DNA of 42,005 nucleotides, from IMG/VR virus record IMGVR_UViG_3300042545_000949, positions 1-42,005 of that record; one strand, given 5' to 3'. Source of the stretch: a virus. Each line of letters opens with the position of its first letter. Position 1 is the first letter of the stretch. A program made the translations under genes and the position numbers. Positions 1 to 42,005 of this stretch are shown piece after piece. The notes below the pieces were generated by a model, which saw nothing but the letters and a program-made list of their open reading frames with translations, did no database searches and was not told the DNA's origin.

Positions 1-154
1 ACAATTTGCAACGGGATCCATTCTTTTTAAAATGCTCACACTCATTACAAATTTTCAAACGGGAGTTAACAATTTCCTCTGACGCCCTAGGCGTAGAAGG
101 CTTAAGCCAATCACCTATAGTAACATCCTTAGATTCGTCAGAACTTTTAGACAA
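1..154 (-). CDS. Cys-rich zinc-ribbon-like small protein (partial)
   Basis: Reading the minus strand, an open frame starts at a TTG (154-152) that overlaps the stop of the preceding minus-strand gene and runs off the left edge after 51 codons. A GAGGTG ribosome site lies just upstream. The visible end reads SRLKICNECEHF followed by a further Cys-Lys. This matches the start of the Cys cluster in the small protein at 4878-5111 (SRMAICKKC ... CKKCGC), so both probably belong to the same phage family of short four- or five-cysteine, presumably zinc-binding proteins. Their function is unknown. The family match is inferred from about 20 residues. The start codon is uncertain because no ATG is available. 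Confidence 0.6.
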   Translation of the reverse strand, partial: MSKSSDESKDVTIGDWLKPSTPRASEEIVNSRLKICNECEHFKKNGSRCKL

Positions 155-743
155 TTAACACCTCTGGCTCGCCTATTAGCGATTTAGAAACGGTAGTCCA
201 TAATTGATACGACATAGACGGACTTATCTTTGCATGCATTCCTTGTATATCCATAACGTATTTAAAACCACCCTTTTTAGACTCTCTAACTCCCCATACA
301 CCATTATAGTCTAGCATAGAAGCCTCAAATACAAATAGCTGATATTTCTTATCTTCATCCTTTTCGGGTATATTAGACCAATCCGATTCTACCTTTGCTA
401 GACATATATAGTAATCAGCATGTGTATCATTTATTGCCTCTACCATTTGTTCTAATGTGTCATGTTTTCCTAATCTGCTCCCCGAAAATCTCAATGTACC
501 CTTTTTTGGGTCATAGACTCCAGACTTGATTGAAAATGATTGACCCGTCTCTAGGGTAAGATCTTTGGATACGGTATGAGATCTATTTGGCTTCCAGTCA
601 TTTTCCAAACCATTATCTTTTAAGGTTTGGGCAATAAGCTCTTCTAAAAATTCTGCAATTGCAGGCAGGCGATATAACATGTGATGTGTTTTTAATTTTG
701 CAGGAAGGAAGGTTTGTAATATATTCCTAATTGTCTCTACCAT
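147..743 (-). CDS. Hypothetical protein, possibly a restriction-endonuclease-like nuclease
   Basis: A 198-residue soluble protein. The ATG at 743 is preferred over the upstream TTG at 746 because a TGGTATACT box on the minus strand (758-750) ends 6 nt before it, which predicts a leaderless mRNA. The middle of the protein (about residues 61-93) reads D-L-T-L-E-T-G, then SIKSG, then a beta-like stretch ending SGSRLGKHDTLEQM. This arrangement of acidic residues followed by a Lys in a strand recalls PD-(D/E)xK restriction-type nucleases, but I cannot identify a family. No partner methylase is visible. It is co-oriented with the downstream Cys-rich gene, overlapping it by 8 nt, and divergent from the membrane protein at 920. 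The nuclease call is weak; the gene itself is well supported. Confidence 0.6.
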   Translation of the reverse strand: MVETIRNILQTFLPAKLKTHHMLYRLPAIAEFLEELIAQTLKDNGLENDWKPNRSHTVSKDLTLETGQSFSIKSGVYDPKKGTLRFSGSRLGKHDTLEQMVEAINDTHADYYICLAKVESDWSNIPEKDEDKKYQLFVFEASMLDYNGVWGVRESKKGGFKYVMDIQGMHAKISPSMSYQLWTTVSKSLIGEPEVLIV

Positions 744-749
744 CAAACC

Positions 750-758
750 AGTATACCA
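750..758 (-). promoter_or_regulatory. Extended -10 promoter, leaderless start of the 743 gene
   Basis: The minus strand reads TGGTATACT. Six bases separate the box from the ATG at 743, so the predicted +1 is the A of the start codon. There is no Shine-Dalgarno sequence between them. Confidence 0.7.
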
Positions 759-784
759 AAGATCACCAGATATGTCTACATAGG

Positions 785-800
785 TGGATACGTGTATCCA
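785..800. promoter_or_regulatory. Perfect inverted repeat between divergent promoters (operator candidate)
   Basis: TGGATAC-GT-GTATCCA: two perfect 7-bp arms around a 2-bp centre. It lies in the gap between the divergent promoters at 750-758 and 904-912. The symmetry suits a dimeric DNA-binding protein. No regulator gene is visible in the window, so the operator role is inferred from position and symmetry. Confidence 0.4.
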
Positions 801-903
801 AGGTTTGTAGGTATGTGGTTTGTTTAATCTCTATTTCGGCGAACTTAAAATCGGCTTTGTAATTCGGGCGAACTTTAAAAAATATTTTTTTTATCTTATA
901 TAA

Positions 904-912
904 TGATATAAT
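904..912 (+). promoter_or_regulatory. Extended -10 promoter, leaderless start of the 920 gene
   Basis: TGATATAAT, with 7 bases before the ATG at 920. The predicted +1 coincides with the start codon. No Shine-Dalgarno sequence is present. Confidence 0.7.
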
Positions 913-919
913 TATACTT

Positions 920-1132
920 ATGACTCTACAAGACTGGGCTGCATTAGTATTATCACTTTTATCAATTTTTGTTATTGTAGCTGGCGGAATCAAATGGCTT
1001 GTAAAACATTACCTAAGTGAACTTAAACCAAATTCTGGATCATCACTAAAAGATTCCGTTAATCGCTTAGAAGAAAAAACTGACAAAATATTTGATCTTG
1101 TTGTTGAACATTTAAAAGATCATTCTAAATAA
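920..1132 (+). CDS. Small single-pass membrane protein with coiled-coil tail (holin-like candidate)
   Basis: A 70-residue protein with one clear hydrophobic segment (about residues 8-28, LVLSLLSIFVIVAGGIKWLV). A short linker containing SGSS follows, then a charged, heptad-like helix (about residues 42-66, VNRLEEKTDKIFDLVVEHL). This layout is common among small phage membrane proteins found near lysis genes (holin-like or DUF2746-type). The lysozyme-like gene is far away at 12065-12607, so genomic context does not confirm a lysis role. It is expressed from its own leaderless promoter and stands alone between the minus-strand cluster and the fibre genes. A holin accessory, a membrane anchor and a superinfection-exclusion protein are all possible. 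Confidence 0.7.
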   Translation: MTLQDWAALVLSLLSIFVIVAGGIKWLVKHYLSELKPNSGSSLKDSVNRLEEKTDKIFDLVVEHLKDHSK

Positions 1133-1344
1133 TTTACTATATATAATATATAAAAGATATTTTAAAAACCTTATTTGCTTATATCTCTTTTCTTATATAT
1201 TTTAAGTATACACTATCCAATACCCTGGCCTAATAGACATAACATAACAAAACGGACATTTAAGACAATAACAATTTGATAACAAATAAAAATATAACAA
1301 AAAGTTATAAAATCTTTATACTCTGGTATTTTTAAAGAATATAA

Positions 1345-1353
1345 TGTTATACT
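1345..1353 (+). promoter_or_regulatory. Extended -10-like box before the C-rich island
   Basis: TGTTATACT. An ATG at 1358 gives only a four-codon frame (MAGP then stop). If this box is active, the transcript would begin with the C-rich island and then read into the fibre gene at 1438. Confidence 0.45.
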
Positions 1354-1422
1354 TTGTATGGCTGGCCCCTAGGTTGCTCTCTACCCACCCCCCACTGCCC
1401 CTAGGGGCTTAGTCATTTAATA

Positions 1423-1431
1423 TGATATAAT
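1423..1431 (+). promoter_or_regulatory. Extended -10 promoter, leaderless start of the 1438 gene
   Basis: TGATATAAT, with 6 bases before the ATG at 1438 and no Shine-Dalgarno sequence. The predicted +1 is at the start codon. Confidence 0.7.
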
Positions 1432-1437
1432 CCTTAT

Positions 1438-1854
1438 ATGTGCTCTCCTACAATAGAAAAATTTGGCGCTACACCAGCAAATATACAATGGACAGTTGTT
1501 CGTGGAGACTATGCTTCATTTACAGTTTCATTTCTTGAAAATAATGAAGTTACAGAATTTGATACAGATGGATGGGCATTTGCTGCCACCGCCTATGATC
1601 CAATAACAGATGTTCTAGATGAGCTAGAAGTTTCTATTGATGGATCAGTAGTAACAGTAAGTGCCCCAGCATCTGTAACAGAAAATTGGGGAATAAAATA
1701 TAGATCAGTAGTGGCAGAGCTATCTTTTGACCTACAGGCAATAGTTCCAGATGGAGCATCAACAATTACCTGGACACCAGTTATTGGAACAATTTGCGTA
1801 TTAGGAGATGTATCTCCAGGAAATACAAGAAACACTATTGGGGGAGTTTCTTAA
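1438..1854 (+). CDS. Fibre-associated Ig-like / BppU-N-like protein 1
   Basis: A 138-residue beta-rich protein. It opens with a strand reading IQWTVVRGDYASFTVSF. The same element recurs in two other window proteins, at 2702 (YYRGDTFQFVA) and 13302 (VSWTVVKGDTAAFRV), so the three form a family. Short beta-sandwich proteins with this 'GD-x-x-x-F' opening and a C-terminal 'G-x-I-x-V' strand are frequent in phage baseplate and fibre clusters and resemble the N-terminal domain of BppU-type baseplate proteins. The role is probably a structural adaptor or attachment domain at the tail tip. It begins a run of fibre genes and is followed directly by a 27-codon ORF. The start is set by the leaderless promoter. 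Confidence 0.7.
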   Translation: MCSPTIEKFGATPANIQWTVVRGDYASFTVSFLENNEVTEFDTDGWAFAATAYDPITDVLDELEVSIDGSVVTVSAPASVTENWGIKYRSVVAELSFDLQAIVPDGASTITWTPVIGTICVLGDVSPGNTRNTIGGVS

Positions 1855-1938
1855 ATGATAATTAAAATTAAAGACACTAACCCAAAGCTTCCACCATTAA
1901 TAAAAGTTAATGGGACTATTTTTAAAGTAAAGAAATAG
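1855..1938 (+). CDS. 27-residue hypothetical peptide
   Basis: The ATG follows directly after the TAA of the preceding gene, and the frame ends 4 bases before the collagen-like gene. The product is basic and compact ([15 protein letters not shown], ending in [10 protein letters not shown]). It has no hydrophobic segment and no recognised motif. The tight packing (stop, start, 27 codons, stop, 4-nt gap, next start) suggests it is translated by coupling, but it could be a chance frame. No function can be assigned. Confidence 0.45.
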
Positions 1939-1942
1939 TCTT

Positions 1943-2677
1943 ATGGCCATATCAAAAAATATGGATGGTCCAAAAACAAAATATTCAGAAACAGTTAAAT
2001 CAACAAAAAGCATAGAATTAAGTAACACCGAGTATATTGCTGTTCCAGGAAACCAAGGGGAAAAAGGCGAACAAGGCCCTCCAGGACCACAAGGACCAGA
2101 GGGTCCAAGGGGCGAGAGGGGACTTACGGGAAAAGACGGCAAAGATGGCCCACAAGGTCCTAAAGGGGAACCTGGAAAAGGTGGTGGACAAGGATATGAA
2201 AGTCCATCAGGACAATATCCAGGATGGGCATACTATGAAAATAAAGAAAGAAAGCCGTTATTACTTGGTCCAGACAGAGGAGATGATGGATGGGTAAATA
2301 TTTTAATGCATGATGATGAAAATAAAAGTATTTTAAATTTTTTGCCAGAAGGATCAGTATCGCTTTGGAATTCTTACACTCAAAGAATTAATTTTAAACA
2401 GTTAAAAATAGGAACAAAAGTAGACATAAGATACGATATAACAATTACAACAGACACAAATAACACAGAGGCTTGGATAAGAACTTATACTCCAAAAGTA
2501 GAGTCTCCAACGGCATACATTGGAATGTTGAAATATAGGTATGTTTATGATATGTCTGTTAATCAAACACTATATATAAACCTTTCAAAAATTAAGTCAG
2601 AAGGTGCAATTATTCAGGCTAGAGCAGACAATGAAAGCACTATACTTTTAAAAGGCATGTATATCTCTGTCTCTTAA
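1943..2677 (+). CDS. Collagen-like tail fibre / surface protein
   Basis: A 244-residue protein with three parts. Residues 1-35 are a short N-terminal region. Residues 36-83 contain about 16 uninterrupted Gly-X-Y triplets rich in Pro, Lys and Glu, including [12 protein letters not shown] and GEP, as in collagen triple helices. The C-terminal part (about 90-244) is a beta-rich globular domain with [18 protein letters not shown] and DDGWVNIL stretches. In phages, collagen-like rods form trimeric fibres or surface decorations, and the C-terminal head often sets trimerisation or binding. It lies in the fibre cluster, about 3 kb upstream of six dioxygenase genes of the prolyl-hydroxylase fold; whether its prolines are hydroxylated is an open question. 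Confidence 0.85.
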
Positions 2678-2686
2678 TGGTATAAT
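2678..2686 (+). promoter_or_regulatory. Extended -10 promoter with the SD at the mRNA 5' end
   Basis: TGGTATAAT begins at the base after the upstream stop codon. A strong AGGAGG (2692-2697) and the ATG at 2702 follow. The predicted +1 (about 2693) falls in the Shine-Dalgarno sequence, so the leader would be only about 9 nt. Confidence 0.65.
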
Positions 2687-2701
2687 AAACTAGGAGGAAT
2701 A

Positions 2702-3055
2702 ATGGCATTTCCAAGCGTATATAATTTTTCGTATTATCGTGGTGACACTTTTCAGTTTGTTGCCCGTCCAAAATCAGCAAATGGAGAAACTTTTCCATTA
2801 GACGGTTTTACAGCAATTTTTACAATTGCTAACCAAAGAGGGTCTGGTGCAACACAGTATGCAGCAAGTGCAACTGTAAATACATCGCTAGACATAGTTA
2901 CATGTACAATTAATCCATCGGTAGGAAGATCGCTAAGTAGTGGTTCTTATGTTTATGATGTTCAAGTTACAAATACAACCCCAGATCCAGATGTTATTTA
3001 TACTTTACTTACTGGAACAATTACAGTTCAAGATGACGTAACTGGTGCAGTTTAA
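2702..3055 (+). CDS. Fibre-associated Ig-like / BppU-N-like protein 2
   Basis: A 117-residue all-beta protein and paralogue of the products of 1438 and 13302. It opens with FSYYRGDTFQFVARP. A middle segment reads FPLDGFTAIFTIANQRG, and it ends SYVYDVQVTNT ... YTLLTGTITVQDDVT. The closing pattern 'Y-D-x-Q-V ... T-L-x-x-G-x-I-x-V-x-x-D-V-T' is typical of short phage baseplate or fibre adaptor domains. Its stop overlaps the start of the next gene by one base (TAATG), implying coupled translation and perhaps a physical partnership with that fibre protein. It has its own promoter and a perfect Shine-Dalgarno sequence. The fold assignment is by pattern only. Confidence 0.7.
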   Translation: MAFPSVYNFSYYRGDTFQFVARPKSANGETFPLDGFTAIFTIANQRGSGATQYAASATVNTSLDIVTCTINPSVGRSLSSGSYVYDVQVTNTTPDPDVIYTLLTGTITVQDDVTGAV

Positions 3056-3615
3056 TGACAGATGTTGTTTTATCTAATGACGACATTACCATTCTTGGTC
3101 CACCGTCAACCATTGATCTTTCAGTTGACATAGGTCCACAAGGAGATCGTGGTAGTCAAATTTTTGTTGGAGTAGGAGATCCAAATACAATTGAAATTGG
3201 ACAACAAATAGAATTAAACGATATGTACATAAATACTTCTCCTGGTGTTGACTATGGATATATGTATCAATATAGATCAGAGCCTGGTGGAAATGTTTGG
3301 GTAGAAACACTTAAAATAAGTCCTGCAATTTACTCAAAAAACATATTGACAACATATACAAGTGGTGCAGCACAAATAACTATTCCAATAAATGACATTG
3401 TTACTGTTTCTGGAGCACCACTAACATCATCAAACTTTAACGTTCAATATAGTATTTCTCATACAAATCCAATAGCTTCTTCAATGGCTATTCCAGCTTT
3501 ATCGGGTTCAGAAAACCTTGTTATTAATTTTAAAGCAGTCCAAAGCACAACTGGAACTTGGTCAAATTTATCTGGAGAGGTTGTTACGCATATTTTTATA
3601 TCAATAGTTATTTAA
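3055..3615 (+). CDS. Putative tail fibre / minor tail protein
   Basis: A 186-residue protein translated by TAATG overlap from the preceding Ig-like gene. An N-terminal beta region ends in a short IGPQGDRGSQ segment, a minimal collagen-like stub common where phage fibres switch from adaptor to shaft. Next comes a glycine-poor segment with aromatic residues (GYMYQYRSEPGGNVWVETLKI, about residues 62-83) that resembles the 'product W' elements of fibre tip domains. The C-terminus is a beta-rich stretch ending VVTHIFISIVI. It probably belongs to the same fibre assembly as the genes at 1943 and 3644. The exact role is unknown. Confidence 0.6.
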   Translation: MTDVVLSNDDITILGPPSTIDLSVDIGPQGDRGSQIFVGVGDPNTIEIGQQIELNDMYINTSPGVDYGYMYQYRSEPGGNVWVETLKISPAIYSKNILTTYTSGAAQITIPINDIVTVSGAPLTSSNFNVQYSISHTNPIASSMAIPALSGSENLVINFKAVQSTTGTWSNLSGEVVTHIFISIVI

Positions 3616-3618
3616 TTA

Positions 3619-3627
3619 TGGTATAAT
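3619..3627 (+). promoter_or_regulatory. Extended -10 promoter with the SD near the mRNA 5' end
   Basis: TGGTATAAT lies a few bases after the upstream stop. GAGAGGTGA (3632-3639) and the ATG at 3644 follow, with 16 bases between box and ATG. The predicted leader is about 10 nt. Confidence 0.65.
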
Positions 3628-3643
3628 TTTTGAGAGGTGAAAA

Positions 3644-4357
3644 ATGGCAGCAGAAAGTATAGGAACACTAGTTCCAACAAAGATTCCAGGCTATTCAGAT
3701 GCTGCTGATATACAAGCAGCTCTAAGGGTTTATCACTACGGATCATATACTTTTGATACAGCAGAGTCAAATACTGCAAACCTTGTAAACCCCTCAATTG
3801 CATATACAATTAATGATCTTCAGTCTCAAATTGATGGTATTTCTGGATTAGATCCAAGCCTTTATACAGCAAAAGGTTCATTACTAAGTGCTTCAGCTGC
3901 ATCTACAGTGTCTTTGTTAACTGTTGGATCAAACGGTACTGTATTAACTGCAAACTCTGGAACTGCAACAGGACTTGAATGGGCAACGCCATCAGTTACT
4001 GCAACTAATACAGTTACACTTACAGGAAAAACATTAACTGCTCCAGTAATTAATATAGCAACAAATGCACAAACAGCATCATATTCTTTAGTTTTATCTG
4101 ATGCCTCAAAAATTGTAGAGGTTTCAGTTGGTTCAGCCAACACACTAACAATTCCAACTAATGCATCTCAAGCATTTCCTATCGGCACACAAATATTAAT
4201 TCTTCAAACTAACACTGGACAAACAACACTTACTGCAGCAAGTGGAGTTACCGTTAATGCTACACCAGGACTAAAGCTAAGAACTCAATGGTCATCAGCT
4301 GTATTGGTTAAACGTGCTACAGATACATGGGTTGCTTTAGGCGATTTGGTAGCTTAA
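3644..4357 (+). CDS. Tail fibre protein with modular repeat
   Basis: A 237-residue fibre protein. Residues 1-60 are a specific N-terminus. Residues about 75-120 carry a module (AKGSLLSASAAST ... VGSNGTVLTANSG ... GLEWATP) that recurs with changes in the long fibres at 14411 and 16897 (AKGDLIVG ... GTNG-x-VLTANSGA ... EW-x-AP). The following 'TLTGKTLTAPVI' matches the 'TLTNKTLTSPVV' elements of those fibres. The C-terminal domain (about 140-237) resembles the end of the 16897 protein (SYSLVLSDASK ... TIPTNASQAFPIGTQI). It therefore looks like a compact version of the longer fibres. It has its own promoter. Confidence 0.8.
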   Translation: MAAESIGTLVPTKIPGYSDAADIQAALRVYHYGSYTFDTAESNTANLVNPSIAYTINDLQSQIDGISGLDPSLYTAKGSLLSASAASTVSLLTVGSNGTVLTANSGTATGLEWATPSVTATNTVTLTGKTLTAPVINIATNAQTASYSLVLSDASKIVEVSVGSANTLTIPTNASQAFPIGTQILILQTNTGQTTLTAASGVTVNATPGLKLRTQWSSAVLVKRATDTWVALGDLVA

Positions 4358-4358
4358 A

Positions 4359-4865
4359 ATGTCATTTATCCTTATGGGGGCACAAGGATCTGCTGGGCAT
4401 CAGCCAGGAATACCTACCATAGGAACTGCCACTACTTCAGCTTCACAAACAGTAAGTGTTCCTTTTACTGCTCCATCTTATTTAGGAAAACCAACTGGAA
4501 CAAGTTATATTGCAATTTCAAATCCAGGTGCAATAACTGGAACTTCATCAACTTCTCCAATATCAGTTACAGGGTTAACTAATGGAACCGCATATACTTT
4601 TACTGTTAAGTTAAACAATGGAGTTGTAGATTCTTTATCTTCAGAAGCATCTAATTCTGTAACACCCGTTGTTCCAGGACCGTTTTTCCCACCATTCTTT
4701 CCGTTCTTCCCTTACTTCCCGTTCTTCCCAACATTTTTACCATGTACTCCAGGAACAGTATGTGCAACAGGAACAAATAACGAACCACAAGGTCCGTGTG
4801 ATTATGTTATAGCTTGGAGCAGTACTTGTACCTGTACAGTTGAAGTTTCTTACGTTTGTTATTAA
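4359..4865 (+). CDS. Fibronectin type III protein with FFP repeats and Cys-rich tail
   Basis: A 168-residue protein. The N-terminus (MSFILMGAQGSAGHQPG) is followed by one fibronectin type III-like domain (about residues 17-105: PTIGTATTSASQTVSVPFTAP ... VTGLTNGTAYTFTVKLNN). Next is a Phe-Phe-Pro-rich segment (about 108-126: FFPPFFPFFPYFPFFP). The C-terminus of about 40 residues holds six cysteines, including STCTCTVEVSYVCY. Fn3 domains on phage virions usually serve as surface decorations or carbohydrate-binding modules; the FFP stretch is unusual. It is a close relative of the product of 5161. The start follows the upstream stop by one base; no strong ribosome site is visible, so coupling is likely. 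Confidence 0.75.
   Translation: MSFILMGAQGSAGHQPGIPTIGTATTSASQTVSVPFTAPSYLGKPTGTSYIAISNPGAITGTSSTSPISVTGLTNGTAYTFTVKLNNGVVDSLSSEASNSVTPVVPGPFFPPFFPFFPYFPFFPTFLPCTPGTVCATGTNNEPQGPCDYVIAWSSTCTCTVEVSYVCY
4678..4740 (+). repeat. FFP-coding short repeats, copy 1
   Basis: Degenerate 9-12 bp units built on CC(A/G)TTCTTCCC encode Phe-Phe-Pro and Tyr-Phe-Pro steps at the end of the Fn3 domain. Confidence 0.75.
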
Positions 4866-4877
4866 AAGGGGATAAAA

Positions 4878-5111
4878 ATGTCAAAACCGTATAACCGTAC
4901 AGCAAAACCATGGGACTTGTTTAATCCAGCTATGCAGAAGGTATCAGATGAAATTGCAGATAGCCGTATGGCTATATGTAAGAAATGCCCTGAACTTATT
5001 AAACTTACAAGCCAGTGTAAAAAATGTGGATGTATCATGAATCTTAAAACTAAGTTAGCTATTGCATCCTGCCCACTAAATAAATGGGAACAGGTAGAAA
5101 ATGTTAAATAA
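4878..5111 (+). CDS. Small Cys-rich zinc-ribbon-like phage protein
   Basis: A 77-residue protein with five cysteines in its second half plus one near the end: ICKKC (about 35-39), QCKKCGC (about 48-54), and ASCPLNKW (about 66-73). The order 'I-C-x-x-C ... C-K-x-C-G-C-x-M-x-x-K-T-K-L ... S-C-P-x-x-K-W' is a recognisable small family widespread in phages of aquatic bacteria. The function is unknown; zinc binding is inferred from the cysteine spacing. A second, partial member lies at the left edge on the minus strand. AAAAGGGG (4866-4873) precedes the ATG. It sits between two Fn3 genes, so it may be co-transcribed with them. Confidence 0.7.
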   Translation: MSKPYNRTAKPWDLFNPAMQKVSDEIADSRMAICKKCPELIKLTSQCKKCGCIMNLKTKLAIASCPLNKWEQVENVK

Positions 5112-5113
5112 TA

Positions 5114-5122
5114 GTATATAAT
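5114..5122 (+). promoter_or_regulatory. -10 box before a leaderless mini-ORF
   Basis: GTATATAAT: a perfect TATAAT hexamer without the TG extension. Six bases later comes an ATG (5129) that opens a 10-codon frame leading into the 5161 gene. Confidence 0.5.
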
Positions 5123-5128
5123 GTTCAT

Positions 5129-5161
5129 ATGAAGGCAGTACGAATGAGAGGCTTAAAGTAA
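5129..5161 (+). CDS. Ten-residue leader peptide ORF (candidate)
   Basis: ATG at 5129, 10 codons (MKAVRMRGLK), and a TAA whose last base is the first base of the next gene's ATG (TAATG). The start lies where the mRNA should begin after the TATAAT box, so the peptide would be read from a leaderless transcript. The downstream gene would be re-initiated at the overlap, helped by an internal GAGAGG (5146-5151). The peptide is basic. Chance occurrence cannot be excluded for such a short frame. Confidence 0.4.
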   Translation: MKAVRMRGLK

Positions 5162-5610
5162 TGAGTGCAAAGAATAAAGGAATTATTTCTTCTTCTGGTG
5201 GACGTAAACCAGGAACTCCAACCATAGGATCAGCAACAGGTGGAAACGCACAAGCCACTGTTACTTTCACAGCACCGTCATATTTAGGAAAACCAGCTGG
5301 AACTAGCTATATTGTAACATCAAGCCCAGGTAGTATAACTGCTACAGGTTCAGGTTCTCCAATCACTGTTACAGGTTTATCAAATGGAACAGGATATACA
5401 TTTGTTGTTGCATTAAGAAATTTAGATTCTGCTGGACAAATTGAAGCAACATCTGATAATTCTGCTGCTTCCAACTCAGTTACTCCAGTAGCCCCACCAT
5501 TCTTCCCACCATTCTTCCCACCGTTCTTCCCATTCTTCCCACCTTACTTCCCGTTCTTCCCAGGATTTGCTCCACCCCCATACTTCCCAACATTTACTGG
5601 TTGTTGGTAA
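5161..5610 (+). CDS. Fibronectin type III protein with long FFP-repeat tail
   Basis: A 149-residue protein. A short Ser/Gly-rich N-terminus leads into one fibronectin type III-like domain (about residues 18-110: TPTIGSATGGNAQATVTFTA ... VTGLSNGTGYTFVVALRN). The C-terminal 37 residues are almost only Phe, Pro and Tyr, in FFPPFFPPFFPFFPPYF-type repeats, ending YFPTFTGCW. The Fn3 part is clearly paralogous to the 4359 product, which has a shorter FFP tract and a Cys-rich end. Such a hydrophobic, proline-spaced tail could pack against other virion proteins or insert in a membrane or envelope. The function is unknown, but virion association is likely from context. Confidence 0.75.
   Translation: MSAKNKGIISSSGGRKPGTPTIGSATGGNAQATVTFTAPSYLGKPAGTSYIVTSSPGSITATGSGSPITVTGLSNGTGYTFVVALRNLDSAGQIEATSDNSAASNSVTPVAPPFFPPFFPPFFPFFPPYFPFFPGFAPPPYFPTFTGCW
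5494..5600 (+). repeat. FFP-coding short tandem repeats, copy 2
   Basis: Near-perfect units of CCACCATTCTTC (12 bp) mixed with 9-bp CCATTCTTC steps. They encode the FFPP/FFP tract, and the array has the look of a slippage-prone minisatellite. Confidence 0.8.
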
Positions 5611-5641
5611 AAGTAAATATTTAATTGACATAAAGTTTTTA

Positions 5642-5650
5642 TGGTACAAT
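5642..5650 (+). promoter_or_regulatory. Extended -10 promoter of the dioxygenase island
   Basis: TGGTACAAT. A perfect TTGACA lies upstream (5625-5630), but the spacer is 14 bp, shorter than usual, so the TG extension probably matters more. The leader contains AAAAGGGGG (5661-5669) ahead of the ATG at 5680. Confidence 0.6.
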
Positions 5651-5679
5651 TAAATTAAGAAAAAGGGGGTATATGCATT

Positions 5680-6390
5680 ATGCAAACCTATGATGAAAAT
5701 GAAAACCCATGGTTTACAAAAGACAGATCAGAAACAGTATTAAATAGAGTTAACAGATCTGTTGATGAAAAGATTACTGTTGAAAATCCAGGTATCGGAT
5801 TAAACATATACAAGAATACTTTTTCAATTGATGATGCAAATAGATATATAAATATTCTTGAATCAAATCTATCAGGTGATAAAAAATATAAATGGGCAGA
5901 GGCTACAGTTACTAACTCACCTAATCCAATTAAAAAAGCAAGAGACTGTGTAGATTTTAAGTATAAGCAAGAAAATTTAGGGCCAAGAGATGAAACAAAT
6001 GAAGAACTAATTGATCTTCATGAAGAGATATATCAAAAACTAAAATATTGCATAGATGATTATGCAAAATATTGGGGAATACATGTTGTTTATTATGAAG
6101 CATTTAATTTTGTAAAATATGAAGGTGAAGGAACGCACTTTAACATTCATGCAGACCACGGACCAGCATATAACTGCACAGTATCTGCCGTTATATACAT
6201 TAATGATGATTATGAGGGTGGAGAAATTAAATTTCCAAGATTAGATAATTATGTGCATAAACCACAAGTTGGAGACATAGCAATTTTTCCATCAAATTAT
6301 ATCTATGAGCATGCATCATTGCCAATGAAGACAGGAACTAAGTATTGTGTTGTTGTAATGACAGACATAAATGAACTTGGTCATAAATAG
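5680..6390 (+). CDS. 2OG-Fe(II) dioxygenase 1 (prolyl-hydroxylase-like)
   Basis: A 236-residue enzyme of the 2-oxoglutarate and Fe(II)-dependent oxygenase fold, closest in pattern to prolyl 4-hydroxylase-type (P4Hc) proteins. Iron ligands are H157-x-D159 (in FNIHADHG) and distal H211 (YEHASLP). The 2OG-carboxylate position ten residues later is K221 instead of the more usual Arg. The core 'Y-I-N-D-D-Y-E-G-G-E-I-K-F' and 'KPQVGDIAIFPS' are typical of the double-stranded beta helix. It should couple 2OG decarboxylation to hydroxylation of an unknown substrate. It is the first gene of the island, translated from a strong ribosome site, and overlaps the next gene by one base (TAGTG). It is closely related to the 7185 product. 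Confidence 0.9.
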   Translation: MQTYDENENPWFTKDRSETVLNRVNRSVDEKITVENPGIGLNIYKNTFSIDDANRYINILESNLSGDKKYKWAEATVTNSPNPIKKARDCVDFKYKQENLGPRDETNEELIDLHEEIYQKLKYCIDDYAKYWGIHVVYYEAFNFVKYEGEGTHFNIHADHGPAYNCTVSAVIYINDDYEGGEIKFPRLDNYVHKPQVGDIAIFPSNYIYEHASLPMKTGTKYCVVVMTDINELGHK

Positions 6391-7172
6391 TGAAGTCAGT
6401 AAACTTTAATAAAATAATTTTTAGATCTTACAAAGATTGGCTAAACAAAGAAAGTCCATCAGTTCCATCCCCTACTCAAAACACAATACCTGATTGGTAT
6501 AAAAATGCGGATAGATTTTTTAAGGATCCAATTACTAAAAAACACTATCCAGCATCAAAAGAAATTTGTCCTTTTCCAAAAGAAGGAACAAAAAATGACT
6601 ATGGAAAGATTCCTACATGGAAAGCCTGTCCAGCAATTATGGATTCATTTTTAACTGGATATATATTAAAAACTCCATGCGATATTAGATTTTTTAAAAA
6701 CAATAATGACATAATTGATGTTGAAATTTTAGATCAAAAGTATAAAGATTTTTGCAGTAGAAGACCACCTATGCCACAATTTAAACATCCAGAAGGTTTT
6801 TATCAGGATCATTTTGCTTGGTATCCAGATTGGGGATTTGAGCTACCAGAAGGCTATAGTGCTTTATTTATGACACCAATGAACAGATTTGATCTACCAT
6901 TTTTAAATACAACTGGAGTTGTTGATAATGACAAGGTTCATCTTTTAGGAACGTTTCCATTTTTTATTCCAATAGGATGGGAAGGAACTATTCCAGCAGG
7001 AACCCCATATATGCAAGTTTTGCCATTTAAAAGAGAAAATTGGGAGCATGAGGTAGAATTTCAAAATCAAACAACAATTTATGATAAAATGGTAAAGAAC
7101 ATGAAGTTTTACCGTCAACCAGATGGTGGGATATACAAAAATAAAGTTTGGAATAAAAGAGAATATAAATAA
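6390..7172 (+). CDS. DUF6065-like protein 1 (uncharacterised)
   Basis: A 260-residue soluble protein starting with GTG in a TAGTG overlap with the preceding dioxygenase. Recognisable elements are NTIPDWYKNADRFF (about 31-44), TWKACPAIMDSFLTGYIL (about 76-92) and FPFFIPIGWEGTIPAGTPYMQVLPFKR (about 188-214, split here by its motifs). These resemble an uncharacterised family seen in bacteria and aquatic phages, which I believe is DUF6065 or a relative. The protein is probably beta-rich and cupin-like. It has no identified catalytic motif. The repeated order dioxygenase-DUF-dioxygenase-DUF suggests a functional pair with the oxygenase, perhaps as a substrate-binding partner. The family name is from memory. 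Confidence 0.65.
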   Translation: MKSVNFNKIIFRSYKDWLNKESPSVPSPTQNTIPDWYKNADRFFKDPITKKHYPASKEICPFPKEGTKNDYGKIPTWKACPAIMDSFLTGYILKTPCDIRFFKNNNDIIDVEILDQKYKDFCSRRPPMPQFKHPEGFYQDHFAWYPDWGFELPEGYSALFMTPMNRFDLPFLNTTGVVDNDKVHLLGTFPFFIPIGWEGTIPAGTPYMQVLPFKRENWEHEVEFQNQTTIYDKMVKNMKFYRQPDGGIYKNKVWNKREYK

Positions 7173-7184
7173 AAAGGGGAAACT

Positions 7185-7862
7185 ATGAAAACTTGGACAG
7201 AAAAACAAAATTTAGGCAGCGGTATTTTTTTGTATAAAAATGTAATTAAAAAAGAATTTGATGTAATAAATACACTTGAGAGTGTTCTAGGATCAGTTGC
7301 TGGATATGGAGAGCTATCTCCTGAAGGAAACAAATATCACTGGATGCCAGCATATGTAGGATACAAAGAGCTTATGCCAGAATACAGAGATTGTGTTGAT
7401 TTTAAATTTAAAAAAACAGATATAGAAAATGATAAAAGTGAAAAATCTTTAATTTTGCAAGATCTATGGCAAAAAGTTTATGATGCACAGTTTGCTGCTG
7501 TAGAAGATTATCGTGCAGAATACAACATAATGGGCTTAAACTATTGGGAGGCATTTAATTTTATTAAATATGGTCCAGGACAACACTTTCAAGAACATCA
7601 TGATCATGGTTTTTCCTACAACTGTACAGTTTCTTTAGTTGCATACGTAAACGATGACTATGATGGCGGAGAATTAAACTTTAGACTTCAAAATTTAAAT
7701 GTTAAGCCAGAAGCTGGTGACTTGTTTATATTTCCATCAAACTATATGTATCCACACAGGGCAATGCCAGTTCATTCTGGTACAAAATATTCAATTGTTA
7801 CAATGTTAGATTTTAACAAAAAATTTCATACCCCAGAAATGTATACTCCAGATACAGACTAA
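7185..7862 (+). CDS. 2OG-Fe(II) dioxygenase 2 (prolyl-hydroxylase-like)
   Basis: A 225-residue paralogue of dioxygenase 1. Metal ligands are H138-x-D140 (FQEHHDHG) and H191 (YPHRAMP). The 2OG-binding position is K201 (SGTKYSIV), again Lys. Segments shared with dioxygenase 1 include DCVDFKFK, EAFNFIKYG, YNCTVS, NDDYDGGEL and DLFIFPSNYMY, which shows an origin by duplication. AAAAAGGGG lies 5-12 bases before the ATG. The stop overlaps the next start (TAATG). The substrate is unknown. Full conservation of the iron triad argues for an active enzyme. Confidence 0.9.
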   Translation: MKTWTEKQNLGSGIFLYKNVIKKEFDVINTLESVLGSVAGYGELSPEGNKYHWMPAYVGYKELMPEYRDCVDFKFKKTDIENDKSEKSLILQDLWQKVYDAQFAAVEDYRAEYNIMGLNYWEAFNFIKYGPGQHFQEHHDHGFSYNCTVSLVAYVNDDYDGGELNFRLQNLNVKPEAGDLFIFPSNYMYPHRAMPVHSGTKYSIVTMLDFNKKFHTPEMYTPDTD

Positions 7863-8575
7863 TGTTAAATATTTCTGTAGAAAAAAGGACTAAGTCTAAG
7901 ACAATCATATCTCCAATGTCAATAAAAAGAGATTGGATGGATGAAACTCCAGAAAAGCATGCGTATAGGTGTTTTCCAGTTACTCAGGCAAACATGATTG
8001 GTTGGAATTTAGCATGGAGTGAAGATGTTAAATTTATTTGGAATGGAATAAACGACACATCACAAGACAATGTTAAAATTTTAGGAGAAGATAGTTTAAT
8101 CTATACTGGAAGAGGGCAATCAAGTATAAGCTTTACAACAGGTCTAACATTTAAAACAGAAAATAATATTAGCTTGTTTACAATAAATCCAGTAAATTAT
8201 TTTAATTTAGAGTTTGAAGTTATATCTTCACTTATTAGTACTTCTTGGTTTGACAATGATTTTCCATTAGCAATAAAAGCAAAGGTTCCAAATAAAGAAA
8301 TATTAATAAAGGCAGGCCAGCCAATTGCAACAATCCTTCCAATTTCTTTGACGGCACTAGATAATACCTCAATTAAAATACATGACTATAAAGATGAAGA
8401 CAATGTAAGACAAAACAAACATAGACTATATGGAATTGCCGCTCAAGAAGTAAACAAGTCTGGTAACTGGACAGATTGGTACAGAGATGCAATAAATGAA
8501 AAAGGTCAAAGCTTAGGAAGTCATGAAACAAAGGTTTTACGTCTTTCAGTAGAAGATAACAGTGAAATGGTATAA
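7862..8575 (+). CDS. DUF6065-like protein 2 (uncharacterised)
   Basis: A 237-residue protein coupled by TAATG to dioxygenase 2. The N-terminal third carries HAYRCFPVTQANMIGWNL (about 33-50), the most typical element of the DUF6065-like family (C/F-P-x-T-x-A-N-x-x-G-W). Later segments 'LFTINPVNYF' and 'LIKAGQPIATILPIS' fit the same family and resemble the end of DUF6065-like protein 1. Its stop codon lies inside the -10 box of the next gene (TAA within TATAAT), an extreme case of compaction. No catalytic residues can be named. Association with the oxygenases is inferred from the repeated gene order. Confidence 0.65.
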   Translation: MLNISVEKRTKSKTIISPMSIKRDWMDETPEKHAYRCFPVTQANMIGWNLAWSEDVKFIWNGINDTSQDNVKILGEDSLIYTGRGQSSISFTTGLTFKTENNISLFTINPVNYFNLEFEVISSLISTSWFDNDFPLAIKAKVPNKEILIKAGQPIATILPISLTALDNTSIKIHDYKDEDNVRQNKHRLYGIAAQEVNKSGNWTDWYRDAINEKGQSLGSHETKVLRLSVEDNSEMV

Positions 8576-8576
8576 T
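8568..8576 (+). promoter_or_regulatory. Extended -10 promoter, leaderless start of dioxygenase 3
   Basis: TGGTATAAT, containing the upstream stop codon. Six bases separate it from the ATG at 8583, and no ribosome site is present. Confidence 0.7.
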
Positions 8577-8582
8577 CTAATT

Positions 8583-9257
8583 ATGGATAATTTAAACGCC
8601 TCTGTTGTAGTAAGAAAGCCTTCAATGACACCCTCTGGTTGGTTTGGTAACGGCAAAGAAATGATTGTTGAGCTAGAAAACTTTATGACTCAAGAAGAAA
8701 TAGAGTTTTTAGAAAAAGCTGCAAAGTCTTTAACTATATGGGATATAACTCAAAGCCATATAAATGAAAATGGAACAGTTGTCTATGACTCTGAATATTG
8801 GAAAGATAGAGTGGCAACTAGTCCAACTTTAGATAAAAATGATCCAACAATTGCTCCAGTAATTGCAGGATTATTTAAAAGGCTTAAGCCAATAGTTGAA
8901 GAGTTCTACAAGGTAAAGGTTATTCCAACTGGTACAACTATTGTTAGATGGCTTCCAGGCCAGTTTCAGAACCCTCATGCAGATAAAGAACTACACGAAG
9001 GCCCAGATGCAGGACTTCCTAATGATTTTCCAAACTATGACCTTTCAAGTCTATTTTATTTAAACGAGGACTATGAAGGTGGAGAATTATATTTTCCACT
9101 ACAAGGTGTACAGTTTAAACCTAAAAAAGGTGCAGCGTATTTTTTTCCAGGTGATATGAATTACGTTCACGGAGTAACAGAAATTAAAAGTGGTATAAGA
9201 TATACCTGTCCATTTTTCTGGGAAATAACAGAGCATACAGGAGATAGAAAGCCATGA
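8583..9257 (+). CDS. 2OG-Fe(II) dioxygenase 3 (prolyl-hydroxylase-like)
   Basis: A 224-residue enzyme. I start it at the ATG 8583 rather than the in-frame GTG 8562, because the GTG start would translate through the promoter box. Iron ligands are H132-x-D134 (FQNPHADKE) and H196 (NYVHGVTE); the 2OG-binding residue is R206 (SGIRYTCPFFW), the classical form. The core FYLNEDYEGGELYF and KPKKGAAYFFPG are typical. It is more like classical P4Hc/PKHD enzymes than dioxygenases 1 and 2. It overlaps the next gene by 4 bases (ATGA). Having its own promoter, it heads a second transcription unit in the island. Confidence 0.9.
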   Translation: MDNLNASVVVRKPSMTPSGWFGNGKEMIVELENFMTQEEIEFLEKAAKSLTIWDITQSHINENGTVVYDSEYWKDRVATSPTLDKNDPTIAPVIAGLFKRLKPIVEEFYKVKVIPTGTTIVRWLPGQFQNPHADKELHEGPDAGLPNDFPNYDLSSLFYLNEDYEGGELYFPLQGVQFKPKKGAAYFFPGDMNYVHGVTEIKSGIRYTCPFFWEITEHTGDRKP

Positions 9258-10003
9258 ACTTAAATAACAAAAAAAGAATAACAAAGGATATAGTAGTATA
9301 CGAAAACTTTATTGATGAAGAAACTTGTCAAAAAATGATTAATGTTTTAGATGCACAAGCAAATAACAATAAAATATCATGGATGCCAATTTCTTTTTAT
9401 GAGTCATACTCATCTATTCTTCCAAAAGATGGAGATCAAGAAGTTCTTGATACTGGATTAGTTCCAACAATTTTTTCAGACATTGAAAATATAATGCCAC
9501 AGGCAATAGCATCTATTCATAATTTAGATCCAAAAACAATTTCTAAGATTGGATACCATACACAAAAATGGGAGCCAGGGGCATATGCAAGAATGCACTC
9601 AGACAATACTGATGAACATGGAAACTCTGGAGCATTTACAAGAAGTCGTTATGCTGGATTCTTGTACCTTAATGATAATTTTGAAGGTGGAATACTTAAA
9701 TTTCCAGATCAAAATATAGAAATTAAGCCACAGGTTGGAATGCTTGCTGTTTTTGACGGTGGATTTAATAACATGCACGAAGTATCCTTAATAGAAAGTG
9801 GAGTAAGATACACAATAGGATCTTTTTGGGACGATAGAGAAGAAGATGCTTATCCACAAGAACTAAGAGATTCATGGGCAGCAGAAATGAAAGAAACAAG
9901 AGCAAAGCAAGAAGTTGAAAGAGCAAAATGGCAAGAAATTCTTAAAGAAGGATACAAGATTGATGATAAAGGAAATAAATACAAGATAAAAGGACTTGAT
10001 TAA
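9254..10003 (+). CDS. 2OG-Fe(II) dioxygenase 4 with charged C-terminal helix
   Basis: A 249-residue enzyme. Iron ligands are H115-x-D117 (YARMHSDN) and H175 (NNMHEVSL), with 2OG-binding R185 (SGVRYTIGSFW). The beta-helix core reads FLYLNDNFEGGILKF and KPQVGMLAVFDGG. Unlike its neighbours it has a C-terminal extension of about 55 residues (195-249) rich in Glu, Lys and Arg, predicted helical or coiled-coil, which could mediate complex formation. It is translationally coupled by the ATGA overlap with dioxygenase 3. The substrate is unknown. Confidence 0.9.
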   Translation: MNLNNKKRITKDIVVYENFIDEETCQKMINVLDAQANNNKISWMPISFYESYSSILPKDGDQEVLDTGLVPTIFSDIENIMPQAIASIHNLDPKTISKIGYHTQKWEPGAYARMHSDNTDEHGNSGAFTRSRYAGFLYLNDNFEGGILKFPDQNIEIKPQVGMLAVFDGGFNNMHEVSLIESGVRYTIGSFWDDREEDAYPQELRDSWAAEMKETRAKQEVERAKWQEILKEGYKIDDKGNKYKIKGLD

Positions 10004-10004
10004 C

Positions 10005-10664
10005 ATGGAAACATTTTTAAAAAAAGAACTTGAAGAAGCTGGCTTTGTTGTAGATGAAATTATGGAGAATGTTTTAGTAGTAGAAAATTTTATTTCAGAA
10101 GAAGAATTAGAAATAATTCTTAATATTATAAATGACACAAAAGAAGAAACATGGTTTATAGAATATACTCAAAATTTAAAACGTTTTTGTCTAGAAAAAT
10201 TTGGAAGAGATGACGTAGATAGCCTTGTTGCTGAAGGAAAGTTTGAAGTTACTAAAGGTTGGCAAGACAAAAATTTAAACATAGTTGATAACCCAATATA
10301 TAAAATAATTCATAAAAAATTAAACGTTTTTGTTCAAGAGGCAGATGATTCTTTAGGGCTTTCTGGTTTTGGAACTATACAAAGAATGCAGGAGGGTATT
10401 GAACTAAAACCTCATACAGATCAACATACTGACCCTTCAATTAAGTATGCTGCAATAATATATTTAAACGATGACTATCTTGACGGAGAACTTTTTTTTA
10501 AAAAAAATGAACAACTAATAAAGCCTAAAAAAAGATCTTTGCTTATATTTCCTGGAAATGATGAATTTGAACACGGAGTAAAACACGTTGGAAAGGGACC
10601 AATTAGGTATGTTCTTGTTGGTTTTGTAAAAATAAAAAATTTTTATAAGAATAATAAATACTAG
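10005..10664 (+). CDS. 2OG-Fe(II) dioxygenase 5
   Basis: A 219-residue enzyme. The ATG at 10005, one base after the upstream stop, is preferred to the TTG at 9996. Iron ligands are H137-x-D139 (LKPHTDQH) and H190 (FEHGVKH), with 2OG-binding R201 (GPIRYVLVGF). The core reads IIYLNDDYLDGELFF and KPKKRSLLIFPG. The N-terminal 30 residues form an acidic helix-rich lead. The sequence differs strongly from the other five, so these are old duplicates or separate acquisitions rather than recent copies. Confidence 0.9.
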   Translation: METFLKKELEEAGFVVDEIMENVLVVENFISEEELEIILNIINDTKEETWFIEYTQNLKRFCLEKFGRDDVDSLVAEGKFEVTKGWQDKNLNIVDNPIYKIIHKKLNVFVQEADDSLGLSGFGTIQRMQEGIELKPHTDQHTDPSIKYAAIIYLNDDYLDGELFFKKNEQLIKPKKRSLLIFPGNDEFEHGVKHVGKGPIRYVLVGFVKIKNFYKNNKY

Positions 10665-10676
10665 AGAAAAGAAAAA

Positions 10677-11372
10677 ATGATGAAAAAAACTATACTAGAA
10701 GAAAAAGTTTATTACTATGAGGACTGTATTAAAAATTTTGAAGAGCTAATGAAAACGATTGACAAACTAGATGAAATGGAAAAATCTGAAGGTATATCTT
10801 CTTGGTTAGACTGGACAGCATCTAATGATAAAACCTTTATCTACGGATTAACAAAAACCTATGACTTGTCTGAAATTAATAATATGCAAGAACCATACAA
10901 ATCTAAAATGCTTTATGTTTATAACACAATTTCTGAGTCTTTTTATGAAGTTTGTAAAGATTATGCCTTGGCTATGGGAGACACAGATGAGCCAAATTTA
11001 TTTCCTGTTTTTAACATAAAAAAATATAATGCTGGAGTAGGAATGGGATCTCACTTTGATCAAAATGACGGAGACACAACACTAAGGTATTCCTTTAACA
11101 TATACTTAAATGATGATTTTGATGGTGGAGAAGTATCGTTTACTCTTTCCGATTATGATAAAAGAAATGAAAGACCTTCTCCTGAACTAGATTATGACAT
11201 TGCAGTAAAAAATAATTCAGTTGATTTTGCAGTAAAACCTAAAGCAGGAAGTATTGTTATTTTTCCATCATCAGCACCATATTATCATACTGCTCACTTA
11301 GTAAAAAATAAATTTAAGTATATGATACCAGGACACTGGATACACAACGATATGCCAATGCGTAATCGCTAA
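10677..11372 (+). CDS. 2OG-Fe(II) dioxygenase 6
   Basis: A 231-residue enzyme. Iron ligands are H126-x-D128 (GSHFDQND) and H204 (PYYHTAH). The 2OG-binding position is K214 (NKFKYMIPGHW), giving the Lys form also seen in dioxygenases 1 and 2. The core reads NIYLNDDFDGGEVSF, and KPKAGSIVIFPS comes after an insertion of about 30 residues (155-186) containing a Pro/Asp-rich loop. That loop may shape a different substrate pocket. The start could be either of two adjacent ATGs (10677 or 10680). The ribosome site is weak (AGAGAAAAG). Confidence 0.88.
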   Translation: MMKKTILEEKVYYYEDCIKNFEELMKTIDKLDEMEKSEGISSWLDWTASNDKTFIYGLTKTYDLSEINNMQEPYKSKMLYVYNTISESFYEVCKDYALAMGDTDEPNLFPVFNIKKYNAGVGMGSHFDQNDGDTTLRYSFNIYLNDDFDGGEVSFTLSDYDKRNERPSPELDYDIAVKNNSVDFAVKPKAGSIVIFPSSAPYYHTAHLVKNKFKYMIPGHWIHNDMPMRNR

Positions 11373-11383
11373 AGGCAATAAGA

Positions 11384-12052
11384 ATGAAAACAGCAATAGT
11401 TACAGGGGCAAGTAAGGGTGTTGGGTATGCCACTGTAAAACTTTTATCTGAAAGTGGATACAAAGTTATTGCTGTTTCAAGAAACTTGTCAAAAGTCTCT
11501 AATCTTATTTGTGACAATGTTGAGGTGTATCAATTAGACATTACAGACTCTGTTGGAGTTAAAACATTTTTTGAAAAATATAAAGAAATATCTTTAGATC
11601 TTTTAGTGCACAATGCTGGTGGTGGAGCAAGTCCAACCACTATTGTAAACGAAACACCAGAAAATTTTAGAAAAGCATATGACATAAATGTAACTGGACC
11701 AATGTATATGTCTCAGTTGTTTGTTCCGTGCATGCAAAAATCATCTTCTCCCACTATTATTTTTATTAATTCTTTTGGTGGAAAGGTTCCATATCCTGGA
11801 GGCGGAAACTATACAAATGCTAAAAGAGGACAAAGAGGACTAATTGACACAATGCGAATAGAATTTCCGCAGTATAAAATTAAAATTACTGAGATTTGCC
11901 CAAGCACAATTGACACACAGGAGCAAAAAAAAGATAATGCTTTAACTGCAGAAGATATGGCAGAGGCTATAAGCTGGGTAGCATCAATGCCTAGCCACGT
12001 AAACATTAATGAGATAGAAATATGTCACATTAATGGAAATAGGTATAGATAG
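11384..12052 (+). CDS. Short-chain dehydrogenase/reductase
   Basis: A 222-residue SDR with a Rossmann fold. The cofactor motif TGASKGVG is at 7-14, followed by the structural NAGG (77-80) and N102 in INVTG. The catalytic residues are S130 (INSFGG) and Y143-x-x-x-K147 (YTNAK). S33-R34 after the second strand suggests NADP(H) preference, which is an inference. It is shorter than the usual ~250 residues and ends soon after the substrate loop. It closes the dioxygenase island and could oxidise or reduce a hydroxylated product or a sugar-like substrate. The real substrate is unknown. Confidence 0.88.
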   Translation: MKTAIVTGASKGVGYATVKLLSESGYKVIAVSRNLSKVSNLICDNVEVYQLDITDSVGVKTFFEKYKEISLDLLVHNAGGGASPTTIVNETPENFRKAYDINVTGPMYMSQLFVPCMQKSSSPTIIFINSFGGKVPYPGGGNYTNAKRGQRGLIDTMRIEFPQYKIKITEICPSTIDTQEQKKDNALTAEDMAEAISWVASMPSHVNINEIEICHINGNRYR

Positions 12053-12054
12053 TC

Positions 12055-12067
12055 TAACCAATGGTTA
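12055..12067. other. Small inverted repeat between convergent genes
   Basis: TAACC-AAT-GGTTA lies between the convergent SDR and lysozyme-like genes and overlaps the latter's stop. The 5-bp stem is weak; it could be part of a bidirectional terminator. Confidence 0.25.
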
Positions 12068-12607
12068 AAATGGAAACAGACTAAGCCATTCCTTAGTTCT
12101 TTTGGTTATACCCTTCCAAGCATCCCAGTTCTTTCCGCCAGCACTCATATGATATGCAATTTGTGAATTTATTACTGGATTAAATAAATCAGAGTTTGAC
12201 CTTAAATTAAATTTTTCCCGTCTTTCGGGACCTAGATTTCCAATCATATTAATTTGGAAAATACCGTATGAACTGTCTCCAGTTTTTGAGTTTCCATTAA
12301 AAGCTATTGGTCTTCCGTTAGATTCTTTTTTTGCTATAGCCCAGGCTTCTTTTAGTTTTTTACCCTCAAAGCCAACTGCACCCAAAAGCAAGTATAAATC
12401 TTTATCTGACAGTTTTGATGCATTTTCATATTTTTTAAGAATTGATCGTTTAGAAACAACAAATGCCGCTTTGTGGGCGGCAGGGGCTTCTTTTGATATA
12501 GATTGTTTTAGTAAATTATTCTTGGGGGTAGCATTAGCGTTATTAGCAAATACCGCTGAAGAAGCCACCATCAATAGTACCCCAAACCACACCTTAGTTT
12601 CTCTCAT
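12065..12607 (-). CDS. Secreted lysozyme-like / transglycosylase-type peptidoglycan hydrolase
   Basis: A 180-residue protein with a clear signal peptide: positively charged start, hydrophobic core VWFGVLLMVASSAVF and likely cleavage after an A-x-A site (about residues 21-26). The C-terminal domain (about 70-180) is lysozyme/SLT-like. E95 in AIAKKESNGRP is the probable catalytic glutamate, with SSYGIFQIN (112-120) as the glutamate-following 'G-I-F-Q-I-N' loop, then a C-terminal AYHMSAGGKNWDAW. A Sec signal would let it reach the cell wall without a classical holin; it may serve lysis or be a virion- or host-wall-active enzyme. It is the only rightward-block gene on the minus strand, with its own promoter and an AGGAGG site. 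Confidence 0.82.
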   Translation of the reverse strand: MRETKVWFGVLLMVASSAVFANNANATPKNNLLKQSISKEAPAAHKAAFVVSKRSILKKYENASKLSDKDLYLLLGAVGFEGKKLKEAWAIAKKESNGRPIAFNGNSKTGDSSYGIFQINMIGNLGPERREKFNLRSNSDLFNPVINSQIAYHMSAGGKNWDAWKGITKRTKEWLSLFPF

Positions 12608-12630
12608 AGTTTTTACCTCCTAAGAAACGA

Positions 12631-12652
12631 ATGAGACCCACGTTGGTCTCAT
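12631..12652 (-). promoter_or_regulatory. Hairpin at the predicted 5' end of the lysozyme-like mRNA
   Basis: ATGAGACC and GGTCTCAT form a perfect 8-bp stem with a 6-base loop. The predicted +1 of the minus-strand promoter coincides with the first base of the stem (12652). A 5'-terminal hairpin like this can protect an mRNA from decay or control ribosome access; the Shine-Dalgarno sequence is downstream and unpaired. Confidence 0.6.
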
Positions 12653-12657
12653 AATTA

Positions 12658-12666
12658 AGTATATCA
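12658..12666 (-). promoter_or_regulatory. Extended -10 promoter of the lysozyme-like gene
   Basis: The minus strand reads TGATATACT. About 7 bases downstream the hairpin begins. The leader to the ATG (12607) would be about 45 nt and contains AGGAGG. Confidence 0.6.
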
Positions 12667-12753
12667 TGTTTCTACTGACAAGTACAAGTCAATGTCCGAT
12701 TTGTACGTTATTTTAATAATAATTTTATAATAAAATATATTATTTTTTTGAAG

Positions 12754-12762
12754 TGGTATAAT
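12754..12762 (+). promoter_or_regulatory. Extended -10 promoter of the second fibre module
   Basis: TGGTATAAT with ATGs 3 and 9 bases downstream (12766 and 12772). Either gives a leaderless or nearly leaderless mRNA. Confidence 0.65.
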
Positions 12763-12771
12763 AGAATGACT

Positions 12772-13302
12772 ATGGCTACAGGAATAACAACTAACTACGA
12801 CATACCATTTCCATTATCTAGTGATCCAGTAAATGTTCATGGAGATATGCAATCTCTTGCAGAAGCAGTGGATGCAGCTCTTAGAGACATCTTAAAGACA
12901 TATCTTGCTCTTGGCGTTCACAATGACAGTGGTGTAAATATTGCTAAGGGTGATCCAGTATACATAACTGGATATTCTTCAGTTGCTGGCTTTGCTACCG
13001 TTGCAAAGTGCGAATCTTCAGATATTGATACATTTCCAATTTTAGGTTTAGCTCAAGAAGCAATTGGAAATAATGCAACAAGTACTGTAATTATTTCTGG
13101 TGTTTTTGATGGTATAAATACAAGTTCATATCTTGCTGGAGATAAACTTTATGTTGGTGCAACTGGAGGACTTACAAAAACAAAACCAGCTAATGCTTCA
13201 GTAGTTGCTATTGTTGCTAAATCAAATAGTTCAGGTATAATTATTGTTGGTCAGCCAAAAGGCAACGGTACTTGGGGATCACTAAAAGAAGGATTAGCAT
13301 AA
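12772..13302 (+). CDS. Tail fibre / structural protein with beta-rich C-terminal domain
   Basis: A 176-residue protein. The ATG at 12772 (MATGITTNYDIPFPLS) is chosen because upstream in-frame codons read through the promoter; 12766 is an alternative. The N-terminal part (about 1-45, 'NYDIPFPLSSDPVNVHGDMQ..LAEAVDAAL') is the short attachment region often found at the start of phage fibre proteins. The rest (about 50-170, NDSGVNIAKGDPVYITG ... AGDKLYVGATGGLTKTKP) is a beta-rich domain seen in fibres and in capsid decoration proteins. The stop overlaps the next start (TAATG). It opens a block of fibre genes. Confidence 0.7.
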   Translation: MATGITTNYDIPFPLSSDPVNVHGDMQSLAEAVDAALRDILKTYLALGVHNDSGVNIAKGDPVYITGYSSVAGFATVAKCESSDIDTFPILGLAQEAIGNNATSTVIISGVFDGINTSSYLAGDKLYVGATGGLTKTKPANASVVAIVAKSNSSGIIIVGQPKGNGTWGSLKEGLA

Positions 13303-13703
13303 TGGCTACATACAGAGGACAAGAATCAGGAACCTACGATGTTGGTTTGAGACCACCAATTGTTTCTTGGACGGTTGTTAAAGGAGACACAGCAGCATTT
13401 AGGGTATACACAACAGATGATAACAGGGAACCACTAGTAATTGATGATTGGGATATTCTTTGTCAGTTTCGTCGTCCAGATGTTGCAAACAATATTGATC
13501 AGGATTCCGCTGGTACTATTTTTACAATTACTCCTGTAGCAACAGTAAATGATGAAGAAGGAGAATTTACAGTTTCCTTAACAGCAGCACAAACAATACA
13601 GTTAAAGACTGGTGATGTTTTTGATGTTGAGTTAAGAGATGTGGATAGAGTTTGGACAGTTTGCCAAGGCAAAATGATAATTATTGAGGATGTAACTGAC
13701 TAA
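13302..13703 (+). CDS. Fibre-associated Ig-like / BppU-N-like protein 3
   Basis: A 133-residue all-beta protein started at ATG 13302 by TAATG coupling (an earlier in-frame start would overlap the upstream gene by 30 bases). The sequence PPIVSWTVVKGDTAAFRVYT closely matches IQWTVVRGDYASFTV of the 1438 product, showing that the two fibre modules share an adaptor family. The end, VELRDVDRVWTVCQGKMIIIEDVT, matches the 'T-L-x-x-G-x-I-x-V-x-x-D-V-T' finish of the 2702 product. It is probably a baseplate or fibre adaptor domain and is coupled to the small next gene. Confidence 0.7.
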   Translation: MATYRGQESGTYDVGLRPPIVSWTVVKGDTAAFRVYTTDDNREPLVIDDWDILCQFRRPDVANNIDQDSAGTIFTITPVATVNDEEGEFTVSLTAAQTIQLKTGDVFDVELRDVDRVWTVCQGKMIIIEDVTD

Positions 13704-13927
13704 TGGCAACAGCTGTAATTATTGATGATTACAGAAATAGGTCTACAGTTCCAAGAGTAGTTAATTATCCAATAACAAAAATAAGTTATTCTAATACAGA
13801 AACAATAGCGCAGTCAATACTTCCATTTAGAGTTAGGTTTACTTCTATTGTAATTGAAGGGTATGCTTCTTCAAATCCACCAGGAATTGGCTTGCAAGTT
13901 ATTGGTTTCTCTAATTGGATTATTTAA
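13703..13927 (+). CDS. Small hypothetical protein of the fibre module
   Basis: A 74-residue protein, TAATG-coupled to the Ig-like gene. It has no hydrophobic segment and appears beta-rich (FRVRFTSIVIEGY). It resembles no family I know. Its position matches that of the 27-codon ORF after the first Ig-like gene (1855), but the sequences are not alike. It may be a small fibre subunit or chaperone. Confidence 0.55.
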   Translation: MATAVIIDDYRNRSTVPRVVNYPITKISYSNTETIAQSILPFRVRFTSIVIEGYASSNPPGIGLQVIGFSNWII

Positions 13928-13933
13928 AATATA

Positions 13934-13942
13934 TGATATAAT
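13934..13942 (+). promoter_or_regulatory. Extended -10 promoter, leaderless start of the 13949 gene
   Basis: TGATATAAT, 6 bases before the ATG at 13949. No ribosome site is visible. Confidence 0.7.
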
Positions 13943-13948
13943 TCAAGC

Positions 13949-14395
13949 ATGGCTAAATTATCAATCTCAAGCATAAAGTCTTTGTTTCAAACAGGAGATC
14001 GTCCAACTCAAGAAAATTACGAAGACTTGATTGACAGTACATCTGCAAGATCAACAGATCTTGGTTCAGATGGTAATAACGAAGTCACAATCAACGGTAT
14101 TGAAAACTCAACAATTTTTGACAATTTTTTGACAACTGAATGGAGATCAGTAAAATACTTGATCTCAATTAAAAAGACTTCTGGCGGTGCAAATAAATAT
14201 TGGGCCACAGAATTAACAATTGTTCCTGACAATACAGATGTAAATGTTAGCGAATATGGAACAGTAGACAATGATGGGAATATTGGCACCATCTCCGTGT
14301 CTAGAGCGGGAAACACAGTTTCATTAACTGTAATTCCAGTGGGAGGGCAAACCCCTATAACCTTACGCTATTTGCGTATAGGATTAAAGGCTTAA
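13949..14395 (+). CDS. Short tail fibre protein
   Basis: A 148-residue protein. The N-terminus ISSIKSLFQTGDRPTQENYE followed by DLIDS is a common fibre attachment segment ('LF-x-T-G-D-x-P-T-x-x-x-F/Y-x-x-L-I-D-S'). The C-terminal part (about 70-148: SVKYLISIKK ... VNVSEYGTV ... GNTVSLTVIPV ... LRYLRIGLKA) is a beta domain also found at the end of the 14411 fibre (AKYIVQMKK ... VYLTEYANI ... GNVVLQVTAA). It may be the fibre tip of a short, independent fibre or a partner of the 14411 product. It has its own leaderless promoter. Confidence 0.75.
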   Translation: MAKLSISSIKSLFQTGDRPTQENYEDLIDSTSARSTDLGSDGNNEVTINGIENSTIFDNFLTTEWRSVKYLISIKKTSGGANKYWATELTIVPDNTDVNVSEYGTVDNDGNIGTISVSRAGNTVSLTVIPVGGQTPITLRYLRIGLKA

Positions 14396-14410
14396 CCAAG
14401 GAGATAAAAG

Positions 14411-16267
14411 ATGGCAACAGTAACTAAAGATTTTAGAGTAAAAGCGGGATTAGTTGTTGAAGGATCAACAGCAACCGTTAATGGAAAAAACATTATCACA
14501 GCAGGTGTCGTTGACGCTAAGGGTGATTTAATTGTAGGTAGTGCAGACGATGCAGTAGCACGTCTTGGCATTGGTACAAATGGTCAAGTACTTACAGCAA
14601 ACTCAGGTGCCACATATGGCGTTGAGTGGCAAGCACCAGCAGCAGTTGGCGTATTTGGTTCAAGCATTGAGTTTGAAGGTTCAACAGCAAATGATTTTGA
14701 AACAACTCTTGCAGTAACAGACCCAACAGCAGACCGCACAATTACACTTCCAGACGCAACTGGTACAGTAGCACTTACTTCAGATATCACAGTAACAGCA
14801 TCATCAACAAATACATTTTCAAATAAGTCAATATCACTAGCAACAAACACAATAACTGGAACTACTGCAGAATTTAATACTGCTCTTTCAGATTCTAACT
14901 TTGTAACTACTGGAGATACTGGCACAGTAACTAGCACAATGATCACAGACGGAACTATTGTTGACGGCGACATTAATGCATCAGCAGCAATTGCACAGTC
15001 TAAGATTCAAGGCCTTACTACGGATCTTGCAGGCAAGGCTTCATCATCAGATCTTACAACTCACACAGGTGCAACAGAAGCACACGGTGCAACAGGTGCG
15101 GTAGTTGGAACGACTAACACACAAACACTTACAAATAAGACACTTACAAGCCCAGTAGTTTCAGGACTTGCACTTTCAGATTCAAGCGTAGTATTTGAAG
15201 GTTCATCTGCAGATGATAATGAGACAACTCTTACAGTAACAAACCCTACAGCAGATCGCACTATTACTTTGCCAGATGCTACAGGTACTGTTGCTCTTAC
15301 AAATAATAAGTTAGATGTTTTTGCAGCAACTACTTCAGCAGAACTTCGTACAGTAATCTCTGATGAGACTGGTACTGGCGGACTTGTTTTTGCTGATACC
15401 CCAACACTTATAACACCAAACATTGGCGTAGCAACTGGTACATCTTTGGTTCTTTCAGGGGACCTAACAGTTAATGGTACAACAACTACAATTAACTCAA
15501 CAGAAATTACAGTTGATGACAAAAACCTTACACTTGGTTCAGTAGCAACACCAACAGATGCTGGCGCTGACGGTGGTGGTATTACTCTTAAGGGTGCTAC
15601 AGACAAAACTATCAACTGGGTAGATGCAACCGATGCATGGACCTCATCTGAACACCTTAATCTTGCTTCTGGCAAAGATTATTACCTAAACGGTACACTA
15701 GTAACAGCTGCAACACAGACTCTTACAAACAAGACAATTGATGGTGCAAGCAACACACTTACAGTACGAATTGCAAATGATGTTTCTGGTCTAGGAACTG
15801 GCGTAGCCACATTCCTTGCAACACCATCTTCTGCAAACCTTGCAGCAGCACTTACTGATGAAGCAGGATCTGGAACAGTAGCATTTACTACTAGCCCAAC
15901 TTTTGTTACACCAACTCTTGGTGCAGCAGCAGCGACAAGCATTGCTCTTCCAGATGCTCTTATTGGTTCTAATCTAGCAACTGCTGGAACTTCAACAACA
16001 AATGTTGATGCATGGGCAGTAGCAACTTATTCATCTGCAAAGTATATTGTGCAAATGAAAAAGGGTGACGACATTGAGGTTCTTGAAGTTCTAGTAACTG
16101 TTGATGCAAACAACAATGTTTACTTAACAGAATATGCTAATATTATTAGCAACGTAAGTCTTGGAACAACAGATGCTGTTTATTCAGGTGGCAATGTTGT
16201 TCTTCAGGTTACTGCTGCTGCTAACGATACTTCTGTTAAGGTAAGCAAGACCTACATTGAAGCATAA
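14411..16267 (+). CDS. Long modular tail fibre protein 1
   Basis: A 618-residue fibre. The N-terminus MATVTKDFRVKAGLVVEG matches the start of the 16287 product (NRDFKVKHGINVAQG), a phage fibre head pattern. The shaft consists of repeated modules: AKGDLIVG ... EWQAPAAVGVF (about 34-84), 'FEG-x-(S/T)A-(N/D)-D ... DRTITLPDATGTVALT' (two copies) and several 'TLTNKT(L/I)' elements. The C-terminal 85 residues (AKYIVQMKKGDDIEVLEV ... VSKTYIEA) match the C-terminus of the 13949 product. Trimeric fibre assembly is expected. AAGGAG precedes the ATG. Confidence 0.88.
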   Translation: MATVTKDFRVKAGLVVEGSTATVNGKNIITAGVVDAKGDLIVGSADDAVARLGIGTNGQVLTANSGATYGVEWQAPAAVGVFGSSIEFEGSTANDFETTLAVTDPTADRTITLPDATGTVALTSDITVTASSTNTFSNKSISLATNTITGTTAEFNTALSDSNFVTTGDTGTVTSTMITDGTIVDGDINASAAIAQSKIQGLTTDLAGKASSSDLTTHTGATEAHGATGAVVGTTNTQTLTNKTLTSPVVSGLALSDSSVVFEGSSADDNETTLTVTNPTADRTITLPDATGTVALTNNKLDVFAATTSAELRTVISDETGTGGLVFADTPTLITPNIGVATGTSLVLSGDLTVNGTTTTINSTEITVDDKNLTLGSVATPTDAGADGGGITLKGATDKTINWVDATDAWTSSEHLNLASGKDYYLNGTLVTAATQTLTNKTIDGASNTLTVRIANDVSGLGTGVATFLATPSSANLAAALTDEAGSGTVAFTTSPTFVTPTLGAAAATSIALPDALIGSNLATAGTSTTNVDAWAVATYSSAKYIVQMKKGDDIEVLEVLVTVDANNNVYLTEYANIISNVSLGTTDAVYSGGNVVLQVTAAANDTSVKVSKTYIEA

Positions 16268-16286
16268 TTAAAAAGAGGAGTCAACT

Positions 16287-16853
16287 GTGACAACAACTAA
16301 TAGAGACTTTAAAGTAAAGCATGGGATAAATGTAGCTCAAGGCGGTACTTTTGGTGGAACTGTTACAGTTGCCACTCCTACTGAAAATACTCATGCAGCA
16401 ACTAAACTATATGTAGATACAGCAATTGGCTCACCACAAATTCCAGTTAATGCAACCTCACCAACTTCTCCAGATAATGGAGATTTATGGTTTGATACAG
16501 TAACAGAGCATATTCATGTATATTATGATGGAGAATGGCTTTCTATTGCAACATTAAGTGATGCTGAAACATTACAAGATCATATTCATGATACATCTAT
16601 TGAAGGTAGCGGCTTGATAGTCGGAACGTTTGTAGATGGTGGATTTTACAATGAAGTTGGAAGACTTATTACTGGAGGCTTCTATAACACGTCAGACTTT
16701 TCTGAAACATTTGACGGAGGACAGGCAATAGATGTGTTTAATCTTTTTGTTGATGGTGGATCTTTTAATCAAGAAGGAAATCTAATAAGCGGTGGATTTT
16801 ACTTTACAGAAGAGTTTGAAGGAGTATTTAATGCAGGACTTGTTGCTGCATAA
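16287..16853 (+). CDS. Tail fibre protein with GGFYN repeats
   Basis: A 188-residue protein starting with GTG, with GAGGAG (16275-16280) upstream. The N-terminus (TTTNRDFKVKHGINVAQGG) and 'HAATKLYVDTAI' are classic fibre elements, followed by SPDNGDLWFDTVTEHIHVYY, a domain with the 'G-D-L-W-F-D' motif. The last ~75 residues contain three related repeats: VDGGFYNEVGR, TGGFYNTSDFSETFDGG and SGGFYFTEEFEGVFNAG. A similar GFYNT segment occurs once in the 1229-residue LamG-like protein. The repeats may form a beta-solenoid or a binding tip. Confidence 0.78.
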   Translation: MTTTNRDFKVKHGINVAQGGTFGGTVTVATPTENTHAATKLYVDTAIGSPQIPVNATSPTSPDNGDLWFDTVTEHIHVYYDGEWLSIATLSDAETLQDHIHDTSIEGSGLIVGTFVDGGFYNEVGRLITGGFYNTSDFSETFDGGQAIDVFNLFVDGGSFNQEGNLISGGFYFTEEFEGVFNAGLVAA

Positions 16854-16864
16854 TTTATAAATAA

Positions 16865-16873
16865 TGGTATAAT
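16865..16873 (+). promoter_or_regulatory. Extended -10 promoter before fibre 2
   Basis: TGGTATAAT. An ATG at 16878 opens a 9-codon frame overlapping the real start at 16897. AAAGGAG (16885-16891) serves the real start. Confidence 0.6.
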
Positions 16874-16896
16874 ATACATGACACAAAGGAGTAAAA

Positions 16897-18759
16897 ATGG
16901 CAACTAGAATGCAACAGCGCAGAGGTACTGCTTCACAGTGGACAACTGCAAATCCAATTTTAAATGCAGGAGAAATTGGCTGGGAATCAGACACAAACAA
17001 ATTTAAAATTGGTGATGGAACAAATCATTGGGCTGATGTTGACTATTTTATTGACTCTAATTCAACAGCAAATCCATCATTTGGTTCAAGCATTACATTT
17101 GAAGGCGCAACTGCAAATAACTATGAGACTACTCTTGCGGTAACTGATCCTACAGCAGATAGAACTATTACTTTGCCAGATGCCACAGGAACAGTCGTTT
17201 TGGCTGACAGTAGTGGAAATGTTACAGTATCAGGAGACTTAACAGTAAGCGGTACAACTACTACTATTAACAGTACAACAATTAATGCTACGACAGGAAT
17301 TGTTTTTGAAGGCGCAACAGCAGATGCTTTTGAGACAACCCTTACATTAACCGACCCAACAGAAGACCGCACACTTACCTTGCCAAATTCTTCAGGAACT
17401 CTTGCAACACAAAGTTATGTTAATGGTGAAGTAACTACACTTCAAGGTTTCATAGATAACAAAACAGACAAAACCCAGTATGATGCAAAGGGAGATCTTA
17501 TTGTTGGAGCTTCAGACAATACTCCAGCAAAACTTTCCGTTGGAACAAACGGACACGTTCTTACAGCAAATTCTGGAGCAACAAACGGAATTGAGTGGGC
17601 AGCACCAGCAGCAGTAGGAGTTTTTGAGTCAAGCATTCTTTTTGAAGGCGCAACTGCAAATGACTTTGAAACAACACTTGCAGTAACCGATCCAACAGCA
17701 GACCGCACAATCACACTTCCAGATGCTACAGGTACTGTTCAACTTAGAGTTGCAGATGTAGATGATACAGAAATTGGATATCTTAATGGAGTAACTTCTG
17801 CCATTCAGACACAGTTAAATGATAAAGCATCAGCTTCAACTGTTTCAACTCTTAGTGGTACCGTAGACGGAAAGTTAAATCTTTCTGGCGGAACAATGAC
17901 AGGAGCGATTACACTATCAGGTGCACCTAGCTCTGATCTACACGCAGCGACTAAAGCTTATGTAGATAGTGTTTCACAAGGACTTCATATTCACGCTTCA
18001 GTAGTAGCAGCAACAACTGCTAACGTAACATTGGCAACTGCTCTAGAAAATGGCGACGTACTTGACGGAGTTACTCTTGCTACAGGAAATCGTATTCTTG
18101 TTAAAAATCAAACAACAACATCTGAAAATGGTATTTATGTAGTTGCTTCATCAGGTGCTCCAGCCAGAGCAACAGATTTTGACGCTCCTGCAGAAATTAA
18201 TGGAGGAGACTTTGTATTTGTAACTGGTGGAACTGTAAATGATAACACAGGATATGTACAAACAGAAACTGTTGGAACTGTAGGAACAGACGCAATATCA
18301 TTTACTCAGTTCTCTGGTGCAGGCACTTTTGCAGCAGGTACTGGATTAACACTAACAGGATCAACATTTAGTATTGATACTGGTACAACTGTAGATCTTT
18401 CAACATCACAAACTCTTTCAAATAAAACAATTGCAGCACCAAGATTGCAACTTGCTATGAAGGCTGAGACTGGAACATCATATACTTTAGATGTTGCAGA
18501 TGCTTCAAGCAAGTGGGTAACTATGGATAATAGCTCAGCAATAACTGTAACCGTTCCACCTTCTGTTTTTGCAACGGGAGATCAAATTAACGTTCAAGCA
18601 ATTGGAACAGGACAAGTTACTTTTGCACAAGGTGCAGGTGTAACAATTACATCAGCAGGTGGAACATCAACTGCTCCAAAAATAAGATCACGCTACTCTT
18701 CAGCAACAATTATATGTGTTGCATCTAACTCGTTTACAATTGTTGGAGACTTAATTTAA
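16897..18759 (+). CDS. Long modular tail fibre protein 2
   Basis: A 620-residue fibre. Its N-terminus (RMQQRRGTASQWTTANPIL, then GEIGWESDTNKFKIGDGTNHW) is the widespread phage fibre head found at the start of many receptor-binding proteins. Three 'FEGATA-N ... DRT-(I/L)-TLP' modules and one AKGDLIVG ... EWAAPAAVGVF module follow, which recur in fibre 1. A T4 gp37-like 'LSGGTMTGAITLSG' and 'DLHAATKAYVDSV' junction leads to a domain with GNRILVKNQTTTSENGIYVV and a C-terminal TLDVADASSKWVTM ... KIRSRYSSATIICV region shared with the 3644 product. It is probably a receptor-binding fibre. Confidence 0.9.
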   Translation: MATRMQQRRGTASQWTTANPILNAGEIGWESDTNKFKIGDGTNHWADVDYFIDSNSTANPSFGSSITFEGATANNYETTLAVTDPTADRTITLPDATGTVVLADSSGNVTVSGDLTVSGTTTTINSTTINATTGIVFEGATADAFETTLTLTDPTEDRTLTLPNSSGTLATQSYVNGEVTTLQGFIDNKTDKTQYDAKGDLIVGASDNTPAKLSVGTNGHVLTANSGATNGIEWAAPAAVGVFESSILFEGATANDFETTLAVTDPTADRTITLPDATGTVQLRVADVDDTEIGYLNGVTSAIQTQLNDKASASTVSTLSGTVDGKLNLSGGTMTGAITLSGAPSSDLHAATKAYVDSVSQGLHIHASVVAATTANVTLATALENGDVLDGVTLATGNRILVKNQTTTSENGIYVVASSGAPARATDFDAPAEINGGDFVFVTGGTVNDNTGYVQTETVGTVGTDAISFTQFSGAGTFAAGTGLTLTGSTFSIDTGTTVDLSTSQTLSNKTIAAPRLQLAMKAETGTSYTLDVADASSKWVTMDNSSAITVTVPPSVFATGDQINVQAIGTGQVTFAQGAGVTITSAGGTSTAPKIRSRYSSATIICVASNSFTIVGDLI

Positions 18760-18820
18760 TTTTTAATACTTAAGGTATTAAATTAAAAAAGACAAAGCTC
18801 TAACCTTAAACAAAACATTT

Positions 18821-18852
18821 ACACGTTCTTTATGAGCGTGTTTTTGTTTTTT
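18821..18852 (+). terminator. Probable rho-independent terminator after fibre 2
   Basis: ACACG ... CGTGT stem with an 11-base loop, flanked by A-rich left and T-rich right arms (TTTTTGTTTTTT). A second hairpin (TTTAATAC ... GTATTAAA, about 18766-18783) lies upstream without a T-run. Confidence 0.5.
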
Positions 18853-18858
18853 AAACTG

Positions 18859-18867
18859 TGCTATACT
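18859..18867 (+). promoter_or_regulatory. Extended -10 promoter of the ribonucleotide reductase
   Basis: TGCTATACT directly after the terminator. The leader is about 52 nt, longer than at most genes here. GAAAGG (18914-18919) precedes the ATG. I do not recognise a cobalamin riboswitch in this short leader. Confidence 0.55.
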
Positions 18868-18925
18868 TAAGACTACTTTAGAATACATAAAGTACTCAAC
18901 TTATTTTTACTTTGAAAGGTTTAAA

Positions 18926-20956
18926 ATGTCAGATGTCTTTTCTTTTCGCTTAACAGATGAATTTATAAATAAATACTCAGATCTTCCAGCACCATTTGGT
19001 TATCAGGATGCTGGATCAAACTCGTTAGGTGAGATTACCTTTATAAGAACATATTCTCGTATGAAAGAAGACGGAACAAAAGAAAGATGGCATGAGGTTT
19101 GCAAGCGTGTAATTGAGGGTATGTACTCAGTTCAGAAAAACCATGCAAAAGAAAATCGTTTACCTTGGAACGACAATAAGGCACAAAAATCTGCACAAGA
19201 AGCATTTCAAAGAATGTTTGAATTAAAGTGGACTCCTCCAGGTCGTGGTATGTGGACATTTGGAACCCCCATGACAATGGAAAAAAGAAACTCTGCTGCA
19301 CTTCAAAACTGTGCAATGGTATCTACAAGAGACATTGACCGCAATGACCCAGGAGCACTATTTTCATGGGTTATGGATGCCCTTATGCTTGGTATTGGAG
19401 TAGGCTTTGATACATTAGGTCAAGACAAAGAAATGCTTATCTATGGACCTACAGAGCCCGTTAATACCTATGTTATTCCTGATACCCGTGAAGGCTGGGT
19501 AGAGTCAGTTCGTATGCTATTAAACTCATACCTTCGTCAAAACCAAAATATTCAACAATTTGATTATTCTAAAATTCGTCCACTGGGTGCACCAATTAAA
19601 GGGTTTGGTGGAGTAGCATCTGGACCACAACCACTAATTGATTTGCACAACAGAATTGACAAAGTAATTGGCGGAAGAGCAGGAGAACTTCTTGACTCAC
19701 GTGCAATTACAGATATTGTTAACCTTATTGGAACATGCGTTGTTTCTGGAAATGTTCGTCGTTCAGCTACACTTGCTTTAGGAATTCCTGAAGATAAAGA
19801 TTTTATTAATCTTAAAAATCCAGAAGTATTCCCAGAACGCAACTCTTATGATTCAAATAATCCAGGTTGGGCTTGGATGTCTAATAATTCTATTTCTGCA
19901 ACAGTCGGAACAAAGTATGAAGACTATGTAGATTTAATTTCAGATAATGGAGAGCCAGGTTTTATTTGGCTTGATGTTGCTCGTAATTATGGTCGTCTTG
20001 CAGATCCAGCAGATGGTAAAGATTATCGTGTAATGGGTTTTAACCCTTGTGCTGAACAACCACTAGAAAGTTATGAGTTGTGCACTCTTGTTGAAGTGCA
20101 CCTTAATCGTCATGACTCTAAGGAAGACTTCTTAAAGACATTAAAGTTTGCATATCTTTATGGAAAGACTGTAACTCTTCTTCCAACACACTGGCAACAG
20201 ACAAACGGCATTATGCAGCGCAATCGTCGTATTGGAACTTCTCTTACTGGTATTGCATCTTTTGCAGATCAGAAAGGATTACCAATTGTTCGTGAGTGGA
20301 TGGATGAAGGATATAATAAAATTCGCAGCTACGACAAACAATATTCAGAATGGCTTTGTGTGCGTGAATCAATTCGTGTAACAACAGTTAAACCATCAGG
20401 ATCAGTTTCATTGCTTTCTGGTGCAACCCCTGGAGTTCACTGGGGACCTGGAGGATCATTTTATTTACGTGCTATTCGTTTTGGTAATACAGATCCAATG
20501 ATGCATTTATTTAAAGCAGCAGGGTATAAAATTGAAAAAGACCTTGTATCAGCAAATACAGATGTAGTGTATTTTCCAGTAGCATCAGGACACCCAAGAT
20601 CTGAAAAAGAGGTAAGCTTGTTTGAAAAAATTGGCTTAGCAGCAACAGCACAAAAATATTGGTCTGATAATGGAGTTTCTGTAACTTTGTCATTTAATAA
20701 AGAAGAAGAAACTAAGTTTATTGCTCCAGCACTTCATATGTATGAAGGACAGCTAAAGGCAGTTTCATTTCTTCCAATGGGAAATAAAACTTATCCACAA
20801 CAGCCATATACAGAAATTACAAGAGAAGAATATAATGCATATGTTGGCACAATTGGAAAAATTGATTGGTCTGCTATTTATGACGGTATTGATAATCTTG
20901 AGGCACAAGGTGAAGCCTATTGCTCAACAGATGCTTGTGAAATTAAACTATATTAA
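18926..20956 (+). CDS. nrdJ: Adenosylcobalamin-dependent class II ribonucleotide reductase
   Basis: A 676-residue enzyme reducing ribonucleoside triphosphates to deoxyribonucleotides with B12 as radical source, as in the monomeric Lactobacillus leichmannii type (~740 residues). Key residues are all present: the redox pair C129 (LQNCAMVS) and C386 (YELCTL), the thiyl-radical C375 with N373 and E377 (FNPCAEQ), the substrate loop VKPSGSVSLLSG, and a C-terminal C666-x4-C671 pair (CSTDACEIKLY) that shuttles electrons. No separate activity-cone domain is obvious. It sits alone between terminator and promoter, inside the tail gene region, rather than with replication genes. It supplies dNTPs during infection and needs host cobalamin and thioredoxin. 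Confidence 0.95.
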   Translation: MSDVFSFRLTDEFINKYSDLPAPFGYQDAGSNSLGEITFIRTYSRMKEDGTKERWHEVCKRVIEGMYSVQKNHAKENRLPWNDNKAQKSAQEAFQRMFELKWTPPGRGMWTFGTPMTMEKRNSAALQNCAMVSTRDIDRNDPGALFSWVMDALMLGIGVGFDTLGQDKEMLIYGPTEPVNTYVIPDTREGWVESVRMLLNSYLRQNQNIQQFDYSKIRPLGAPIKGFGGVASGPQPLIDLHNRIDKVIGGRAGELLDSRAITDIVNLIGTCVVSGNVRRSATLALGIPEDKDFINLKNPEVFPERNSYDSNNPGWAWMSNNSISATVGTKYEDYVDLISDNGEPGFIWLDVARNYGRLADPADGKDYRVMGFNPCAEQPLESYELCTLVEVHLNRHDSKEDFLKTLKFAYLYGKTVTLLPTHWQQTNGIMQRNRRIGTSLTGIASFADQKGLPIVREWMDEGYNKIRSYDKQYSEWLCVRESIRVTTVKPSGSVSLLSGATPGVHWGPGGSFYLRAIRFGNTDPMMHLFKAAGYKIEKDLVSANTDVVYFPVASGHPRSEKEVSLFEKIGLAATAQKYWSDNGVSVTLSFNKEEETKFIAPALHMYEGQLKAVSFLPMGNKTYPQQPYTEITREEYNAYVGTIGKIDWSAIYDGIDNLEAQGEAYCSTDACEIKLY

Positions 20957-20965
20957 TCCTTAGCC

Positions 20966-20974
20966 TGCTATAAT
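20966..20974 (+). promoter_or_regulatory. Extended -10 promoter with the SD at the mRNA 5' end
   Basis: TGCTATAAT, then AAGGAG (20980-20985) and the ATG at 20990. The 15 bases between box and ATG predict a leader of about 9 nt. Confidence 0.65.
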
Positions 20975-20989
20975 TAGGTAAGGAGAAAT

Positions 20990-23900
20990 ATGTCCAACTC
21001 ATCTAATTTGTATGCAGAAAAAGTGTTTGCGGAACACCCATTAGGTCTTTGGGCACTAGATGAAAAACTAGATTACTTAAGTTTAATACAGGAAGCACAA
21101 AGAGATGTTGAAGATCTATGGACTGTAACTGGTGGAACTGCATTTTCTGGAGCAGGTGTTGTTGGAGAGCCATTTACAGATAGTCCAACTACAACTATAA
21201 AAGGTTCTGTTCCAACTGGAAATACCAATCAAATAGTTTGTATTAGTCCAAACCTTGCAAACTTTTCAACTTTTGATGAACAGTATGGAAATTTTTGCAT
21301 TGGGTCATATATTTATATAGATAGCATTTATGCTCAATCAATATCAATAGGTTATGAATACACGGATCCAACATCATTGCTTGTATATCAAGAGCTAAAA
21401 ACATTTGAAGTAAGTGTTTTTGATTCTTGGATATTTGTATCAGAAACTTTTGACACTCCAGATGAAACAACAAACTTTAGAGCTGTAATAAAAATTAATA
21501 CATTAGACGGTGGATCAACTACTGATGACTATATTTTTCATATAAATGGTGTTACTGCTGGACAATGGTCTGAAGAATTTAATACTTCTTCTCTTGGAGT
21601 ACAAACAATTCAACTACCTTCTTCAATATCTTTGTATGGTGGAATGCAAGGGGTAGAATCTTTTAATTATGGAATTCAAGATACTCCAGGATACTATCTT
21701 TCAGCTCTTGGACTTTTAGCAAGAAATACAAGCTTACCATTAGTTTTTGGAGCATCAAATCTTACAAAACTAAATGTAAGCTCTGGAGCATCTTTAATTG
21801 TTCCAGGAAAAGGATTTCTTAACAATAAAGGAAAATATAATAATTACACTGTAGAATTTTGGGCAAGAATTAACTCAGACTCATCTTTAGACAAAAGAAT
21901 ATTTGGTCCAATATCATCAACTGATGGATTATATATAAACGGTGGATTTCTAACTCTTTCAATTGGAAATAATTTTGCATCACACTTTGTTGGTGAATGG
22001 TATAGACCAATGCTTATTCACATTCGTTTTATAGGAAATACTGCATCCCTTTTAATAAATGGAGAACAAGTCTTATCATTTAATTTTAATATTGATGATT
22101 TAACTTTTCCAGATGAATTAGACGAAGAAGGCAAAGATCAAGATTGGCTAGGATTTTACTCTTATGCAGACATAAATCCTTTTGAAATTGACTGTATTTC
22201 TATATACCCATACCAAGTTCCAATTACAGTAGCAAAAAGAAGATGGGTTTATGGACAAGCTGTTATATCTCCAGAATCTATTGATTCTTCATATGGTGGA
22301 GTTTCAACTTTTATTGATTACCCATTTTCTGGATACACAGCAAACTATTCATATCCAAATTTTGCAAAATGGGAACAAGGAAGTTTTGATAATTTAACAA
22401 CAAGCCCTCAATCATTGTCTACTCCACAATATTCTTTGCCAAATATATCTATACAAGAAAAAACAATAGAAAATCTTTATTCTGATAACAAAGAAATACA
22501 GGATGAAGCAAATAACTTTATAACATTTAGACCTAATAATTCTTGGAACAATGTTCATTCTTACTTTAATTTTAATAATTTCAATATTATAAATAGTGAT
22601 CCTATTGCTATATATGGTATTTTTAGTTCAACAAATATGACATCTGTAGAAACATTATTTACAATATATAACTCAATAACTAAAAATTATTTTTCTGTTA
22701 TAAAAGAAGGGGATCACATAAATTACTCTCTCTATTATAATGGAGAAGAACAAATAATCTATGATGATTTTATATATCAAAGTTTTTATGACGATAATGG
22801 AACAGTTATAGACGCTGGATTTTATAATACAGCATCATGGGAAGAGGTTTTAGAGGGTGGAAGCCCAAGCACAGTATTTTCTGGTTTAGTATCTGGAGAC
22901 AAGTATATTGCTGGAATAAATATTGAAAAATTAGTTAGTTATTTTGGTGGAAACGTTGCAACATTTTTTGGAAATAAAAATGGACTAGAAATATATATTG
23001 CAGGAGATACCAACCCAGAAAACTCATTTACTGGAAATATTTATAGTTTTGGAATATCTAGTAAATTTAATACAAATTTAATTAAAGATAATTTTGATCA
23101 AAGCGGAATAATCCTTAATGCTTCAGTAGATGAAATGATTAATCATACTGCAAGCTACACACTAGTTCCATTTGAAAAATACAATAACTATTTTCTTGAC
23201 ATTAACTCTTATGGATACTGGGAAGACTACATGCCATTATCTTATTTTGCAAAATATGTTACAAATTCTAAAGGAAAAAGTTACTATGATTTAGATTTTT
23301 TACAATTTAATATTGACATTCCAGCACCATCAACTGTTTCAGTCTATGAACAAGTATCTAGTTGGAATTATTCTACACTAAAAAATGAATATCTTTTTCC
23401 AATACAAAAATCTTATGATCAACTTGATAATTTTCTATTGACTAATTGGGAAGACTATGCAGAGTTAAACAGTAGATCAGTTGAAAATTATAGATATGAC
23501 ACATCAAACTCAACAATAAAAACATATATAAGTTTTCAATATATTCAAGATGGAGCAAATAATCTAGAATCTTTCTTTACAACAATTCAACCAATAGAAA
23601 ATAGTTTAGTTATTGATATTGATTCTTTTGAAAACTGGGAAACTACAAAATTTGAGGTAATTAACAACACAATAATTTACCCAAGCAAAAAAGTTAATTT
23701 TAATGATCTTGCAATTGTTTACCATATTGAACTTAACGCTACATCAATTAATAAAAATCCAATATCTATTAAAAATTTAGAAATTGCATCACAAGCGCTA
23801 AACGATAACTCATTTAATCCAATTGGAACTAGATTTGGACAAAATATTTTTCCATTTAAACAATCTGGAGTCTATTATGACTATAAATCAAAAAATCCAT

Positions 23901-24679
23901 TCAACATTTATAAAGGAAGCACACCATATCTTTATTTAACTAGGGACTCTGGAATTAAAGTAAGTGGTGAAACTAATTTACAAACAAGTCGTGGTATATC
24001 TGTTCCAATAAATAGTTCTCTTGCGTTAGACTATAAAGTAAACGCAATACAGTTATGGATGAGATATGATAGTTTATTCTTTTCAGTAGAAGAAGAAACT
24101 TTATTTGATATAGATTACAAGGGTGACACAATAAAGTTTTATGTTTTATCAGACAATGTTAACGGAACACGTGGAAAAGTTGTTGCAAGAAGTCAATTAA
24201 CAAATCAAGAATATCAGGGAATTTCATATTATTGGAATGGTAACTTAGTAAGAGAACCAAGAATAACAAAAAATGAATGGGGAGTCCTTTCGGTTTCTTT
24301 CCCAGAATCACTTAACTTTAACTCATATCTTGGATCAATTAATTTAACTGGTTCAGCTTTATTTAATAATGTTTCCTACTATCAGTCTACAGGAATCCAA
24401 AAAATTCAAAAGTCTATAAATCGTCCATGGACAAGAGTAAAAAATGATATATCTAATGATTTAGATTGGCAGTACTGGTTAGATAGCTATACCTGGAATG
24501 GTGTATTAGTCTTGTCTACTGTAGATCTTTATGGGTCAAATCCTGTTGAAATATACAAAACTTATATTGGAACCAATAAGATTATTGTTGATGATAGTCA
24601 GGGAATGTTGCTTGACTCTGTTAGCATAAAGGTATATAAAGACACATCTTGGCAGATTCAAGTCAAAACACCTGTGTAA
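20990..24679 (+). CDS. Giant LamG-like tail protein
   Basis: A 1,229-residue protein. The N-terminus (LYAEKVFAEHPLGLWALDE) is typical of phage and bacterial proteins with concanavalin/LamG domains. A clear LamG-like jelly roll lies at about 268-405, with YTVEFWARINSD, then DGLYINGGFLTLSIG and HIRFIGNTASLLINGEQV; related strands recur near the end (about 1020-1110, NAIQLWMRYDSL). A GFYNTASWEEVLEGG motif (about 609-623) resembles the repeats of the 16287 fibre. Such domains bind carbohydrates, so a role as tail-tip or side-fibre adhesin is likely. The middle has no recognisable domain. Very Asn/Tyr/Ser-rich composition reflects AT-rich DNA. Confidence 0.78.
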   Translation: MSNSSNLYAEKVFAEHPLGLWALDEKLDYLSLIQEAQRDVEDLWTVTGGTAFSGAGVVGEPFTDSPTTTIKGSVPTGNTNQIVCISPNLANFSTFDEQYGNFCIGSYIYIDSIYAQSISIGYEYTDPTSLLVYQELKTFEVSVFDSWIFVSETFDTPDETTNFRAVIKINTLDGGSTTDDYIFHINGVTAGQWSEEFNTSSLGVQTIQLPSSISLYGGMQGVESFNYGIQDTPGYYLSALGLLARNTSLPLVFGASNLTKLNVSSGASLIVPGKGFLNNKGKYNNYTVEFWARINSDSSLDKRIFGPISSTDGLYINGGFLTLSIGNNFASHFVGEWYRPMLIHIRFIGNTASLLINGEQVLSFNFNIDDLTFPDELDEEGKDQDWLGFYSYADINPFEIDCISIYPYQVPITVAKRRWVYGQAVISPESIDSSYGGVSTFIDYPFSGYTANYSYPNFAKWEQGSFDNLTTSPQSLSTPQYSLPNISIQEKTIENLYSDNKEIQDEANNFITFRPNNSWNNVHSYFNFNNFNIINSDPIAIYGIFSSTNMTSVETLFTIYNSITKNYFSVIKEGDHINYSLYYNGEEQIIYDDFIYQSFYDDNGTVIDAGFYNTASWEEVLEGGSPSTVFSGLVSGDKYIAGINIEKLVSYFGGNVATFFGNKNGLEIYIAGDTNPENSFTGNIYSFGISSKFNTNLIKDNFDQSGIILNASVDEMINHTASYTLVPFEKYNNYFLDINSYGYWEDYMPLSYFAKYVTNSKGKSYYDLDFLQFNIDIPAPSTVSVYEQVSSWNYSTLKNEYLFPIQKSYDQLDNFLLTNWEDYAELNSRSVENYRYDTSNSTIKTYISFQYIQDGANNLESFFTTIQPIENSLVIDIDSFENWETTKFEVINNTIIYPSKKVNFNDLAIVYHIELNATSINKNPISIKNLEIASQALNDNSFNPIGTRFGQNIFPFKQSGVYYDYKSKNPFNIYKGSTPYLYLTRDSGIKVSGETNLQTSRGISVPINSSLALDYKVNAIQLWMRYDSLFFSVEEETLFDIDYKGDTIKFYVLSDNVNGTRGKVVARSQLTNQEYQGISYYWNGNLVREPRITKNEWGVLSVSFPESLNFNSYLGSINLTGSALFNNVSYYQSTGIQKIQKSINRPWTRVKNDISNDLDWQYWLDSYTWNGVLVLSTVDLYGSNPVEIYKTYIGTNKIIVDDSQGMLLDSVSIKVYKDTSWQIQVKTPV

Positions 24680-24681
24680 TA

Positions 24682-24690
24682 TGGTATACT
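24682..24690 (+). promoter_or_regulatory. Extended -10 promoter, leaderless start of the 24698 gene
   Basis: TGGTATACT, 7 bases before the ATG at 24698. No ribosome site is visible. It is the likely promoter of the portal unit. Confidence 0.7.
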
Positions 24691-24697
24691 AAAGTTT

Positions 24698-25093
24698 ATG
24701 AATTCTTTAATTAACCCAGAAACTGGCGAACCTCTTGTAAAGAATGTACGTAGGCAGGTAATTGAAAAAAAATACAATTGGGGACTTTACGTATATAAAA
24801 AATCAACAGGAAAATGGTTTACAGACGGAGAAGGTAACGTATTAAATATAGAGTCTATGCGTAATGATTTAGCAAAAATAGCAGAACTTAAACAAGCAGC
24901 AAAATATTATGGCGATGAAGGTGACGGAGAAGCAGTTTTTGTTCCTGGATTAACAAGAATTGATGATGAAGAGCATTCAGTGCAATTGGACAGAATGAAA
25001 TCTGGACTTATACCATCAATGAATGATTTAGGTGCTTGGCATGCTGCTCAGCAAACATTAAATAAGTCAGGCAAGGATGCATTTGATGAGTAA
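24698..25093 (+). CDS. Conserved hypothetical protein preceding the portal
   Basis: A 131-residue protein. The start region (INPETGEPLVKNVRRQVI) leads to KYNWGLYVYKKSTGKWFTDG and 'NVLNIESMRNDLAKIAELKQAAKYYG' (helical), then acidic 'DDEEHSVQLDRMKSGLIPSM' and NDLGAWHAAQQTL. I have seen similar small proteins immediately upstream of portals in aquatic phages, but know no function. A terminase-small-subunit role would fit the position, but no DNA-binding motif is visible. The end overlaps the portal start by 8 bases, so the two are co-translated. Confidence 0.65.
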   Translation: MNSLINPETGEPLVKNVRRQVIEKKYNWGLYVYKKSTGKWFTDGEGNVLNIESMRNDLAKIAELKQAAKYYGDEGDGEAVFVPGLTRIDDEEHSVQLDRMKSGLIPSMNDLGAWHAAQQTLNKSGKDAFDE

Positions 25094-26729
25094 TGACTAT
25101 GACAATGATTATATTCAAGCAAGATTAGACACAAATCAAAAAGAAGAAAACCCATTTAAAGCAAGCGATCCTTTTAACAAATCTTGGGATGAACTTAAAG
25201 GCTTGGTTGGAATACAGGAAAACTTTAAGCGTCGTGTAACCAGACAAGTAAACAAAGCATCAAATGCTAGCGGATATCTTGCTACAAATGCAAACATTGA
25301 TTTACTTTCAACATCATATTTAGATTCTGCTAATGCAGACCCTAAAGGAATTAATGATACTGGATCAAAAGCTATTAATCCAGGCTTAGTCTACAGAAAT
25401 GGTTATGGTCTTTTTGATGTAATTACTCCACCATATAATTTATATGAACTTGCTAACTTTTATGACACATCTTTTGCTAATCATGCTGCTATTGATGCAA
25501 AAGTAGAAAATGTTGTTGGTCTTGGATATCGTTTTGATGTAACAGATAGAACAAGTTTAAGTCTTGAAAGTAATGATAATACAGATGCAGTAGGCCGTGC
25601 CCGTAAAAGAATTGAACGTGCAAAACTTGAGTTGCGTGATTGGCTTGAATCCCTTAATGATGATGATAGCTTTACTAGAACGATGGAAAAAGTATTTACA
25701 GACATACAGTCTACTGGCAATGGATACCTAGAAATTGGAAGAACGGTTACTGGGGAAATTGGATATGTTGGACATATTCCTTCAATAACAATGCGTGTTC
25801 GTAGACTCCGTGATGGATTTGTTCAAATTATTGGACCAAAAGTTGTTTACTTTAAAAATTTTTCAGCAACAAATTCTAATCCTCTTACAGAAGATAAACG
25901 TCCAAACGAAATTATTCATTTTAAGGATTACTCTCCACTAAATACATACTATGGTGTACCAGATATTGTTGCAGCATTTCCTTCGCTTATTGGTGATCAA
26001 CTTGCTTCACAATACAATATTGATTATTTTGAAAATAAAGCTGTTCCTAGATATGTTATTACATTAAAGGGTGCAAAGTTGTCTTCAGATGCAGAAGATA
26101 AAATGTTTCGCTTTTTACAAACGGGACTTAAAGCACAATCACACAGAACTCTATACATACCACTTCCTGGAGATACTGAAAATAGCAAGGTTGAGTTTAA
26201 GATGGACCCAATTGAAAATGGAATTCAAGATGGATCATTTAAAGAGTATCGTAAACAAAACAGAGATGATATTTTAATTGCTCATCAGGTTCCAATCTCT
26301 AAACTTGGTGGATCAGAAACTGGAGCAACAGCTAGCTCATTAGCTCAAGATCGCACATTTAAAGAACAAGTTTCACGTCCAGCACAACAAGATCTTGAAA
26401 AAATAATTAACAAAGTAATTAAAGAAAAAACAGATATTTTAGAGTTTAGGTTTAATGAGCTTACGCTTACTGATGAAATTGCTCAGTCTCAAATTCTTGA
26501 GCGTTATGTAAAAAATCAGATAATGCTTCCAAATGAAGCAAGAGAAATTCTTGATCTTCCACAAGCAAAACATGGAGACTCTCCTCTTGAATTAAGTCCA
26601 AGGCAGGCTGCAGATTCAAGGGCAAATGGAAATAGATCTAGGGACGCAGAAAGAACAAATAACGCATCAGATAGTACTACAACAGTATCTGGAAGAAATC
26701 CAAAAGGCGAAGGTAGATCATCTCAGTAG
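25086..26729 (+). CDS. Portal protein
   Basis: A 547-residue portal of the HK97/PBSX-like (Phage_portal) class, forming the dodecameric ring through which DNA passes. Evidence includes the early 'YDTSFANHAAIDAKVENVVGLG' helix, DIQSTGNGYLEIGR, the clip/stem-type segment EIIHFKDYSPLNTYYGVPDI, 'YNIDYFENKAVPRYVITLKG', the late 'HQVPISKLGGSETG' region and a hydrophilic C-terminus (about 500-547) rich in Arg, Ser and Asn. The ATG at 25086 is chosen over 25077 for its ribosome site (AAGGA, 25074-25078). The start of the head module follows the standard order, apart from the enzyme gene inserted next. Confidence 0.88.
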   Translation: MSNDYDNDYIQARLDTNQKEENPFKASDPFNKSWDELKGLVGIQENFKRRVTRQVNKASNASGYLATNANIDLLSTSYLDSANADPKGINDTGSKAINPGLVYRNGYGLFDVITPPYNLYELANFYDTSFANHAAIDAKVENVVGLGYRFDVTDRTSLSLESNDNTDAVGRARKRIERAKLELRDWLESLNDDDSFTRTMEKVFTDIQSTGNGYLEIGRTVTGEIGYVGHIPSITMRVRRLRDGFVQIIGPKVVYFKNFSATNSNPLTEDKRPNEIIHFKDYSPLNTYYGVPDIVAAFPSLIGDQLASQYNIDYFENKAVPRYVITLKGAKLSSDAEDKMFRFLQTGLKAQSHRTLYIPLPGDTENSKVEFKMDPIENGIQDGSFKEYRKQNRDDILIAHQVPISKLGGSETGATASSLAQDRTFKEQVSRPAQQDLEKIINKVIKEKTDILEFRFNELTLTDEIAQSQILERYVKNQIMLPNEAREILDLPQAKHGDSPLELSPRQAADSRANGNRSRDAERTNNASDSTTTVSGRNPKGEGRSSQ

Positions 26730-26742
26730 TTGAGGTAACTAT

Positions 26743-28113
26743 ATGAACATAGTAATTGCTGGTGGTGGAACTGCTGGATGGCTTGCAGCACTTTTTTTTG
26801 CTAACTCTCAACCAAACAAACATAGAGTAACTTTAATTGAGTCTACTCAGTTAGGAATTATAGGATCTGGAGAAGGCTCTACTAGATTACTAACACGTGT
26901 ACTTAACAATAAGTTTTTTGATACTGGAAGTAACATTTCTGACTTTATAGCAAATACTGATGCAACATTAAAACTAGGAATTAGACATAAAAATTGGACA
27001 GGAGATGGAAGTTCTTATTATGCACCTTTAGATGGAACCGAAACCCATAAGTTTAGTCCAGATGTTGATTTTTTAACTGCCTTCTATCAAAAAGGTTCTG
27101 AAGGAATGCATGAATCCTCTAAACTAGGAAAATGCTTTATAGATAAAAAATATACAGAAGTCACAGCACTTCATTTTGATGGAACTCTTATAGGAAAACA
27201 TTTTAAAAAAATTTTAGAAAACAAAATTAGCCACATAGATGGAATTATTAATAAAGTAACACTAAAAGAAGATGGATCAATAAAAAGTTTAATATTAGAA
27301 AATAATGAAGAAATTTTTGGAGATTTTTTTATTGACTGTACAGGATTTTCACGTATACTAATGAAATCTTTAGGTGTTAAGTGGAATTCTTACTCAGAAA
27401 ATCTTCCAGTCAATACTGCAATACCATTTATTTTGCCAAGGCCAAAAGATGATCTAGAGCCACTAACCGTAGCTCACGCACTGTCAGCTGGATGGATGTG
27501 GCAAATTCCAACAGCAAGTCGTATTGGATGTGGTTATGTTTTTTCTGATAAATATATATCTGTAGAAAATGCTCAAAAAGAAGTTGAGTTATTGCTGGGT
27601 CATGAAATTGATCCAATAAAAGTAATAAAGTTTGAGTCTGGAAGATGCGATGTTCTTTGGGAAAAAAATTGTCTTGCTTTAGGACTTGCTTCATCTTTTG
27701 CAGAACCACTAGAAGCAACCTCAATACATACAACCATAGTTCAACTTGTTACATTTTGTTTTGAGTTTATGTCAGATACCTGGGAAAAAACATACGACCC
27801 AGTAGGTCAAAAAAGATATAACTCTCGTATGCAAAAACTATATGATGATATACGTGATTTTTTAGTAATACACTATCAAGGTGGTAGAACAGATTCAGAG
27901 TTCTGGAAACATATTTCCTCTGGTAAAACCCTTACACCTTTTTCTAGGGAAATTCTGGAAAGGTCAAAACACAAGGTACCTGGATTTTTCAACTATGACT
28001 ATTACTATGGTAGTGCAGGGGCACCTCTGTGGAACTGGGTTTTAGCTGGTACAAACAATATAACAAAAGATACTGCAAAAAAAGAGCTTGAACTGTATGG
28101 TATTATAGTTTAG
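26743..28113 (+). CDS. Flavin-dependent tryptophan halogenase-like enzyme
   Basis: A 456-residue flavoprotein. The FAD-binding motif is GGGTAGW (7-13). The halogenase signature GWMWQIP (250-256, consensus GWxWxIP) is intact. The lysine that forms the halogenating intermediate in PrnA (K79) corresponds to K77 in NTDATLKLGIRH, and the glutamate that positions the substrate (PrnA E346) to E324 in AEPLEATSIH. All catalytic marks argue for activity, using reduced flavin, halide and O2. Cyanophage halogenases of this family are known, and one (VirX1) prefers iodide. It lies between portal and protease, so it would be expressed with the head genes. The substrate could be free tryptophan, a host metabolite or a protein. 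Confidence 0.9.
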   Translation: MNIVIAGGGTAGWLAALFFANSQPNKHRVTLIESTQLGIIGSGEGSTRLLTRVLNNKFFDTGSNISDFIANTDATLKLGIRHKNWTGDGSSYYAPLDGTETHKFSPDVDFLTAFYQKGSEGMHESSKLGKCFIDKKYTEVTALHFDGTLIGKHFKKILENKISHIDGIINKVTLKEDGSIKSLILENNEEIFGDFFIDCTGFSRILMKSLGVKWNSYSENLPVNTAIPFILPRPKDDLEPLTVAHALSAGWMWQIPTASRIGCGYVFSDKYISVENAQKEVELLLGHEIDPIKVIKFESGRCDVLWEKNCLALGLASSFAEPLEATSIHTTIVQLVTFCFEFMSDTWEKTYDPVGQKRYNSRMQKLYDDIRDFLVIHYQGGRTDSEFWKHISSGKTLTPFSREILERSKHKVPGFFNYDYYYGSAGAPLWNWVLAGTNNITKDTAKKELELYGIIV

Positions 28114-28217
28114 TACAGCATAAAAGTTGCTTGGCTTTATATAGAAACCAGGTCTAACTTGGCACTATCTCAATACTTGAGAAAACCCTATAAATGTTTG
28201 GTATAATAGAATACACA
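28114..28217 (+). other. Gap with hairpin before the protease promoter
   Basis: TCTCAA-TAC-TTGAGA (28168-28182) is a perfect 6-bp inverted repeat followed by AAAA on the plus strand. It is not a classical terminator (no T-run). It may be an operator or a processing site upstream of the protease promoter. Confidence 0.35.
28199..28207 (+). promoter_or_regulatory. Extended -10 promoter of the protease-capsid unit
   Basis: TGGTATAAT with 10 bases before the ATG at 28218. The in-frame ATG at 28194 lies upstream of the box and is unlikely to be used. Confidence 0.65.
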
Positions 28218-29528
28218 ATGAATACAAATAAGGCATTTTGGACAACTGACGGCGACAATCTTCGCCTATCTATGCCCTTTGGAAAAGTAGACCAAGAACG
28301 CAGAATAGTATCAGGTTTTGCATCACTAGACAACATTGATAAGCAAGATGATATTGTTACAACAGAAGCATCTATGGAAGCTTTCTCTAGATTCCGTGGA
28401 AATATTCGTGAAATGCATCAGCCTTCAGCCGTTGGTAAAATGATTAATTTTAAAGAAGAAAAATACTTTGATCCAGAAACAAAAAAATTCTATAAAGGAG
28501 TTTACGTTTCTACATACATTTCAAAGGGTGCACAGAATGCATGGGAAAAAGTTCTTGATGGTACATACACTGGTTTTTCTATTGGCGGAAGAATGAATAA
28601 GTGGGATGATGCATATAATGAAGAACTTGACAAAACAATTAGAGTTATTAAACAATATGATTTAGTAGAACTATCTTTAGTAGATTCACCAGCAAATCAG
28701 TTTGCCAGCATTGTTTCAGTTGAAAAAGTTGATGGCATTGATGTAATTAAAGGTGACGGAATGGATACAATTATTGAAAATGTATTCTACGATAAAGATA
28801 ATGGAATTGTTTTAACTTCCGAAGAAGATACACAAGTTAGTCCAGTATCTGGAGAAGAAATGAAAAATATTGGTTTTGTAGAAAAATCAGATAAAGATAA
28901 AATAGACATGATAAAATTCTTAGTTGATAGTGCTAAAGGCATAGAGTCTTCTAAGATTAACAAGGAGGTAAGTCCTATGACAGAAAATACAGAAGTAGTT
29001 GCAAAGGCTGAAGAAGCAGAAGTAACTCCAGAAGTAGTATCAGAGGTCACTCCAAAGGCAGATGCCACTATTGAGGCACCTATTGCAGCAGAAGCAGAAG
29101 CAGAAAAAGCAGACGCTCCTAAGAAGTCAACAGATGAAGAAGAAGAAGACGAAGAAATGATGCCTTCTGCTTTAACAAAAGAAGACGACAAAGAAGAAAA
29201 AACTGCAGCTAAAGCGGATGACGTAGTTGTTAATGCAATTACAGAAATTAAAGATTCTGTTAATAATGCCTTTGGCGATCTAGCAGCAACACTAAAATCA
29301 CTAAGTGATGAAGTTGCAAATATAAAGAAATCTCTTGAAGCCACAACAACTGATGTAGATCAGATCAAGGGAACTTTCAATGAAATTGGCAAGCGAGTAG
29401 ATCTAGTAGAGCTAGATACCGCTTTCCGCAAGTCTGGCGATCTAGGCGAGATCGTGCAGGAGCCAGTAATGGCTCACAAATCCCTATGGGGCGGACGTTT
29501 CCTCAAATTCTCCGACCTATACAACTAA
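28218..29528 (+). CDS. Prohead protease fused to scaffold
   Basis: A 436-residue XkdF-like maturation protease with a scaffold tail. Residues 1-175 form the protease: H67 in REMHQPSAVG, S121 in YTGFSIGGRM and E151 in LVELSLVDSPAN are the likely catalytic set, as in HK97-type prohead proteases. Residues about 254-360 are very acidic and rich in Ala, Glu, Lys and Pro, and about 365-420 form a coiled coil (a long helix of LSDEVANIKKSLEA type), the usual scaffold architecture. The protein cleaves scaffold and capsid during maturation. An internal start with perfect Shine-Dalgarno (28962-28968) may produce the scaffold alone. Confidence 0.88.
   Translation: MNTNKAFWTTDGDNLRLSMPFGKVDQERRIVSGFASLDNIDKQDDIVTTEASMEAFSRFRGNIREMHQPSAVGKMINFKEEKYFDPETKKFYKGVYVSTYISKGAQNAWEKVLDGTYTGFSIGGRMNKWDDAYNEELDKTIRVIKQYDLVELSLVDSPANQFASIVSVEKVDGIDVIKGDGMDTIIENVFYDKDNGIVLTSEEDTQVSPVSGEEMKNIGFVEKSDKDKIDMIKFLVDSAKGIESSKINKEVSPMTENTEVVAKAEEAEVTPEVVSEVTPKADATIEAPIAAEAEAEKADAPKKSTDEEEEDEEMMPSALTKEDDKEEKTAAKADDVVVNAITEIKDSVNNAFGDLAATLKSLSDEVANIKKSLEATTTDVDQIKGTFNEIGKRVDLVELDTAFRKSGDLGEIVQEPVMAHKSLWGGRFLKFSDLYN
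28977..29528 (+). CDS. Nested in-frame scaffold protein
   Basis: Within the protease gene, AAGGAGG (28962-28968) lies 8 bases before an in-frame ATG (28977). The product would be 183 residues (MTENTEVVAKAEEAEVTPE onwards), i.e. exactly the acidic scaffold plus coiled coil, without the protease domain. This copies the lambda C/Nu3 logic, in which a scaffold is made from an internal start of the protease gene. The ribosome site is better than that of the full-length gene, which is nearly leaderless, so scaffold may be made in excess. No promoter is needed. Confidence 0.75.
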   Translation: MTENTEVVAKAEEAEVTPEVVSEVTPKADATIEAPIAAEAEAEKADAPKKSTDEEEEDEEMMPSALTKEDDKEEKTAAKADDVVVNAITEIKDSVNNAFGDLAATLKSLSDEVANIKKSLEATTTDVDQIKGTFNEIGKRVDLVELDTAFRKSGDLGEIVQEPVMAHKSLWGGRFLKFSDLYN

Positions 29529-29554
29529 CATAAAATCACTAGGAGGTGAACAAT

Positions 29555-30676
29555 ATGTCAGAAGATATCGTAAAGAACTATCCAGGCTCTCCAACAGTAG
29601 CCCACGCTCATAGCGGTGATGGTGCATTTGCTTCAGGAAGCTCAGCAGACGCTGGAATTCCAGTTGCAGGCCGCACAGGAACCATGGGCAATATTGCTAC
29701 AGCAAATTTAGGAGTACTAGATGGTCCTAACGCTGTAAATCCAACAGGTACGCCTGGAGGTATCTTGCTACCTGAGCAAGCCCGTCGCTTCATTGATTAT
29801 GTGTGGGATGCTACAGTTCTCGCTAAAGATGGACGTAGAGTTACAATGCGAGCTAACACAATGGAACTTGAAAAAGTTAACGTTGGTGAGCGTGTAATTC
29901 GTGCAGCAGCACAAGCAAACCCTACATTTACCAATGCAGGAGCAACATTCTCAAAGGTTGAACTTACTACAAAAAAGATTCGTCTTGATTGGGAAGTATC
30001 AACAGAATCACTTGAAGATAACCTAGAAGGTGGAGCTCTTGAAGACCACCTTGTTCGTTTAATGACAACAGCATTTGCAAACGACATTGAAGATCTTGCG
30101 ATCAACGGTGACGGTTCAACTGCTCCATTCCTTTCAATCATGGATGGTTTCGTAAACAAGGTAACTTCAGGATCAGACGCACACGAATCATTCGTAACCG
30201 TTGCAAACAATGAATGGACAACTCCTGTTCTACAGGATATTATCCTTGCAATGCCACGCAAGTACCGTGCAATCAAGAACAATCTAAAGTTCTATGCAGG
30301 TACAGATGCATTCCAGGGTATCGTTAAGAACAACGGTACACTTGCTGATGCAATCGCAGAGGCATTTTCTCCAATTGCAGCAGGTACACCTGCTAACCGT
30401 CAGAGCTATCTAGATGGTGCAGCACAGACATTCGGTGGAGCACGTACAACACGTGTTCTTGGTGTTGAAGTTCAGGAAGTTCCTTACTACCCTGCAGGTT
30501 ATGTAGATCTTACATTCCCTCAGAACCGTGTATGGGGATTCCAGAGAGACATCACTGTAAACCGTTTCTACCAACCAAAGAAGGACACAATTGAGTACAC
30601 AGTATTCGTCCGCTTTGGTCTACAATGGGAAGAGCTTGATGCAGTTGCATTCGCAACAGCAGCAAATAACTCATAA
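29555..30676 (+). CDS. Major capsid protein
   Basis: A 373-residue HK97-fold capsid protein by position and pattern. The ATG 29555 follows AGGAGG (29541-29546), a strong signal. The N-terminal arm (1-75) is Gly/Ala/Pro-rich, ending GPNAVNPTGTPGGILLP. The E-loop/P-domain region contains ELTTKKIRLDWEVSTESLED and 'LEDHLVRLMTTAFANDIEDLAING' (spine helix), and the A-domain GVEVQEVPYYPAG ... VFVRFGLQWEELDAVAFA. Codons here are less AT-biased than in neighbouring genes (many CGT, GTC, AAC and TTC), as expected for a highly expressed gene. A strong terminator follows. Confidence 0.9.
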   Translation: MSEDIVKNYPGSPTVAHAHSGDGAFASGSSADAGIPVAGRTGTMGNIATANLGVLDGPNAVNPTGTPGGILLPEQARRFIDYVWDATVLAKDGRRVTMRANTMELEKVNVGERVIRAAAQANPTFTNAGATFSKVELTTKKIRLDWEVSTESLEDNLEGGALEDHLVRLMTTAFANDIEDLAINGDGSTAPFLSIMDGFVNKVTSGSDAHESFVTVANNEWTTPVLQDIILAMPRKYRAIKNNLKFYAGTDAFQGIVKNNGTLADAIAEAFSPIAAGTPANRQSYLDGAAQTFGGARTTRVLGVEVQEVPYYPAGYVDLTFPQNRVWGFQRDITVNRFYQPKKDTIEYTVFVRFGLQWEELDAVAFATAANNS

Positions 30677-30695
30677 TCATTGAAATACTTTATAG

Positions 30696-30733
30696 GGAGG
30701 GTAGCGTAAAAACTACCCTCCTTATTTTCTTTT
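30696..30733 (+). terminator. Rho-independent terminator after the capsid gene
   Basis: GGAGGGTAG and CTACCCTCC form a perfect 9-bp stem with an 8-base loop, followed by a T-rich run (TTATTTTCTTTT). It is the clearest terminator in the window and would cut the high-level capsid transcript from the following genes. Confidence 0.85.
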
Positions 30734-30743
30734 AGGAGTATAT

Positions 30744-30989
30744 ATGTCATATCCAGGAACAAACCCAATAGACCATAATCATTTTGGTAATGGTGCACTT
30801 GCATCTTTAGGAACTCCTGGAGTAATAATTATGGGTCCAAACGGACTCCAAGTAAATACTTTAGAAAATCTTCCAGGTGCAAACATGGGAGATACAACAG
30901 GACCAAATGCAGTCAATCCTTCTGGAATACCAAATGGTATTCGCTTACCATTACAAAATAATTTTGGTAAATCAAGAAGAAGACGCTAA
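30744..30989 (+). CDS. Stand-alone paralogue of the capsid N-terminal arm
   Basis: An 81-residue protein with AGGAG (30735-30739) upstream. Residues 53-69 read GPNAVNPSGIPNGIRLP; the capsid protein has GPNAVNPTGTPGGILLP at 57-73. Both proteins also begin YPG and share a His-rich patch followed by G-x-G-A-x-A-S. The paralogue stops where the capsid core would begin and ends in a basic KSRRRR. I infer a duplication of the arm, giving a free peptide that could bind capsid subunits (minor capsid, decoration or assembly factor) or DNA. It sits between the capsid terminator and the next promoter, so its level should be lower. Confidence 0.8.
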   Translation: MSYPGTNPIDHNHFGNGALASLGTPGVIIMGPNGLQVNTLENLPGANMGDTTGPNAVNPSGIPNGIRLPLQNNFGKSRRRR

Positions 30990-30992
30990 TTC

Positions 30993-31001
30993 TGGTATAA
31001 T
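30993..31001 (+). promoter_or_regulatory. Extended -10 promoter with the SD at the mRNA 5' end
   Basis: TGGTATAAT, then AGGAGG (31007-31012) and the ATG at 31018. The predicted +1 lies at the start of the Shine-Dalgarno sequence. It is the likely promoter of the neck genes. Confidence 0.65.
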
Positions 31002-31017
31002 GGCATAGGAGGATTTA

Positions 31018-31368
31018 ATGTCTATTACTGAAGAACTATCTAAAAAGACTGTTATGGAGATAAAATCCTATGCCAAAAAAAATAATATTGATATTATTGG
31101 GGCAAATAAAAAAATAGAAATACTAGAAATTATTGCTAACTGGACTCCAGAAGATGCAGCAGTAGAAGAAAAACAAGATATTGAAGAAGAAATAAAAAAT
31201 AGCATTGCATTATTTTCAGAAAGAAATATTTTTTGGAGTGGAGTAGGAACTCTAGAAAAAGGATATAACATTGTAACTAAGGAGGAATCCGAAAAATGGG
31301 TAACACACAGGTCAGTTCGCATTGCGACACCTCAAGAAGTTGCCTCATACTACGGTAAACAAAAATGA
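31018..31368 (+). CDS. Head-completion candidate with SAP-like N-terminus
   Basis: A 116-residue protein. Residues about 7-42 (KKTVMEIKSYAKKNNIDI ... KKIEILEII) resemble a SAP / Rho-N helix-extended-helix domain that often binds DNA or proteins. The C-terminal part (about 62-113: ALFSERNIFWSGVGTLEKG, YNIVTKEESEKWVTHRSVR, ATPQEVASYYG) is a recognisable small domain of phage proteins located after the capsid gene. The function is not known; head completion or connector assembly fits its place. It overlaps the next gene by 4 bases (ATGA). Confidence 0.65.
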   Translation: MSITEELSKKTVMEIKSYAKKNNIDIIGANKKIEILEIIANWTPEDAAVEEKQDIEEEIKNSIALFSERNIFWSGVGTLEKGYNIVTKEESEKWVTHRSVRIATPQEVASYYGKQK

Positions 31369-32357
31369 TAGTATTAAGACTTCCACCATTTCCTATTGAC
31401 ATTAAATACGATGTCCCAGAAGCAGACACTGACTATTTGTTTACAATTGAAAATTCTATACTTAATCTTAATGTATCAGAAACCATAACTTCTGATCTAG
31501 ACTCACAAATTACATTTACTTTAACTGGTGATTTTATAAAATATGATGACGATTATTCTGTTCAAATTTATGAAATTAATGAAGATGAAGATGAAGAACA
31601 GCATATAGTAGTTGAAGATAATTTAACTGTTATCCGTCCATACGTTAATCCAAACACATTAGGAATTACTGCAACAGAGATTGCAGAAGCAACATACAAT
31701 GAACGCCTTGCAAGAGCTATTATTGACTCATTGATTGGCACTAAATTTACATTTGAAAAGAAAATACTTGAGGTAGTTGGACAAGGAACAGACTATTTAC
31801 CAGTTTGGAAACCAATTTACAGCGTCAATCAAGTATATGAAAATGGAAGATTAGTCTATGACATAACTGATACTGTTGATGGCCCAGGACTTGATGGATA
31901 CAACTATATTGTTACAAAAGACGAAACTTCAATTGTAAAAGTACCAGTAGATTATGACCTAAATGAAACAAAAGATCGTGCAGAAAGAAAACCATTAAAG
32001 TACAGAGATGCAGGATCAGACTCATTTTATGCATACGCACCATATGAAAATTATGATAACATGTGGACAAATACAAGAAATCAACCAGCAGCATTTCCTG
32101 AAGGTTTTGATTACGTAATTGACTATGATTCAGGATACAAAGTTATTCCAGGTGATATTCGTGATGCCATGAATTTATTAATTGACGATATTAAATGTGG
32201 AAAAATGGAACACTACAAGACATACATTTCTGAATATCAAACAGATCAGTTTAGACTTAAGTATGATTCATCAAAGTTTTCTGGTACTGGAAATATTCTT
32301 GTTGATATTATTATTGACAAATATATAACAAACGTTAAAACACCTGGGTTCTTATAA
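31365..32357 (+). CDS. Head-tail connector / adaptor protein (putative)
   Basis: A 330-residue protein. Residues 1-100 form a beta-rich N-terminal domain (DIKYDVPEADTDYLFTIEN ... QITFTLTG), and residues about 100-330 look like an adaptor: a helical segment (ATEIAEATYNERLARAIID), then 'IYSVNQVYENGRLVYDITD', VIDYDSGYKVIPGDIRDAM and a C-terminal helical region with LLIDDIKCGKMEHYKTYI. The middle and end resemble the gp6/gp15-type adaptor that binds the portal. The N-terminal beta domain is extra. It is coupled on both sides (ATGA and TAATG). Assignment rests on order and local pattern. Confidence 0.6.
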   Translation: MIVLRLPPFPIDIKYDVPEADTDYLFTIENSILNLNVSETITSDLDSQITFTLTGDFIKYDDDYSVQIYEINEDEDEEQHIVVEDNLTVIRPYVNPNTLGITATEIAEATYNERLARAIIDSLIGTKFTFEKKILEVVGQGTDYLPVWKPIYSVNQVYENGRLVYDITDTVDGPGLDGYNYIVTKDETSIVKVPVDYDLNETKDRAERKPLKYRDAGSDSFYAYAPYENYDNMWTNTRNQPAAFPEGFDYVIDYDSGYKVIPGDIRDAMNLLIDDIKCGKMEHYKTYISEYQTDQFRLKYDSSKFSGTGNILVDIIIDKYITNVKTPGFL

Positions 32358-32809
32358 TGAATACGGTATGCGAAGCTACCGACTTTATGTTTCCAATGTT
32401 GGCAGATATTTATTATCCTGTAGTTGAACAAGCTGCTTATGGCAATCTAAAAAAACAATGGGTTCTTGATAGAACAGTTGCATGCTACCTTAGTTCTGGA
32501 ACTGGAAAAACAAAAGAAGAAATTGTAACTAATGTTAAAATTAATCAAGATATGGTTTTGACTGGAAGAGTTAAATTTGATTTAAGAATATCAACACAAA
32601 AAGAAAGACATTCAATGACTAATATTCTTATTACAAATGTAAGGCTTCCAAACTCAGAAACAATATATATGGAAACATCTGGACCTAGATCTGGCCAAGG
32701 AACAATATATGAAGTTGCATCACAAGAGCCATTAGTTGGACCAACAAATAATGTTGATTTTTATAAAGTACTTTTGCGTCGCTCAGAAAATCAAGCGGTA
32801 AATGTATGA
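32357..32809 (+). CDS. Neck protein, head-closure candidate
   Basis: A 150-residue protein TAATG-coupled to the adaptor. It has the layout of small neck proteins: a helical start (ADIYYPVVEQAAYGNLKKQW) followed by a beta barrel with MVLTGRVKFDLRISTQK, NILITNVRLPNSETIYMETS and a C-terminal 'YEVASQEPLVGPTNNVDFYKVLLRR'. Head-closure proteins (SPP1 gp16 / HK97 gp8-9 type) plug the portal after packaging. No signature residue confirms this; gene order is the main evidence. It overlaps the next gene by 4 bases. Confidence 0.6.
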   Translation: MNTVCEATDFMFPMLADIYYPVVEQAAYGNLKKQWVLDRTVACYLSSGTGKTKEEIVTNVKINQDMVLTGRVKFDLRISTQKERHSMTNILITNVRLPNSETIYMETSGPRSGQGTIYEVASQEPLVGPTNNVDFYKVLLRRSENQAVNV

Positions 32810-33480
32810 TAAGAGTAACAGTTAATTCAAATTTATTTAGAAAAGACATGAGTAATATTATTGATTACTCTCTTGGATTTTTAGACGGTATAAAAAAGGG
32901 AAAGTCTAAATTTTTTGAAAACATAGGATCATTAGCCACTGAATCATTAAAGACCTTTATTGATACAAATGCTAAGGTAAATCCAGTTATTCTTCAACAT
33001 GTTTATGAGTGGTATAGAGTTGGAAGTCCAGAAGCAAGACTATATGATATTTCCTATAAATCCACAGACTCTGGAGTATCATTCTTTTCAACATTTTCTC
33101 AATCTTCAACAATAAAAGATGGATCAAATGTCCCATTTTATAATAAAGCAAGAATTATGGAAAATGGAATTCCTGTAATAATTTCTCCAACAACATCAAG
33201 TGTTTTAGTTTTTGAAGACAATGGAGAAACTATTTTTACAAAAAAGGATATTGTCATAACAAACCCTGGAGGACCTGCAGCACTTGGTGGATTTGAAAAA
33301 ACATTTGATTTGTTTTTTACTAAATATTTTTCACAAGCCTTTATTAGGTCAAGTGGAATAAAAGACTATTTAGAAAGTCCAACAGTCTATAAGGCAAACA
33401 TTAAGGCTGGAAAAAATAATGGTAAGTCTGTTGGAATAAGAACGGGATACCAATGGATAGCACAGGCAGGAGTAGCATAA
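32806..33480 (+). CDS. Neck protein, HK97 gp10-like tail completion candidate
   Basis: A 224-residue protein that overlaps the head-closure candidate by ATGA. The N-terminal helix region (KDMSNIIDYSLGFLDGIKKG) and a beta core containing HVYEWYRVGSPEARLYDISYK fit the HK97 gp10/tail completion group, in which 'H-x-Y-x-W-x-x-V-G-x-P-x-A-R-L' is a frequent element in larger phage versions. The C-terminus (FFTKYFSQAFIRSSGIKDYL) is helical. It would join the tail to the filled head. The next gene starts one base after its stop. Confidence 0.6.
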   Translation: MIRVTVNSNLFRKDMSNIIDYSLGFLDGIKKGKSKFFENIGSLATESLKTFIDTNAKVNPVILQHVYEWYRVGSPEARLYDISYKSTDSGVSFFSTFSQSSTIKDGSNVPFYNKARIMENGIPVIISPTTSSVLVFEDNGETIFTKKDIVITNPGGPAALGGFEKTFDLFFTKYFSQAFIRSSGIKDYLESPTVYKANIKAGKNNGKSVGIRTGYQWIAQAGVA

Positions 33481-33481
33481 T

Positions 33482-34075
33482 ATGGCAAACGATACATTAT
33501 TAAATACACCAACACTATGGATTAATAATTACATAAAAGATAAACTATCAGATTATGGATTTGACGGAATACCCTTTTTCCCATCAACACCATCTACAAT
33601 TGATGATATAACTGAGACACTTACTGAAAATGGAATAATGGCAACATATGACAGACTTTTCAGAATGAACAAAAAAAGCTTTCCACACATAAAGTGTGAA
33701 CAGATGCTTTATTATTTTTATGCTACACAAAGCACTGTTACTGAAAATCTAGTTCAAGTTACAGAGGGTGTTCAACGCCTACTGGATCGTGGAGATGAGT
33801 CAGCACAAGAAGTAAACGACTGGTGCTCAAATAGGCAAATTAATCTTGGAACATCACAAAACCAAAATCTTATTGATAATATATTTTATTTTCACACATT
33901 TAAGGTTTATCAGCTTGAAGAGACTAGAGACATAATTGATTTTGGTACAGCCAGAACTTATGGAGGAAACAAAGTTATTGTTGAATTTGACTACCATTTG
34001 GCTGACCCAACTGGAACAGTTACTGGATCACTTTGGAAGCCTGAATCCAAGCCAGCCACAAAAATAATCATATAA
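33482..34075 (+). CDS. Tail terminator candidate
   Basis: A 197-residue protein. The start (TPTLWINNYIKDKLSDYGF) is a helix similar to the opening of tail terminator proteins (lambda gpU-type). A beta sheet with IKCEQMLYYFYATQST and a helical 'VTEGVQRLLDRGDESAQEVNDW' follow, and the C-terminus (KVYQLEETRDIIDFGTART ... IVEFDYHLAD) is a beta sheet typical for this group. Position just before the tube gene supports the call. Terminators form a hexamer that stops tube growth. The identification is by order and fold pattern, not by residues. Confidence 0.6.
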   Translation: MANDTLLNTPTLWINNYIKDKLSDYGFDGIPFFPSTPSTIDDITETLTENGIMATYDRLFRMNKKSFPHIKCEQMLYYFYATQSTVTENLVQVTEGVQRLLDRGDESAQEVNDWCSNRQINLGTSQNQNLIDNIFYFHTFKVYQLEETRDIIDFGTARTYGGNKVIVEFDYHLADPTGTVTGSLWKPESKPATKIII

Positions 34076-34080
34076 AATGA

Positions 34081-34089
34081 TGTTATAAT
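34081..34089 (+). promoter_or_regulatory. Extended -10 promoter of the tail tube gene
   Basis: TGTTATAAT with a 60-nt leader to the ATG at 34156 and a strong AAAGAGGTGAAA near the end. The longer leader differs from the other promoters. Confidence 0.6.
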
Positions 34090-34155
34090 TAATTTGAGGA
34101 AACACAAACGCCTAACAACTTAATAACCCTATTAATGAAAAAGAGGTGAAATACT

Positions 34156-34791
34156 ATGGCTTATAGTCGTGGAACGTCAACCAATATTATTGTTGGTGCA
34201 GCAGCACTGTTTGTGGCAGACACAACACTTGATGCTACTTCACTAACTCCTTTTGTTAACTCAGAAACATTCCGTGAGACACTTGCGGATGATGCTGATT
34301 ACACAAATGTTGGTTACACAATGAATGGTCTTGAGTTAAATTTCCAACCTGACTTCGGTGAAGTTCAAGTTGATCAAATTCTTGACGTAGCAAAGCTTTA
34401 CAAGCAGGGCATGCAGGTAAATCTTGCAACAGCTTTTGCTGAAGCAACACTAGAAAACCTTCTTCTAGCTTTGGCTTACTCAGATAGCAAGCTTACAGGA
34501 AACAAGAGTACATCTAACGGACGATCACTTGATCTTTCTGCTGGTGATATTGGAGAATGCCCTGTAGAGCGTGGTATTGTTGCAGTAGGTCCAGGAACTG
34601 GAGACTGCGTAGACTCAGCTTATGTAGAGCGTGTTTATACAGCATACCGTGCATTGTCAATTGAGAATGTTACAGTATCTGCAAAGCGTGATGAGGCTTC
34701 AATGTTTGAAGTATCATTCCGTCTTCTACCAGAAGATGTTTCTGGTTCATATGGTAAGATCGTAGATCGTACTTGGACAGCAGCATCATAA
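34156..34791 (+). CDS. Major tail tube protein
   Basis: A 211-residue protein between its own promoter and its own terminator, with less AT-biased codons (like the capsid gene), as expected for the most abundant tail protein. It is beta-rich with the opening TNIIVGAAALFVADTTLD, then LELNFQPDFGEVQVDQIL, which matches the 'x-x-x-Y/F-x-P-x-x-x-x-V-x-x-D-Q' core of tube proteins, and a mid-region with a flexible Gly/Ser-rich loop (TGNKSTSNGRSLDLSAGD). The C-terminal strand ends SFRLLPEDVSGSYGKIVDR. It assembles as stacked hexamers around the tape measure. Confidence 0.85.
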   Translation: MAYSRGTSTNIIVGAAALFVADTTLDATSLTPFVNSETFRETLADDADYTNVGYTMNGLELNFQPDFGEVQVDQILDVAKLYKQGMQVNLATAFAEATLENLLLALAYSDSKLTGNKSTSNGRSLDLSAGDIGECPVERGIVAVGPGTGDCVDSAYVERVYTAYRALSIENVTVSAKRDEASMFEVSFRLLPEDVSGSYGKIVDRTWTAAS

Positions 34792-34810
34792 TTTAATAAT
34801 TATACGACTG

Positions 34811-34845
34811 AGCCCACTTCTTTTGAGGTGGGCTTTGTTGTTTTT
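34811..34845 (+). terminator. Rho-independent terminator after the tail tube gene
   Basis: AGCCCACTTC and GAGGTGGGCT form a 10-bp stem (one G-T pair) with a TTTT loop, then TTGTTGTTTTT. It is the second high-expression unit closed by its own terminator. Confidence 0.85.
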
Positions 34846-34846
34846 G

Positions 34847-34855
34847 TGATAGAAT
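34847..34855 (+). promoter_or_regulatory. Extended -10 promoter, leaderless start of the long tail chaperone
   Basis: TGATAGAAT overlaps the end of the terminator's T-run. Seven bases separate it from the ATG at 34863. The -10 is weaker than elsewhere (TAGAAT). Confidence 0.55.
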
Positions 34856-34862
34856 AGATAAA

Positions 34863-35567
34863 ATGGCCACACAAATATATCACAGAGAAAATGTTTATTT
34901 AATTGATGGAACAGAGATAGAAATAACTCCATTAAAAATTAAATACCTAAGAGATTTTATGATTGTTTTTAATCAAATTGAAAACGTATCAGATGATGAT
35001 GGCGCAATTGATATTTTGTCAAAATGTGTGGGTATATGCATGAAACAATACTATCCATCAATAATAGACTCATTTGAAGACAACATAGACCTACCAACAA
35101 TATATAAAATTATTGATGTGGCAGCAGGTATAAAAATAAATAAAAAATCAGAAGAAACAGTCAAGGATCAAGCAACTTCAAGTGGCATGACATGGCAAGA
35201 CTTAGACCTTGCAAAATTAGAGGCAGAAGTATTTATTTTGGGTATTTGGAAAGACTATAAGGAACTAGAAGAATCTTTATCTATGCCAGAGTTAATGATA
35301 ACATTATCTAGTAAAAGAGAGCTAGACTACGAAGAAAAAAAGTTTCTTGCAGCAATTCAAGGTGTAGACCTAGAAGGAGCTTCAGGTTCTGACAAAGGAC
35401 AAAAAGAATGGGAAGACATGAAAGCTAGAGTTTTTAGCCAAGGAGCAACATCTGATAGTAATGATGTATTATCTCTTCAAGGACAAAATGCTCAAAAGGC
35501 AGGGTTTGGCATTAACATGGGACTTGATTACGAAAATTTGGTAGATCCAACACTCCTAAAAAATTGA
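34863..35567 (+). CDS. Tail assembly chaperone, long form (G-T fusion)
   Basis: A 234-residue protein. Residues 1-95 (LIDGTEIEITPLKIKYLRDF ... LPTIYKIIDVAAG) form a G-like domain and residues about 108-165 (MTWQDLDLAKLEAEVFILG ... YEEKKFLAAIQG) a T-like domain, followed by a Gly/Ser-rich tail. Long-tailed phages usually make this G-T form by frameshift from a shorter G gene; here it is encoded directly, in one frame. Its first ~95 residues are paralogous to the next gene. It probably recruits tube protein to the tape measure. A weak leaderless promoter suits the low level expected for a G-T form. Confidence 0.78.
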   Translation: MATQIYHRENVYLIDGTEIEITPLKIKYLRDFMIVFNQIENVSDDDGAIDILSKCVGICMKQYYPSIIDSFEDNIDLPTIYKIIDVAAGIKINKKSEETVKDQATSSGMTWQDLDLAKLEAEVFILGIWKDYKELEESLSMPELMITLSSKRELDYEEKKFLAAIQGVDLEGASGSDKGQKEWEDMKARVFSQGATSDSNDVLSLQGQNAQKAGFGINMGLDYENLVDPTLLKN

Positions 35568-35575
35568 CACTTTCG

Positions 35576-35584
35576 TGCTATAAT
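35576..35584 (+). promoter_or_regulatory. Extended -10 promoter of the short tail chaperone
   Basis: TGCTATAAT, a strong match. A TTGACA upstream (35564-35569) is only 9 bp away and cannot act as a normal -35. The leader is about 18 nt with TAGGAGGT. Confidence 0.6.
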
Positions 35585-35609
35585 TAACATAACCTAATTA
35601 GGAGGTAGT

Positions 35610-35909
35610 ATGGCAACGACAGTGTATGAGGCTCAAAAACTCACACTTATGGATGGTACAGAAATATCTGTCCGTCCTTTAAAAATCTCTCTTCTTCGTC
35701 CATTTATGGCAAAGTTTGAGGGTGTTGCAGCGGTGGCGGATGACAATGAAAAGTCAATGACTCTTCTTGTTGAGTGTGTTCAAATTGCAATGAAACAGTA
35801 CAAACCAGAACTTGCAGATGACATTGACAAGCTAGAAGAAGTTCTAGACTTACCAACTGTCTACAAAATTGTAGAAGCAGCATCAGGTTCAACACTTGCT
35901 GGTGAATAA
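35610..35909 (+). CDS. Tail assembly chaperone, short form (G only)
   Basis: A 99-residue protein with GGAGG (35601-35605) ahead of the ATG. It aligns along its whole length with the first ~95 residues of the long chaperone: LMDGTEISVRPLKISLLRPF versus LIDGTEIEITPLKIKYLRDF, and LPTVYKIVEAASG versus LPTIYKIIDVAAG. It contains no T domain. The short form should be made in larger amounts, as in lambda, and its stronger promoter and ribosome site agree with this. No slippery heptamer is obvious near its end. Confidence 0.82.
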   Translation: MATTVYEAQKLTLMDGTEISVRPLKISLLRPFMAKFEGVAAVADDNEKSMTLLVECVQIAMKQYKPELADDIDKLEEVLDLPTVYKIVEAASGSTLAGE

Positions 35910-35950
35910 AACAATTAACAACAAAAACTAAAAAGCGAGGTGTAAACTAG

Positions 35951-38900
35951 ATGGCTGACGTTAATGCTAATATTGGCGTTAATATTGATACGTCTGAAGC
36001 GTTAGCCCAACTAAAGGCTTTACAACGTCAGATATCTCAGTTTCATACATCTATCGCTAAAAGCAGCGAAGCTGCTGGACTGGCGCAGAGAGATCTGCAG
36101 AAGAACTTCATCAATAGCGTTAATGCTACAGGTGCATTCTCTGCAGAACTCCGCACAGTTAAAACAACATCAGAATCCTTTACAAACTCCCTTGAGAAAA
36201 ATAAATTCTCTATGCGAGAGTATTTTAGATATTCTGGAGCATCTACAAAAACATTTGGAAGACTATTTAAGTCTGAGTTTGACACAATTGGTAAAGTTGC
36301 TGAAGATCGTGTAAAAAAATTACAAACACAATACATTAAGCTAGGCCGTGATTCAAGCGGAGCAATGAAAGCAATTGCAGTAATGCCTAACCAGCTTGAT
36401 ATGAATAATTTTTCTACTCAAACTCAATTAGCAGCACAGAAACAAGCAATATTTAATCAACTAGTTAAGCAAGGATCTACAAACCTTTTAAACTTTGGTA
36501 AAAATACACAGTGGGCTGGGCGACAGCTTATGGTTGGTTTTACTCTTCCACTTGCTAGCCTTGGAATGGTTGCATCAAGAACTTTCATGGAAATGGAAGC
36601 TCAAACAATTAAGTTTAGAAAAGTCTATGGAGATTTATTTACTCCAACAGAAGAAACAAACCAAGCACTTGATAGCATTACAGCACTTGGTCAAATGTTT
36701 ACTAAATATGGTGTTGCAGTTTCACAAACAGTTGGACTTGCAGCAGAAGCTGCAGCAGCAGGTTTCCAGGGAGTTGACTTACAGCGTCAGACAACTGAAG
36801 CAACAAGACTTTCTGTCCTTGGACAAATTGATGCAAACAAAGCACTTGAAACAACAATTTCATTGCAAAATGCATTTAAGATGTCTTCTGAAAACCTTGC
36901 ATCATCAATTGACTTTCTTAACGCAGTAGAAAACCAAACAGTTGTATCTTTAGATGATATTACAACAGCAATTCCAAAAGTTGCACCAGTTATTCAACAA
37001 CTTGGTGGTGACGTAAAAGATTTAGCTTTCTTTATGGCAGCAATGAAAGAAGGTGGAATTAATGCATCAGAAGGCGCTAACGCATTAAAGTCTGGTCTTG
37101 CATCTTTAATTAATCCAAGCACAAAGGCAGCAGCAATGCTCCAAAGTGTTGGAATCAATATGAGTCAAATTGTTGAATCAAATCAAGGAAATCTTAAAGG
37201 AACAGTTATTGAATTTGCACAAGCACTAGATACATTAGATCCACTTACACGTGCAAGAGCAATTGAACAATTATTTGGTAAGTTCCAGTTTGCACGTTTG
37301 TCAACATTATTTGATAACGTAACAAATGAAACTGGACAGGCAGCACGTGTTCTTGAGTTAGCAGGATCATCCATTGAAGATCTTTCTGCTTTATCAGAAA
37401 AAGAATTAGGATTAACTGCAGACTCTGCAATGAATAAATTCCGTAAGTCTGTTGAAGATTTAAAGCTTGCACTTGTTCCAGTTGGACAAACATTCTTAGA
37501 AGCTGTTACACCAATTGTAGAATTTATTGGCGGGATACTTGAAAAATTCAATAACCTTTCTTCTGGAGTCAAAAGAGCATTAGTAATATTAACAGTGGCA
37601 GTAGGTGCTATAGGCCCAATTGCCTTAATGACATTTGGTTTGCTTGCAAATGCTTTTGCAAACATTATAAAAGGTGTAATGGTTTTACGCAATGGATACT
37701 TAAGACTAACTGGACAATCACAAATACTTGGTGAACAAACTGATTATTTAACAATGGAACAAATTGATGCAGCAGCTGCAGCACACTCTTTAGATCAATC
37801 ACATGCAAGACTTACACAAACATTTACAGCAGAGTCTACTGCAATAGCAAAATTAATTGCTGCATATCAACAAGCAGCAAATGCAGGTGCAAAGTTTGCA
37901 GCAATAAATCCAGGAATGATGAGAGCCCCTGGTGTTTCATCTCCTAAAAAGTTTGCAGCTGGAGGAGTAGTTCCAGGAACTGGAAATGGAGATACAGTTC
38001 CAGCCATGCTTACTCCTGGTGAGTTTGTTGTTACAAAAGATGTAACAGAAGAATTCTTACCACTGTTAATGCAGTTAAATAAAAAAAGAATTGGCTTTAA
38101 TGAAGGTGGATTAGTTAAGGGATACAGAAATGCAACTACCTACATGCCAGAATCAATTAACACCTCAATGGGTCAAACTTCTGGTAGAGGAGTTCCAACT
38201 TCAGACTATACAAGGTATGTTGGACAAGCAGGAGCAGCAGGACAAGCACCACTTCTTGCAGTTATTGCAAGACAAATTGGAGAAAAAGTAAAAGATCCAT
38301 CAGTAATGCAAGAACTTGAAAGAGTTGGAGATTTGTTTGCACAAACCACCGTAAGAGCACTAAATGAGTCTGGTATTGAATTTGTAAAAGATATTGATAT
38401 TGAACAAATAGTTGTTCCAGCTCTTCGTGAGGCTGCAAAAGGAATTACCGTAGCTGGTAAAGAAATTGATGTTGCACTTGAAAACTCTATAAATCAAATT
38501 AGAACTTTTGGTCCAGTAGGTGGTGGTGGCACCGCAGCAGGTGGTCAATCAAGATCAACCTCTCCAATGTCTTATAGAAATGAAAGCAAAAATGCACAAG
38601 CACTTGCATCTGCACTTAACCCAGAAATGTTTACAAGTACTACTAGAGTTGACAGCAAAGGAAAGACTAAAAAATCTTTTCAAACATTAAATCCTTCTTC
38701 AGGTCAATTTGAAAAAGCAACAATGGCTCACTTGGGTCAATCAATAGTTACTACAACTGACGAGTTAATAAAAGAAGTTTCTCCTTATGTTAAAGATGCT
38801 GCTACAAGAATATTAAAAATAACAAAAAAGCAAATTGAACAAGGCGTAGTGGCAGAGGCAAAGATTTCTTCACCATCAAAAGAAACTAAAAAAGTTGGGG

Positions 38901-41900
38901 CTGACATTGGACGTGGATTTATTGCTGGAGCACAAGAATATGTTGATGATGCAAAAGCAATAGGACAACAAATTGGAGGATCTGCAACGGGATCAAATAT
39001 TGCCCAAGCATCAAGATCATCTTTATATGGAAGTGGTCCAATAGACCCAGTACAAAAGTCTATTCGTAGAAATCAAATGAAGATGTCTCAAGTGGGACCC
39101 GCAGCTATAATTTCAACAAAAACCACACAATCAATAAATGCTGAAGTAGCAGCAAGAAAAACTTCACAACAAAGAATTAATTCCATGAATTCTGCTTTTA
39201 TGGCTGGAACGTTTGCATTAACATCTTTAGCTGGAGCTGGATCAATGGCTGGTGGTGCTTTAGGTAGTATTTCTCAAAAAATAATGCAATTTTCTGGATT
39301 AATATTTGGTTTATCATCTATCATACAGTTGTTAACTGGACAAAAAATTGTAAGTCAGATTATGAAATTTAAATTTGCTTTAGGACCAACAGCCATCGCA
39401 CTTGCAGCTGCTGGAGCATTGTTTATGATATATAACGATAAAAGAAAAAAAGAAATTGAGTACATGGATGGTTTTTCTAACGCACTAAGATCAACAACAG
39501 AACAAACAAAAATGCTTGGTGATTTTTTTGGTGTTGTACCATTAAAACTTCCAAGACAACTTCAGGGATTAGAAGCTGTAGATACAAAAACAAGAACAGA
39601 AAGAGAAGCATTTAAACAAGACTCTAACTTTAAAAAAGACTATGAGTCAACAATTAAAACATTATCTAATTCTACTGCTAGCCAAGCAATAATACTGCTT
39701 AAGTCTCTTGCCCTTGACCTTAAAGCAAAAGGATTTGCTGATGCACAAATACAAATATTGGTTGATTCTTTACGTGAAGAAGCTAAAAAAACAGATGTTA
39801 AACTAGAAGTTAAATCTTTAACCCTTGACCCAACCTCTATTGATCAACTTAAAAAAGATATTCAAACACTTTTTGATAAAGTAAATAAAGAAGTAAATAA
39901 ACCATTAATTATTGATACAACACCCTTAACTGGTGGGACCCAAATTCAAACTGCAAGATCTAGAAAAGAAGAAGAAAAAGCACTAAAAGATCTTCAAAAT
40001 ACAATAATTTCTGTATCAGATAGTGCTGCTGGAATGTTTACAAATAACTTAATTGATGCAACAAAATTTGAAGAAACAATGTATGCAATTGTAGCACCAC
40101 TAACCACTCTTGAGAAAAAAGCAAGAGAAGCTGCGCTAATTGAAATATTTAAATCAATGGGTGTTGATGCAACAAAATTTATTACAAATTTAAAATCAGC
40201 AAAAGACTTAATGATGGGATTAACATTAATTAGTGGTGGAATTGTTTCACCAGACAGCAACATTTTTAAAGATTTGGGATCTGATGATTTTTCTATAAGA
40301 GAAGCAGCAATGATTAGACTCAAAAGAATATATGCAGAGTTTATTAAAGTTGAAGAAGAGGCCAATAATACAGAAGATGCTAATGGAAAAATTAAAGGTG
40401 GCGATTCTGAAAAAGGAAAACTAAATGCTCTTGCAGCTAAAACTGCTGTAATTGTACAACAAACTAAAGCATATAAAATTTTACGTAATGCAAATATTGA
40501 TAATACAACTGCAACCGAATTATCTAATGATGCAGAAATTGCAGCACTAGTTATTGCTAATGGCAAAGGTAAAAAATTAAAACAACTAACTGAAGACGTT
40601 AAAGCATATACTAAAGCACTAAAAGGATCAACAGCAGCAGCCAAAGCAAACATGTCACCAGAAGAAAAGTTTAAAGACTCTGTATCTAATGAGTTAGCAT
40701 TATTAAATCTTCGTGACAAATTAGTAGAAATAAAATATTCTGCAGAGCTAAAAAAAGATAATGATGAGCTAAGTGTTCAACAGGAAAAACTTAAAAATAT
40801 AAATGATGAAATTGATAAAAAGAATAGAGAACAAATTGATCCACTACAGGCACAAATCGCTGCTAATAATTTTGCTCTTGAGTCAGTAGCACGACAAGAA
40901 GATGTAATAAATAAAAAATATGATACACAAATAGCTGCTTTAGATAAGATTGCTTCAATTAATCAAGAAATAAACAATATTCAAAAACAAAGAATGTCTA
41001 TTGCAGATGCTCTTACTCGTGGTGACATCTCTGCTGCAGCATTTGCGGTACAAGAAGCAAGAGCACAACAAGCAGAATCTGCTATATCTGGAGAAAGAAA
41101 TGCATTAACTGCAGGCCGTGACTCAGCCCTTGGTGCGCTGGGAAGAAATGCTCTTGAACAAAAAAATAAAGATTTACAATATCAAATTAGTGTAATTGAA
41201 AATGGAACACTGTTAACTTTAAAAAATCAAAAAATAGTAATTGAAGAAAGCATAAGAAAAACTGAAGCTTTAATTGTTGTAACAGAAGGAAAAATTAAAA
41301 AAGATAAAGAAGCACTAGGTTATGTCACTAGAACTAGAGAAGAACTTGAAAAATTTGATGATTTAATAAAATTAGCAGAAGATGCAGGAATAGAACTTAA
41401 TACCCAGTTGCTTGCTGAAACAGGTAGTGCAGAAAAACTTGCAATTGCACTATATGAGGTAGCAAAAGCAAGAGCAGCGGGAAGTACATCAAGTGTTGTT
41501 GGTGGAGCAACTGCAGACACACCAACACCAATATCTGAAGATCTTAAAGCAAGAGAAGCAAACCTCAAAGAACTAACAGCAAAAATTCAGAAAAAAATTA
41601 ATGCTAATAATGAAGTGAAAAAACTAGCGCCTGCTCCTACTCCTTTAACTGCTGCACAAGTTAGTGGAATGAGATACGCAGCACAAGCAGCAGCACAATA
41701 TGCAGCAAAAACACCAGTAAAAAGATCTATGGGTGGATTAATTCCTAAGTATATGGCAGCAGGTGGTTTTGCACGTGGAACAGATACAATCCCAGCAATG
41801 TTGACCCCTGGAGAATTTGTAGTAAAGAAGTTTGCTGTTGATAATTTTGGTGTAGACAATCTACGTGATATTAATAATGGAACATTTAACAATAAATCAG

Positions 41901-42005
41901 ATTCACCTGGAAATACCTCTAGCTCAGTGTATAATTATGGTATCAATGTTAATGTTTCAAACTCCAATGCAAGCACAGATGAAATTGCAAGGGCAGTAAT
42001 AACAC
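35951..42005 (+). CDS. Tape measure protein (partial at the right edge)
   Basis: An open frame of at least 2,018 codons from ATG 35951 (GCGAGG at 35935-35940) to the window end. It determines tail length and is threaded through the tube. The N-terminal 200 residues are helical and Gln-rich. About residues 180-460 form a TP901-like core (e.g. GINMSQIVESNQGN, then RARAIEQLFGKFQFARLSTL). Hydrophobic segments lie at about 539-580 and 1077-1165. A G-D/T-x-x-P-A-M-L-T-P-G-E-F-V-V motif occurs twice (about 671-700 and 1936-1965), and about 1590-1760 is a long coiled coil (LKNINDEIDKKNREQIDPLQ). Its size predicts a very long tail. Confidence 0.92.
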   Translation, partial: MADVNANIGVNIDTSEALAQLKALQRQISQFHTSIAKSSEAAGLAQRDLQKNFINSVNATGAFSAELRTVKTTSESFTNSLEKNKFSMREYFRYSGASTKTFGRLFKSEFDTIGKVAEDRVKKLQTQYIKLGRDSSGAMKAIAVMPNQLDMNNFSTQTQLAAQKQAIFNQLVKQGSTNLLNFGKNTQWAGRQLMVGFTLPLASLGMVASRTFMEMEAQTIKFRKVYGDLFTPTEETNQALDSITALGQMFTKYGVAVSQTVGLAAEAAAAGFQGVDLQRQTTEATRLSVLGQIDANKALETTISLQNAFKMSSENLASSIDFLNAVENQTVVSLDDITTAIPKVAPVIQQLGGDVKDLAFFMAAMKEGGINASEGANALKSGLASLINPSTKAAAMLQSVGINMSQIVESNQGNLKGTVIEFAQALDTLDPLTRARAIEQLFGKFQFARLSTLFDNVTNETGQAARVLELAGSSIEDLSALSEKELGLTADSAMNKFRKSVEDLKLALVPVGQTFLEAVTPIVEFIGGILEKFNNLSSGVKRALVILTVAVGAIGPIALMTFGLLANAFANIIKGVMVLRNGYLRLTGQSQILGEQTDYLTMEQIDAAAAAHSLDQSHARLTQTFTAESTAIAKLIAAYQQAANAGAKFAAINPGMMRAPGVSSPKKFAAGGVVPGTGNGDTVPAMLTPGEFVVTKDVTEEFLPLLMQLNKKRIGFNEGGLVKGYRNATTYMPESINTSMGQTSGRGVPTSDYTRYVGQAGAAGQAPLLAVIARQIGEKVKDPSVMQELERVGDLFAQTTVRALNESGIEFVKDIDIEQIVVPALREAAKGITVAGKEIDVALENSINQIRTFGPVGGGGTAAGGQSRSTSPMSYRNESKNAQALASALNPEMFTSTTRVDSKGKTKKSFQTLNPSSGQFEKATMAHLGQSIVTTTDELIKEVSPYVKDAATRILKITKKQIEQGVVAEAKISSPSKETKKVGADIGRGFIAGAQEYVDDAKAIGQQIGGSATGSNIAQASRSSLYGSGPIDPVQKSIRRNQMKMSQVGPAAIISTKTTQSINAEVAARKTSQQRINSMNSAFMAGTFALTSLAGAGSMAGGALGSISQKIMQFSGLIFGLSSIIQLLTGQKIVSQIMKFKFALGPTAIALAAAGALFMIYNDKRKKEIEYMDGFSNALRSTTEQTKMLGDFFGVVPLKLPRQLQGLEAVDTKTRTEREAFKQDSNFKKDYESTIKTLSNSTASQAIILLKSLALDLKAKGFADAQIQILVDSLREEAKKTDVKLEVKSLTLDPTSIDQLKKDIQTLFDKVNKEVNKPLIIDTTPLTGGTQIQTARSRKEEEKALKDLQNTIISVSDSAAGMFTNNLIDATKFEETMYAIVAPLTTLEKKAREAALIEIFKSMGVDATKFITNLKSAKDLMMGLTLISGGIVSPDSNIFKDLGSDDFSIREAAMIRLKRIYAEFIKVEEEANNTEDANGKIKGGDSEKGKLNALAAKTAVIVQQTKAYKILRNANIDNTTATELSNDAEIAALVIANGKGKKLKQLTEDVKAYTKALKGSTAAAKANMSPEEKFKDSVSNELALLNLRDKLVEIKYSAELKKDNDELSVQQEKLKNINDEIDKKNREQIDPLQAQIAANNFALESVARQEDVINKKYDTQIAALDKIASINQEINNIQKQRMSIADALTRGDISAAAFAVQEARAQQAESAISGERNALTAGRDSALGALGRNALEQKNKDLQYQISVIENGTLLTLKNQKIVIEESIRKTEALIVVTEGKIKKDKEALGYVTRTREELEKFDDLIKLAEDAGIELNTQLLAETGSAEKLAIALYEVAKARAAGSTSSVVGGATADTPTPISEDLKAREANLKELTAKIQKKINANNEVKKLAPAPTPLTAAQVSGMRYAAQAAAQYAAKTPVKRSMGGLIPKYMAAGGFARGTDTIPAMLTPGEFVVKKFAVDNFGVDNLRDINNGTFNNKSDSPGNTSSSVYNYGINVNVSNSNASTDEIARAVIT

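Follow-up and report, generated by a model that had tools for sequence, protein, structure and literature searches.

The six 2OG-Fe(II) oxygenase genes clustered in the genome of a freshwater bacterial virus rather probably, in our judgement, encode the enzymes of a portable phage module for post-translational modification, in which an array of P4H-type enzymes would hydroxylate a Pro/Phe repeat protein (PFFP protein) encoded just 5' of them. The window, the whole 42,005-nucleotide stretch analysed, carries these genes at 5680-12052 of the plus strand as a single tightly packed operon, together with a DUF6065 protein, a DUF6065-like paralogue and a short-chain dehydrogenase (SDR) (Table 1). 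A profile search of the whole 42-kb record found PF13640 genes in the six cassette ORFs and in no others. The gene pair directly 5' of the cassette encodes fibronectin-III-like proteins (fn3 E 7.6e-4 for PFFPa, below the cut-off) with Pro/Phe arrays (PFFPPFFPFFP...) at their ends; these two genes adjoin the island and did not figure in the earlier note on this DNA.

Table 1 Features of the oxygenase cassette and its upstream region.
Feature	Position	Strand	Remarks
Collagen-like (G-X-Y) tail fibre	1943..2677	+	Alternative candidate substrate
Tail-fibre protein	3644..4357	+	g05-type fibre genes often directly 5' of PFFP genes
PFFPa: Fn3-like domain, Pro/Phe array (PFFPPFFPFFPYFPFFP), Cys-rich C-tail	4359..4865	+	Candidate substrate
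Small Cys4 protein (DUF6171)	4878..5111	+	Found repeatedly near cassettes
PFFPb: Fn3-like domain, Pro/Phe array (PPFFPPFFPPFFPFFPPYFPFFP...)	5161..5610	+	Candidate substrate; 69 bp 5' of OX1
OX1, PF13640 2OG-Fe(II) oxygenase	5680..6390	+	H157/D159/H211, K221; own clade, support 97/93
DUFa, distant DUF6065-like paralogue, phrog_7084	6390..7172	+	Predicted beta fold
OX2, PF13640	7185..7862	+	H138/D140/H191, K201; minimal core
DUFb, DUF6065 (PF19541)	7862..8575	+	Minimal core
OX3, PF13640	8562..9257	+	H139/D141/H203, R213; most conserved; minimal core
OX4, PF13640	9254..10003	+	H115/D117/H175, R185
OX5, PF13640	9996..10664	+	H141/D143 (HTDQ), H193, R204
OX6, PF13640	10677..11372	+	H126/D128/H204, K214
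SDR (adh_short)	11384..12052	+	Cassette end; accessory, non-core

Linkage between PFFP arrays and oxygenases was assessed with a DNA pattern for PFFPPFFP, which is blind to oxygenases and returned at least 100 viral loci with real arrays. Among the matches listed, an oxygenase was present in 73/100 PFFP loci and 92/100 PFFP contigs, the remaining eight contigs being mostly short fragments. Conversely, a PFFP gene lies just 5' of the cassette in all 65 relatives with room for one, and after deduplication 50 relatives have the PFFP gene and six do not, most of these six having diverged or slightly more distant arrays. Bacterial matches to PFFPPFFP were mostly single chance or antisense occurrences, and the sole array linked to oxygenases (L357) lies on a phage-like contig within a metagenome-assembled genome (MAG). 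Because the clusters travel with PFFP genes across related and unrelated viruses, the PFFP protein is probably the target of the oxygenase arrays, although the two might instead be parts of a shared adhesion module with no enzyme-substrate relation between them.

The search for the gene set in environmental phages, which the earlier note had suggested, bore fruit, as a core of PFFP, OX3, OX2 and DUF6065 was found repeatedly, in phages with mutually unrelated head and tail genes. With phage lineages decided by PHROG hits, its carriers comprise the siphovirus type of the window, a 128-kb siphovirus whose portal belongs to a different family (G106, phrog_776) and a 105-kb myovirus (G088, sheath phrog_23); the core is also found on a contig in a Verrucomicrobiales MAG. 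The cassette occupies varied genomic sites, before ribonucleotide reductase (RNR), lysozyme-like, portal-side or other genes, while the PFFP gene stays 5'. A tblastn search of the phage collection with OX3 gave no match beyond three marine single-cell contigs, and no PFFP array was seen in the stretches of these contigs that were retrieved. That the cassette stays linked, in conserved order, to one gene of structural type, in unrelated phages and at different sites, argues for a local substrate. This is hard to square with an array that modifies host proteins or small metabolites, in host takeover or auxiliary metabolism, and that lies near fibre genes incidentally. We regard this alternative as unlikely, even though aquatic phages commonly carry 2OG oxygenases, which PHROG labels class as auxiliary metabolic genes, and an SDR is often added to the cassette.

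Somewhat less likely still is that the enzymes hydroxylate Pro/Lys of collagen-like (G-X-Y) tail fibres, as the collagen hydroxylases of animals, PBCV-1 and mimivirus do, with the PFFP protein a mere neighbour. The window does encode such a fibre, several collagen-like genes adjoin the cassette of the 128-kb siphovirus, and the OX3 model resembles the PBCV-1 enzyme vCPH. However, within 5 kb of distinct cassettes a collagen ORF was found in only 9/23 cases, compared with 21/23 for PFFP, and the collagen fibre was rejected as main substrate on this ground. Furthermore, collagen-bearing phages are generally devoid of oxygenases: among the matches listed, collagen-like controls, which were not habitat-matched, had an oxygenase in 5/109 loci and 7/50 contigs (Fisher p 5e-27 and 5e-22, respectively, against the PFFP set), and PFFPPFFP occurred in 0/50 control records.

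All six oxygenases exceed the curated PF13640 cut-off (35.5-57.7 bits vs 27), and the complete iron triads reported earlier hold up, the H-x-D...H motif and the 2OG-binding Lys/Arg being near-invariant across five of the six groups of orthologues (each of 95-148 sequences). OX5 has two H-x-D motifs, the true one being HTDQ rather than the second, and it is intact in 69/71 orthologues. The marked divergence of the six was likewise borne out, with 21-28% pairwise identity of the others to OX3 and six separately supported clades in the oxygenase tree, and it is plausible that each has its own putative substrate or site. The orthologue alignment suggests that OX3 starts at ATG 8583, not at GTG 8562. 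OX3, the one enzyme assessed for fold, gave an AF model (pLDDT 90) with a double-stranded beta-helix fold, whose top match is PBCV-1 vCPH (PDB 5c5t, E 4.6e-11). The best profile and model matches of OX3 comprise prolyl 3-/4-hydroxylases, PHD2 and lysyl hydroxylase, the PDB hydroxylase matches partly reflecting database bias.

The mechanism that we propose starts from the gene directly 5', encoding an Fn3-like protein, probably virion-surface or tail-fibre-associated, with a long P-[F/Y]-F-P array. In the course of infection, the core enzymes OX2 and OX3, aided by OX1 and OX4-6, would hydroxylate array residues, with proline in an F-P or P-P context the likeliest target; they would use host 2-oxoglutarate, O2 and Fe(II), and hydroxylation may lend this strongly hydrophobic repeat solubility, stiffness (polyproline-II-like) or adhesiveness. 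The repeat follows a strict grammar, P-[F/Y/H/S/W]-F-P, and the array is conserved as protein despite synonymous DNA change, with 1394 FFPPFFP units in 187 DNA versions. Array length correlates weakly with the number of oxygenases (rho 0.39, p 0.03, n=31), a relation that carries no weight in our reading. Six enzymes seem excessive for one simple repeat, so that some may act on the Fn3 domain, the collagen-like fibre or host proteins. The residue preceding Pro in the unit is nearly always Phe and is the most constrained position, and Tyr substitutes for the first Phe only, a pattern that would also suit aromatic or beta-hydroxylation of Phe/Tyr in place of Pro. Nevertheless, the constant Phe may equally reflect recognition, and Pro and Lys are the targets of the nearest relatives whose chemistry is known, making Phe/Tyr modification improbable.

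Nucleic-acid modification by TET/JBP-like base oxidation is very improbable, since the OX3 matches that hint at it are weak (Tet_JBP Pfam 19.7 bits, far under the cut-off of 34.9; one Tet-like PDB chain, E 0.0088), protein prolyl hydroxylases score much higher, base-modification partner genes were not seen in the cassette and the cassette sits among fibre genes. The earlier note had seen in the island a dedicated pathway aimed at virion proteins or surface glycans rather than DNA. The preference for protein over DNA is favoured by the PFFP linkage and the prolyl/lysyl hydroxylase matches, but glycans as direct target found no support; proteins of the virion or surface are better candidate targets than DNA or glycans.

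The two DUF6065-like genes and the SDR were recognised as such. DUFb matches PF19541 (100.5 bits vs a cut-off of 26.6, E 1.4e-28), whereas DUFa matched no Pfam family at E 0.01, DUF6065 included; both belong to phrog_7084, with about 20-24% identity. The predicted beta fold of DUFa weakly resembles dUTPase/dCTP deaminase (best PDB E 2.6e-3, TM 0.29-0.56). As members of one pathway, the DUF6065 family and the SDR fared differently: the former is present in 216/222 cassette loci (and in 42/50 PFFP records), whereas the SDR (profile match E 1.8e-39) is carried by only 77/222 and was therefore rejected as a core gene. DUF6065 would be a near-obligate partner of the oxygenases and may serve as a subunit that holds the substrate or binds a small molecule. 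Optional later steps may fall to the SDR and, in some relatives, to TauD enzymes or to glycosyltransferases, the latter adjoining a few cassettes. A Trp halogenase gene (26743-28113) was rejected as a module member, being present in 1/38 PFFP records.

More tentatively, and with slightly less than even confidence, we propose that a multi-enzyme system for protein hydroxylation moves horizontally among tailed phages and builds a new kind of fibre or adhesin with hydroxylated Phe-Pro repeats, in some cases also with autoprocessing by a C-terminal Hint domain. Such a pathway, dedicated to hydroxylating structural proteins through several non-redundant enzymes that act on one repeat, would be the first of its kind in prokaryotic viruses. 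Our literature search found neither a phage PFFP repeat nor a text naming DUF6065. As 2OG-Fe(II) oxygenases are among the commonest unexplained 'auxiliary metabolic genes' in aquatic phages, the PFFP protein offers a concrete candidate substrate for one class of them, which would assign these enzymes to the maturation of virion proteins instead of host metabolism and place the uncharacterised DUF6065 in a process. If true, phage assembly would include an O2- and 2OG-dependent step, and hydroxylated PFFP would be a new repeat biomaterial.

Streptomyces phages which we take to be Stanwilliamsviridae-type have a portal 45-47% and a capsid about 44% identical to those of the window, and no homologues of OX3, DUF6065 or the PFFP N-domain were found in them. 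Hafunaviridae haloviruses likewise encode DUFa homologues, located close to a class II RNR and tail genes. Extensins and other hydroxyproline-rich glycoproteins of plants have Pro-rich repeats that are densely prolyl-hydroxylated and later glycosylated; they differ from PFFP proteins in repeat and kingdom and share no homology, so the likeness is one of analogy only. Among phage enzymes, the 2OG-Fe(II) oxygenases of PHROG 61, e.g. that of Synechococcus phage S-H9-1, share the superfamily of OX1-OX6 and are reported to resemble the prolyl hydroxylase EGLN3 in structure, with no substrate proposed and no PFFP partner (PMC12774648). Another close parallel is PBCV-1 vCPH, like OX3 a virus-encoded P4H-type enzyme, which was reported, as cited in a later article, to be active on viral peptides (Eriksson et al. 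1999, cited in PMC9301287). However, vCPH comes from a eukaryotic algal virus, whereas the PFFP-linked cassettes are operons of 5-13 divergent paralogues with DUF6065 in tailed phages.

The cassette of this linear, 42,005-base IMG/VR record consists of nine genes, all on the plus strand, whose ends overlap or almost touch. Six of them (OX1-OX6, 2OG-Fe(II) oxygenases) exceed the PF13640 cut-off in a profile search, and no other PF13640 gene was found in the record. An earlier note had described six strongly divergent dioxygenases with a complete H-x-D...H triad, and this description holds: the residues of the iron triad and the Lys/Arg that binds 2OG are kept in the orthologues of each enzyme (71-148 per enzyme), and OX1-OX6 form six separately supported clades in a maximum-likelihood tree, which makes them long-separated orthologous groups rather than recent duplicates. 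The dehydrogenase it reported is the SDR that ends the cassette, whereas of the two proteins it called DUF6065-like one (DUFb) matches that family and the other (DUFa) only shares phrog_7084 with the DUF6065 gene. It missed two small genes just upstream, the PFFP genes, whose products have a Pro/Phe array after an Fn3-like domain. Another small protein, with four cysteines (DUF6171), is found near cassettes in about 21 loci and is possibly a metal carrier.

Coordinates of the cassette and of other genes in the window
Feature	Position	Match	Location
PFFP gene	4359-4865		just upstream of cassette
DUF6171 protein	4878-5111	DUF6171	
PFFP gene	5161-5610		just upstream of cassette
Nine-gene cassette	5680-12052	PF13640 (six genes)	
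Ribonucleotide reductase (RNR)	18926-20956	phrog_367	amid fibre genes
1229-aa protein	20990-24679	no PHROG match	after RNR
Flavin tryptophan halogenase	26743-28113	PF04820, 4e-86	between portal and head protease

The repeat is strict. Counted over the 195-199 distinct PFFP proteins recovered, P-xx-P units contain FF 2774 times, YF 307, HF 52, SF 34 and WF 13, so that Phe almost invariably precedes Pro, and 1394 FFPPFFP units are encoded by 187 DNA versions, indicating conservation of the peptide and not of the DNA. The array is preceded by about 196 residues of Fn3-type sequence (scoring under the Fn3 cut-off in the window copies and over it in relatives) and followed by a short tail, Cys-rich in 64/98. 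In roughly 28 of 199 proteins the tail is replaced by a C-terminal Hint/intein-like domain, each match being under its own cut-off, with several families in agreement; it directly follows the array in L140, L149, L211, L276, L081 and L275 (viral loci). This arrangement suggests autoprocessing that would expose the repeat C-terminus.

Searches with DUFa and DUFb recovered more than 150 viral loci, with the order OX1-DUFa-OX2-DUFb-OX3-(extra)-OX4-OX5-OX6-(SDR) conserved while flanking fibre, lysozyme-like and RNR genes vary. Wherever a locus had three or more oxygenases and at least 3 kb of sequence before them, a PFFP gene was present (65/65), mostly 0.5-2 kb upstream of the cassette and in a few loci at 6-7 kb. 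The DUF6065 family occurs in 216/222 cassette loci and PF19541 in 42/50 PFFP records. Optional neighbours in relatives are TauD oxygenases, a GSHPx-like protein and glycosyltransferases.

Viral contigs were also scanned for PFFPPFFP-encoding DNA, ignoring oxygenases. Among the matches listed, 66 of 100 real-array loci were followed by an oxygenase on the strand of the array, 7 had one elsewhere in the locus, and 19 of the remaining 27 had one elsewhere on the contig. The median gap was 537 bases. In a collagen-repeat control, again among the matches listed, an oxygenase was found in 5/109 loci (none with at least three) and in 7/50 whole records, and none of these 50 contained PFFPPFFP; Fisher p values for these matches against the control, which was not habitat-matched, were 5e-27 and 5e-22.

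The window also encodes fibres, a class II RNR, portal, tryptophan halogenase, head protease, capsid and tape measure. Its portal (45-47%) and capsid (about 44% identity) resemble those of Streptomyces phages such as Comrade, Belfort and Coruscant, making an actinobacterial host plausible but unproven. RNR directly follows the cassette in many relatives. The 1229-aa protein is kept after RNR in relatives (40-52%). The halogenase was rejected as a module member, since just one of the 38 PFFP-bearing records examined has it.

Within the window's phage group, cassettes lie before RNR, lysozyme-like or portal-side genes, and nearly all those with sufficient sequence have an upstream PFFP gene. A window-like portal (40-78% identity) is present in 26/50 PFFP records and absent from 24. 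Three of the latter were read in pieces. The portal of G106 (128 kb) belongs to a different family (phrog_776) and its tail is of the Dit type; G088 (105 kb) encodes a contractile sheath (phrog_23) and different head genes, and G080 (76.6 kb) ParB-like and glycosyltransferase genes. All three carry fibre, PFFP, the OX cluster and DUF6065, and all divergent cases share PFFP, OX3, OX2 and DUF6065. Linkage across phage lineages and genomic sites argues for a functional unit. The same four genes occur at 1-3605 of L357, together with three further ORFs of about 290 aa that look TauD-like; this phage contig was binned in a Verrucomicrobiales MAG, which hints at either a host or a binning error.

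For the AlphaFold model of OX3 (pLDDT 90) the top match is vCPH, a prolyl hydroxylase from a chlorella virus (E 4.6e-11), with other prolyl hydroxylases next, and the OX3 profile matches prolyl 3-/4-hydroxylases, PHD2 and lysyl hydroxylase. The model of DUFa (pLDDT 80) bears only a weak resemblance to dUTPase/dCTP-deaminase folds; DUFa homologues in the haloarchaeal viruses HSTV-3 and HF2 (L007, L008) lie between RNR and tail-fibre genes, with no annotated oxygenases nearby. We propose that the oxygenases probably act on the PFFP protein, that the hydroxylated residue would be Pro in an F-P or P-P context, and that the product would be a surface adhesin or fibre element.

No description of the PFFP repeat or DUF6065 was found in the literature searched, most subscription journals being outside its reach. 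Many phage proteins resemble EGLN3, with no substrate named (Phold paper, PMC12774648), and viral use of prolyl 4-hydroxylase has been called still cryptic (PMC9301287). A precedent for the proposed hydroxylation is PBCV-1, for which PMC9301287, citing Eriksson et al. 1999, reports a prolyl 4-hydroxylase as well as viral proteins that contain 4-hydroxyproline.
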